This document shows positions 1-64,000 of a stretch of 64,000 bases of DNA, piece after piece. The DNA lies in contig NC_057382.1 in the NCBI RefSeq assembly GCF_016906535.1, forward strand, positions 620,001 through 684,000. Reading direction: 5' to 3'. A model generated the notes under the pieces. It worked only from the letters and a program-made list of their open reading frames with translations. It did not search any database and was not told the origin of the DNA. The DNA is from Rhizoctonia solani (taxonomy: Eukaryota > Basidiomycota > Agaricomycetes > Cantharellales > Ceratobasidiaceae). The translations under genes and the position numbers were made by a program. Position 1 is the first letter of the stretch, and every line of letters starts with the position of its first letter.

Positions 1-577
1 CACCGTCAAATGCATATGATAGCCGAGCATGGATCGATTGCCCAAGTGCCAACACTAATTAACCATGTAGTTGTATAAGCTTCATATGACACACTTTAAT
101 GAAAATTATGCTCATGAGCTGGCTAGACCTCGGCGCGGGGTTTATCTCGTGAAAATTAATCGCAAAAACTAAAGCAAGCAACGAGGCTAGGTACAATGAC
201 AACCAAGCCAGGTATAATGACGGCCAAGCCAGGTATAACCAATGAAGCTGACATGACATGGTGTAGCCGCGCAAAACAAAACTAAAGTGACAAACAGACC
301 GGCTCAGATGACTCTGGCTGTGGTCAAGGTGACTCGGGCTTGACGTGTACTCTCAGAGTGTACGATGAAAGAGCTAGAACGTCAAATGATGAAGAAATAT
401 CAAACCGCGTGCAACGAGTGGCCAGAGACAGCTGGTAGTCGCTGTGCCAACACGAGAGTCCAAGGCACGGGATGTAGTTATGTATAAAAGAAAAGCAGCG
501 GGAGGAGTGCTGAGCATCTTCAGCTCAGACTTACTCTACTACCAGCCTCTCGTTAGCCTACTACTACCTACACCATC
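1..577 (+). promoter_or_regulatory. Upstream region of PL3 copy 1, conserved with PL3 copy 2
   Basis: This non-coding stretch aligns almost end to end with the reverse complement of 21399 to about 21941, the upstream region of PL3 copy 2. The shared blocks include the segment around the GATCGATTG at about 32-40, the GCTCATGAGCTGGC block near 111, the CTTGACGTGT element at 339-348 and the GCAACGAGTGG block near 410. A TATA element lies at 483-490. Homology runs to the window edge, so the duplicated unit is longer than seen here. Confidence 0.7.
483..490 (+). promoter_or_regulatory. TATA box of PL3 copy 1
   Basis: TATAAAAG lies 95 bp before the ATG at 578. The same octamer occurs at a matching distance before PL3 copies 2 and 3 and at a similar one before copy 4, which supports its role. 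Confidence 0.65.
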
Positions 578-1568
578 ATGGTTCAGCTCTCGCTCGCTAC
601 CCTTGCCATCGTCGCCGGCATGTTCGCTCAGACTGCGCTCGCGGCTCCTTCGGAGAAGCGCGCGGCCAGCTGCTCGTTCCCCAACCCATCCGCATCCACC
701 AACGTCAAGCTGTCCGCAGCTCGCACCATCAAGGCTGGCGAGACCTTTGATGGTAAGTCCCAGATGTACCAACTTACTTCACATATACTTATATGCGTCG
801 ATTCGCAGGCAAGAACCTCCGCTACGGCCGTGGTGTCAAGTGCGGCGGTCAGAAGGAGGGCGGCACCAAGGACGCCGTCTTCATCCTCGAGTCCGGCGCT
901 ACTCTTGCGTAAGTTGCAGTCGCTGCTCCATTCAAGCTGGCTGTATATACATGTACTGACGCATATACTCCGCAGTAACGCCGTGATCGGTGCAGACCAG
1001 AACGAGGGTGTGCACTGCCAGGGCCCTTGCACCATCCGCAACGTCTGGTTCGAGGACGTGTGCGAGGACGCCATCACCATCAGGCAGAGCTCCGGCACCT
1101 CCACCATCACCGGCGGAGGCGCTAAGAGCGCGTCCGACAAGGTCGTCCAACACAACGGCGGAGGTGAGTTGTGCTCATAGCCTCAAACTTCAGCTCGTCT
1201 TATCATTTCCGCCCAGGTCTCGTCAAGATCGACTCGTACTGCGTCCAGGACTTCGGCAAGCTCTACCGCTCGTGCGGCAACTGTGGCACCCAGGTCAAGC
1301 GCCAGGTGCAGATCAGCAACATCATCGCTCGCAACGGCAAGTTGCTTGCAGGCGTGAACTCGAACTTCGGGGACGTAGCGACGATCGAAACCAAGACGAA
1401 CTCGTACACCAGCCTGACATCGGTGTGCGACACGTTCCAGGGAAACAACAAGGGCGACGAGCCGACGACGCTGACCAAGAACACGGCCAACGCCAGGTGT
1501 GCACGCTTCTCTCTCTGCTGTCGTTGCCATTCACTTATGAGAAATATTCGTACAGCTGCAAGTTCTGA
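578..1568 (+). CDS. Secreted pectate lyase, PL3 family (copy 1)
   Basis: Predicted extracellular pectate lyase that cleaves de-esterified pectin (polygalacturonate) by beta-elimination. Exons are 578-752, 809-908, 976-1163, 1217-1496 and 1556-1568, all with GT-AG borders, giving 251 aa, a normal length for fungal PL3. Residues 1 to about 22 form a signal peptide ([20 protein letters not shown]), followed by a KR site (residues 27-28) that may be cleaved by a Kex2-type protease. Family marks are [14 protein letters not shown], the GGGAK...[10 protein letters not shown] segment and many paired cysteines; the mature protein ends in CKF. The last exon is only 13 nt. Copy 1 differs from copies 2 and 3 by a few residues (for example GADQ versus GVDQ, TIETK versus TIDTK). 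The family is recognised from memory of the motifs; a PL3 assignment is firm, but substrate preference cannot be seen. Confidence 0.93.
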
Positions 1569-1980
1569 TTACCTTAGGGTGACTAGCTTCGTATATCTAC
1601 TTCTCAATGTTATATGCGTCTGTAGTAATCCATCATATCTTTTACTTTCGATTAAACTCATCATAACAACGCAATCAAAAATACTACAATGTTAGGTACA
1701 TATAGCGAACACTAGACAGCTTGTACTTGGTGCCCATAAACTTATATCGAGGGCAGACATAATCGCTTACCCCTCCTTCCAACCGGCGGGGAACTATTAC
1801 TCCTTATCCCAGGGAGTGATTTTTGGCGAAATATAAAAAGCTTCTCCAGGCCTCAAATTAAACCTCGCGCCCTAGCCTCATGAACCAACACGAATGGCTG
1901 TATTACCAACAAAAGATCTAAAACAGAAAATAAACTGGCTTCAAAGCCAACTAGATCTACAAGTTTATCTGACTTAATTT

Positions 1981-3965
1981 TTAAGTCGGTGGTCGAACAT
2001 AAATCTGAGCGACTAAAACACTGCATCCCACCAACATCGAGACGAAGATCAAAGCAAGATTCAACTTGGCAAATTCAGAGCGTTTCACGATAATGCCCTT
2101 TTGGCGCAAGATGTCTCGCCAGAGCAGGCCCGCCAGAGACGCAGAGAATACGGTGGAAAAGGCGCCATAATTGGAGCCAATGGCAAGCGCATAGATAGCT
2201 CCATGACGAGACCGAGGTGATGGGTCATGGACTCGGATCCAGACTTGTATAACACGGGCAAGCAAAATCGTCGCTCCAATGTTGGTACCACATAGCTTTT
2301 GGTGTGATTAGATAGGACGCAATTCGAGACGGCAGATAAACTTACATTGCACAGACAGACGGAAACAAAACCCATCCCTCCAACAACTCCTAGTAATCCG
2401 GCAGCCCGCGCCCAAGCGGCCCACCATCCTGCGAAGACTGCAATCCAGCCAGTTGAGGCAAGACCTTGAACAAGTATGAACATTGCAAAGGCGAAAGGAA
2501 GCAAAGGGTAAGGCAGACGGCGGAGTGTCGTGAGGGGGGTAGGAAAACGTCGAGCCAGCTTGAATGATAATGTCGATTCTGGTGTGGTAGGCTCGCGTGG
2601 AATTTTGGGCACTGATCCATTGGAGACCCTGCGAGTCGCTTCCGACGGGAACCTAGCCAGCTCGATGTTGTCATTTTCTTTGGGAGTTTCTCCAACGTCG
2701 CTAGGTATCGGGCCACCAGAGTGATGCGGCTCAATTGGTGAACTCGGGTTGGATTTGGTTTTGACCTCGGCCTTTCGCCGATGAGCATTGATGTCGTGCA
2801 AAACATCACGAATAAACATGATAACCGCCGCAGGTACCGTTATCATCCAGACTTCGACGTGTAATCCACCAGCACTAGTTCCAACGAGAACCATGAGCGT
2901 TGTGAGCATCAGAGAAGATCCAAATATCGCCCCGTGGCTATCTACCAAGGCAGCTTTTGGATCAAGATCTTGCGCATAGATGGATACCGGGATCAAATCT
3001 TCTGATCGAAACAGGAACCATCGTAAAACAGGATAGACCGCGATGGCAGATGCGAACACAGGAAGTACCAGATTAGCCGTGAAGGCCAAGAACGAGATCT
3101 CGAAGCCGCCGGCAACGACAAGGTTTGTTGGGTTGGATGATACAAGGACAGCCGATGCTACTCGATAATGAATTAGTGGGTGACCATGTGAAGTGAAAAG
3201 AACCCGAACCGATGTTGCAAGCACAAAATTGTGCGAATATCCATGCTGTGGGCGGTGCTATTCCAGCTACCTTTGTGAGATATGCCAAAAACGCGGTTCC
3301 CGAAAGTATGATCGGGTCCTATGAAAAGGATGAGAGATGAAAACAAGCACAAGAGTTTGATCCTCACATTTCCAACAATAACTCCAAATACGAAAAAGAA
3401 TATATATAAAAATAGGTATAATCGATGTCCAGAGGAGCCCCCTTTTCGAACGACCCAAAAAGCGAGGAATCGTAAGAGCCCTGTTGCATCGAGTGCTATC
3501 GCAATGTACGCCTGCGATACGTTAGACGGTTGGCGTAGTTGCAAAAATTACACACACCAAGGATATGAACAATGCCATGATATCAAGGGGCTTGATCCCC
3601 CCTGTCCCTACTATCCCGTTTCTTACTATAGTTCCATCGATACACTGCGCAGCCCAGAGAAAGAAAACGCCGAACACGGGTGCTGAGACGTAATTGACCG
3701 GAAAGTAGGGGCGCGAACCTGGCTCGTTCAATGATTTTCGAAACAAGATGATTGATAGTGGTTTGTTCAAGAAACGTGGTAACGGGATTCTGAATGGAGA
3801 TATAACGAGTATGTCTAAATAGATGAGAAGGATGTCATTGTATCGATGTATGACGCTCACTGGCTAGTAGAAAAACAATAATTGTGAGAATGCTGCGCCA
3901 ATTGTTCACACCGCCATCCCAATCTTGCGGCTCCGCCCGAGGCCGTAAACTATCCAATACAGCAG
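1981..3965 (-). CDS. ArsB/NhaD-superfamily (citrate transporter-like) membrane permease
   Basis: Multi-span membrane protein of the ion-transporter superfamily that includes ArsB, NhaD and CitMHS. Clear exons on the minus strand are 3965-3861, 3814-3558, 3511-3368, 3318-3210, 3160-2346 and 2295-1981, with introns of 46-50 bp. Family marks are the SSNPTNLV loop after the first introns and a second, symmetric LCGTNIGATILLAR loop near the C-terminus; these paired helix-break motifs are typical of the superfamily. Between them is a hydrophilic, Ser/Pro-rich cytoplasmic loop. The first exon was not resolved: an ATG at 4027 is out of phase with any simple splice to 3965, so the true start lies a little upstream of 3965 and the listed 5' end is open. 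Substrate is unknown; arsenite, citrate and sodium are all possible from family membership. Confidence 0.8.
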
Positions 3966-4428
3966 CTACAGAAGAAAAATCTCAGTCCACAGTGCTGTGA
4001 TACGAAGGCCGTTGACTCGCCTGCCATGTGTATGTACTTTGGGTATCGAAGACAGCTGCAGACCTGGAAGTTCCAGGCGTAAACGCACGTTCGAAGGCCC
4101 TGGTTTTGTGCACTTGGCAATGAGGCTATGCGAATGTCACATAGAGTAATGTTTCCTTTTACACGAAGCGACGGCGCTACCCGTTACGTAGAGGCCCCAC
4201 TTTGTACTTGGATGGAGCCAATTTGAGATTCTTAAGTCATACACTATTTTTAGCATCTATTTATTCATGTACTCAAACTCGTAAACCTAACACGATTGTT
4301 ATGAGATGAATAACCAATACATACAGTACGTCAACTCTCGAACCATTCCAGAGAATGCTTGAATTACGCGCTTACAAATACAATCATTTTAACCCCTTGC
4401 CTGAAGTAGACGACTTGGTCTCTCCTGC

Positions 4429-5947
4429 TCAAAAGTAATGGTGTTCCTCTGCAAGACTTTTGAGGTTTAGCGTACGATCTTCATTGGTACCTTTTCCGAA
4501 CCCACATTTCCTGTACGAATCAATAGCAGCAACTCCGGCTATGTAGGCCCGTATTTCCTCCCTCCATTGTCGCTTTGTAAATGCGCCATCGTGCAAAGCT
4601 CCCGGGATCACCACCCGTCTCGGACCGGTTCCCAGAGGGTTTGAAAGTTCTTGATGGACTTTTGAGGCGGCGTCAAGTATTTGTTCTCCCATTTGAGATG
4701 GAACAAGCTCGTCGTTTTCTGAATTGATTATGAGGATCGAGGGAGAGCTGAGTATGACGTTTTGAAGCGCGGAGGAAGGTGCCATAGGGGGTGAAAGCGA
4801 TAAACCACATTGTCGAATGGCGGAAAGCGCATCCCACTTGTCAAATACTAGCGGTCCGAGGTAATAATAAGGCAACCATTTCGAAGGATACACCGCACGA
4901 ACCATAGCTGGAATTGACGTAAAAGCATTTTCGAGCACGAGTCCGCGCACACGCGATGCTAATGATGTACTTCCGGTCGGAAGAGAGCCCAGCAAGTTCA
5001 CAGCAATCGAACCACCAATGGAATGTCCGTACAGGACAACCGGCGAATGAGGATATGCAGTCGAAATCCATTCGAGGACGGCGGTGTAATCTGACAAGAA
5101 GCCCGCCTCGGAAGGTGATCGCTTGGTAGATTTCCAGTATGAACGCGGCGCAACTGCGACTACCTTTACTTCTCGTTCAAAGCTGCCCATCAGCGTCTCG
5201 ACCAGCAAACGGAGCTTGGGAATTCGATGAAGTGGGTTCCCGGCATTCCCTAGAGAATGGTTAGCACGAACAAAAAAAGTCTATTAGAATTGACTCGCCT
5301 TGAAGATACATAACCACCAATGGGGGCACAGTGCTTTCAGTTGCCCGAAAGCGTGAGACAATTATTCCTGACAGTTTAACACTTTTCCCGTTTTGAATGG
5401 CAATTTCGTTTACAATTATCTCCCTGTCATTGACTCGTAATTCTTCTGAGCGACTTCCGATTGGTATACCACCTAGGAGAGATGTCAGAAGACTGAGGCG
5501 TCGAGGAGTCGACGCTTACCCATATAAATTATCTTTCGTTGAAATACTACCATCATCAAGCACTTTTCGCTATAGATTTATGGCCTGTATGTGCTTGAGC
5601 AAGAGTTGTCCCACCTTGTAAATCCATAACGCAAGGGGTAACCCTACGACAGCTCCGGCAACCAGCCAAGGCGATGGTGCATTAGATGACTCTGAGACGG
5701 CGAGAAGAGCGCTAACTGGTACAGAACCATCGCCCAAGAATTTCCGTATCGACTTGAGATCAAAACTAGAACGAGTGGGTAGTAGTGCCCTAGCCGTCGA
5801 AGAAGTCCGCAAAAGGTTATGATTACGGCGGAAACCAGAGTCGGACCGATATAACACCGTCCAGGGACGAGCCGTGGTTGGCGGCAGAGCGCTTTTCTGT
5901 GCTATCAAAACCGAGTAAAAGCGCATGTGGGTGGTGGTACTCTGCAC
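4429..5947 (-). CDS. Alpha/beta hydrolase, Bem46/ABHD13-like
   Basis: Predicted membrane-anchored serine hydrolase of 456 aa. Exons are 5947-5615, 5562-5520, 5472-5299 and 5249-4429. The catalytic triad is visible: nucleophile Ser in GHSIGG (about residue 260), Asp in NSENDELVP (about 363) and His in GALHDG (about 403). The LQGNAGNP segment is the oxyanion-hole region seen in Bem46/ABHD13 proteins, and FQRKIIYMG is a family block after the membrane segment. The N-terminal 60 residues are rich in Arg/Ser and poor in acids, with one membrane span near residues 88-105, so a mitochondrial or other organellar location is possible. The third intron (5298-5250) has a GC donor (CAAG/GCGAGT) and a normal AG acceptor. 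The ATG at 5947 was taken because the frame is open; a second Met lies seven codons later. Confidence 0.85.
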
Positions 5948-8900
5948 TAGGACCCCGGCGCCACCGGGTCTGGCCGATTATCTCTTCCTATGAAGCACGG
6001 GTTCGGGCAATCATGAGAGCTGAGTCGTAGCGAATCATCTCGAAATATGTCATCGCAGAGCCCCATCTGCACGTGGCGTTCTGTCCCATGAGGCGAATAT
6101 CACGGCCGGTTAGAAGGTTATATAGAGCATCCCGTGGAGGGAGAGCTCATCCCGTGTTGATGCCCGTTGAACCCGTTGGATTACGCCACATACAAGACAA
6201 CTATCCTCCACACGCAGTGGCATCGACATGTTAAGCTCCCGCCCTGCGCTATATTTCAAGTCGCGTGTAACGAAACGAACGCATTTGGACCGTATCAAAA
6301 AGCCACATCAAGGAATGCGACTCGCTCCTTTGTTGCGCATCACGGTACCGCGAGCGATCCCTCTCGATGCTTAGAATGCCACATGATAGGAGCTTGGCCT
6401 CATTTTTCGGCGGCGGGGCACATGCCTCATTCCCCCTTTAGTGCGAATAATTGCATTTCATGCGGGATTGTCGCCGCGGCGAATCGTGTTTGTAAATAAT
6501 TCGGCATGGGATTCCGACTCTGCCACCTGCGAGCTTGTTTACTCTCCTGTAGATCAGTTGACGTATGTATAAACCCGGATCCACCGGTTATACATTGCGG
6601 GGCACCGTAGTTGCACAGCCTATCGAATTCAAGAATGCACAATTCGTATATGGAGGGGAAGAATCCCCCTAATTAGCGATGGGTTTATTTGTGCCTGATG
6701 AACACGGTAAATCAGCCCAAATAGATCCCGACACAATAGACGAGTCTAATATCTATTGCTAGATCGGGTCTGACGTCAGATATTGAGAGAGAATGGGGGA
6801 TGAGCCCGCCTTTGTATTCAAACTTTCCGAAAACGAGGCCAACGCAGTCGCGATGGTGATCATAATTAATACATGCCCGATGTATATGTAACTATACAAC
6901 TTAACCCCCACGAACAAGTCTATAGTTCACCCCCGCCCAAAACTTCCCAAACGCCCAGCCGAACACGGCGGCGTTGAACATGCAGCACCGAAAAGCAAAA
7001 TCATCGCTCCGTGGGAAACTACAGCCCAAGTGATCAGAACGACACCATCTCATCTCAAGGCTCATCACCCTCCTCGAATTGGACATGTAATACCGACCGC
7101 GCGGTGCGCTTGCTTCCCCTTGGAAAACTTTCCACGAGCCGCTCAGCCGGTCCCGGAGAGGGGGGAGGGAGAGCTCGAAGAATCACGTGCGCACGAGCGA
7201 AATGAAACGCAGAGAAAGTCGTGTTCCCGAGTCGCGTTTGAAAGACACGAGCACGATGCATACAGCGAGTCATTTCCGTACGTACTGCTTCACGTATGTG
7301 GGACACTAGCGAACAAGGATACACAAAAGAAGGTGCTCTCGGGGTCATCGTCCATCAGCCTAAAGAGCAAGCGCAGCAAACTCATGATGGCAAGAGACAA
7401 GGCAAAGAGCAGGAGAAGACACGTCCAAGAGCGGATAACGAAAGAGCCCAAACCTCTCCATATATGTTCGACCCGCCAAACAAGCACAAGTACGTGGGTT
7501 TATTGTCGGCCCGACCGACGCTCGTCAAATTCCCGTACGATACTTCTTTCTCGCCCTCCCTCCATCTCCGCCCCCCCTAGGCATTACCCCTGTTACCACC
7601 ATGTCCATCCGAGACTTCCCTTTACCTCTTTCGATAGCCATACCCTTCTCCTTCTTCCCATTTCAATCCTTCTCCCTCGCTTTACTTCAACTCATCCCCC
7701 CTATAACGATGTTTGTCGGCGGTTAATTGGCTAATTACCCCCTCTCGTGACCTCTGGTCCAAATCAGGTCTAGCACGTGTTTGAGATGTAATTACTCTCG
7801 AGGCGAACTGCGACGGGGCTTGATAGGAGCTTTCGGATGTCCGTATGCGGTGTTGGCCGTCTACTATTTTCCGTCCCTGTTGTGAATTGACTTGTAGTAG
7901 CTCTTTTTTTTTGTTGACCCGTGCGCAGTCATGTATCAACTTTTTCGACCCTACATGGTACCATATGTCTGAATCTGATTGAATAGTGCCTGCTCCTGGT
8001 CAGCCTTGTAATTGTAGTCGTGTACAAACCTCCCGAGCCCACGTAGGAGGTATTCCGCTTCCCCACACCCACCGTTCCTAGACATACAACCAACCAATCA
8101 AAACTACAGCGGCGCATGTATATACATAATAAACATTAACCACCCCTCCTCGGCTGTTTTAACGTATACCCTATTCTCCTGTGCATGCATGTATGATCAC
8201 CTCGAGAAGCAGTCGACGAACGGGTCATGACTCCTATAACGTATACAGTACTGCCCCCCCCCCCCCAACTCTCCTTCCCCTTCCCTTTCCCGCGGGTTTA
8301 CCGTTGACGTTGATCTTTCTCCCTCCTCTCCGGTTCGAGTCGGAAGTACGAGGCGCACGGTCAATCTTGATGCCCTTCCCATTCTCCTTCTTCTTGCATC
8401 TCGAAGAAAAAAAAAAATTCCGTTTTTGGTCGGATCGTTCGTATGCCCTCATACGCATCCCTCGCCCTGTTGTTCCTAAGTCTGATAATTTAGTAAAAGT
8501 CAAAATGCGAAATGTGGCTGAGAGTAGAGTAAGGGGGAGTTCGGCCCTAGCGGACCCTGGTCGAGGTTAAAAGAGTTTACCGTATATATGCATATGCACA
8601 GTGGTTGGTACTGCATAGGTATTTAACCGTCTTTGCAGTACGTACAAGTGGACCCACGGACCGAAATTGGAACAGCCCCGAAAACATGAATTCGGAACTA
8701 GTTGCCGTTTCACCGGACACGAACACACACACGAGCAATTCACCCGCATCACAAAAAATCTTATACTGTAGAGAAAAAACGCGTAAACTCCCAATAAAAA
8801 GTATGACAATAAGATACCGGGGCTGATACCGAGAAAAGGGTCCCTTTTGCAACGAATCGCTCGGTAGAAAAGGGAGGGGGGCGGGTATGCAATGGATAAA

Positions 8901-9233
8901 AATTGAATGAGTACGAGACACGAGTCGAGTGAGGAAAAAAATAAGGAGAGATACGAGGCGAGACAAGGGATCATGGATGATAAACAACAAGAAGACGATA
9001 CAATCGATAATACAACAACCAGATCAATGGTTAGAGTTACAGCAACAAATAAAGAAAGAGAAATCATGAGGGTTTTCAGCAAGGTCGTCATAGAGCCATA
9101 GACATAATGTAGGAGAAGGTATAATCTATGATCGCGCGTTAGTTCAAGTTTATTTATTTTGCCTCGACGAGCCACTCACCAATAGATGCAATTCTTCGCC
9201 ATGGAGGATTCAGTATGACACCAAGACAGGAAT
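5948..9233. other. Non-coding region between divergent/adjacent genes
   Basis: About 3.3 kb with no supported gene. Several frames stay open for 60-230 codons (for example near 7030-7734), but none has recognisable domains or splice structure and composition is low-complexity. It holds a 13-base C run at 8254-8266 and an A run near 8408. The part nearest 9233 is presumably 3' untranslated sequence of the HMG-box gene; the part nearest 5948 is presumably the hydrolase promoter. Confidence 0.6.
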
Positions 9234-11400
9234 TCAATGCGAGACTCCGACACCCCTCCTGACCGCATCCTCAGCCGGGGTGGGAGGTTGAGCGGCGTAC
9301 TGGCTGCCCCATCCGGAGAAATCAAACGCCTCAGGGTCCTTTTCCTTTCCTTTGTCGGGGGGTGAGAACGGAGGCGGTGGCCTCGTCGGTGGCGGCGGGG
9401 CAGGGATATGGCGCTGGTGCGGGAAGGACTGGGAGTGCGGGTGCGGCTGTGGGTGTGGATGGGAGTGGGAGTGACGGTGGGGCATGGCACCGGATGGTGA
9501 GGGGAAAGCACCTGCGCCCGAAGGAGAAGGGAAGGCTCCAGCACCCGATGGAGAAGGGAACTGGGCGGTTCCGGAGGGAGAAGGGAACGGCGCACCGGCC
9601 GAAGAAAACTGTTGCTGAGCAAAGGCAGGAGCAGGAGCGGGGAATGAAGGTGCCCGGCTCCTTTGTTGTGCTGGTTGCGGTTGCTGCTGTTGGGGTTGCC
9701 TCCATCCAGAATTGGATCGCGAGGAAGCGATCTGGGCAAATGGCGAGGGGTTGTATTCTTGTTGCTGCGGGGGTTGATGATATTGTTGGGGTTGGGGTTG
9801 ATAGGAATCTTGGTAGGATGGTTCGGGGAAAGCGCCCGGCATTTGGCCGGGATAGGCAGCACTGGATGCAGCGCGTGACCGCCGACCTTGATGATGATGA
9901 TCGCCGTCGGGACTAGGCAGACCATGGTTGAATGTGGGCAAGGATTGAGTGTGGATAGGGGCGGGACGCTGCTGTTGGTGGGACGAGGGACCAGCGACAG
10001 GCTCGTAAGATGGGCCAGCGACAGGCTGAGACTGCATAAGCTGGGATGGGCCCGAGTCGGCGTAGGAGGTGTCATCTTGTGGGATGGCAACGTTCATGAG
10101 GGCGGACCACCACTCTTCGTTCTCGGTGCTCAAGACGTCGAAGCTGGCATGTCCGTCGGGATTCCCAACAAAGTCAGGGAAAGAAACGGCAATATCAGGC
10201 AAGGGAGCGCGCAAGAGATCGTTCAAGCCAACGTTGCGGGACGAGGAGGAGGACTCGTTGATGTTCATGTCATTGAGGGAGATGGCAACGTTGGCGTCTG
10301 GGTCGCCGGAAAAGGTGGCCATGGGCATGTCAAAGTCGAGGTCGAATGTGTATGGCTGTTCCGAGGGGTTGATGACGGCGGGGAGAGTGATGGTCAGCGA
10401 CCGTGGCTGCTGGGGCGGGGGAGTAGTCGAGATCGAAGTCCATTGGCGGACGGGGTCTTGGTCCTGGTGCTGGAGCGAGTTAGCAAGAGGCAATGGCAAC
10501 AGACAAGAGTGTTGTCTCACCTGACTAGGACCGGCAATCTGCTCCTCGTCCCAGACAGCGCCGCGCCTAGAGCGACCGGCCCAGGCCTCTTCGGCACTCC
10601 ACTCGCCCTCTTCGCCAGCCCACTCTTCCTCCTCGGGATAGCTGTCTTGCTGGTAGGCGTCGGCACGGAAGGGGGCGTCATCGGCCCTGCCCTGGGGATC
10701 GACAGGAGCACTCCAGCCCGCAGCGGCAAAGGCAGCGTGGTCGTCGTGGGGTGGATGGGGGTGGGGGTGTTGGGGGTACTCGAGTGTCGGCGCCTGCGCC
10801 TGAGCCTGTGGACCATAGGTCGATGGGGGATACCAGGACTGGGCCGGTCGCTGCAGCGGATAGGGCAGCTGCTGGAACGGACGGTCTGGGCAAGCGTCAG
10901 GAGAGGCCACATATGACATGCAAACAGCACACACCATCATCGTCATCGTCGTTGTCGTTGTCATCGTCGGCACGTGCCTTGCCCTTGCGTTTCTTGCGGT
11001 TGCGCTCTGCCTGTCTGATCTCCTCCTTTTCGAGGCGCTGTGCCTTGCGCAACATGGCCTTGTCCTCCTTCTTCATCGGTGCAAACTTGTAGTCGGGATA
11101 GAGCGCTGCGTGTTCGGCCTTCTTCTCCTCTGCACGTGTCTCGTACTTGCCCTTGGTGTCCGGTCCTTCTTGCTGCCACATCTGCGAGATGATCTTCGAG
11201 ATCTCGGCCTGCGGTTTGCGTGGTCCGCTCGTCTGTTGTGTCGCAAGCTCCTTGAGCTTGTCCGACCGATAGAGAATCCATGCATTCGGGGGTCGTGGTG
11301 GTTGAGCCTTCCCGCCGGCATTCGAGCCAGTCGCGTTGGAGCCATTGTTCGTGGTGGAGCTAGTAGGAGCTCTCTGACGGTCAGGGCGAGTGGGAGGCAT
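9234..11400 (-). CDS. HMG-box transcription factor (fungal MATA-HMG/Ste11-like box)
   Basis: Predicted nuclear DNA-binding regulator of 688 aa. Exons are 11400-10935, 10885-10521 and 10469-9234. The HMG box spans about residues 35-110 (RPPNAWILYRSDKL, then EISKIISQMW and EHAALYPDYKF), the type found in fungal mating and pheromone-response regulators as well as in Ste11/Prf1-like factors. It is followed by a basic nuclear-localisation-like stretch (RNRKKRKGK) and an acidic Asp run. The rest is disordered and rich in Pro, Gln and Ser, with three to four copies of an FPSPSGA-like repeat near 9490-9590, as in activation domains. The second intron (10520-10470) is 51 nt, keeps frame and has no stop, so retention would add 17 residues. 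No homeodomain or pheromone genes are nearby, so this is not evidence for a mating locus. Confidence 0.85.
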
Positions 11401-12092
11401 CGCAGCTACAATCCAAATCCTGTCAGTCCAACCCAGCCAATTTGAGTACACGGCCGTGTGGGTGTCTGTGTGTCCTTGCGCGCCTTGTTGGCCACAAACA
11501 CGCTTCCACAAGGACCCCCATCAGCCCTACACCCAAAAGCCAACTCACCCGCTTTTCGCATCGCCCTCCGTGTCCGCCGCTGGTACGGGATACCTTGCTC
11601 TTGTTCCCTGTCTATCGACACGATCGCGATCGGCTTCAGTGCCGTGTATCCCATGCGCTTCCTTCTCGTCTCGGGATGAGCGTAGATCGAAACTCGGCAG
11701 ATAGTAGCAATCTCAAATCGGTATCGCTGTGGCTGTTGGCCAGTCGCTGTCTCGGTGTATGCTCTCGTTCGAAAGAGCGCAATGCCTTTTCCCCTCGCTC
11801 TCTCCGGTCTTATACCTCTCGTTCCCCCCCGGCTCGCCCTTCCCTATGTCGCTTCGATCGCGATCGGAAAATCCAGGTTCTGGTCCATGTCTCATACGCC
11901 ATTCCTTGGTTCACTCCCGCCGGCCCAAATGAAAGAAAGACAAACCCTCTGGCCGTGAACTCTATCCCATCGAGGGCGCATCCCAGTTCCTGTCCGTCGG
12001 TTAATCTGGGATTAACGCCTGATTCCGGGGGTTCCTGGAAATACGATATGGCCCGTGAATTCAATTCGATCCTATATTACACTCGACTCGAC

Positions 12093-12163
12093 TCTACTTA
12101 CTTTATTTACTTTACTTTACTTACTTTACTTTACTTACTTTACTTACTTTGACTTTACTTACG
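12093..12163. repeat. (TTTAC)n-like microsatellite
   Basis: Imperfect tandem repeat of TTTAC/TTTACTTAC units over about 70 bp, upstream of the HMG-box gene. Simple-sequence repeat; no coding role seen. Confidence 0.8.
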
Positions 12164-14441
12164 TGCTCACCGCCAAGCCCGCGCGCTCATCGGTCGTGAA
12201 CCTGGTCCCAAAACTCAAAACTCGCGATTTTGCGTCCGCGGCGAGTACGCGATATGGGGTTGCGGTTCCCACTCCTACCAATCCGTTCTCCCGCGATTTC
12301 ATCCCGGGACCGCCCCGGGCCGACGTACCCCACCCTACTCATCCCCCAGGATATTCGCTTCGCGTTCGAGCTCAAGTTGTTGATGAGGTTCGAGATCGTG
12401 CATACATAGAGAACAAAAACAAATTAATTCAAGATATTTCATATATGATCAACTTTGTGCTATACTTGACTCGCATACATCGCCTCTGTGTACATTGTAA
12501 AACCTCCTTTCACCATTTGGTCTCGGATTAACCCATGGTGATCATCATCCCATCACCAACCTCGCGATCACCCGGGACTCGGCGGAGATCAGGTTGCAAT
12601 GTTCATCTTTCAACCCAACCCGAGCTCACCCAACCCACCCACTCAACCAACCACCACGCCACGCGCTCAACTTGTCACTCCGACACAACAACAACAGACT
12701 TTCCACCCCGGTTGCCTCCCCCCTCCGGCCCTCCCAACCCCCGATCTAAACCTAAACCAGGGGAAAAGTTCACACACAGTGGCCACAGGCGAGAAAGAGA
12801 GAGTCGAATACATTCCATGTGGATTGGAAAGTAAATGATCACACCACCCACCCAACCCGGTACAAGTCGATCGCGAGTGGGGGCACATGTGTAACATAAC
12901 ATAATATGGTCCAAGTGGCCCAGGCGTTGCCCTTGCCTTGTCTTGTTGCATCCCCCTCCCGGCCCGCCCGCATGAGATCATCGAGAGGGATAACTTTTCC
13001 GAAACGAAAATGAATGAATGGAATGAATGGATATGACCGTTCCTTGCCTTGATCCATGTTAAACGTGCTCGAGGGGACAGAGAACTAGATATGACAATCC
13101 GTTTCTTGGCAAACGCACAGCGCGCGGTTAACTGGCGTAATAATGCGTATTCAGCACCGGGGTGACACTCGTACGGTTGGTTCCGGCCTGTTCGTGCGAC
13201 TCGCGCTGAGGCAGACGCAACAGATCGCGAAACCCCCCCCCCCCTCCTCCCGCTCGTGGGGCCAAGTCGAATAACCATATATGGTCGCAAAGTTCCCATG
13301 AAAAGACCAGCTCCCCTTGTCTCCCCCCGCGTAAATGACCTATATGTGGTCTCTGCTTTCTCAGACTTGGGCGATCCTTGCGAAACGCTAACTATTTACG
13401 GAACACACTGCCCCTCCGTGATCGATTCTTGGCTTTGAACGCCTAGATGGAGTGATATAATAATATTAATGTGATTCGTGAAATCGAATGAGGTCGTCTT
13501 TGGTTTGGGGCGTACTACCTTGGATGGTACTATATCTCTCACACCCACTCGTCCAAGTCCGACTTTCGATCTCCTCCACTTGCTATTATCACTATTATGC
13601 GTCTTATCATATCGCACACACACATACACGGCCCCGAGCTCACCGCACAAAGCACATGATCGTGACGATACGTTGTTCCATTCCGTCATCTCCCTCCCCT
13701 CCCCCCGCCCCTCTCCTTTCCTCTCCCTTGGGTCTTCTCGCGCTTCACAAGGTTAAAAGTCCGCCACCCACCCGACCGCCGAGCGCGAAATATGTGCGCG
13801 CATTTTGGGTAAAGATTCCTTCTCGCCGGTTTCACTCTGCATATACCCACAGCGCCCCTCTGACCGATATGCAAACAAGGTTTGCGCTCGAATCAAACTT
13901 TATTTTTCACCCCCCGTCTGTGTGTATCTTGTTCTTTTCTTTCTTTTTTTTTTTTTGCCACGACCATCGATTCGCGCTTGGACCAAAATTACAAATTGCA
14001 ATTCCGAGAGGCAAGAGCAGAGATGGGAAAAGCGACAAGGGAAGAGAGGAAAAGCGAAACTATCACGTGAGCGGCGCTTGATGTAGGTCCAGCTTTGTTG
14101 GCGGATGGCTGGACAAAGGAAAAAGCTGAGAGGGTCGAGTTTGGTTACTTTCGGTCCCTGGGGACTTGCGGACCCCGGGGGGCGATCTTTACCGGGGAGA
14201 GGAAGGGGGGTCGGTTGTCCTGTCGCACTTGGCAATTGGCCCCCTCAATGTGCCCAATGACCGGGTGCCAGGACCGGTGTCTGACTGGCGCCACTAACGT
14301 CCGTGATCGCTCGTACAAAAGCAAACGGTCCGAATGCAAAAGTCTTATTTTGTTCTCTCATGGGCATGGATGATCATCAGCGTAATTTTTTGCGTATTTT
14401 ACGCGATCTTTTTTCCCCTTCACTTCCCCCTTCCCCTTTGG

Positions 14442-14466
14442 TTGATGATGATGATGATGATGATGA
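14442..14466. repeat. (GAT)n microsatellite
   Basis: Eight perfect GAT units in a row, in non-coding DNA. Confidence 0.85.
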
Positions 14467-16713
14467 GGCGTCGGGCTTTGGATCAGTAAGAAAAACGGTG
14501 AAAGCTGCGCGCCGCTGTTCAACGTGTTTCGACCTGGGCCCTTGGTCATCAACCGAAGCGGACTCGTCCATCAGCCCAACTCCAACCACGTTCTTCTACA
14601 CCCTCGATGCTGTTTTGTTTACATTCCTCATGGTTATCCCGTACCAGACAGAACATCTACAGAAAACTGGTTACGAATAAACGATGTCTTGTATTGCCTT
14701 TTCCGGGTGTATTGCACGCAATCTCAAACTTCCCTCATGCCTGGGGTCGCCCTTCCTCGCTCGTCTGTCGGCACTCCGTACTCTGGGGCATCACTTCCTC
14801 AAGATGGAACGCGACCCTTGGCCGGACGCTCCGGTCCGAATCTCGCTTAGGCTGGAAAAAGCAAGTGCTTACTGGTCCAAAGGAACCTTCTCGGCGTGAA
14901 CCCCATCCGACCCTAGGCTTGTGCGTAAACCTAATAGACGGAGGAATGACCTCACTCCTCACTTTTTCCAACTGAGATTCCTTGTGCGTCTTCGAGTTCA
15001 TGTGTGTATACTGCTAACAACAGGGGGCTCATATTGACCATCATTTCGTGGCATATGCTCAAGGTTTGTAAGGACTCCTTGGGTCTCTTGTTGTTCTTCC
15101 ACCGGGATCGGGGTAGGATCCTTTTGGTCCGACTTGACTTTCCATTCTCGAGCGTTAATTGGAGTGGTATCCTGTGCCCAGGTTCGGATATGCCTAGACG
15201 AGTCGAGACTAGCCACCGTATGGATGTACGCGCTCTGCTAGTCATTGCTTCAAAACATTGCCACTCGCATCTCTTTTCTGTGCTCATTCCCGGTGTCCAG
15301 CCCTCCAGCTACTGCGATCGGCGTTCAACTTTTGATCTGCGCACATGAGCGCTTTCCGACTTGGATGTACGCCGCGCTCTGCTATGCAAATAACGCGCTC
15401 TGCGAGCATTAATTGGACACCCATCATTCTCACGATAGTCTTAAACTCCCAGCCTTGGTCCGTTTCGGCCCTTGCATACCCCCGCGCACCGGATCCTCCT
15501 CCCGGCAAGGCATCTTGTGATCAGCTCGGCGGATAAGTCTCATGCGCCCAGGACACTCGAATCATGCTCTCCATGGGTTCCTCTCATGATCCCTTTGACG
15601 GACGTGGCAACTGAGTTCCTCGTACCGGCGCATTCCTATCCCCTGTGACCCACCTGCTCAACTGGGGACGTCTTCGTGAGGTGAGCGACCGTACCCGGGA
15701 TCCTGGGGGTAAATGAATATATGCTTGATAGGGAAGGTGCGTAAACGTATAGTGGTCGAACAATAGGCTAGGAACTCGGGAGGCGTTTGGCGCTGTTGTG
15801 GTCAAAATGGATTTTGTCCCTTGCTTCAAGTTATCCAGGGCCACCACCGAAATGAACGTCATCATTGGAAGCTGGGATCCTATCTGATTTACGGCTCACC
15901 TCCCCCCTATGTCTACATTACAACATTCTGTCTTGTGAAAATTGTAATTTTTTACACGCTCTTCGATGGCTTCATATTAGAACTTCTCGAGTCTAAAAGC
16001 CAATTTTACGGAGCCTCATCCGAACTCGTCCAGAGCGTTTTGGTACTAGCGATTGTGGATACAAATTTGTGTTTATTAATGGATACATACCCTACGGCCA
16101 TCGAACCTTCAATTGGCCACGTAGGAACTCAAATCTTCAATTGGTCGTATCTTTCGATTTCATCGAATCGGACCGCTCGCGAGACTTGTTAAGCGGGTAT
16201 ACGACTCCTGGGACCGTTGCGCTTTTGGGTATTGGGCTTGCATTTTGGATGTGGGTGCACCGGTGCGAGGTACCACCGTCCATTGTACGTCCGAATAGTC
16301 AATATATTAGGTCAAATGAGACTGAAAGGCACCGTATCACCCGTTCTTATTGTCAACTATTATATCGCGTGGACGTGTAAGTTGATGGTCGGCAAGTTAA
16401 TCCTAGGAAACGGTATACGTCATATAGTATGCAGTATTGGACGCCGGGAGTGGGGAATTCGCGACCGGCGACCTCGGTTCCGTATTAAGAGCTCTTTCTA
16501 GGTAATAACATTACTTTTATCGGATCAAGAAGTGTTATTGGCTTCAAACAAGTATGTAACAAGTGCTTGAAGTACTCGAGGCTCTGAGACGTTCAGAGTT
16601 GTATCGAACGATGTGTAATGAGTAAATGAGGTCATATTCGGTAAACTATGAGTAAAGTCAAATACAACGCCGAGTTCGGCCAACCCTGAGAAGTTCGGCT
16701 CAAACAATTGCCT

Positions 16714-17061
16714 TCGGAACTTACAGCTACAAAGTGAACTCGGTAAGCAACTGCCGCACAAGTATAGTTACAAATACGCACTTGGAGTTGGACTGATTCT
16801 TGGTCAGAGTGGTGGGTTCTTTGCCGCTGCTGTTACCCTGGAACGTGTCGCAAATCGACTTGACGCTTGTGTAGGAGTTCGACTTGGTATCAATAGTCGC
16901 GACATCGCCATAATTCGAGTTGACACCAGCAAGGAGTTTTCCGTTCTTGGCAATCACCTGGCTGATTTGTACCTGACGCTTAGTCTGGGAGCTGCAGTTG
17001 CCGCACGAGCGGCAGAGCTTGCCAAAGTCCTGGACGCAGTATGAGTCGATCTTGACAAGGC
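16714..17061 (-). pseudogene. PL3 pectate lyase relic (exons 4 and 5 only)
   Basis: On the minus strand, 17061-16782 is a complete exon 4 of a PL3 gene: 280 nt, the same length as in all four intact copies, open throughout, beginning [15 protein letters not shown] and including the CGNC pair. A donor (GTGCGT) and acceptor lead to a last exon at 16726 encoding CKF, but the codon where the stop should be (16716-16714) reads CGA, which is one transition from the TGA stop of copy 1, so translation would run on. Exons 1-3, signal peptide and promoter are absent upstream; sequence beyond 17062 is unrelated. It is closest to the copy 4 type (for example [16 protein letters not shown]). The relic is therefore truncated by rearrangement and has lost its stop. 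Confidence 0.85.
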
Positions 17062-18300
17062 CTTGAATTGGTGGTAAAGTCATTTGTTTATCACACCATA
17101 CTGGGCCAACTTCGGGAAAACTTTGACAAACTGTGCTTAAGCTGGAAGGCACGGCACGTTAAAATTCACTTGGCAGGATGTATACTCGTATTTCAAACTC
17201 ACATATGGACGCAGTGGCACATGTGGCCTCGGGCATCTTGTTCGAATTCACTTGGTCGCTGCCGCATATAAAGTGTACCCAATTGAGTATAAACGCGGGT
17301 TAGAGTGGAAGCAATGGCCCATCGGTACCCTTGAATAAATATGTAGCTAGAGTGGTAGCCTCTTCGGGTGGCCGGAATTTTGTATCTCCCTCGAGTATGT
17401 GGACTTTGAACATCTATTGCATCTTGTAGGGTACTAGTCTCTACTAGCAGCGATCAAAATTAGGCCTTCAATTCCGATACTAGCGTTACATTTGTTGGCC
17501 TTAGACTCATAAGATTTTGAACTAGTAGGAAAGCCCTCGTACTTGACAACCGCAAATGTATGTACAATCCTTGTAGGGGATCGCTTCTAGCTCTGTTTGC
17601 GTATGGTGTACCAGTCAGACCCCAAAACCCCGCTATAGGTTGGCTCGAGGTAGCTAGGATCTCTTTGTCTTTACATAGACGGATATCTCCTTTGAGGAAA
17701 ATGCAATTAAATGAATGAGATACCGAAGTGAACTGGGGTGTATGATACCCTGACAGAAAGTTATTGGGTGGTAGCATCATCCTTCGATCGGGTACTGAGA
17801 TCGAGGCGCATACATTGGATTTTAATTTCTTCCCTTACCGTCATAGCTTTGCGAGAGCCGGTACCTGTACCGATTTTACAGTCACCGTCTCTCAAACTCG
17901 GCGTGAAGCTCCCTTTGCAGTTGAAACTTAATAAAATAATTTTTTAAGATAGTGCAACATTGCAAACATACGCATGTATACCCGCATTAAATATATGAGT
18001 TCAATATCGATTTTGAATTTCTATAGAAATGAGCCAAAAACATAGCTCAAATGTACATTAGATTCATCATTGAGTCCGTTTGTGAGACTATGTTTGAAGC
18101 ATAATCTCCGTTTTGTTGACATGTTCGACTTTGTGGAGACATCCTAGTGCCTTATTGATCTTGTCCACAGAGAGAATTTCGAAATTGTTACTAGATCGTT
18201 GGCGTGTACTACAGGTCACACCTTTGGGCCATAGAGCGTGAAGTCCCCTATCAGCTCCGTGAACGTCAACTGGCAGTCGAGATCCAAGTCAAACAAGGGC
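17062..18300. other. Intergenic region
   Basis: AT-rich DNA with no supported gene, RNA or mobile-element feature. It separates the PL3 relic from the 3' end of the LRR gene. Confidence 0.5.
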
Positions 18301-19798
18301 TTACGCGGCTATTGTTTTTGAAAAATTATCTGAAAGTCCAAATGATGTTTCTAGAGCGTAAAGATCGTTCCGGAAGATGTGCATATTAAAGTGCAGGCGG
18401 GATAGAGACGAAGATAGGCGAAGGGTATGCAGTTCGTCTATAGATGGCCAGTTGTTGAGATGAACCGACAACGAAAGTTGTTGAAGTCGGGGCATGTGTT
18501 TTGCCATAAATACGAGGTCATTAAACGTAAAAAGGTAATTACGTATTCGAAGATCTTCCAATTTTGGTAATGCAAGAGCGAGTTGCTCACTATCCCAGCG
18601 TGGTGCATCATAATATCCGCCCTTTCCTACCAGCCACAAGCGACGTAGAGGTAACTGCGCCAGGCTATCCATTATCTCGGCAGAAACCCATGATACATAT
18701 CCTGAGGAATTATTATCATAATCTAAGCGCAAGGTTGTCACCAGTGGACTACCCTGGCAAATAGAACGTACAAAGCCGCAGATATGGGCTTGTGTCACGT
18801 GTGTATTTATTCGCACATAAATGGAGGTAAGGTGTTGGAAGAGAGAAACAATATTCCACGTTTGATTCGCTGAGTCAGATGTAAAATGAGGGTTGATTTC
18901 TAAGTGCCAAAGAGAGGGGAAGCTATCATGAGGAAGAGATTCATACGGTGGTTTGTCTATCCTTTCCAAACTAAAGAGTCCTAGGGGATCATAGGGCTCG
19001 CTCAGAGTAAGAGACTCGAGGTAGGGTAAGCTACCAAGGGCTGCTAGCACTTGAGGATCTAAAGCCACGGGACCAATGCCAAGAATACGAAGGTTACGGA
19101 GCTGGGCCAGCGAGTTGGCTAGTTGACCCGCGTGAATGGGTCCCATACGGGTCTGCTCAGCAACATTACTCAACTTCAGCGAGCGGAGATGTGGGGACTG
19201 TTGTGCAATTGTAGAGACTAGATGAGATAGAATATATGGTTCCATGTAACGATGGGCCTGACGGGAGTGGTCGATTTCTACCATAGTCGGCGTCAAGAAT
19301 GCTGAAATAAATGGTACCGGGTCTGGAACTGTGTTCATACTAGGTATGGCCAAGGATATTCTCAGGATTTCGAGATTCGTTAGGATAGACTCTGTGCCGA
19401 CGAGTTTGAATAGCCTGTCCCATATTACGTTTGATTGCTTGTTTCTTCGATGTCGCGAAAGTTCTTTGACATATGGTGCATAAAAACGGACTCGCGTGAG
19501 TGCTTGCGCAACCAGAGGTTGCAAGTTCTAGCTTGCTTCAACCAGTGCAAGTTTCTGCTCGAGTCAAGCGGCGTACCTTTACGAGTGAGGTATCAAGGTC
19601 ATTCATTAGATAAGCACCAGAGCCAGGAATCAGTCTCATCAGTATTATAGGTGCGGTCTCAGGAAGGCATCTCCAGATGAGTGGGACTGCACAATCAAAG
19701 AATAAATGGGAAGTAATTATCAGTCTGGCAAGATCGGATTTTGGCACTTGTTCACAGATAAGATAAACAATTTCAGCTATCTCAAACAAGTTAGCCAT
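18301..19798 (-). CDS. F-box-like leucine-rich-repeat protein
   Basis: Predicted 482-aa protein with one 49-bp intron (19576-19528) joining exons 19798-19577 and 19527-18301 in phase 0. The first 50 residues (LFEIAEIVYLICEQV, DLARLIITSHLFF, LIWRCLP) follow the spacing of fungal F-box-like motifs. The remainder carries irregular leucine-rich repeats such as LRSLKLSNV, LRNLRILGIG, LPYLESLTLSEP and LEDLRIRNYLF. Proteins of this build are usually substrate receptors of SCF ubiquitin ligases and are strongly expanded in Agaricomycetes. The reading frame is clean. No partner or substrate can be inferred. Confidence 0.78.
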
Positions 19799-20196
19799 GG
19801 CCGCTACTCCCTAAAGTACAAACGTCGATTTGCGACCAAGAGCCTCTTGAGACTCTATAATCGAGTTCCGTATCACGTGTCATCGATCAATTGGCAATTC
19901 TACGCGGGCACAACGCGATGTAAGTTAATTTCCCTGGAGAATGAGTTCATTGTCGCTAGTCCTGCGAGACATCTAAGTGATCAGTTTGTCTTAAATAGTA
20001 AAGATGCCCTGAAAAAACCACCTTAGATTAAGCACGACAACATCCACGAGCTTACAATTATCAAAGCTACACCAAATTAATTAAAGCTTTGGGTCTGAAA
20101 ACACCAACAACAGCCACCATGACTACTGACCCTATTGCTAAAACCATGGGAGTTTTTGGCAGAGAAAATGTTTGCTTCAGACTTTGTTGATCAAAG
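19799..20196. other. Intergenic flank of the inverted duplication
   Basis: Unique sequence leading into the left arm of the PL3 inverted repeat. No gene seen; it does not resemble the right flank after 23488. Confidence 0.5.
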
Positions 20197-20404
20197 TACT
20201 ATATGTCCGCTATACCCTCTGTATTATTATGTACTCCATAGCCTCCTGCGAACTCAATATACATCCCAATAAATAGACAGATGCTCCAAACTGGGCCATG
20301 CGTAAGGAAGGAATCCAATAGTATTTAGCACTATTTACAGTTGGGATTATTGCTGTAGACAGTGATATGTAACAAGAGTATAATTATAAGTTAACCGGGT
20401 TTGG

Positions 20405-21398
20405 TTAGAACTTGCAGCTGTGCGACGATTACTTGTGAGCGAACAGCCACGATAGCAATAAAGATAGCGTGCTTACCTAGCGTTGGCCTTGTTCTTGGTC
20501 AGCGTCGTCGGCTCGTCGCCCTTGTTGTTGCCCTGGAACGTGTCACACACTGACGTCAGGCTGGTGTACGAGTTCGTCTTGGTGTCGATCGTCGCTACGT
20601 CTCCGAAGTTCGAGTTCACGCCTGCAAGCAACTTGCCGTTGCGAGCGATGATGTTGCTGATCTGCACCTGACGTTTGACCTGGGTGCCGCAGTTGCCGCA
20701 CGAGCGGTAGAGCTTGCCGAAGTCCTGGACGCAGTACGAGTCGATCTTGACGAGGCCTAGGCGGAAATGGTAAGACGAGCTGGAGTTTGAAGCTAGGCGC
20801 ACAACTCACCTCCGCCGTTGTGCTGGACGACCTTGTCGGACGCACTCTTGGCGCCTCCACCGGTGATGGTGGAGGTGCCGGAGCTCTGCCTGATGGTGAT
20901 GGCGTCCTCGCACACGTCCTCGAACCAGACGTTGCGGATGGTGCAAGGGCCCTGGCAGTGCACACCCTCGTTCTGGTCCACACCGATCACGGCGTTGCTG
21001 CAGGGTATATGCGTCAGTATATGTATATAAAGCCAGCTTGGATGCGACGACTGCAACTTGAACTTACGCGAGAGTAGCACCGGACTCGAGGATGAAGACG
21101 GCGTCCTTGGTGCCGCCCTCCTTCTGACCGCCGCACTTGACACCACGGCCGTAGCGGAGGTTCTTGCCTGCGAATCGACGCATATAAGTATATGTGAAGT
21201 AAGCTAGCACCTCGGACACTTACCGTCGAAGGTCTCGCCAGCCTTGATGGTGCGAGCTGCGGACAGCTTGACGTTGGTAGATGCGGATGGGTTGGGGAAC
21301 GAGCAGCTGGCCGCGCGCTTCTCCGAAGGAGCCGCGAGCGCGGTCTGAGCGAACATGCCGGCGACGATGGCAAAGGTAGCGAGCGAGAGCTGAACCAT
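20405..21398 (-). CDS. Secreted pectate lyase, PL3 family (copy 2)
   Basis: Predicted secreted pectate lyase of 251 aa. Exons on the minus strand are 21398-21224, 21167-21068, 20997-20810, 20756-20477 and 20417-20405, with the same phases as copy 1. The signal peptide, KR site, [13 protein letters not shown] block and terminal CKF are all present. The coding sequence is identical to copy 3 in the opposite arm. Unlike copy 3, its upstream DNA beyond the arm (21577 to about 21941) remains homologous to the upstream region of copy 1, so copy 2 keeps what looks like the original promoter of that lineage. Stop codon is TAA, whereas copy 1 uses TGA. Confidence 0.94.
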
Positions 21399-21485
21399 GA
21401 TGCTGTAGGTAGTAGTAGGCTAACGAGGGGCTGGTAGTAGAGTAAGTCTGAGCTGAAGATGCTCAGCACTCCTCCCGCCGCTTTC

Positions 21486-21493
21486 CTTTTATA
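21486..21493 (-). promoter_or_regulatory. TATA box of PL3 copy 2
   Basis: TATAAAAG on the minus strand, 88 bp before the ATG at 21398; mirror image of the element of copy 3. Confidence 0.65.
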
Positions 21494-21576
21494 CCTAACT
21501 ACATCCCGTGCCTTGGACTCTCGGGTTGGCACAGTGACTACCACCTGCCTCTGTCCACTCGTTGCACGTGGTTTGA

Positions 21577-22108
21577 CATTTCTTCATCATTTGATATTTT
21601 AATTCTTTTATCGCACACTCTCCGAGTACACGTCAAGCCCGAGTGACCTTGACCACAGCCAGAGTCACCCGGGCCAGTCCATTTGCCACTCCAGTTTCAT
21701 TTTGTGCGGCCACACCATGACGTGTCACCTCCATTGGTTATCTCTGGCGATTGTACCTAGTCCCGTTGCTGAGATTAGCCTTCGCGATTATTTCACGAAC
21801 TGTGTCCCGCACTGAGATCTGGCCAGCTCATGAGCATAGTTTACATGTATAATGCACTTTGTGAACCTTATTAAGTTACATGGTTAATTAGCGTTGGCAC
21901 TTGGCAATCGATCCACGTTCAGCTAATCATATACATTTGATTGTATATTAAATACAGGCATGGTTATTTGCATTAAGTACCTCTTACCGGTGTGTGCCTA
22001 GCGACTCTTCGGCCGGGCCGGATGAGTGAGTAGTGTGAAAGCGACGACACGTCAAAGCTGGCTTGGCACGATGACCGACAGAGCACTGTTACGAGCATTG
22101 AACGAATA
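21577..22108. other. Spacer of the PL3 inverted duplication (divergent promoter region)
   Basis: This 532-bp unique spacer lies between two divergently transcribed identical genes. The left part (21577 to about 21941) matches, in reverse complement, the upstream region of PL3 copy 1. The right part contains 22041-22071, which resembles the upstream region of PL3 copy 4 at 63862-63890 (shared ACACGTCAA followed by TGGCTTGGCA). The two promoters facing each other are therefore of different descent. Confidence 0.75.
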
Positions 22109-22191
22109 TCAAACCACGTGCAACGAGTGGACAGAGGCAGGTGGTAGTCACTGTGCCAACCCGAGAGTCCAAGGCACGGGATGTAGTTAGG

Positions 22192-22199
22192 TATAAAAG
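22192..22199 (+). promoter_or_regulatory. TATA box of PL3 copy 3
   Basis: TATAAAAG 88 bp before the end of the presumed promoter at the ATG (22287 is 95 bp from the first base of the element). Confidence 0.65.
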
Positions 22200-22286
22200 G
22201 AAAGCGGCGGGAGGAGTGCTGAGCATCTTCAGCTCAGACTTACTCTACTACCAGCCCCTCGTTAGCCTACTACTACCTACAGCATC

Positions 22287-23280
22287 ATGGTTCAGCTCTC
22301 GCTCGCTACCTTTGCCATCGTCGCCGGCATGTTCGCTCAGACCGCGCTCGCGGCTCCTTCGGAGAAGCGCGCGGCCAGCTGCTCGTTCCCCAACCCATCC
22401 GCATCTACCAACGTCAAGCTGTCCGCAGCTCGCACCATCAAGGCTGGCGAGACCTTCGACGGTAAGTGTCCGAGGTGCTAGCTTACTTCACATATACTTA
22501 TATGCGTCGATTCGCAGGCAAGAACCTCCGCTACGGCCGTGGTGTCAAGTGCGGCGGTCAGAAGGAGGGCGGCACCAAGGACGCCGTCTTCATCCTCGAG
22601 TCCGGTGCTACTCTCGCGTAAGTTCAAGTTGCAGTCGTCGCATCCAAGCTGGCTTTATATACATATACTGACGCATATACCCTGCAGCAACGCCGTGATC
22701 GGTGTGGACCAGAACGAGGGTGTGCACTGCCAGGGCCCTTGCACCATCCGCAACGTCTGGTTCGAGGACGTGTGCGAGGACGCCATCACCATCAGGCAGA
22801 GCTCCGGCACCTCCACCATCACCGGTGGAGGCGCCAAGAGTGCGTCCGACAAGGTCGTCCAGCACAACGGCGGAGGTGAGTTGTGCGCCTAGCTTCAAAC
22901 TCCAGCTCGTCTTACCATTTCCGCCTAGGCCTCGTCAAGATCGACTCGTACTGCGTCCAGGACTTCGGCAAGCTCTACCGCTCGTGCGGCAACTGCGGCA
23001 CCCAGGTCAAACGTCAGGTGCAGATCAGCAACATCATCGCTCGCAACGGCAAGTTGCTTGCAGGCGTGAACTCGAACTTCGGAGACGTAGCGACGATCGA
23101 CACCAAGACGAACTCGTACACCAGCCTGACGTCAGTGTGTGACACGTTCCAGGGCAACAACAAGGGCGACGAGCCGACGACGCTGACCAAGAACAAGGCC
23201 AACGCTAGGTAAGCACGCTATCTTTATTGCTATCGTGGCTGTTCGCTCACAAGTAATCGTCGCACAGCTGCAAGTTCTAA
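22287..23280 (+). CDS. Secreted pectate lyase, PL3 family (copy 3)
   Basis: Predicted secreted pectate lyase of 251 aa, identical to copy 2. Exons are 22287-22461, 22518-22617, 22688-22875, 22929-23208 and 23268-23280. All five exons have the same lengths in every intact copy (175, 100, 188, 280 and 13 nt). Only about 180 bp of promoter is shared with copy 2; further upstream the sequence instead resembles that of copy 4. Copy 3 is convergent with the GT32 gene, with 237 bp between stop codons. Confidence 0.94.
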
Positions 23281-23517
23281 CCAAACCCGGTTAACTTATA
23301 ATTATACTCTTGTTACATATCACTGTCTACAGCAATAATCCCAACTGTAAATAGTGCTAAATACTATTGGATTCCTTCCTTACGCATGGCCCAGTTTGGA
23401 GCATCTGTCTATTTATTGGGATGTATATTGAGTTCGCAGGAGGCTATGGAGTACATAATAATACAGAGGGTATAGCGGACATATAGTATCATGGTCGTAG
23501 GAATGTGAGACCTATGT

Positions 23518-24684
23518 TCAGAGTTTCCAGTTGCGTTTCCAGTAGTGCACAACCCATCGCGCCCCAGTCATCTGCTTACATCTTTCTGGGTTGAATGTCG
23601 ACAGTGCCATCCAGCATACACATTCTTGAGCTGCGGTCAAGACATGCGGTCGTGGCCGATCCCAAGCAAAAGGATAGATAACCTCGGGTGAAAACAGCAC
23701 CACAGGAGCAATAGCTTCGTTGGAAGTAGGATGAAACGCGTTATTTTCTGCGCCGACGGGGGACCGGAGTACGGAGGGCGAGTAATTGATGATGGATCGT
23801 CGTAACGAAACTGAACCAGAGATATATTCTATGGAGTCTGATTAATAAATACTATTCGACTATTAAAATGGGTAAGACTTACCAGGCCCCGGAGCTGGAA
23901 CGGAATGATCCCAGCTTCTCGCTCGAGCCCAATCAACGGCGTCTTGCGCGGCTATAAGCCATAAAGGATGCCCGGGAGCCGAAGCAGCCATAAATGCGTT
24001 CGGTATTCCGTGCAGTTTGTGGGATGAGGTTTCCATTGTACCCAGGAATGCTGTTGGAGCACCTGTGAACCTTTGCGCTTTTACTAGAGTGTCCAAAGGA
24101 GAGACCGCTTCGGAGTCAATATCAGCGTATATCCCGCCAAAAGTGTACCTGTAGGAATCACAGTTCAGGGCGTTCGCAAGAAATATTATGAGACGTAATC
24201 ACATATACAAACTCCGTGTAAAGTGGGCTCGATAGATATCAGAGGGTAAGGCTTCATAAGCTTTAAGCCATTCCGGATAGAAAGTTTCAACTAGGGCCCG
24301 ATTGTCACCATTGTCCCATAGTACGTAAGTCCACTTTGAGTATGCGGATCGCCATGATGTCACTAGTGAATGATAGACGGGGGGCACGTCTTGCGCCTTC
24401 CAGCTTTGATGAATAATCTCGCCTGGGACTATCGAAGAAGAAACCGCCCTTCCCTCTCGGATCGCAAGAAAATGGGCCATAAGTGACGAAGCATTAATAG
24501 ACGGAGCGAGGTCGGTAGTGTATACTGTTTTACTCGCATATTCGGGGTATATAGAACGGCAAATTGCACTACGAATAGGTGTGGAGCCGAATTCAAGTAG
24601 GCTCAGAGCGATCAAAGAGGCCATAAGGATGGCGGCAACTGTGATACGAATGTACGCTTTGGTTGGTATGCGCACAGTTCTCAT
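23518..24684 (-). CDS. GT32 glycosyltransferase, OCH1-like (type II membrane protein)
   Basis: Predicted Golgi glycosyltransferase of 353 aa that would add a sugar, typically mannose from GDP-mannose, to glycans or lipids. Exons are 24684-24209, 24148-23883 and 23837-23518. It begins with a short basic tail and one membrane span (about residues 13-31), then the family entry motif IPGEIIHQSWK-like segment (PGEIIHQSWKAQDVPP), WTYVLWDN, and the metal-binding DXD motif in GGIYADID (about residue 168). A C-terminal region with HYWKRNW closes the catalytic domain. The frame is clean. The 3' end nearly touches the border of the PL3 inverted repeat. OCH1 itself is only the best-known relative; the acceptor is not predictable. 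Confidence 0.85.
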
Positions 24685-25529
24685 GGTAGACTGAGCCTAA
24701 GCGGGGGGGATAACGGAGGAAGGGCGACAGGCTGGGGAAACACGCGTTATATTATTAGCGTTCTGAGGCTAGAGTATATGTACGCATTTGAAAACTGGGT
24801 AGGTTGGCTAATGCGATGCTCCCGCAGTCAGTTTTGAATCCCGGCAGATCAACTCTATGCTCAACAGAGCATCTGTTTTTAGAAAAGAGTGATTGAATGA
24901 CGTTAATCGGCCCTTCTTAACGTGACCAAACCGCGTAATGACGAGAGTACGCAACGTGGAATTGAGAACAGAAAAAGTCATGGCAGGGAACCGATAAAAA
25001 CATTCTATTGAACAAGACTTTAGATTATGATTAAAGTTCTCCTTACTTTGCCCATAAATACTCCAGTTTACCACGGGCTGCGTTTCTTAGTCATCGTTTC
25101 TATCGAACACATGTATCCCTGTGTTTCTCGCACGTATCACACGCCTACAGTGTGTGAATCATCTTTGTTTGATTGCACACAAGCGACTTTATTCATCGCA
25201 TTAAACCATCTCAATTTTACTTCTTTATTTTCTAGGTCTTTCAACGAGCTCAGTATCGCTTCATTCATACTGCGTATATACACTTGAGCTATTGATCTTT
25301 TATCTAGTTCAATACATTCTCACCGACTATAGCGTCCCAAATCATTTGTATATTGCATACAGCACGGTTCAAGGCCTCGACATATATCTGGGGCGCAGTC
25401 GATCAATATTGACCCAGGAACCCCGCAGCACAATATTGATAGCGGAGACAGAACTCGGAACATTGTATTCCGCTTGGCCCGCGTTCAGAGGTTTATCCAC
25501 ATACACTCTCCTTTTGGTAGACCCTTGAT
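24685..25529. other. Intergenic region
   Basis: AT-rich, no supported gene. The longest frame (minus strand, 24808-25074) has no recognisable feature. Presumably includes the GT32 promoter. Confidence 0.5.
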
Positions 25530-25626
25530 GACTGCTTACCAAAGTGGTTACTGGGTTGCCCTGCTACTATAGGTTCTGTCAAGGCAATGGTCTTTGACCG
25601 CGTGTGTTCGAATCGCACAGTAGTCG
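25530..25626 (+). tRNA. tRNA-Ser (anticodon GCU) with a short intron
   Basis: Cloverleaf drawn by hand: acceptor stem 25530-25536 (GACTGCT) pairs with 25619-25625 (AGTAGTC, one G-U) and G25626 is the discriminator; D stem CCA/TGG; anticodon stem TTGCC (25556-25560) pairs with GGCAA (25583-25587); anticodon GCT at 25563-25565. A 15-nt intron (about 25567-25581) sits just after position 37, the canonical eukaryotic site. A class II variable arm (GGTC-TTT-GACC) marks Ser/Leu-type tRNA, and the T arm GTGTG-TTCGAAT-CGCAC is regular. The internal A-box reads TACCAAAGTGG, a departure from the usual TGGCNNAGTGG, compensated within the D stem. Transcription would end at the T run at 25630. Confidence 0.85.
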
Positions 25627-25629
25627 TTG

Positions 25630-25635
25630 TTTTTT
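25630..25635 (+). terminator. RNA polymerase III T-run terminator
   Basis: Six T residues four bases after the tRNA-Ser discriminator base; the usual pol III stop signal. Confidence 0.75.
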
Positions 25636-25989
25636 GTGAATGCAGTCAAAGACCCCCGAATAAAATGGTGTGAATTGGCTTTACTAGCGATGAATGCTCC
25701 AAGGCTCAAACTCCAGCTGGTTGAGTGGAGTAAAACATACATGCGTGGGCCACCCCAATGGGTTTGTGTTCAAGATACAACTGTAGTCATTCTCGCTTAT
25801 GTCATGTATTAGAATCACCAGATATAACAATTGGTATGATTGATTTGTGAATTACTATGCGTTAAGCAACCCCAAGGAAGACACGGCACTACTATTGACA
25901 CAATTGGACCACATGTGAAATACAGGGTATATCATAGACCGAAGAATAAAGGCAACAACATAAAAAAACGGGCTAGTCATGAAATACAA
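25636..25989. other. Intergenic region
   Basis: Short non-coding stretch between the tRNA and the 3' end of the Argonaute-fragment gene. No PAZ, MID or PIWI coding sequence is visible here, so the Argonaute-like frame is not continued. Confidence 0.55.
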
Positions 25990-28900
25990 TCAACGAAACG
26001 TGGGAGTGATCCTGAGGGATGGTTGAAGTTAGCGCCAAAAATCAGTGTGACAGTATATGAGCTTACTGGGGAGTGATTACAGCGATCTTCTTCAATTGGA
26101 CTACGTACACTTGTGGTTCCTGCCCAGACTCAGCTAGTTCTATCGAGAACTAACAAATAAACTCAACATTAGATTCAGAAAGGTCAAGTTGCTCAAAACA
26201 TTGGCTCACCTCTTGTCGGCTGCTGACATTCAGGCGCCGATTTGAGTACAACATCTTCTTTCCATCGAAGCTTGGACGTGCAAGGACTGGGAAGATTTGT
26301 GGAGCGACCTGCTTCTGGAGGATATCGAAAATGTTCTTCCTGGTGATGGGGGAAAGAGATTCGGAAGGAGAAATCCCTAAAAACAATGATAAGCAGCTGC
26401 CGTCATTCATTGGGATAGCCATCACTTACGAACTAAACAATTCAGAGAGTTGAAGAGGGGCAAAACAATTATGTTAGGATAACACCTTTCTATACTGTGG
26501 TGATACGTACCATCATATTGATATACACTGTTTTCAGGCAATCGAGCTCCGTAGTTCTCACTCGTAAGAAGAATAGGCGAGGTGAGCGGTTGGATGTAAG
26601 CGCTACTCGTAGTTCGCGCCGTAGAAATCTTTGCGGGCTTCGGGGCCTTGGCCCGGATAATCTTATCGTTCAAGACTGGTACCAGGTTAGGCTTAGGTGG
26701 TGTGGTAATCTTCGAAGTCGCTTTAGTTTCCCTTGAAGGCGAAGGTGTATGAGGTTGAGAGGTCTTGTTTGGCACTGAACCCGACTCTTTGGGGGAGCGC
26801 TTCGGTCGAGAGCGATGACTAGAATCGCCAGAGGTGCGATCACGAGACGAAGGTGGAGTTGTCGCAGTGACCGGTATCGCTGTTCCGTGGGATCGTGGAA
26901 TACTAGTACTGCCTAAACAATCTCCTCGGGCCGATTGTGTATGACTCCAGTTCTCATAGGTGGGGATGTTACGGGAGCCTGTGAACTCGAATCTAGATAC
27001 CTGTGGGACGGAACGCACAGGGCTCCTAGCGGGAGCATTGGTCGTAGGGGGCATGGCTGGGGATGCAATACGCTGTTTAAGGATTCCGCGGGGAGCAGGC
27101 TTGGGCTCCCGATCGACATTAGGCGCTTGAGGAGTGTATGCGGGTAGCGAGTCCTCTGAAGATCGAGGAGACTGGAAAGCGACAGATGGGGTGTTAGGTG
27201 CTGGGGTGACAACTCGAGTGGGGTCTGAGGGGCGTTTCACAGGGCGTTCACTCTTCTCGTTGGTGAGAATGCTTTGAGCATGGTGTGGTGTCTGAGGAAT
27301 GGGTAGTACCGTGTCATCGGGCCTGGGCGGGCGTCGTGGCTGTGGAGAATCTGTTTTCGGCTTTATGGACGGTTGGTCCGTCCTCATCGAGACGACAGGA
27401 ATGATCGGAGGCATGGTCGAAATAATCGGGGTGCGGGCTGATGCTGTCTGCTCATCGGAACGTGTAGGAGCAGTAACTGAATCCCGTGCTAGAGGTACCC
27501 TAGGTTTGACCGGTGGGATGGATGTTACCATAGTGGGTTGATACGGCCATCTCGACCATGTTGTCCTCTCCATCGCAGGCGACTCAGGCGAAGTTGGCGA
27601 AGCTGCCTTACGGATCGGGACGAGCGTGACTTTAGGCCGCCTCTCCCGCTCTCCAGCGACTTTGGGATTATGGGAGACTATAGCCGGTGTTTCGATTGGT
27701 TTGGCCGCGACTGGGTTGATCTCCACAATTGTAGGTTCAACCAACTTGACTGACTTGACTTCTACAGGCTTGGTTTCAACCGCTTTGACTTCCGTAGCTA
27801 TAGTCTCTATAACCTGGACTGCTACAGGCTTGATCTCCATAGGCACTGCCTCTACGGGTTTAACTATGACTGGCTCGACCTCGACCTCCATAATCTTGAT
27901 CGGCTTGGCTTCCACAGACTTGGTTTCCATAGGTGGGACCTCAACAGGCTTGGCTTCCACAGGCTTAATCTCGATCGAGGGTGAAGACGATCCTCCGAAG
28001 CCGAACCATCGCAATGGCGAAAACCCATCCAAAATTCTTGACGATGCCTTCGTAGCCGTGTCAGACTTCGCGGGCACGTCGTTGGTGGGAAGGTCGTTCG
28101 ACAAAACGATTGGAATGGGTATTTCGTTTGTCGCCGCATTAGGCTTGGACTCGAGCTCTGCTTGGGCAGGGGGTTGTTTGGCCGCCGAGTTGGGATACGG
28201 GCTCACTGTAGGGACAGGCGATGGAACAGGGATGGTGATAAGGGGTGGCATAGCGGGTCGCATTGTCGTTTTCTCAGCTGGCGAGGGGGAACTGGTGTCG
28301 ATAGATGTAATAGAAGACGCCAATCTACCACGCTTTGGTGACTGTGATTCCTGGGGTACAGCAGCGGCCTCACGTCCGGACAAATCGAGGTCATGCGAGT
28401 ATTGACTTGCTCGCTCGCTGACGGGCGATGGGGAAAGAGGAATGATGACCTCTGCTAAATCGATGTGCTCGAAGGTGGGGCGGACCGGGCTGGGAGCGGG
28501 ACTGATAGGCATCGGAAGCGCTTCATAAATCTCGTCCTGTTTGGTCGTGCTAGGCGTTACCGATCGGAGAGGGGTGAAGGCTTCGTGAGCTACTGATGTG
28601 GTTGATGGTGGCCGGGGGCTTAGGACAATAGACCGAGGGGGAGAAGAAGCAATGGATGGAATACTTGTGACTGGGGATTGCGGTAGATCAACGAGTATAG
28701 GCTCAGGTTCGGGATCAGACAAAGTTTCGGGCACAAATTCAACGATATCGAGCTCCGCGGTCGATGGTGCCGGTTGAGAAGGTACTAGATTGCTGTGAGA
28801 CAGTTGGGCAACGCTGATAGTAGAAGTAGCCTCTGCGTATTGGTCATCAAGGAGCTCGATAACCTCGATCTTAGGAGTTAACTCCATCTGGCTGTTGGGG

Positions 28901-31900
28901 AGCTCGATAATCTCAATCTTGGGAGTTGCCTCCATCTGAATCGGGGACTCGAGTAGCTGGATCGAAGGTGTAACGATAGGTCGTGATTCCTCCATCTCTA
29001 ATTGGGGCGTATCAACGAGGGTCACGGGAGCCTCCAAGGGAAGAGGTGGTGTGGGCACTCGTTCCTCGACCAGAGTCGGAACCGAAACTACATCTTTGGT
29101 CTTCTTGCCTTTCTTCTTCCTGGGTGCAGTAGGGCTTGAAACCACAACGGTCTCTTCGATAACCTCATCTCCACCCACTGTGATCACGGATGGAACCTCA
29201 GGCTTCGTAATTTCGGCCACTGGCTCTTCAATCGCCAGGCTGGGGTCGGTTCTTCAACAATAACAGTGGCTGTCCAATAATTAGTACATAGTTTCTCTAT
29301 ATATATATTTAAAAAGAAAATGTAGTACCTTTAGCTGCACCCTTCCGCTTGCTCTTCTTCTTTGGGGACTTGCTCGTAGAAGGTACGGTTTGTTTCGTTT
29401 CCAGAACTGGCGGCTCCTTCGGCACTTCGACCGGCGATACCGCAGGTTCAACCACTCGTTCAACTGAATGCTCATCTTCAACACCGGGAATAGGGGTGGG
29501 GGTGCAGATGGGGGTAATAGTAAGGGAGGGCCCTACCACCTCAATCCTTTCGATGACAGGTTCGTCTGTAGGAGACATCACGACCGGCTCCGCCTCCAGA
29601 ACTGGCTCGGTAGGAAATCCGAAGACCGGCTCAGGCGCAGGTTCGACTGGAAGCTCGGGTACAAATTCGATCACTGGCCCTGAATTGACTCCCACAGAAG
29701 ACTCAATTGCTAGTTCTACGATTGCTTCAACTTCTGGTTCGGGCTGAGTCTCGAGTACCGGGCTGAGTTTCGGGGAAGATTCAACGGGGAGGGGCGCAAG
29801 TATAGGCTCAGGTGTGGGTTCTATGGGGGAGGCCACGGTAGCTTCGATGGGGGTGTCCATGAGGGGAGACAATTGTGCGATCTCAACCGGATCAGATACC
29901 AGTTCAGCTGCCAGTTCAGCTGGCTTGGGGAGCTCCTGTGAGACAACCTTGGGGGTTTCGGCATCTTCGCCTGGGGTGGCTGGATGGAGAACATAAAAAT
30001 TCATTTCACGAGAATAGAGCCATGGCACATACCTGTACGATTCTCTTCGTTCTTTGTCAGCTCCTCTACCACCGGAGAACGTGCGACTTCAACTACTGGC
30101 TCGTTCAAGATGGGTTCAGTCACCTCGAATTCGACAAATTCGGGCTCGGTAGCCACGGTCTCAACAACCTTGGGCTCGTCGACTTTGGGCTCGTCAACCG
30201 GGTATTCAGCATATGCGGACTCGAAGGCAATGGGCTCAGTGACAATAGGCTCAACCGGCACAGGCTCGACGATCATAGGCTCGGTCACAACAGGTTCCGC
30301 TTCCACAGGCCCAGCCACTACAGATTCAACCGCAACCGGCTCTGAGACCTCAATAACCTTCAGCTCAGGTTGTTCTACCTTCGCTTCGGAGACAGGCGGT
30401 ACATCGTCAATCGGTGAAGCAGCGTGGATAGGTGCGGTCGAGCTCTTGCGCTTCTTCTTCTGCTTGGATTTCTTCCCCTTGGTTGGAGACACTGGCTCCT
30501 CTTGGATGGTACGTCTTGAACAACCTGGGGAGTAGGTTCCGGTTCTGGCTCCTTGGGAGTTTCAGGGACTATCGGTACCTCCGCGGTCGGAGAGGGCACG
30601 GTGACCTCTGGGATTGGTTCCACCTAACGCATCTATCAGTAAATTTCATGTAAAATAAAAATAAACCTTACTTGCCTTTGGTTCAATGGGAGTAGGGATC
30701 GGACTCTCTGCCTTTTCATTGCCCCAAACTGGCTTGACCTCGAGTGACGCAGGATCCGGCCTGGAGAACGGCCATGAAATGGGCTCCGATACGGAAACTG
30801 GCTCTGATTTAGAAGCAGGTTCCGATTCAGGCGCAGGTTCAGATGTAGTCTCGGGGATAGCAGGAACCGGTTCGCTGGGTGCAGCGCCCTTCTTGCCCTT
30901 CTTCTTTTTCTTCTTTGACGGAGTAGCAGGAGTTATAGGGGTCGCAGGGGTTGCGGGAGTAGGGGGCAAAGGAGACTTGGGCTTGCGAGAGCCGTCGGCT
31001 TGAAGAACGTCAATTGAAAGTTTGGGAGCCACCGGTTTCTCAGTGGAGATTTCGGTTCCTTCCGCTGGGACAGGTTCGACAGTTGGAGGCTCGATAGGCG
31101 AGGGAGGAAGAAGCTGAGAAAATGCCTCGGTGGGAGGTTCGAGTATGGAAGGGACCGTCACAGATTCGACAACAGGTTCGCTCATTAACTCAGCAGGGGC
31201 TCGACTGCCGGCTCGAGAGATTCAGTTGCCACCTCCGCCACCTCGACCACCGGCTCAACGACAGACTCCGACGTTGGTTCAATGGGATACCGAATACAGG
31301 CTCGACAACCGGCTCCATGGTGGATTGAGATGACTCGGGAACCACCTCGAGAGTCGGTTCGGGAGTTGACTCGGGAGTCAATTCAGGAATCAGTTCGACA
31401 GTAGGCTCAACGGTAGGCTCAACGGTAGGCTCAACGGTAGGCTCAACGGTAGGCTCGACAGTAAGCTGAGCAACCGGCTCTACAGTAGTCTCGGGAGTAG
31501 GCTCGACAACCACCTCGACTCCAGGCTCTTCCCACGGCTCCACGGTCGGTTCTATCGAAAGCACAGCTGGTGGCTCATCACGTGGCTCAGGCACGGGCGT
31601 CTCGGTGGCTTCTGGTGCAGGAACTTCATCATGCGTAGCAGGCGATACGGGCTCATCCACATGGGGCTCTATGATAGGCCCCTCAACAGGCGACAATACA
31701 ACAGGCTCTTCCACAGAAGGTGGCGCAGCAGGTTCCTCCGCGACAGCGTCTACTATTCCTTTCTCCTCAACTGGCGTCAGAACAGGCTCACTCGTAATTA
31801 GCGGCTCGACTTGGGGCTCATGATTTAGGACTTCGTCTTGGGGTACGGGCTCCTGCGCGACTTCCGCGAGATCTGAGGGGTCGGCAATCGTCTTATCGTC

Positions 31901-34795
31901 TGGAGTGGCTGCTCCCGGTTCAAGTTCGGAACGGGTGGGAGAAGGAAGAGGGGCAGTTACTTCCAAGGCAGCGGCAGGTGTAGTGATAGGAGGAGGGGAA
32001 GCGACGAAGGGTTTAATGCCTGGGAGATTCGTAACAGGGATATTGGCCTTAAAGCTGTGGGAAAGGTGGGAATAGTGGGAGTGTCGATATTGATGGGAAG
32101 CTCAGGCAAAGCAACGGCCTCTGGCTCGCCGACGAGCGAGTCCAAGTCCTGATTCTCGTTCTCTCCGACTTGCGAATCCAAGTCGTTCGGCTCACTTCCT
32201 TCAATAACCGAGGACAAGTCGTCGTCGCGCTGGCTCTCGAACCTCGTCTCGTTCTTCTCCCCCATGGGCGTTGACATGGGACTAGGCCCAGGTCCCGGCC
32301 TGATCCCTCCAAATCCTCCGCCTCCGAATCCAAAACGCCCTCCATTAATCCGATTGGTAGTACCGAGGCCGGCTCCAAAACTAAAGCTACTGGGAGTCCT
32401 AGGCGATGTGGTATTGATAGATGTCTTGGGCAGCGGCGCAGAAGTGGACCGCATGTCCGCGAGCGATGGTCGTTCAGTTTCAGAGGCATTGCCATCTCGC
32501 ACCGTTACAGGGGACTCGCTCCGTCGACGATCCGGAGCGGCAGGTTGAGTTTGGAGCCGGAGTCCCGTGCTGGCCGTTTTGGAGCCGATAGGGGCCTCCT
32601 GGTTATCAAACTTGGAGACCAACTTCCCAGCCTTTCCGGTTTCGGCCGTGCTCTCGCGTGGCGGCGGCGAGAACGCGCTCGTGACCATGGCCTGATCCGG
32701 TGTTCGCGGTGGGTTCTGCTCGGTTGGCATCGTCATCGAGGTCGGTAAAGGCAAAGGCAAAGGTTGAGCTTGAGTGTGAGATTGAGTTGACACAGAGGGC
32801 GAAATCGGAGAGACACCCGAAATGGAAGTGGGAGTGACGGGCGACGATGCCTTGGGCGTTTCTGCTTCTGCCTTCGGCCCCGATGGGCCATCTTTGTTCG
32901 TGGCAGTGGCCGCCTTTTGCTTCAAAGCGGCCATCCTGGCCTCGAAAGACGTCATGCCTCTAGTAGGCCGATTGGGGGAAGAAGGGGCAGCATCGGAGTT
33001 GGAATTGGAATTAGTGGGGCCCGCTGTAGAAGATTGAGCGACCCGCTCAACAGAGGGGGATCGGACAGGCGGGGCGCGAGCGGGAGGGCCAGGACCAGGC
33101 ACGGGAGTAGAAGCGGGAGTGGGACCAGGAGCGGGAGCAGGGGTAGGGGATGGCTCGTCGCCTATGGCCTGTTCAAATGTTTCGCGCGCTTTGTTGAGCC
33201 AACCCCAACCAGACGATTTGGCCTGTTTCGAAGAGGCTGCTGCACCCCAAGACATCCCAGACGCGTTTTTAGGAGTTGACTTTTGCGGCGAGCCAAAGCC
33301 AAAGTTGAAGCCAGATGTCGTTGTCGTCGGAGTCTGAGCAGGCGCTGTTGAGCCGAACCCGACGCCGCCCGGTCCACGAGCGGGAACTCCCGAAGTAGGC
33401 GAAATTGATGGCGCATTTGGTCGGGCAGGATTATTGGAAAAGGCACTAGTTCCAGTTGTGTGAGAGTCGTATCTAAACTGAGCACCTCCTAGGTTCTCGC
33501 CAGCAGAACTCGGCGTCTCTTTTCTCGCGCCTCCGTTGACAAGTCCATCAGACACAAGATTGGTATTAATAGCAGGGGCTTTACTTCCAGCAATATGCGC
33601 AAGAGGGGTATTATCGTCGTCCGAGGGCCTAGGAGGTAAATCCATAGGTTCGCCTAGCAAAGGGAGAAAACAAGAGTTTGTTGGTCAGATCAGAATAGCC
33701 AAACAAGTACAAGCAATTAAACGTGCCGTTTGGCTCTGTTGTGTCCTTATTCGGTGTATGCTTGTCGACTGCTACTGCCCTGGATGGAGTTACAGGGTCC
33801 ATCTTAACCTCGGACAGATCTGCCGCGTCTGAATTTGGGAGTTCATTAGATGAATTTGGAGCGCGTCGGGAGTGACCTCCGCAGTGAGTGGCGGCGGCAC
33901 GGTTTCGGAAGCCTTGTCGTCATTCAAGACTGCATTACTCTACCAAGAAAAAAAGAAGACGCTCGTCAAAGTGTGGCACCAGAACCAGGCGAATATATCT
34001 ACCTTGGAAACACCCTCCCCCGATTGAGCTCTGTTGAAGCGACTTGGACGTTGTCGGCCGAGCTACTATCTTGGGCGTCTGGCGAGGGAGAATCGTCCGC
34101 AGTCGGTTTCATAACGTCATCATGAGCCACGGCTGGCTCGTCCTCGTTCAGTCCCCATGCGTCGCCTTCGACGTCTTGTTCCCGTGCTGAATCGAGCGTA
34201 CCGTCGAGAGGCTTCAAAATTTCGGGTTCATCCGAGGACGGCTTCGTGATATTCGCATTTGCATTGGCCTCTGAGTTGCCGGCGGTATCGATCTCTCAGT
34301 AGTCGTGGGCTGGGAGACAGGATCATCGTTGGCTCGGGCAGCGGCGGAGGCGGCTTTCTTTGCGGCGGCAGCAGCTTTCTTCTTCTGGCCCTTCGATTTG
34401 GGAGCGGAGGGAGCTTCGGCAATGGGCGTTGTCGGGCTTTTAGCAGAGCCTTCAGTCGGACTGGTCGCATTCCTTATCTCATCTGTGTGCGCCGGAATGA
34501 AATTATGATTTTATAGCCACAGCCGAGACAGAAGTCCGGTAAATATGAGTCGTACCCGTCATTGATAGCAAGAGACGACACACATACCAGACGACAAGTC
34601 CTTCTGCTCCTCTAGTGGTTTGACCGAGGGCATGTCAGACTCGAGGTATTATTATGTGGGGCTCCGAGATACAGTACCTTTGCCAAAGCTCGATGCCGTG
34701 GGGCTAGCATCCACATCCGATGATCCTCCGTTAGTTGCCGGAAGGATTGTCGGGGCCGTAGTAGTCCTCTTATTCGCTGTCTTCTTCTTACCCAT
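25990..34795 (-). CDS. Very long Pro/Val/Glu-rich low-complexity protein ending in a truncated Argonaute N domain
   Basis: Composite model; start ATG 34795 (MGKKKTANKR), stop 25990. Most of the product is disordered, dominated by P, V, E, S and T in PVEPxVEP-like repeats, with five Lys-rich islands (for example KKKKKKGKKGAA near 30900 and PKKKSKRKG near 29350). True introns include 30032-29980 and about 29328-29262. The C-terminus is recognisable as the Argonaute N domain: VYQYD, then ISPSESL, FDGKKMLYSNRRL and FSIELAESGQ...QLKKIAVI (exons 26511 and above, 26430-26432, 26376-26210, 26149-26067, 26011-25990). PAZ, MID and PIWI are missing, so no slicer activity is possible. At least seven apparent -1 frameshifts interrupt the frame (near 29243, 30509, 31197, 31285, 32060, 33858 and 34290). 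Whether this is one gene or two (low-complexity gene plus Argonaute relic) is unproven; function unknown. Confidence 0.5.
31402..31466 (-). repeat. 12-nt tandem repeat encoding TVEP units
   Basis: About five consecutive copies of GGCTCAACGGTA, read on the minus strand as (TVEP)n inside the low-complexity gene. It is coding repeat expansion, not a CRISPR array: there are no spacers. Confidence 0.85.
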
Positions 34796-35073
34796 ACTGT
34801 TAGGTCAATGTGGTGGAACGAAGTGGCGAACTGAGATAGTCACTGGCAGACTGGAGCAAATGCTCTAAGGCGACCAGCGTTTGAGCCCCACCGACTTTTA
34901 GGGGGTTAGCTGAGCCACACCCAACACGTGGGCGCTGACCCCAGATTTGCAAGCGCCTCTCACAAACAGAAGAGTTCATCGAAAAGAGCGGAAGACATGA
35001 TCGAGGCACAACTCATACCGCGGAGCTATCGCGACTGAGGACGATAGATTGCAAATCGGTCGATTGCACTACT
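34796..35073. other. Short intergenic region
   Basis: 278 bp between the start of the long low-complexity gene and the end of the dynamitin gene on the same strand; expected to hold the promoter of the former. Confidence 0.45.
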
Positions 35074-36427
35074 CTACACTGCCGATAACCCTGCCAATCT
35101 TTCTTCGAGCGATGATATTCTCGTCTCCAAACCCTCCACGTTGCGAGTGATAGTTCCCGAGTTGTCGCTGATACTGCCTTCAAGGCCCTTGACTGCCTCT
35201 TCGAGATCGGCTAGGCCTGCCCTTAGCCTCCGCTGGTCTTCCTCCAGACCGCTGACGGCATCCCCAAAGCCGGCGGCTGAAGCGTGGAGCGCACTCAATG
35301 TTCGTAGACGGGCTAGAACGGCGGGGATAGTCGTGATGTGTGGTGCGAGTCGTTGTAGGAGGGCGCAAGTTCGGCCAATGCAGGGGGCAATGGTGCCCCA
35401 GGGCCCGAAGGGGTCCCGGATGCACTGTAGCGTTCCAAGTCGGTCAATAGCAATTTGAGACGACGCGAGATAGAGTCGATATGGCGAGGCTGAGCCAGGA
35501 GAGTAGGAGATTGGATATCCGTGTCAAGTGGGGTAGAAGCGGCTGGGGCAGGGGCGATGACTGTACAAGGTCTAGTAAAGAACACCAAACAATCAAGATA
35601 AACCACACTCACTTCATCGAGCGATGTTCCCGAAGCACCGATAAGTTTCTCAAGTTGCGCAATACGCTGTCCATATCGACTACTCCTCCACCATGTGGAT
35701 GGCAATCTCCGGCTGGGCGCTGTGGGGGACCACGTTCCGCACTGAGCTATCGGCCTCGGGCTTTGCCTTATCCTTGTTCTTGCCGTTGGCCATGGCGTTG
35801 ATTAACCTTGTACGACTACCAATACCAGTTAATCTCCCTCGCATGTCGCTCAGTTCCCGCATAAGCTCAGTTGGTTCATCCTTCGAATCTGTTGACCCCA
35901 CAGCTTCGGCTTCGAGTTGGCCAATTCATTCTTCATAAGTTCAATCCGCTGAGATAGAGGTAGGTTTGAGCGTGAAGGTGAGGGGGACCTGGAAGACGAA
36001 TATGACGAATCAGGATACGAGTAGAGCTCGCGCTGGCGGCCTATCTCGACAAATCAGTGAGGAACACGTTTGCGTTGGATAGGGGGACATACGAGCTCTC
36101 CTCTCTGCGTGTCTGAAGAATCGACCCGAGGTCTCTGTCGATGGCAGCGGTTCGTTGTCAAGCTCACCCTGACCCGGTCGATTAGCAGTGCCCCTAACGC
36201 GAGCGGCATCTTTTTCGTCATCAGATTCGACCTAGTGAATATGCAGCTTGAGATACAGTGTACGTAGCCATGTGCTTACCTCAGTAGGCGATGGTGGAAC
36301 GTCCGGGGTTTCATAGACATCATGCCCCTCTAGGTCCTACGCGTATGTTCTAAAAATGAGATTATCTCAGCTAAATATTCGCGTCACTCACTATGTCAGG
36401 CAAGTTCGCGTACTTGGCTGCACTCAT
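35074..36427 (-). CDS. Dynamitin (dynactin p50 subunit), frame interrupted
   Basis: Predicted p50 subunit of dynactin, the cofactor of the dynein motor in vesicle and nuclear movement. The N-terminus MSAAKYANLPDI then GHDVYETPDVPP is diagnostic of dynamitin. Later blocks agree: LSQRIELMKNEL, RIAQLEKLIGASGTSLDE, LAQPRHIDSISRRLKLLL, LARLRTLSALHASAAGF and a C-terminal coiled-coil (EEDQRRLRAGLADLEEAV). Introns include 36424-side exon 1 ending at PDI, and one after TSLDE. To read the whole protein the frame must change at about 35917, 35682, 35668 and 35416; each is a single missing base. As the protein blocks themselves are well conserved, sequence error is more likely than gene death. Confidence 0.82.
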
Positions 36428-36611
36428 CGCGTCGTTGCCGGTTTGGGAGGTTATGGGTCAGGAAACACGCTGAACCTGGCCAGAGACACGCTTTACGTAA
36501 CAGACGATCTAAGCGCCGAGCTCATATAAATTATAACAAACATTTGGCCGGCAAGGACCGGGCATCTGGTCTCGAGTACAACCATCATCGGATCTTAACA
36601 TAAGTTATACT

Positions 36612-39511
36612 ATGGACTCTCAGATTCAAGCCAAAGTCAACGAGTGGCTTGCATTCGACAAGGTAGGCTATTTCCTACTTTAGCGATCTCTGCCGTGCAC
36701 CCACGTTGCGCATCTAGAACCCAGCTACGCGCGCCGAGATCGAGTCGCTTCGGGATGCGGGGAACACGGAAGAGCTCAAGCGACGACTCATGTAAGGAAA
36801 AACCTATATGACTTATTTCTGCTTATCTTTGCAAATAGGAAGCGAATCGAATTCGGTACAGCTGGTAAGTCCATCGCCGGCAAGCGAGTGTTGTCTAATA
36901 GAGTCCGAAGGTCTCCGAGGACTCATGGCTGCTGGTTTCTCTTGCATGAATGATTGATTGTCATTCAGGCATCTCAGGTAAGCCTCATTTCCATATTCCA
37001 AACATAAAATAACAATCATATTGTATACTAGGGACTCTGTGCCTATGTCCTCCAAAATGTTCCAAATGCGACTGAGCGCGGTGTCGTCGTCGGTCACGAC
37101 CATCGTTACAACTCTGAGAAATGGGCCCAACTGACGGCTGCGGCGTTTGTCTCCAAGGGATTCAAGGTTTATTTGTACAAGGGCATTGTGCACACCCCTC
37201 TGTAGGTTGCTGAAGCTCCGCCCCTGGTGCACGGGCTGACATGACGTTACCGCTATGAAGAGTACCATATACAGTCAGCAAACTGAACGCTGCAGCGGGA
37301 GTTATGATCACTGGTGCGTTGATTTGGTCTTGTGCTTGTCGCATTGGACGAGTGCTTATCGGCATATACGCAGCGTCACATAACCCTAAAGTATGGCATT
37401 AGATTCATACCTTTAGTCAGCGCTGATTAGCTACTTAGGACGATAACGGCTATAAAGTCTATTGGGAAAACGCCGTCCAGGTAGAGCGAATGCTTTATTA
37501 AGCTTAAGCACTAATTCAAACTGGCCTCTGAAATAGATCATATCCCCACATGATGCCGGTATCGCTGCCGCTATTGAAGCTAATCTCCGGCCCATTGCGT
37601 GGGATTTACATTCTTAGCCAATGTGGACAATCTAGTCATTGACCGCACTGAAGAAATGACAGTTGCGTATCTTGGTTATATCGCATCACTTAGTCGTACC
37701 AGGTACTTGATTCCCGCTTTCACCCGTTGTTCAATCGAACCACTAAGATTGGCGTCTGCAGGGAAACAAATGCTTCAGTCCTCTCAAGTTTACCAATACC
37801 TCCATGCATGGAGTTTCTCGGGCATCATCGACCGAGCAAATAAAGTATTCGATTTTAAACCTTTGGAGCATGTAAAAGAACAACAAGATCCCAATCCGGA
37901 CTTTCCACTGTTGCTTTCCCTAATCCTGAAGAAAAGGTATGCGTTTTCTTCATTTTTACTTTAAAGAAAAGTGCATATACACTTGTTTTAGGTGCATTGG
38001 TACGTACAAATGATGATATCCCGTGGAGGATTACAAACACAGTAAATTGAATATTGTAGGACTTGGCAATCAAGACTGCGAACGCATCTGGTTCGTCGTA
38101 CGTGTTTGCACAAGATCCTGATTCCGATCGATTCGCTGCCGCTCAGAAAAAGTAAGTATACCACGCGCAACGGGCAGCGAGTCATGCTCATGCTAAAATA
38201 GGCCAGACGGAACGTGGTTCGTCTTTTCAGGGGACCAACTTGGAAGCTGTTTGCGGGTGGATATTGAGGGATACAAAGCTTCTGGAAGACCTATTGGTAC
38301 GTCCTATTTTTTCTGTTAGGCAAGTGAATTGACCTCGGCAAATAGAAAAACTGGCCATGGTTGCCTCTACGGTCAGCTCCAAATTAATCGGTGCAATGGC
38401 AGCCAAGGAGGGATTCAAGTTTGTCGAATCTCTCACCGGTGAGCTCTAGTCTCTTTGAACTATAAGAGCCGATGCTATGCGATCCATTGTAGGATTTAAA
38501 TACATTGGGAATGCAGCTCGTGCGCTCGAGGCCGAGGGATATAATGTACTATTTGGATATGAAGAAGCAATCGGGTTCATGCTTGGTGAAGAAGTTCGTG
38601 ATAAGGACGGCGTTTCAGCAACGGTATGTAGGCTATTCTGACTTGGTCAACTTCTCTAGAGGTTAGCATATATCCTTCAACTGATTGACTTCATGTTAGA
38701 TGTGCTTTGCGGAATTGGTTTCCTCTCTCCATAGTCGGGAAAACTAGCGACCGATTACTTGGAGGAGATTTATGCACAGTGAGTTAATTTCAACTCGTTG
38801 GTTTGCACGTAACTAATATCTTTCCAGGTATGGATATTTCAGGCCAGTCTATATCAGGTTCAAGATTGGGGATCAATTTATTGACGCTTTCTCTAGACAA
38901 GCAACAGTTACTTCATTTGCTCCCAATCTGAAATAGTCGACCAAATATTCGCTCGCCTTCGATCATACAATGACCCAGCTTCGGTACTTTTAACCTCCCG
39001 CAGATGCATTTTTGGGTACTGACACACTCTTGATTCTGTAGTTATCTAAAGACAAAATGTCTCAATATCCGAAATCAATCGGTGGTCTCACTGTTATGGA
39101 TATCCGTGACTTGACTACAGGTCATGGGTTCGATAGCAGTGCGCCGCTCCGGACTACGCACCCTCATTGCCTGTCTCAGGAGGACATATGATCACATTCA
39201 AGGCAAAGGGAGATGGAGTAGCGATTGTTTTGACGGTTCGGTGAGTCGACTAGGAATACTCTTGTCTTTGTCGCGAGATGCTTACGCAATGGGCTATACA
39301 AGTACGAGTGGAACAGAGCCCAAGGTCAGCATTTGGTGTAGGCGATAATTCAGCCATCCTAATAGTAGCTTCATAATAGATCAAATACTATCTAGAAGGC
39401 AGTGGTTCTACCCGCGAACAAGTTACGAAAGCGTTGGCTCGAGTGGTTGATGAACTTCGAGACGAGTGGATGCAAGCCAAGTTGCATAACTTAGGAATTC
39501 CAGGCGCGTAG
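36612..39511 (+). CDS. Phosphoglucomutase/phosphoribomutase (PGM2-type), frame interrupted
   Basis: Predicted cytosolic alpha-D-phosphohexomutase that interconverts sugar 1- and 6-phosphates (or ribose 1- and 5-phosphates, as in yeast PRM15 and human PGM2). Marks in order: FGTAGLRGLM near the N-terminus, the phosphoserine loop GVMITASHNPK (split by an intron near 37314), DNGYKVYW, the metal loop DPDSDRFAA near 38110 and the sugar-binding GYEEAIGFM near 38560. The gene has many introns of about 50 bp; the ATG at 36612 gives [13 protein letters not shown]. Apparent single-base losses occur near 36954, 37606, 37775, 37821, 37905, 38244 and 38256, each restoring a conserved block if one base is assumed. 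The C-terminal end LGIPGA stops at 39511. Substrate choice between glucose and pentose phosphates is not settled. Confidence 0.85.
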
Positions 39512-39588
39512 TTAATATAATCTAGCATCTAATTCAAGCGTTTGTTCATCGCATACAACGAATTTATATTTCTACACGCCATCGCATC

Positions 39589-41497
39589 TTATACACTCAA
39601 CTCTACTTTCTGGGCACCCTTGATTTCATCCTGCCATTTACTGAGCGCGGAGCGACCCACTCTTCCAGGAAAGAGTCAACTTGTTCTGGCGCACGCCCAA
39701 TAAAAGTCTTTGGGTCTAATAGGGTATCGAGCTGAGGAACGATTGGTGCAAAGAAGGGCTCTGCCTTGATTCGCTTAATCAAGTCATTTTCACCGCCCTC
39801 TTCTTTGACCACACGTGCGGCTTGGTGGGACAGCTGGGAAAGGAAAGACGGTCAAGCATTCGGACAGCGTGGCTACTCATGGGTACATACCACACGAATT
39901 TGTTCATGAGCTACCTGGCGATCGCCACCCGCCTTCACGATTGCCATAATGATATTCTCAGTCGCCATAAATGGAAGCTCCTGGGAAATCCGGCGTTCGA
40001 TTACTTTAGGGTATACCACTAACCCTTCCAGAACATTTTGGAGCGTGCTTAAAACGATGTCTGCGGTGAGGAACGCCTCGGGGATAGAAACCCGGCGATT
40101 CGCGCTGGTCAAGTCAGAAAAGTTTCGAGGTCTCCTGGAATCAGCCTTACCTGTCATCCAAAGTCCTCTCAAACCATTGGCCAGCACTCGTCATGAGTGC
40201 ATTCTGAGGAAGGACCATCAAGTGTCTTGCCAGAGAGCATATCCGTTCGCATCGCATAGGATTACGTTTATACGCCATTGCACTCGACCCAATCTGGTCC
40301 TTCTCGAATGGTTCTTCTATCTCCTTGAGGTTTGCAAGCAACCTGAGGTCTGTGGCGATCTTGGTCGCTGTTGCACCAAATGATGCCAAGGGCTGCAGAC
40401 ATCGATATCAATTTTACGGGAGTAGGTCTGGGAGGTGACTGGGTATGCAAACGGAAACCCGAGGAGCTCTGTTACACGTTTGTCCAGTGCGACAACCTAT
40501 CCATATGATCAGGTAATCTAATGATAATGGTCATGATCAAGCTCGTACTTTTTGGTGGTCTCCGTCAAAAAGGGTCAAGAACGAGGCCTGCGTGCCTGTA
40601 GTTCCCTTTACACCACGGAAACCAAGGTCGTCTCTTGCTCGCGAAATGTTCCTCAGGTCCCATAAGAGTTCCTGAAACCATTCCTGCGTTGGGTTTATTT
40701 CACAGGCAGCTCAAGTTCAAATTTACCTGGATCCAAAGGTTGCACGCTTGCCGACCGTGGTCAGCTGTGCTGGTTGGAAATGGGTGAACCCAAGAGTAGG
40801 CAGTGCTCTATACTCATTTGCAAAATTGGCCAATCGGTCGATAACTATTGCCAGTCGGGAGAGCAACAAATCGCACGCCTCCCGCAGTAGGATGAGATCA
40901 CCATTACTATAGATGAAGCATTGGAGCCTTGTCTCTCGATCAGGCAAATCAGCAACTCACTCTGTCACATAGCATGAGGTAGCTCCAAGGCTGCACATCA
41001 TGCGTTTAGCTCACCGAATGATAGACAAGTTCGATACTAACTGAATGATAGGCGCCGCTGCGGTGCGACGGTTCCAAACGTATGTACATGCGCCATCACG
41101 TCATGGCGTCTCTTCTTTTCTTCTGCTGCGGCAACTTTGAATTGATCTTCATCGAGCCACTGTGAATGAGAATCCTATTAAGCGCAATGCTGCAATGCAC
41201 AACTTATGGGGCATACTAGATTGTTTTTCATTTGAGTGATCGCATCGTCTGAGATAGGTAAACCCAACTCTTTCTCGGCGATGGCGAGATTCAACCACAG
41301 CTTGCGCCAAGTATGAAAACGCATCTACTCAAATAAAGTTATGTCCCCTGGCTATGAAGATGTTATAGAAGCACCATACTGCGCTCGAGAAGAGATGCGA
41401 CATTTCTTTGCTTGCATAACGACTGTATCTGTTAGCGAAAAGAGCCATATATTCTGTTAACCATTTACCTTGAAAGTGGCGTTTGGTAGGTGTCCAT
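39589..41497 (-). CDS. ADE13: Adenylosuccinate lyase, frame interrupted
   Basis: Predicted purine-biosynthesis enzyme that removes fumarate from SAICAR and from adenylosuccinate. It starts at 41497 with [10 protein letters not shown], spliced to [12 protein letters not shown]. Further marks are the [14 protein letters not shown] loop, [12 protein letters not shown], and the superfamily signature [14 protein letters not shown] near 40280. The C-terminal block [19 protein letters not shown] is typical of eukaryotic ADSL. Single-base losses are apparent near 40397 (after KIDIDV) and near 39655 (after EEWV); correcting the latter moves the stop to 39589. It converges with the mutase gene, 77 bp between stop codons. 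Confidence 0.87.
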
Positions 41498-41880
41498 TTT
41501 GTAAGATGAGATGGTCGACAAGATCCCAGAACTTTCAAAGAGATATGATCGACTATGATTGACGGCCGAAAATAATTGAATCAAATCACGTGATGAATCC
41601 CACGCATCTTAACTTGATTTTGGGTATGCCGTGGGTATGCCCAGCGAAAACTGAAAATTTCCCTACCCGTAGAACCGCATCCATTATTTTACTTCTACTC
41701 TTAACTATACTCTCCATGAGAGGTATGCAAACATCAGATGTAAGCTGCCCAGCTATAGGGTGTACTCAAACTACACCTAATTTGAGCGCCAGTCGGATAG
41801 TATGCAGAAAAGCGTGAAAGGGAAATATATAGTACAGTTATTGTAAAGAAAGCTTGATCATCATAACATTGTCCCCGCAA
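41498..41880. other. Upstream region of ADE13
   Basis: Non-coding DNA between ADE13 and the hairpin element; no gene supported. Confidence 0.45.
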
Positions 41881-42022
41881 CTTTCATATTGGATATTTCA
41901 ACTCGGTATGAGTCTCTCCTTGACTAAATAAGAAAATAGGGCTCTTACCAAGTATTACTCGTACTTTATTCTTGTTTAGTCAAGGAGAGACCCATGCCGA
42001 GTTGAAATATCCAATATGAAAG
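41881..42022. repeat. 54-bp inverted repeat with short loop (hairpin)
   Basis: The arm 41881-41934 (beginning CTTTCATATTGGATATTTCA) is the reverse complement of 41969-42022 with about three mismatches, separated by about 34 bp. Two of the three differences would be G-U pairs in RNA. No ORF or terminal duplications were noticed. It could be a MITE-like element or a folded non-coding RNA. Confidence 0.8.
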
Positions 42023-43992
42023 ATATTCTTGCAGTGCCAAGTGCGGTTAACGTTGACAAAGTTATATTTCAACCAGGCACCAACACCCTCGTTTGTACTG
42101 GTTTGTACAGCTACGATGCCGGACGACCGTTGTCTTACGGCAGGCCAAGGATTTTCCTATCAGTTCTCTGGCTTCTGCAAGCAATAGGGATCGCGTTTTT
42201 AGAAATACTGTTGGACGAACTTCACCCTACCCCCAGTAAAGGTGTACGTTATAGCATTATCGCCATCTTCAATCATTGAGCGGCTCTACATATAATCCGA
42301 GATAGTTATGTAAGAATGTATGCATGCCAGTATCATTTCATCCCATATCATTCTCCATCCGGTAATGGGCGGGCGACATATCAACCAAGGCGATAAGGAC
42401 CAGGAGAGACAATAGGGAGAAAAATTGAACTCTGCCGAAAATTTTACCACTGTTGAGATACACGAAAAACGGCGATGACAACGAAAAACATTTGGATAGA
42501 TATATCTAACGGATTTGTACCTTCATATCGAACGCTACCGTATCATGTGCTATGGTAATTATGTAGCTACTCTGGTTCTAGACTGGTTAGTACTCGTCAT
42601 TAAGCTCATACAAGTGGATGGAGACGCAAGCGAGATGAATGGGTACGAAGCGACCACGACCGAGGACGCCGACCTCGAGGCAAGGTCCGGAAGGCCTCCA
42701 AGCGACCAACATAGTACTGTTGGATCTCGGATAGACGTATTTTTCTACTAGAAGACTTAGATTATGGATGGCCATGGCGGCAGAATGCGCTTGTGAGCCT
42801 AATCGGCAGATGAAAGCTTTCCAACGCTATAGCATGCTCACACCAAATAATTTGACACGCCGGCATGAGAAGTCAGGCCACCTCATACTGAATTTGTACT
42901 TGTATTGGAGGCTATTTAGAGCAGTCAATCAATTGCAAGCGGGCCGAATATTGACACAATTGCCACAGACAGCAAACGAGCCGCTCATAGTTCTCAAGGT
43001 ATATGTGATTGGCGCATAGTTCGCCGGGAATAACCGATCGGCCCGGGCAGAGGATTGAGCAAAAACGTTTTCAGCAATGGGTGGTAAAACGGTACTTGCA
43101 CAAGCGAGATAGACTAAGCTAGGGTCAATATTGAGCATCTAAGCGATCAGCATGATAGCAGACCGAGCTCGTTCACCAGTTGATTAAGGTTCACATGACA
43201 GGCACCAGTACTCGAATATCTCACGAACCGTAGCTTCTCGAACCTGTGGCTGGACAAGCGGAGGCATAAGGCGGATTCAAATGGAGGGGGTCCTGTGGTG
43301 AGATACAAACTACGTTGGTGGATGCATTTCTAACGATGCCGAGGCCCCACCGATGAGCGCCTGGAGTTGGGAGCGGGCAAATAGACAATTGAAGACAATT
43401 TGACGTTATTCAGGGAGCGTTAGAGTATAGAAGACAGATCTATTGACGAAGAAGATCCCTCAAGAGTTGGGCAGCAATCTGATTCGCGCGTACAAGCGAC
43501 AGAAGAACACCCATGCTTCGCGAACTAAATCTGGTGACATGATTCCTCGGACACGATGTCCCCAAAATCAAGCTTGGGCGCGGGGAAAGATATGGCCTCA
43601 GCCGGAAATACACAATACCGGGGTGCATACATTCACTCATGACCACCGATATATCTCATATTGACCATACCAAGACATGTATGGGCGCCGGGGGTGCCCG
43701 AGTACAAAATTTCTCTTGATCACAATCGTTCGTGGCGTTGGACATGACGTCAAGTGGGGCCCGGCATCAATGGCCCAGAAAACCTAAATAGCCGGCCAAG
43801 GGGTGCCGCGCCCGTCGATGTGCTTCGTCATACGGAACGATATTCCCATTCAAGCCCCTGACCAACAGACCCAGCAAGCACTCTTCTTCCTCAAATACAA
43901 GCGGCTTCCGCCCAACTTCCATACCTCCCACCTTTCCTCCCCGCCCCCCCTCATCTCCGCATATTTTCTCCGCATTTATTGGACATAGCGCC
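42023..43992. other. Intergenic region upstream of the sugar transporter
   Basis: About 2 kb without a supported gene. Open frames are short and unrecognised. A CT-rich stretch just before 43993 is typical of a fungal core promoter/leader. Confidence 0.5.
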
Positions 43993-46523
43993 ATGACCGA
44001 CGTCAAGCGAGACCCTTCGGTCGAAACCGAAAAGCGCGAATATACGCATGCCGAACAAGGCTCTCAGTCGGATGACTTTGACCGTACGTTATCTATTCGA
44101 TGGTTATTGGCAGTTCTGAAAATATATCTTATTAGCCAAAAATAAACTACACTTGGCCGAAGGTAACACTAATGCCAAGCTTTCCAACCCACTTGTCGGC
44201 ATTCCCCACGACAAGCTCGAGGAGCAGTATGTACGCTCCGTCGCCTATCGCGCCATTTTCTTATCATTTTTTTTGTAGGGCACTCGCATTTGCCCATTCG
44301 TATGGCCTTTCCGAGCATGCCGATATCATCCGCAAGGGGGCACTTGTTGCCCAAGACCCATTGGGTGAGTTTCGGCTCGAGCCAGATGCTTGCTTTTGAC
44401 CTCACGCGACCTGAAATTAGGCTTCGATTCATTACCGCAGCTCACTCCAGAGGAAAAGGCGAACTACAACGTGAACAGACCCATAGATGGGACCAACCGA
44501 AGACACTATACTACCTCGTAGTCCTCTGCTCCATGGCGGCTGCTGTCCAAGGAATGGACGAAACTGTCATTAATGGCGCAAACCTTTTCTGGCCAAGACA
44601 ATTTGGCCTCTTTCCTGATGAACCTGGCAGAGGACGCGACCAGTGGCTGCTCGGACTAGTTGCTAGTGCTCCTTATGTGAGTAAACTGTCTTTTCTGAAA
44701 AACCTCGACTAACAGAATTTCAAAGCTCTGCTGCGCTGTTTTGGGTTGCTGGCTTACTGACCCCATGAATCGCATGTTTGGCCGCCGAGGCACCATCTTT
44801 ATTACTGCCACTCTGTCCTGGTTGACTTGTTTCTGGCAAGGCGTTACTAACTCGTGGCCTCACCTTTTCGTAAGTTTCAACACCCCTTCCCATAGCAAAG
44901 TAACCTCACGCTCGAGTTTAGGCCGCCCGATTCGTTCTTGGACTTGGAGTTGGACCTAAATCGAGTACCGTCCCGGTTTATGCAGCCGAGTGCTCTCCTG
45001 CCCCTATACGTGGTGCCCTTGTCATGATGTGGCAAATGTGGACCGCATTCGGTATTATGCTCGGGTTTGTTGCCGACTTGATGTTCTACCATGTCAAGGA
45101 CACCCCCAACATCACAGGTCTTAACTGGCGTCTTATGTTAGGAAGTGTGAGTATGGTATTAATCATATCAGCTCCGTGTATTAAATCCTGCATTTAGGCC
45201 GGTGTTCCAGCTCTTGCTATCATGGCTCAAGTTTATTTCTGCCCCGAGTCTCCCCGTTGGCTAATGGGAAAAGGCCGTTACCTGAAAGCATTCGAATCCC
45301 TATGCCGCCTCCGTAAGACGAAGATAATGGCAGCTCGTGACTTCTATTGTACGTCCATGTCTCGAGTCTATCCGGTTCCTACTAATTGTATTGCAATCAC
45401 CAGACATCCACACCTTATTAGTTGCCGAACAGGAGTTGAAGCCATCTGGAAAGTGGCGCATTGTCGAGCTCTTCACCATCCCCCGCAACCGTCGTGCTGC
45501 TCTTGCGTCATTCATTGTCATGTTTATGCAACAATTCTGCGGCATCAACGTAATTGCCTACTATTCGAGTACCATTTTCTCTCAGGCCGGGTTGGGTGAT
45601 ATCCAATCTATCCTTGGTTCTTGGGGCTTTGGGATGCTTAACTTTGTCTTTGCCCTTCCTGCCGTGTATACAATCGATACTTTTGGTCGCCGCTTTTTGT
45701 TGTTGACGACATTCCCCGCAATGTCAGCTTGCTTGCTCATTACAGGCATGGCGTTGTGAGTCCTACTTGATTTGTATCGTGGGTGGATCCTGACAGCCTC
45801 CTCCAGTTTTATTGGCAACGATCATGCACGAACCGGGGTTGTTGCCGCCGGCATGTATGTATTTACCATATTCTACTCGCCAGGAGAGGGACCTGTGCCA
45901 TTTACCGTAAGTTAATAATTACCAAAGTTGGCCTCTTTCTAACCAATTAAATATTAGTACTCCGCTGAGGCCTTCCCCTTGAACATTCGTGATTTCGGAA
46001 TGTCGTTCGCGACTGCCACTTGCTGGTTCTTGTGAGTAATCTTGTTACAGCTGCGGATCTCTAGATCAATTTGGTTGTGTGTAGCAATTTCGTGGTAGCC
46101 ATCACATTCCCTCGCCTTTTGGGCGCCTTTACTCCTCAGGGTGCCTTTGGGTGGTACGCCGCTTGGAAGTAAGTAATATAGATTATCTCTCCAATACTAT
46201 TTTTTATACTAATCATTTATCAGCGCCATTGGTTGGGTTCTCATCCTCTTGTTTGTCCCCGAAACTAAGGCACTCTCGCTCGAAGAACTTGACCAAGGTA
46301 AGTTTCCGCATTTAGCTCCTCTTGGCTCGTTCTAACAACAGTTCTAGTGTTCTCCGTCCCCACTCACACCCATGCTGCATACCAACTTCGTGAAGTGCCC
46401 ATCTGGTTCAAACGCAAATTCTGCGCCAAGATGTTAAGCGCCAACCTAAACTTTATGAACATGAAGACCTTGGCCCAAGGACTTATGCGCCCCCGGTGCA
46501 GGTCATGCATAAGGTCTCATTGA
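43993..46523 (+). CDS. MFS sugar transporter (Sugar_tr family)
   Basis: Predicted plasma-membrane sugar/proton symporter with 12 spans, about 10 introns. Signature motifs are NRMFGRRG after TM2-3, the [13 protein letters not shown]...PVYAAE segment, [12 protein letters not shown] ending the first half, [14 protein letters not shown] in TM7, DTFGRR, and [13 protein letters not shown] at the C-terminal end. The start at 43993 gives [14 protein letters not shown], a hydrophilic N-terminal tail. A single-base loss is apparent near 44460 (between PEEKA and LQREQTHRW). The C-terminal end is uncertain; 46523 is the first stop in the frame used, and another frame stops at 46512. Family members take up hexoses, pentoses, lactose or galacturonate; the substrate cannot be assigned. 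Confidence 0.87.
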
Positions 46524-46810
46524 CGAGATTGCTCGGATCTGTTATGTGTAATGATTTACTTTTTCTTTTGTTGCGATGTTGTTATGTCGGGACTCTGTAC
46601 GACTCTAAATGTGTGAGTCCTTGTATCCATATTATTGTTTTGGGAATTGATACGTCGTTTAGTTCATCCATATGAGCTGTCTGTCGGGGCTTGACATGAG
46701 ACTCCTATATTCTTCATTCTGACAGGAATAATACAATGGGCAGCGCTGCAAAAGTGATTCCTTTTGATACAAATAACCTATGAGCTAATACCCGAGATGA
46801 CTGAAGGTCT

Positions 46811-47965
46811 TTAGCCTGGGGGAAGCAAGCTTGGATCCACAGGCCCACTGGTTTCGATCATAGGCTCCGTATCCTCTGGACTGGCGCTAATAGGCGTACG
46901 AGGCATAACCATTGTACCTGTTATCGATATTAGTATTTTTATTAGATTTATCGATTCAGATTATACTTGCCTGTCCTTGCACTTTCCAAAATTCCAAACG
47001 GTTTGACCAAACTTAAAAACGCATTCACACGAGTTGTCTTGCCGCTCATCTCGACAATCACGCTGTTTTCGCTCACATCTACGATCTTGGCCCCAAACTG
47101 ATCGGCTAGGTCCGAATTGCGGCCAAGTGCTCCGACTTGCGCCGCAGAGCTCCGAGGGAGTAAGTACCTTAGGGCTAACGGCGGGTTGAGGTTCAACCGC
47201 ATGGGGATCTGGGTGAGGATTTGCCGAAGACTCAAAATTATGCGCAAGCGTGGTTTCACGCTCGAAGGTTTTAGCTTGATGAGTGGGCCCCCTTGAAGTT
47301 GGTCTTCGAGGTATTCTGGTCCCAGTACCGACAGTTTAACGAGCGCAGTTCTCGGTTGATAGTCCGGGTATTAGTATAGTCCAGAACCGCCCAGACCGGA
47401 ACCTTGCAAGACGTGAGTACACAATTTAAGGTTAAACATTTTATGCTCACCAAATCTTCGAGTTGCCGCCTAGCTTGTTCGACAACTCCGTCTTGCCCGC
47501 TGATGACAATGCACATCCGGACAGGTCACGGATTTCGGTCCGGCAGACGACAAGCGAATCGATATTGAATCCTCGACCAGCTAAGATGCCCGAAACCCGA
47601 GATAATACACCAGGTTCATTTTGAACTAGGCAGTTGAGGGTGTGTCTATGAGCCGAAATTAAAGTATGAGTTTAGGGCTTTGGTGAGTTGAAGCCGGTGC
47701 ATTACTTTTTGAACGGCTCATTACTGGGAGGTGGAGTATTGTATAAGATGTTTGTTACGGCCTCTTCCGCAGTTCTTGAGCGCGGGAGACTGGTCTCTGG
47801 CAGAGGTGGTGGAATATATCTTCGCTGTGACGATTTGTAGTCTAGAGCCGAAGTCGAATCTTCGATAGGTGGTGGAGGACGTGAGCGGTCTTTAAGGTGA
47901 AAAGTACTGGTATAAAATGTTCTTTGACGCAATATGCGCCCGACACTACCCCGAGCGAGCGACAT
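46811..47965 (-). CDS. ILV6: Acetolactate synthase regulatory (small) subunit, frame interrupted
   Basis: Predicted mitochondrial regulatory subunit of acetohydroxyacid synthase, which confers feedback inhibition by valine on the first common step of branched-chain amino-acid synthesis. The N-terminus ([20 protein letters not shown]) is a basic presequence. An ACT domain follows: [40 protein letters not shown]. Later blocks are [32 protein letters not shown] and [14 protein letters not shown], with the end PSLLPPG at 46811. Single-base losses are apparent near 47342, 47148 and 47110. Start at 47965 is the first Met and gives the presequence. Confidence 0.87.
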
Positions 47966-49293
47966 GGTTTCGGTCGAGTCAAAAAGTTAGGATTAGGATA
48001 TCTTGATCAGCCTTTCGGGATTATCGGCGCCAAGTGTGCACGTGATACGGCGATGGCCGATAGGTGGCTATACGTGGCTCGGGTAGAGGTCTTTGGTAAA
48101 TTTAGTTGATATTTATGAATATTATATTAACTGGTCCTCTAAAACACGATGTATTATCAGCCTAATAATGCCAAAGTTAATATTATTGGTGTCTGGTGGG
48201 TTCGGAGTATTTGTGACGTGTACTCAGAGTACTTCGAAAACAATCGTCGGAATGGACATATATTCAACGAACGCGCGCTACTACGAAGGTCCGAATAAAC
48301 TTGAAGAACAAGTGTTAGGGCTTGTGCGAGTGCACGAGCTGGTGCTATTAGTAGGTATATACTAGAGATATGTGCATAGATACCGCAAGAAATGACTCAC
48401 TAAATTGGCCAAGTTTCTCCTAGTTAGCGTATTGTTACACGTAACGATGTCAAGAGTGATAGAGAAACTGAGTGCAATGGGGAAGTTCCGTTGGTCCATT
48501 TCATCGGTTTGATACTAAGGACTGAGAGCCCATTATAACTGCGTCAAGACATCCGACGGATATCGTCTTATTCAGCTATGTTTCTTAGCTAATTAAGGTG
48601 TAGCATTACATATAGCTCTGTGAGGTTCGTTTCGGGGCTTGTATTTTCAAGGTCGCGTAGGCGAAATGCTTGGTGATAGGAAGGGCAAAGCTTTCCTAGC
48701 CTTGGATTCACGAGAGTTGGAACATTTCTCTTGTGTTGTATATATGTAGTAAGTTTAATATTTCTTGGTGACATGCCAATCTGATTTGATGAATGGTATG
48801 GTTTCAGCAAGGACTTGAGGCTCGCTGAAGTGATGTTTGTTTGGATCCGCAACCAGGTCAGATTAAATAAAACGTAAGCAGTGAACACGCATAGGTAATT
48901 AGGCTTGACTATGGGCTGTCATGTATAGCCAACTCCCTCTAGTGGAAACCTCCATAACCGTGATTAATTGACAGCGACTGAATTGCTTAGACCCAAATAG
49001 GGTGTGGGGTAAATTCAGTTTTAGCGCAAAACTTGCACCATCAACTTGCGAGTCGAGAGAGTTGACTGTATGTGATGGGTGTGCTATTATGCCGATTTTT
49101 AAAAATGGTTTGATTCACGAAACCTCCAGACCTCAGTTTATATTTCAAATAAGCGTTTGGGTGGCTATAATCTAAGCGCGGTTAGGTGGTAGCTGATCAC
49201 ATCCTGATCATCAAACGGTGACCACGACTCCTTTGGATCGACAAACCCCCCGATACTGCGGTCATTGTTTTCGAAGCTTAGAAATATTTCTCG
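47966..49293. other. Intergenic region
   Basis: About 1.3 kb of AT-rich DNA between ILV6 and the first lectin-type gene. No gene, RNA or repeat supported. Confidence 0.5.
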
Positions 49294-51787
49294 ATGACGC
49301 AGAGACACGATAGTAATAACTACGTTATTCACTCAAGTCCACCTGAGCTAAATCCAGAACCGGATATCTTTACCTCAACGTCCTTGAAGAATTCCAAAGA
49401 CAAAGATACCCTAGTGAGCCAAGCTATTGTAGCATTAAGGAGTGTGACTAATTAAACTTTTAATTTACCAATAGTTGAGGGGCATCGGATGTATGTGCGA
49501 CCTAAACCGTCAGCAGTTTGTTAATTACTGAAGAAACGCTAGACCTGTGTGGCATCCAAGTGGACGATAACAATGGCCCCAAAAGGCTCACACGTCAGGT
49601 AGCCAGGTCTCTTGGAGTTAACCCGCCATTTGTTCAAGAAACAAATGACTTTTTCACCGAGAATATTGCCACTACGACTGAGCGTGACACGAATTATGTC
49701 CACCAGGGTTGGTCCATTGATGCAACCTCAACAATTTCTCCATGGACTTTGTCACGTACTATCACCCGAAATGGGCCCAATAATAGCGGAGCCTGGATTA
49801 CGCGGCGGACTGTGATCAAACGACTCAGCGTGCAAGTGTCATTGACGGATCTCGTTCCTACCTCAGAATTCCAAGATGAAATTGAAGTGGCGCTGAGCCA
49901 GCCAACAGTTTTTCAGCAATTCAGAGCGGTTTATTGTACATTTCACAAGTGGTCAGTCAAATCAACCCAATTCTGGGTGCATGCAGTTGATGATGAGGTT
50001 CATCTACCAGGGGTGATGTGGTACCATTGGTATGGAGTATCAAATTTAGGCACTCGCTAGCAATACTTCTAACTCATTCATACAGGAAATTGATATGGGT
50101 ATATCTTTGACCTTCACTGATCTTGAATCCAATATATCTCAAGTAAAGTGCTATTATATAACTTACGACGGTTTCGAAATAAAAATGTTTCTTAGCTTCC
50201 TGCTACTGCCAACTGGAGAGACACTTATTACTTGATGACGATTCGAACTGGGCGTACAACTAGACAGGTTTGTTCGGTTCGAGCATGATCACAGGTTGTT
50301 GTCTCATCCCACCTTATAAAAACCAGGACGGTAATAATTCTGCGAATTGGGGAAAAGAGGTGTGGCCATCCATGAGTTATAGTAAGTTGACTTGGGTATT
50401 AGTTGTTTGCGGTGATTAATGGACTTTATGCAAGCATCCCCGCTTACTTGGCGCCAGATCAGAATAACAAAAGTTGCACCTACGATAGAACTTCTGCCAC
50501 CCAAGATTCAAGAACGACTCTTGGAGCTATATGCCAAGCGTTTATCCTATGTCCCAGCTATCACGATTGGGCCCGGAGATAGTTCTAGCAAGACTTATGA
50601 GGACACACCTCATGCCACAAAGCAAATATCTAGCGTTACTGTCTATACATCTGACTGGATCAGGAGCATGAGATTTACTTATGCAGACAAAACATGCTCT
50701 ATTAAGCACGAAGGAACTGAAGGGTATGGGGCTGTGCATGAATTCAAGCTTGTAGAGGGTAAGTCTGGGGAAGAATGCACCAATTATTAACTGAAATTTC
50801 TCTTCTAGGGGAGTGTATTACGGAAATGATAATATGGCACAGCCAACAGCAGTATATTGGAGGGCTTCAATTCATTACCAACCTAGGGAGGTGTTCTCCT
50901 CACCTTGGAGGGGGCGAGACTCAAGTCACGCCAACTATAGCAAGAAGCAAAGGAGGAGTTTTGGTTGGTGTTATCAGCCTATTAAAGCGGCATGATTTGG
51001 GCTATTTGTTTAGCAAGATCCAGGCGAGTAAAGTGGACAGATATTGATATTCTGCTTAATAAATAGGCTACATATTAATTAGGGCATATGGCGCCACGAT
51101 GTTTTCGATAGAGTGCCAAAAGAGTGCGATGTATTTTCTGATTATTACGGTTCCAAGGACGGTCGACCCTTCAACGATCGTATTGTTGTACGGAACTCAG
51201 ATATAGCTATATCCCAAATCGAGGTATGGAGCGCCGGGGTTATTGATAGCATTCAGGTACACACCATTGATATACAATGCTTCTGATGCGCTATGAGTAC
51301 TAACATAGCACACACCCCAACAGTTTACATACGTTGACAGTAAAAACAAGGCAGGGAGCCGAATTCTGTCCGATAGACATGGGGGTATGGGAGGCTCTAA
51401 AAAGGCTCCGTTTGTTCTTGGTTCAGGAGAGCATATCTTCGGTATCTCTGGAAGGCATGACAACAGTCGAATCACCCAACTAACATTTATAACAAATCGG
51501 GGTCAGTGATAATCCCACGTCCTTTAATGTTTGAACTGTGTATGCATTATGACTACAGGACGGACTAGCGATGTATTTGGAGTGGGACAATCGACCGGAG
51601 AATCTCAGTCTTTCTCAGTTTCTTCCCCTGAGGATCATGAAGGGAACCGCATGAGGCTGCAGTACATATGTGGAAAATGGTAAGATTACGATTTGTACAA
51701 ATTGAAATTTATTCCCGTAACTAATCTGGGCACACTGCTAGCGATACGTTCCTTAATGGGGTTGTGTTTGCTTGGACTCCCCTATAA
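49294..51787 (+). CDS. Jacalin-like lectin repeat protein, tandem copy A
   Basis: First of three head-to-tail paralogues. The start at 49294 gives a variable acidic leader, then a 16-nt exon at 49475-49490, then a conserved N-terminal domain of about 150 residues (from LCGIQVDDN through NYVHQGWSID, ISPWTLSR, a TRRTV block and KWGDVVPLVWE). Downstream are two beta-rich repeats resembling jacalin-like lectin domains: GLQFITNLGRCS near 50865, and a second with GGSKKAP..., HIFGISGRHD, ITQLTFITNRG and a closing VFAWTPL at 51787. Jacalin domains bind carbohydrates. The N-terminal domain is not firmly recognised; the WGDVVP region may be a distant MACPF-type segment, so a secreted or cytosolic lectin with membrane activity is one option. 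No signal peptide is seen. Confidence 0.65.
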
Positions 51788-52085
51788 TTTAGTCAAAGTA
51801 TTATTGGGTAATAGAAAAAAAGCCTTTATTACCTGTGTTTAAATATACGGAACTACTATGTAATAATATGCGCAATTGTTATAGGGCCAAGCAACATTCA
51901 AGGACCATTACCCATTGGAAACACATATATCAAATGGTCGCGTCGTGACTGTGGCTATGGTTTACTATTACAATGCTAGTCAGTCTGTGGGGTCTGATTG
52001 GGCCGTGATCTCAGAGTGACAACGACGTACCCGCAACCCTCGATCGTAAGATCCCAGATCAGGTTCTTTTTATTTCAATTATAAT

Positions 52086-54600
52086 ATGGATACTCACCTC
52101 GCGCAAACTGATGGTCCTGACAATAATAACGCGCCGATATCCCCACAGTTGGTAGATTTTCTGGGGAGTCATCAAAAAGTGAGCGTTTGCTTTTAGTGCT
52201 CGCGCAACGCAGTAGCTGAGCATAAAAAGCTAAATGACAGCGGATGTAAGTACTACGTACAGAGATGTTAAATCCGCTATATTGCCATTACCGACTCCTC
52301 GCCAACCAGGGCTCTGCGGCTTTCGAGTGGACAGTATGGATGAACCTCAGGTCTCGGCTCGCCAAGTAGCAACATATGCCAATGGGGCAATGCCTTTCAT
52401 TCAAGAGGTCAATAGCGTACACACCGAGCTGATTGCCACACACGATCAGCGTACAGCCAACTATGTCCATCATGGCTGGTCTATCGATGCGGTTCAAACA
52501 GTCTCACCCTGGATTTTGTCACGTATAGATGCAAAGAACCGGCTAAGCGAGAAAGGAAAGTGGATGACGAGGCGAACACTGGCCCGACGTCTGCGAGTGC
52601 AAGTGATGGTTGAGGATCTTTCTCCAGTACCGGAATTTGCAAGAGCAATTATTGAGGCACTGGAAAAACCAAGTCTGTATAAAAGGTTCCGAGCCGTTTA
52701 CCTCGCAATGAGTCGTTGGTTAGCCTATATTACGTTAAGTGCTACCCAGCCACTGACTAATATAATGCGTTTTACTTTGATAGGGGAGATGTGGTACCAT
52801 TGGTATATTACTTGCCCGTTTTGGCCGTCATTTGATCATTAACTCATATCCAGGAAATCGAGATGGGATCTTCTCTAACCTTGACGGATACGGAAGTGAA
52901 CTTCGACCAGGTAAGCCCGTATCTTTCAAGTCATCTCTCGTTGACCTCCTTTCACGATAATCTGATACTGTATCATCCTACTACTTTTAGCTCCCAAAGA
53001 CGAACGTATATAATAGTCTCACCCACTTGTCGACAATCAAAACCGCACGTATTAGTAGATATGTATGTGGGGATTAACTTGGCTCATTTAATTAGCTGAA
53101 CTGAGTTTCCCATCATAAAGGGAGGTGCCACCAGCGCAGGATGGGAGGACGGAAGGTGGATTATAATGGACGGTATGTATATTCCTATGGAGGCGTAATC
53201 GAGGTCGGAGCCAGGTTAATGGTAACCGACCACTTTAATGCAAGTAGCTCCTACCTCGGAATGGCAGACAATCAAAATTGTCGCAGTCGCTCCAATTTTT
53301 AGCCTTCTCGCTGACGACATTCAAGTACAAATCACAAACCTGTACAATGAACGGTTATCCTACGTTCCCCCTCTCACAATCAACCCGATACGTTGGCAAT
53401 GTCAAATACACGATGACACAAGTAATGCTTCAAAGACGATTTCAAGGATAATAACTCATAGCTCGGATAACATTGATCGGTTTGAAGTCGACTATCTCGG
53501 CGATGCAATACCGCAACTTGACAAGGATGAGGCCAACAAACATACATTCACACTTACCCATGGTTTGTAACGGTTACATGCACTTACTCTGGTGTGCGAC
53601 TGATACTATAGTTATATTTCAGGAGAGCACATCGTTGAAATTTTGGCTAGTGGTGATGACGATGGGCTTCGTGGAGTGCAGTTTATTACGAATAAAGGAC
53701 GATGCTCCGCCATATATGGAACACTTGAAGGTGTTCCAACTATTGCAAGGAGTAAAGGTGGAATTTTGGCAGGCCTATCAGTGACTAGCAAGGTACATCC
53801 TACACGGGGATACTTGGCCACCTCATTCCGGGTAAGTAGTCTTACCTCACCATCGGTCAGCCCGCTTTAGACTGAATAATTCACTTCGATCAGGGCATCT
53901 GGCGCCATGATTTAATACCACATGCACCCAAAGAAAACGACGTGTTCTCGGAGTATTTTGGTGCAAGGACTCACCATGGAAGTGGGTTCAACGACCGCGC
54001 GTTAGTGGGAAACTCGAGTACCATGTGTATCTCAAGAGTAGAATTTTGGGCCGGTGTCGAGATTGATAGCATTCAGGTTAGTAAAGCATTATCATTAATC
54101 AAAATACTACGAACTGATGGTGGAGGGACGCATTCAAATTTCTGAAAGCTCACATATACAGATACAGCTGGCGCGCAGAATAACCCGGGAGAAATACGTA
54201 CGGCACGTCACGGTGGGCTCGGCGGGACTCGCTCCTCATTGGATTTAAGAGATGGAGAGTACATTACCTCTATCGTAGGGAGGTACAATGAAAAATTCCT
54301 AACACAGCTGTGCTTTAGAACCAATCTAGGTGGGTCATTTGTAAGGGATCAGGTAAGACGCATCTAATATAGTGGTAATTGAAGGCCGGGCAAGTGACAT
54401 GTATGGTGGAGGAGATGGCAAGCCATTCTCGGCGACGGCCCCTTTTGATAAATCTGGTAAAAGCCTGCGTTTGCAGTACATACTTGGAAAAAGGCCAGTA
54501 AAGAGCATATTTTTAGATATAACTGAAAAGTGACGCTGCCCAACCCTAAAGAAGCAATAGATTGAACGGCGTTATGTTTGTTTGGACTCCGCATCCTTGA
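52086..54600 (+). CDS. Jacalin-like lectin repeat protein, tandem copy B
   Basis: Second paralogue, same exon order as copy A. The first exon (start 52086, MDTHLAQTDG) ends at 52179 or near it, a 16-nt exon lies at 52230-52245, and the N-terminal domain follows (LCGFRVDSMDEPQ, NYVHHGWSIDAV, MTRRTLARRLRVQ, SRWGDVVPLV-type junction, then MGSSLTLTDTEVNF). First lectin-like repeat: HTFTLTHGEHIVEIL, LRGVQFITNKGRCS, then ENDVFSEYFGARTH and ALVGNSS. Second repeat: LDLRDGEYITSIVG, LTQLCFRTNLG, MYGGGDGKPFS, LQYILGK, NGVMFVWTPHP at 54600. The frame reads well through the predicted introns, and it is closer to copy C than to copy A. Confidence 0.68.
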
Positions 54601-55289
54601 AACTGTTCTGGTTCATCTCGTGATTATAGGTTGAATCGAATGAGGAATTTTCGGTTTCCAGAAAGCTTTCGCATAATGTACGGGGCTACACAAGTGTCAA
54701 GCATATGCTGGTACTATAAGAAAGGTTGGTTATTTCTGACTTCAGGCAAAAGTAGGTTTATGCTCCTGTCAGCTTCATGTGACTTAGTTTGCTTGATATT
54801 GGGCCCTATTTGTTACGGAGCAACTGAGGCTTGCTGGCATTATGTTCCTACCCGATACACGGACTTTGCGCAATTGAGAGAGAAGATGATATTACATAAC
54901 ATAGGAAAACGAAACCTCCGGCCTCGTGATCGAACCGAAGTCGCATCGAGCCACACTAGCCACGAGCCCTTTATAGTTCCTTGATCTCCGATTTCAGATA
55001 TCAATTGGGGGCTATTCGACAAGAGCAGTTGGGGCTTCTTGTTATTGTATAACGTTCGGACCGCGTTATGTGACCGTGGGGCCCCAAGATCGGTTAGAGC
55101 CAAACACCAGGATTTCCTTTAGGATCGCTGGATAAACATCTGTCAACCTTCAAGTAGGGTCACGTGGTATAAGATACAAACCAACCTTCGTCACCTTGCC
55201 ACCAACCAAGCGATACAACTTGTTTTACACAAACTACTTATACCACAACATAATAAATCCCATTGCTTTAAATTATAATCTAATTAAGA
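54601..55289. other. Intergenic region within the tandem lectin array
   Basis: About 690 bp between copies B and C. No gene supported; presumably the promoter of copy C. Confidence 0.45.
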
Positions 55290-57719
55290 ATGAGTCTCAG
55301 CCCATTCAGCTATACTAGCGATTCAAGCGATAGTAGCATAACACTCTCGCCAGAAGCAAACATTCTAGGCGAATACGACAAGACAGTGAGTTTATGTTTA
55401 CCATTACAAAAGCGTATTGCTCAGAGTCTATAGTTGAGAAACAATCGGTGTATGTACGTTGAATGGGAGCTTCAGCTGCGCTGCTGAATTGTACGTTTAG
55501 GGCTTTACGGCTTTCGGGTGGACAACATGGACGGACCTCAGGTTGTAGCACTCCAAGTAGCCTCTTACGTTATTGGATCATCTCCCTATATTGAGGAGAA
55601 GAATGACACATTCGTTGAAGTAGTCAATACTCATACTAAACGGGGATCTAACTATGTTCATCATGGATGGTCAATTGGCGCAGTTGCAACACTATCGCCC
55701 TGGATTGCGTCCCGTATAGATGTAAAGAACCGCCATAATGCAGCAGGGGCCTGGGTCACGAGAAGAACAGTTGTTTCGCGGCTCCGTGTTCAAATACAGG
55801 CTGAGGACCTCATTGCGACTTCAGACTTTCAAACAGCAATTGAAGAAGCGCTGAAGAGGCCAACCAGGTTCGAACAGTTCCATGAGGTCTACCGTGCCCT
55901 TAGTCGTTGGTTAGTGTGATCGGATTGTTACAGAATAACCGGAGGCTCAAATTATCACCAATTTGACTAGGGGAGACGTAGTACCACTGGTTAGTACGCT
56001 TACGGTCGCGGATGGCTATGGGTACTGGTTCTAATGGTTTCATTGGCGAACAGGAGGTAGAATGGGATACTCTCTGTCATTAACGGACACAGAGGCAAAC
56101 TTTTCTCGAGTGAGTTTACTACTCCAAAACGACTATCCTTGTTCAAGCATATATGCACACAACCATTTTTAAGCTTCTACCTGGAACTTTGGACTACAGC
56201 CTTACCCATTTGCCAACAATTAATACGGCCAATGTGACAAGAAAGGTTAGACATCTTACCTTAATATCTGCACGGTTTATAATGGTTATGGATATCAGGG
56301 TGCTACGAGCTACGCGGGATGGAACGAGGCGTCAGCTATGATAGATGGTGGGTGCTTCGTATTTCAGGCAAATAATTTACACTAATATCTGGATTGAATA
56401 TTACCAGTACCACCCATTGAGTGGCGACCAGTTAAAGTTGTCGAAGTCTTACCAACCCTCAAACTCCTTCCCAACGAGCTACAAGCGCAGCTTACCAACC
56501 TATATGCTGAAAGGTTAACTTACGTTCCTCCCCTCACTGTCGCCCCAATTAGTTACTTGTGCAAGGTGAACGATGATACTGTCAACGCTTCAAAAACAAT
56601 TTGGAGGGTGGAGATTCGTGGGACAGCCCATATCATCGGACTTTCGACTCACTACTTCGATGGTGTGATATCCCGAGGTGGCAAGGATGGAGGTAACCAC
56701 CATATGTTCACACTGACCGAAGGTCTGTGTTGACCCTATGCTAAAGAGTATATCTAAACGTATTACTTAGGGGAACACATTATCGAAATGTTGACCTGCG
56801 CTGACGGTGAATGGCTTCGGGGAATACAGTTTATCACAAATATGGGGCGTTGCTCTGTCATATACGGCTCCCTCGAAGGGACTCCGGTCATTTCAAGGAG
56901 CAAGGGTGGTATTTTGGTTGGTTTGACGACAAGTACCAAGAAGCATTCCGAGTGGGACTATTTGGTTACCGGAGTCAATGTTAGTACTACTTTTTACGAG
57001 CCCCAAACATATATGGACGATGCGACTAAACAGGGAATATGGCGCTGTGATTTTCTACGAAGCGTGCCTAAAGAAAACGACGTGTACTCCGACTATTTTG
57101 GCGCAAAAACTCACAACGGAACGGGCTTCAATGATCGTGCGTTGATAGGAAACTCGAGTTCCATGCACATATCGAGTGTGGAAATATGGTCAGGAGATGA
57201 TGGCATCGATGGGATTCAGGTAGGTGACGGTCTTTACTAGATTTAATAGTTTATTACTCATATCTTATAAGTTTATATACAGAGATACGCGAAATAGTCA
57301 AAGTGAGAAGATAAAATCAGTACTTCATGGGGGATCCGGGAGTAGCCATCATCAATTCGAGCTTAGAGATGGAGAGTATGTTGTCTCTGTTTCGGGGAAA
57401 TATAACGACCGCTTCTTAACTCAGTTATGTTTTGGAACTAACCGAGGTAAGCCGTATTTAGCTGGGCATAATTTCATCTTCACGTATCATTGCTCAAGGT
57501 CGTACGAGTGATATATACGGTGGAGGAAGCGGTCGGTCGTTCTCCACCCAGGCCCCCATCGACAAAGCTGGGCGATACCATCGCTTGCAATACATACTTG
57601 GTAAAAGGTGAGCAAGATTGTGGTTTCTGTCGTGAACTGGCGCTAAAATGGTTCGGTGCTTCAGCGATAAATCCAGATTGAACGGGGTGATGTTTGCCTG
57701 GACTCCGGATATGTCATAG
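55290..57719 (+). CDS. Jacalin-like lectin repeat protein, tandem copy C
   Basis: Third paralogue. Start at 55290 (MSLSPFSYTS), a 16-nt exon at 55434-55449, then WLYGFRVDNMDGPQ, NYVHHGWSIGAVAT, VTRRTVVSRLRVQ, and after an intron a MGYSLSLTDTEANF block. A linker with LYAERLTYVPPLTV precedes the first lectin-like repeat (HMFTLTEGEHIIEML, LRGIQFITNMGRCS). The second repeat has FELRDGEYVVSVSGKY, LTQLCFGTNRG, IYGGGSGRSFST, LQYILGK and NGVMFAWTPDMS. Domain calls rest on the FxLxxGEYI, I..L.F.TN.G and GxxLNxIxxxW patterns of jacalin domains. Expression and ligand are unknown. Confidence 0.68.
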
Positions 57720-58150
57720 TCTCTTGTTTTATGCTATCATTTTGGATAAGAATGCTTTATTTATGGTGGTAGATTACACGAGATGTATGCGCTGGACGCG
57801 AGTGTCGAAATCGAGAGGTCTTTAATTCAATTCAGCCGGAGAGTATGTTCTTGGCACCAGCTGGTTTTATTCCAAGGAAGTGTTCCGTATGCATGTGAGT
57901 CATAAAATGGTTCTTCGCCCGTGGCCACATGGGTGAATCCAACGATGCACAACTATAGTCATAGTTTACGTTGCTTTGGCGAGGAAAACACAAAATATTT
58001 GTTTAGTCACGTGTCTCTTATTTTCCAATACGGCTCAATAAATTCAGGTAATATAAATCACGTGGTAAATGTTATTGTGAAGACCCAACGCGACCACTCC
58101 CTCATATACACCCAACTGGGTTGACTGAACCCTTTGATTAGACGCACTCG

Positions 58151-60800
58151 ATGGCTGATACCTCTCCCCTCGCAAAGCAGATATCTATGGTCAGTGACTG
58201 GCTGGCCACAGTGGAAGTGATACGAACCAACCTGAAGCTGCCTGGTGGGTGTGGACATAGTCTGGGGCTGTACCAACCCTCTCTGACTTTGCGAAGATCT
58301 TACTACCAAGTCTGGATTACGCCAGGTTGCCCGTTCGCCTCATAAAGTATATCCTCGTCTTGAAAAAGCGTATACCGATCACCTCAAGGACCCACTGGCG
58401 CTTGGTGCCCTTGCCCTCATATGGGGAAGGATCTGGACTGAGTCTCGAGCCAGGCAGGCCTTGTATGATACTGGTAAGAAACTCGAAGCCATAGAGCGCG
58501 CTTACTAACTCTCTGGACAGGGTTCTTGATTAATATCATTCGCTTGATCACTACAACGCCGGATTGTCGAATCCCTGCGCTCCAATCAATTGTTACAATC
58601 GTCCATCACGCGTCTCAGCCGGTCTTGACAGACATCGCGCATCGTACTACGCGTACTTTGCTACTCCTCCTTCGCTCAGATGCCGAATCCGTTAGGGTTC
58701 ATGAGCTTTGCATCATCATTCTTACACACACCGCGGCCGCCTCCTTGGATACCCTTCGATCCGATGGTATCGATTATAATACGCTCATACAGGCTTTGAG
58801 TCGTGCAGTACACCGTCCCAACTCCACCCACACCATGCAAACACATTTTTTGGGATTCCTACGAGCGACGTCCTCTCGTTTGCACTTCAACATCTCTGCC
58901 GATCCATCGTCTGTCCACTTTATTATTGCTCACTTCCCTAGCACCAATTTCGCAACTCGGGGAGACGCATTGCTTGCTCTCAATGATCTTTATGCCTCGG
59001 GTGCCGAACAGGAGCGCTCTTCCTGGGATCCAAATGCGTACTATCGGGCTGCCTTAGCAGCCCAAACGGAACTCTCAGACGACATTCTGGAACGCATGGA
59101 AATCCATATGGGTGGTCAGTTAATGGCATGCGACATATATGTCAACACTCGCGCCACAGACGACTTCCAAGACGCGATGGCCACGGTTTTGGAAGACAAG
59201 GATATGTACACCCTTGCTAAGAGACTATACCCCTTGATCCTATCGACCGAGTCCAGTATCCCCAGGGAGCATTCCGTGACAAACATGGCGAACTTATTCC
59301 ACTTGAGGAGCTAGGCTTGCCTTTTTCTTCGTTTATAGATGCGCTACCGCTTGCTGCAGATGCCATTCGTATGAGGGGAATACCCGGGGAACGACTGGCA
59401 GCCGACGTTATCGAAGTCAAGCATGCTCTATTGACTCGCCAAAACGCTGTCGTGCGCCAAATTTGCTCCGAGAGGATTGAATCCGATTCTCATGTCGCAT
59501 TCTTCTACTATGCCATGGTTCTGGCAGCCAGTTCCTCTGGAGGAGACCCATCGGCCAAGCGTATGCCCACCGCTGAAAGGCTTAAATTGGCGAAACGAGG
59601 CCTTTTGTGCGAGGGCGCGTCGAACTATATTCGATTGGGATTGCACAAAGTTGCGTCGGAATGTGCATATAAACTTGGCATAGACCGACTGAAGACTGCA
59701 TCTGGCCCCCCAATGGGTAGAGTGAAGCCATCAAATGATAACACGGAGGATTCAGATGAAGATGAAGAACTTTCGCCCCGTCGGACTATGAAGTACTACA
59801 CTGAGGCTGTCGTATATCTGACCAGCGCGCTCGAAGATGCAAGGTCATATACGCGGAGTGCGCCATTAGACTACAGGTTGCACAAGAGTGTCTTACTTAT
59901 GGAGACTATCTTGACCATCGTTCTTGAAGGGAGACCCGTTCGGGAGCTCGAGGTAAGATTATGTCTACTCATCTGTGCGAATAACTAGCTAAACATCTTC
60001 CAGTCATTGATTTCTCAACAGGAGATCGTTGACCAACTCTATACTACCTTATATTCGGAAATACCCAGAACACACTCCCGTCTTGTAATCAACTCCATCA
60101 TACCCAACTGGGAGAGTGCCCAGCAGGAGTGGGATACTCTACTCAGGAAGTTCGATCGAAGGGCGCCCGTGGGTGAACCTGAACACACCCACAATCATCC
60201 TCATGATGTTGAAGAGGGGCTTCACGACGAACTCGAGCCTGAAATGGACTTTGGCTTCAGCGGTCGACCTCCGACCTATATATCCACTTTGGATATTCCG
60301 GCGCTCGTCCATCCTTCGGGTGCATTGATTCCTGTTGTAGATGTGGATAAGTCCCGCCAAGAGGAGGAGCTGCGTCAAGCATATGTGGGGTTAGCAGCTT
60401 GGATGGAGGGTGCTCCCAATTCAGCTATTTCGAACAACCTTTCCAATTCTCTTAGTATCCCCGGCATGTCATCTATCGAGCCTTCTCCAATCACGCCGAT
60501 TACACCCGTCGCCATTTCCCCTCAGATCCCTGTCGTATCTCCTTGCCCGCTTGATCGTAAGCCATTCATCGACGAGCAGATTGTGCCAATTGCCCAGTAC
60601 ATGTGCTCTGCGTGCCACAATCCAAGTGATGGATCCGATCTCAAGACATGCAGTGGGTGCAGGCGCACGAAGTACTGTGACGAAGTTTGGTACGTGTTCC
60701 TTGTAGATATAGGCTGACTACGTACTTACATATTCTTTATAGTCAGAAGAAACATTGGATTAACGGTCATGGGGACGAGTGTCTTCCCGAAACTATATAG
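58151..60800 (+). CDS. MYND-type zinc-finger protein with helical repeat N-terminus
   Basis: Predicted intracellular protein. Start at 58151 (MADTSPLAKQISM). The N-terminal two thirds are alpha-helical and ARM/HEAT-like (for example LTDIAHRTTRTLLLLLRSD and LRLGLHK-type helices), with an acidic patch (EDSDEDEELS near 59750). The C-terminus is a MYND finger: CSACHNPSDGSDLKTCSGCR, then KYCDEV, a short intron, CQKKHW and GHGDEC, with the stop at 60800. MYND fingers bind proline-rich partner motifs. One apparent base loss near 59234 shifts the frame between KRLYP and DPIDRVQYPQG; conserved-looking sequence continues on both sides. No specific process can be assigned. Confidence 0.75.
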
Positions 60801-61214
60801 GTGTTGGTTCACATCATACCCACTTTTAATGACTTGGGCGACTACGATCTTTCTGCATTTCAGGTTATGATTTAGGCTTTCTCCGTAGTACAGTGTTTTT
60901 GGAATGAATATAATAGTTTTTGTTGGATTATAGACATTTGACTTCACTTTATCAGTATTACCGCAGAAATTCCTGGGCAGGTAACGTTTGGAAAAGTACA
61001 GAACAAACCAACTTAGGTCTGATTACATCAGCGACTCAGGGACTAGTCGACGTGTTATGACCAAATCTGAACCCAGTGTCCTAGCTCTCTTTACCCACCA
61101 CCGTCGCACGTACACGAACCACATTAGTATTCCTATAGGTATGTATATTTAGGTAGATGTGGCTTGTAACAAATTTTATAAACTCACCTATCAACTCCCT
61201 AGCGTTGCTTCAGC
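60801..61214. other. Intergenic region
   Basis: Promoter-side region of the small membrane protein gene; nothing else seen. Confidence 0.45.
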
Positions 61215-61898
61215 ATGGATTTCGAACCGCTACTCGAGTTCTTACAACCTCATCTCCCACCTTTTGTTTTTCACTTGTTATTAAACCTGGCTTCCTCACT
61301 TGCCTCAACTATCAATACGCTTTCTTATGCTCTAACTCATCCTTCTGACCCCGACTCTACCGAGGCTCTGAAGTCGCTCGTGCCTTCGCTTTTATCATTC
61401 TTGGCCCTATACTTCACGATCGTGTCTGTCTATCGAACGATACGAAGTGCCATCAATCTAGTTTTTTTCTTGGTCAAGTGGATTGGTATATTGTCCATGC
61501 TAGTTCTCGGTTTCTCTTATGCTATGGGTGGCAATGCCGCAGAAAGCTTTGGTGATCTGGCTGCTCGGCTTCACGAATTTGAGGCCGCGTACAAAGAACA
61601 TGCTCAACCTCCCAAAGAAGGAAAAACGGGCCCCCGGAGTGTCTGGGATCACTTCGACGCGCGTGACCGTGACAGCAAGGATAGCGGGAAGCTCTGGTGG
61701 AAAAAAGACAAGGATACAACTCCCCCAGCCTCGACGTTCGGGTACGTTTATGAGCAGGTCTCATCCTACAAATGGGCTTGGGACGCTTTGGTTGATACTC
61801 GGGAGGACACTGGTTCGGAACGAGTCAAGCGGGCTAAAAAAGAAAAGAGTAAACCTCAGGTGAACGCCAAGAGCAAACCTGGCCAGCGTGTTCGATAG
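61215..61898 (+). CDS. Small membrane protein, probably APQ12-like (nuclear pore assembly and biogenesis)
   Basis: Intronless 227-aa product. Two hydrophobic spans are visible at about residues 52-70 (LVPSLLSFLALYFTIVSVY) and 79-103 (INLVFFLVKWIGILSMLVLG), joined by a short basic turn (YRTIRSA). The C-terminal half is hydrophilic, ends very basic (RVKRAKKEKSKPQ) and would face the cytoplasm or nucleoplasm. This arrangement and the VYRTIRSAINLVFFLVK segment resemble the fungal APQ12 family of nuclear-envelope/ER proteins that affect pore biogenesis and lipid balance. The match is by pattern only; an unrelated two-span ER protein is the alternative. Confidence 0.7.
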   Translation: MDFEPLLEFLQPHLPPFVFHLLLNLASSLASTINTLSYALTHPSDPDSTEALKSLVPSLLSFLALYFTIVSVYRTIRSAINLVFFLVKWIGILSMLVLGFSYAMGGNAAESFGDLAARLHEFEAAYKEHAQPPKEGKTGPRSVWDHFDARDRDSKDSGKLWWKKDKDTTPPASTFGYVYEQVSSYKWAWDALVDTREDTGSERVKRAKKEKSKPQVNAKSKPGQRVR

Positions 61899-62458
61899 AC
61901 GCACTCAAGTTGGGGCATGTGTCGCTAGTATTTGGTTCATTATTGGTACGTCAAGTAGCCTCTAATAATTGGATGCATTTGCCTTACATGAAATTATTAT
62001 CTAGCATTTTAATTTGTACCTTCTTGTATGTCGAACCTCTTTTGCTTTTGTTGCTATCTTGGGGGTCATCAGTACCCTATGGAGTTTGGTGAAAATAGAA
62101 CTACATGGGGTCACCAAGTAGTTGGGCGAGGAAATACAAACGTAGATTTCTTTTATATTCATGATTTTGTGTTATTCATAAGTTAGTGCCGCCGAAGCTA
62201 CTCGAAGGGGTCAGCGGAGGGCGCTAAATGGGCGTGGGCAATATATTTTCCTCCTACGAACATAAAAACGTCAAAATCGCGCAATGCCGGCAGTTTTAAT
62301 CAAAAGTTGTTTCCCTCCGAGGTCTTCTAAAGTGGAATTGAAACTAAAAGGACCAGCATTGTAGAGAGTTCCTCGTAAGAAAGAAAAGGAATTTATTGTG
62401 TATATATAGCCAATTAAGTGCATACAAATAGAGTCATAATCGACGAAATGGCCCCCAG
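61899..62458. other. Intergenic region between convergent genes
   Basis: 3' flanks of the APQ12-like gene and PL3 copy 4; no further feature. Confidence 0.45.
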
Positions 62459-63577
62459 CTAGAACTTGCAGCTGCGAATCGAAAGCACGACAGAGTTAGC
62501 GCTCGCATTAGAGGGAGGAAGGGGGAGGGGGGGAACGAAGATAGCAAGAGAGAGAGAAAGGGTTATGCCGAAAGAGAAAGAGAGAAAGAGAGAAAGAGAG
62601 AAAGAGAAAAGATCAAAACGGATCACTCACTTGGCATTCGACTTGTTCTCCGTCAGCATAGGAGGCTCCTGGCTCTTGTCGTTGCCCTGGTACGTGTTGC
62701 AGATCGACTTGACGCTTGTGTACGAGTTCGTCTTCGTGTCGATCGTCGCTACATCCCCGTAGTTCGAGTTCACGCCTGCGAGCACCTTGCCGTTGCGAGC
62801 GATGATGTTGCTGATCTGCACCTCGCGCTTCACCTGCGTGCTGCAGTTGCCGCACGATCGATAGAGCTTGCCGAAGTCCTGGACGCAGTACGAGTCGATC
62901 TTGACAAGACCTGGACGAGACTGATGAGGAAACTCCAAGCTCTGAGCTGGGATTACAACTCACCTCCGCCGTTGTGCTGAATGACCTTGTCGTCGGCGTT
63001 CTTGGCGCCTCCGCCGGTGATGGTGGTCGTACCGGAGCTCTGCCTGATGGTGATTGCGTCCTCGCATACGTCCTCGAACCAGACGTTGCGGATGGTGCAA
63101 GGTCCCTTGCAGTGGACGCCCTCGTTTTGGTTTTTGCCGATCACGGCATTGCTAGTGGATATATGCGCATGAGTATACATACGTGTGTGCATGTGATGGA
63201 ATAAAGGCCGCAGACAGTAGGCTACTTACGATAGGGTAGCGCCGGACTCGAGCAGGAAGACAGCATCCTTGTCGCCACCTTCCTTCTGGCCACCGCATGT
63301 GACACCGCGGTGGTAGCGGAGGTTCTTGCCTGTGAGTACGTGGTTGAACGTTGTTTGAGTGAGCGTCGAGCAATGGTAGGCCTGGATGCAAGAACTGCTT
63401 ACCGTCAAAGGACTCGCCGGCCTTGATGGTGCGAGCGGCATCGAACTTGACGTCGGTGGATGAAGATGGGTTCGGGAACGAGCAGCTGGCTGCCCGTTTT
63501 TCAGAAGGTGCAGCGAGCGCGGTTTGGGCAAGGACGCCGGCGATGACGGTCAAGGTAGCGAAAGAGATATGAACCAT
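62459..63577 (-). CDS. Secreted pectate lyase, PL3 family (copy 4, divergent)
   Basis: Predicted secreted pectate lyase of 251 aa. Exons are 63577-63403, 63329-63230, 63151-62964, 62910-62631 and 62471-62459; lengths equal those of the other copies exactly. Signal peptide [22 protein letters not shown] site, [13 protein letters not shown] block, [10 protein letters not shown] and terminal CKF are present. It differs from copies 1-3 at many positions (for example [26 protein letters not shown]), so it is an older paralogue and the likely source lineage of the relic at 16.7-17.1 kb. Introns are unrelated in sequence to those of copies 1-3; the last intron carries a purine-rich repeat. Confidence 0.93.
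62510..62615. repeat. Purine-rich (GAGAAA)n tract in the last intron of PL3 copy 4
   Basis: Low-complexity GA-rich DNA with several GAGAAA units, inside the intron between exons 4 and 5 (read as pyrimidine-rich in the transcript, which may aid 3' splice-site use). Confidence 0.75.
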
Positions 63578-63584
63578 AGTATAC

Positions 63585-63619
63585 TAGTAGTAGAGGTAGT
63601 AGAGGTAGTAGAGGTAGTC
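63585..63619. repeat. 9-bp tandem repeat in the 5' leader of PL3 copy 4
   Basis: Three to four copies of TAGTAGAGG just before the ATG. Copies 1-3 carry a shorter CTACTACCTAC-type run at the same place, so the repeat has expanded in copy 4. Confidence 0.75.
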
Positions 63620-63681
63620 AAGCAAGCTGTTCTTGTTGTGAGACTGAACTGATGATGCTTCACAGTGTAATCCGCGTCCTA

Positions 63682-63689
63682 CTTTTATA
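63682..63689 (-). promoter_or_regulatory. TATA box of PL3 copy 4
   Basis: TATAAAAG on the minus strand, 105 bp before the ATG. Confidence 0.65.
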
Positions 63690-63861
63690 GTCATCCAAGA
63701 CTATAGTACGCTCCACCCCTGAGCTATCACCGACTATGAACGAGCCTCAACGGCCCGTTGCACATGGTACCCACGAATTATCTCATTGTCCAAAGTCAGC
63801 GGATTCAGCGGGCACGGTCGCTTAGTGCTCGCGACGGCGACCAGCGCGCCTTTTTTCCTTC

Positions 63862-63890
63862 GTCATGCCAAGCCAATCTTGACGTGTCGC
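63862..63890 (-). promoter_or_regulatory. Conserved upstream element of PL3 copy 4
   Basis: On the coding strand of copy 4 this reads GCGACACGTCAAG, then TTGGCTTGGCATGA. A closely similar block is found upstream of copy 3 (22041-22071). The ACACGTCAAG core also appears, inverted, upstream of copies 1 (339-348) and 2 (21628-21637). A transcription-factor site is plausible but unproven. Confidence 0.5.
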
Positions 63891-64000
63891 TATTTTCATC
63901 CTTCTCACAGTGCTTGATTGTTGATTTTTCAGAGTAAAAGGGCACAAGATGGTAGAAACAGTAATCGGTGGAAACAAGCGTGTATATATTTGATTTGTTG

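Follow-up and report, generated by a model that had tools for sequence, protein, structure and literature searches.

In Rhizoctonia solani AG1-IA XN, two divergent genes for predicted pectate lyases form a near-perfect palindrome at ~642 kb on contig 13 (pair C). This palindrome is very probably an old gene pair in which conversion transfers sequence between the arms, and in which an occasional crossover inverts the spacer, an interpretation drawn from sequence comparisons within one strain and one assembly. Near-identical duplicates are often taken to be recent, and the presence of four sister loci and of a second copy of the surrounding segment contradicts this by a wide margin.

The window, i.e. 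the whole stretch of 64,000 nucleotides that was analysed, was searched for inverted repeats between positions 19000 and 25000 (seed 12, minimum 20; the identity value of 100% given by this search is rounded). A single inverted repeat was found, with two 1390-nt arms and 512 nt between them. Together with alignment of the arms, the search places the left arm at 20197..21586 (minus strand) and the right arm at 22099..23488 (plus strand), with the 512-bp spacer at 21587..22098. When aligned base by base, the arms have 3 mismatches in 1390 positions, at 21577, 21581 and 21582 (partners 22108, 22104 and 22103), all of which lie within 10 bp of the spacer, and neither the coding sequence (0/756) nor the introns (0/238) differ. 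The first-pass annotation had described reverse complements over 1380 bp (20197-21576 and 22109-23488) that showed no difference where compared, and the alignment confirmed this with 0 mismatches. Its 532-bp spacer corresponds to the edge of the mismatch-free part, and when the three inner mismatches are allowed the arms become 1390 bp and the spacer 512 bp. An exact match of 1380 bp between the arms cannot be due to chance. In the 600 bp past the outer end of each arm, no similarity was found between the left and right flanks.

Each arm contains an intact PL3 gene of five exons, which has GT-AG boundaries at all four introns and encodes 251 residues, in agreement with the earlier description of two divergent PL3 genes with identical introns and flanks. 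The right gene lies at 22287..23280 on the plus strand (exons 22287-22461, 22518-22617, 22688-22875, 22929-23208 and 23268-23280) and was identified by translation and by profile and structure matches. The left gene lies at 20405..21398 on the minus strand (exons 21398-21224, 21167-21068, 20997-20810, 20756-20477 and 20417-20405) and was identified by translation of the left arm, its coordinates being the mirror of those of the right gene (43685 - x). The product matches the profile PF03211, which we take to be polysaccharide lyase family 3 (PL3), with 270.5 bits against a cut-off of 25 over residues 37-232, and the best related solved structure is 1ee6, a pectate lyase (E 1.3e-28). The genes of pair C encode predicted PL3 pectate lyases, their enzyme activity being assigned by family. 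The arms extend 188 bp 5' of the ATG and 208 bp 3' of the stop, and therefore a TATA-box-like motif (22190..22200 for the right gene, plus strand; mirror copy 21485-21495) lies inside the arm while the remaining intergenic region lies in the spacer.

A search of the genome (40,703,773 bases, 16 contigs) with the PF03211 profile gave at least 89 exon-level matches, and eight head-to-head PL3 pairs were found. Four are on contig 13, at ~546 (A), 620 (B), 642 (C) and 684 kb (D), and four are on contig 11 in the reverse order. The arms of the eight pairs are 97.6-99.8% identical within a pair (BLAST) and the spacers are 512-928 bp, each of them non-repeated, while the pairs differ among themselves. 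With lengths of 1169-1390 bp, the arms are shorter than the 10 kb that is exceeded in large palindromes of the mammalian type (PMC5997626). The right arm of pair B (396..1632, plus strand) and the left arm of pair D (62403..63615, minus strand) also fall in the window; the left arm of B, part of its spacer and the right arm of D lie outside it. In contrast to the inverted pairs, a direct tandem triplet of PL3 genes on contig 12 (L053, 1126900-1132600) is 72-78% identical. Fifteen further PL3 records from 13 places, of 2.5-5.0 kb each, yielded a self-repeat only in L008, which is part of the contig 12 triplet and has one 98-bp match; partners farther away would escape records of this size. By translation, the contig 13 copies of A, B and C keep full reading frames, and pair D was resolved short of its last exon. 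On contig 11, several PL3 copies in pairs D, B and A (L013, L015 and L016, respectively) have shifted reading frames, and their contig 13 counterparts are intact. The frequent gaps and scattered indels in several contig 11 PL3 copies may be consensus error.

The two sets of four pairs lie on a doubled segment. A contig 13 probe at 0.2 Mb has a 100% match on contig 11, 0.2 Mb from the contig end, while for the probes at 1.0 and 2.0 Mb the genome search gave no match other than the probe itself. PF00562, an RNA polymerase family, is found at three places in the genome, which fits a haploid set. Together, these results indicate that a segment was doubled and not the entire contig. That one chromosome is represented twice in full, as contig 11 and as contig 13, was considered and rejected, since the probes at 1.0 and 2.0 Mb are single. 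At the points tested, the doubled segment includes 0.2 Mb and 0.54-0.69 Mb on contig 13 and ~1.40-1.55 and 1.90 Mb on contig 11, in reverse order and at ~98-100% identity; the stretches of the window that were compared are 1-4698, 16307-26225 and 59213-64000. The segment probably reaches the chromosome end, and its presence on both contigs may reflect either real duplication or a second nuclear haplotype that has become attached to a different chromosome (on haplotypes and chromosome number, see PMC12774589; PMC13113206). Between the contigs, the flanks of pair A have 0 mismatches in ~4.7 kb and those of pair D have 5 in ~5.5 kb, compared with 26 in ~5.9 kb for pair C and 71 in ~5.8 kb for pair B, in addition to indels.

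The divergent arrangement of the genes can be traced through the intergenic regions. From ATG to ATG, that of pair C (21399..22286) measures 888 bp and is collinear with its three contig 13 counterparts, which measure 978 (A), 945 (B) and 934 bp (D). Collinear alignment was seen in all six comparisons of the four regions, with z-scores of 7.8 to 76 (60 mononucleotide shuffles for each comparison, the regions of B and D having been reversed to run in the direction of A and C), and alignment in the opposite orientation was always poorer (z 2.6 to 39.5). Homology between B and C is unmistakable along the full length and up to both ends, and the spacers of these two pairs are related across nearly their full length, at 74%. 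Other local matches are short, the best E values being 9e-9 (A-C), 1.6e-5 (C-D), 2e-4 (B-D), 7e-4 (A-D) and 0.009 (A-B). The best-kept stretch of the four regions, as judged by eye, is 22043..22074, which is a candidate shared regulatory element. Given the similar intergenic lengths and the collinear alignment, the divergent pair is most likely older than the split into four loci. A recent inverted duplication implies that no older copy of the arrangement exists, whereas pair B has the same arrangement, and so has contig 11.

How far the arms reach beyond the stop varies by locus (~64, 152 or 208 bp), and no alignment is obtained between the 3' flanks of pairs B and C. For the outer 208 bp of each pair C arm (20197-20404 and 23281-23488), all four matches in a whole-genome search belong to pair C on contigs 13 and 11. 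Arm-to-arm conversion of an inherited palindrome alone is an insufficient account of this stretch. The arms of pair C may have grown outward since the pairs separated, and a copying tract that ran outward beyond the homology would account for it.

Set against the age of the arrangement, the genes within each locus are strikingly alike. At 4-fold sites only 0-2 differences are seen in 8/8 pairs, with 0/136 (A), 1/136 (B), 0/134 (C) and 1/126 (D) on contig 13 and 0/136 (A), 2/132 (B), 0/134 (C) and 0/126 (D) on contig 11. Between loci on contig 13, 10-45% of 4-fold sites differ in 6/6 comparisons (left arms: B-C 9.8%, A-B 30%, A-C 32%, B-D 34%, C-D 40% and A-D 44%; right arms similar). Introns differ at 46/235 positions between B and C, at none of 238 between the two contig 13 arms of C, at 10/235 between those of B, and at 19/268 between the contig 11 arms of D. 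Judged by 4-fold sites and by the related intergenic regions, the arms resemble each other far more closely than would be expected for an arrangement of this age, and an old arrangement with a young arm identity points to homogenisation locus by locus. The locus had been described as either very recent or undergoing continued conversion. The recent part of this statement is very likely wrong, as the four loci share the arrangement yet differ so widely at 4-fold sites; conversion as such is supported, by the likeness of the arms within a locus and by the comparison of the two contigs.

Every pair C substitution between contigs 13 and 11 that is off the inner edge of the arms falls in one tract of ~535 bp (22606..23140 on the plus strand, mirror 20545-21079; arm positions 508-1042). 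This conversion tract has 40 substitutions, all of them common to both arms, and outside the tract and the inner edge there are 0 substitutions. When gapped columns are omitted, pair C has 40 sites at which the two arms on a contig group together, none that group orthologous arms, and 3 diagonal sites, at the inner edge. The gaps of pair C include a 3-bp indel common to both arms and a 3-bp deletion inside the tract in a single contig 11 arm. Pair B has 13 sites that group arms within a contig versus 3 that group orthologous arms, plus 25 singletons. Pairs A and D have 0 sites of the former kind versus 2 orthologous-arm sites each, D having 20 singletons as well. Homogenisation after the separation of the two segment copies, in the form of changes common to both arms, is visible in two of the four loci (B and C), and arm conversion may still be active today.

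Within the tract, the differences from the four B arms number 8/529, 14/529, 16/518 and 20/526 for the contig 11 sequence of pair C (C11), compared with 36/532, 36/532, 35/521 and 32/529 for the contig 13 sequence (C13). The C11 base is present in at least one B arm at 35 of the 40 sites and the C13 base at 14. Pair B is favoured as the donor because of the low distance between C11 and B, and the simplest account would be that a B-like tract entered one contig 11 arm of pair C and was then copied to the other, a direction suggested by these distances. Pair A as an outgroup gives no polarity as to which tract copy is derived, siding with C11 at 18 sites, with C13 at 17 and with neither at 5, and pair D sides with them at 20, 16 and 4 sites, respectively. 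GC bias is not evident in the tract, where 20 sites gain G/C from C13 to C11, 17 lose it and 3 do neither. A tree built from the 16 arms unites the two C13 arms with a support of 100, those of B on contig 11 with 99 and the C11 arms with 72, while the contig 13 arms of B form no clade (support 39).

The spacer of pair C is identical on the two contigs (512/512) and is inverted on contig 11 relative to the flanks. Both orientations of a spacer between the same flanks were found at this one locus of the four, the spacers of pairs A, B and D having the same orientation on both contigs. The three mismatches at the inner edge of the arms (22099..22108, mirror 21577-21586) travel with the spacer, as sites 22103, 22104 and 22108 follow its orientation. 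An inversion of this kind would be the product expected from crossover between inverted arms.

These observations can be brought together if an ancestral divergent PL3 pair with a common intergenic region of ~0.9 kb was copied to the four loci A-D. Arm-to-arm copying at each locus would then cause mutations, or tracts from a neighbouring pair, to end up in both genes or in neither, and crossover between the arms would invert the spacer and leave both genes whole. The enzymology could be homologous recombination or replicative template switching. Recombination between inverted repeats, unlike that between direct repeats, deletes no gene, and inverted pairs may persist because inversion leaves the genes whole.

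Conversion in the B/C lineage also seems to have reached upstream of the genes. Proximal promoters of 188 bp each were compared using 300 shuffles; in A and D, the arms take in the 25-38 bp beside the ATG, and past this stretch the left and right promoters are of different types. The left promoters of A and D resemble each other (z 6.5), as do the right promoters (z 4.0), versus z-scores of -0.8 for A-left with D-right and 2.8 for A-right with D-left. Left and right promoters of the same locus gave z 9.9 and 16.8, consistent with the 25-38 bp they have in common. In B and C, the promoters on both sides are of the kind found on the right in A and D (z 6.3 to 11.0), with no match to the left-hand type (z 0.9 to 1.8). 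This suggests that conversion extended upstream in the B/C lineage and gave both genes one kind of core promoter, as far as can be judged from short and diverged sequence.

If a single gene at locus C had been duplicated in inverted form very recently, without conversion, this would account for arms that are exact across 1380 bp, including introns and flanks, and for an outer 208 bp that matches nowhere except pair C (4/4 matches). Such an event is nevertheless very improbable, as contig 11 holds the same pair in the same place with 40 changes common to both arms, pair B shares both the architecture and a 74% related spacer, and the intergenic regions of the four loci are related. Alternatively, single genes that had an upstream region in common from the start could have given rise to the palindromes independently, locus by locus, which would fit the variation in outer arm ends (~64, 152 or 208 bp past the stop) and the lack of alignment between the 3' flanks of B and C. 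Similar breakpoints would then be needed four times, given ATG-to-ATG distances of 888-978 bp and B-C homology up to both ends, and A and D have in common a left-hand promoter type that is distinct from the right-hand one; we regard separate origins as very improbable. PL3 is a conserved enzyme, and the full frames of the contig 13 pairs A, B and C are compatible with protein-level selection keeping two genes alike. That such selection acts alone is scarcely conceivable, as the identity extends to the introns, to upstream sequence and to the 208 bp that follow the stop, and pair C has 0 differences at 4-fold sites; for the identity outside the coding sequence this explanation is refuted.

Errors of assembly, i.e. 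a fold-back read or short-read correction that forces an identical consensus, must also be considered. Short-read correction was applied to this assembly (Pilon; PMC7884421) and could erase true differences between arms, and scattered indels in several contig 11 copies indicate an uneven consensus quality. However, a spacer of 512-928 bp is present in 8/8 pairs, the contig 13 arms of pair B still differ at 22 sites, and the mean long-read length of 11.5 kb (PMC7884421) exceeds the 3.3-kb structure. A fold-back, which the first-pass annotation had named as the outcome that would undo the palindrome, would not yield related intergenic regions at four loci, and is unlikely too in view of the non-repeated spacers and the mutual differences between pairs. 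Overall, there is only a small chance that the palindrome is an artefact. The palindrome had also been called fragile, for which we found no sign, as 8/8 pairs are standing in the assembly and their spacers, at 512-928 bp, are rather long for a hairpin to form.

Conversion between the arms of an old gene pair has counterparts in other organisms. Mammalian sex-chromosome palindromes likewise have inverted arms that are >99% identical, conversion, and an old arrangement with young sequence (PMC8981503). The fungal palindromes differ from these in their arms of 1.2-1.4 kb, in the four sisters evolving separately, and in the second copy of the segment on another contig. At short inverted repeats in Saccharomyces cerevisiae, template switching makes the arms alike and inverts the spacer (PMC8604942), and both outcomes are the same as at pair C. 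Unlike these short repeats, the PL3 arms are whole genes with a tract of ~535 bp, and because of this, recombination between the arms appears at least as likely as template switching. Stress-inducible Hsp70 genes are also duplicates homogenised by conversion (PMC5865164), although they belong to another family, and the PL3 case shows spacer inversion and a neighbour-like tract directly.

PL1 and PL3 were named as expanded in R. solani XN, in a study of the same assembly (PMC7884421). The passages on PL expansion in that study do not mention head-to-head pairs, and its main text does not contain the string 'palindrom'. Among the matches listed from the open-licence literature, none describes palindromic or head-to-head fungal PL genes in its title or the start of its abstract. 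The component processes are known, and the PL3 locus is a clear new example of them. At pair C the two products of inverted-repeat recombination, namely conversion and an inverted spacer, are recorded together in a compact natural example, and the gene family concerned is one whose expansion in this crop pathogen has been reported (PMC7884421). Gene counts, ages and short-read mapping of such duplicates can mislead. If the rate of recombination is high, this would help to explain the persistence of inverted pairs where direct repeats diverge or vanish.

An increase in gene dosage was also raised in the first-pass annotation, and more enzyme from two genes is plausible. More tentatively, the four PL3 palindromes might be recombining modules, in which arms are copied, tracts are donated to neighbours, promoters are overwritten and spacers flip frequently, with both orientations present among the nuclei of one multinucleate mycelium. 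We consider this possible but doubtful; if true, one useful mutation would be doubled at once and then spread along the cluster.

A relic of PL3 exon 4, of 277 bp and 78% identical to the arm, lies at 16787-17063 in the window with no partner gene adjoining, and its counterpart on contig 11 is near 1453646.
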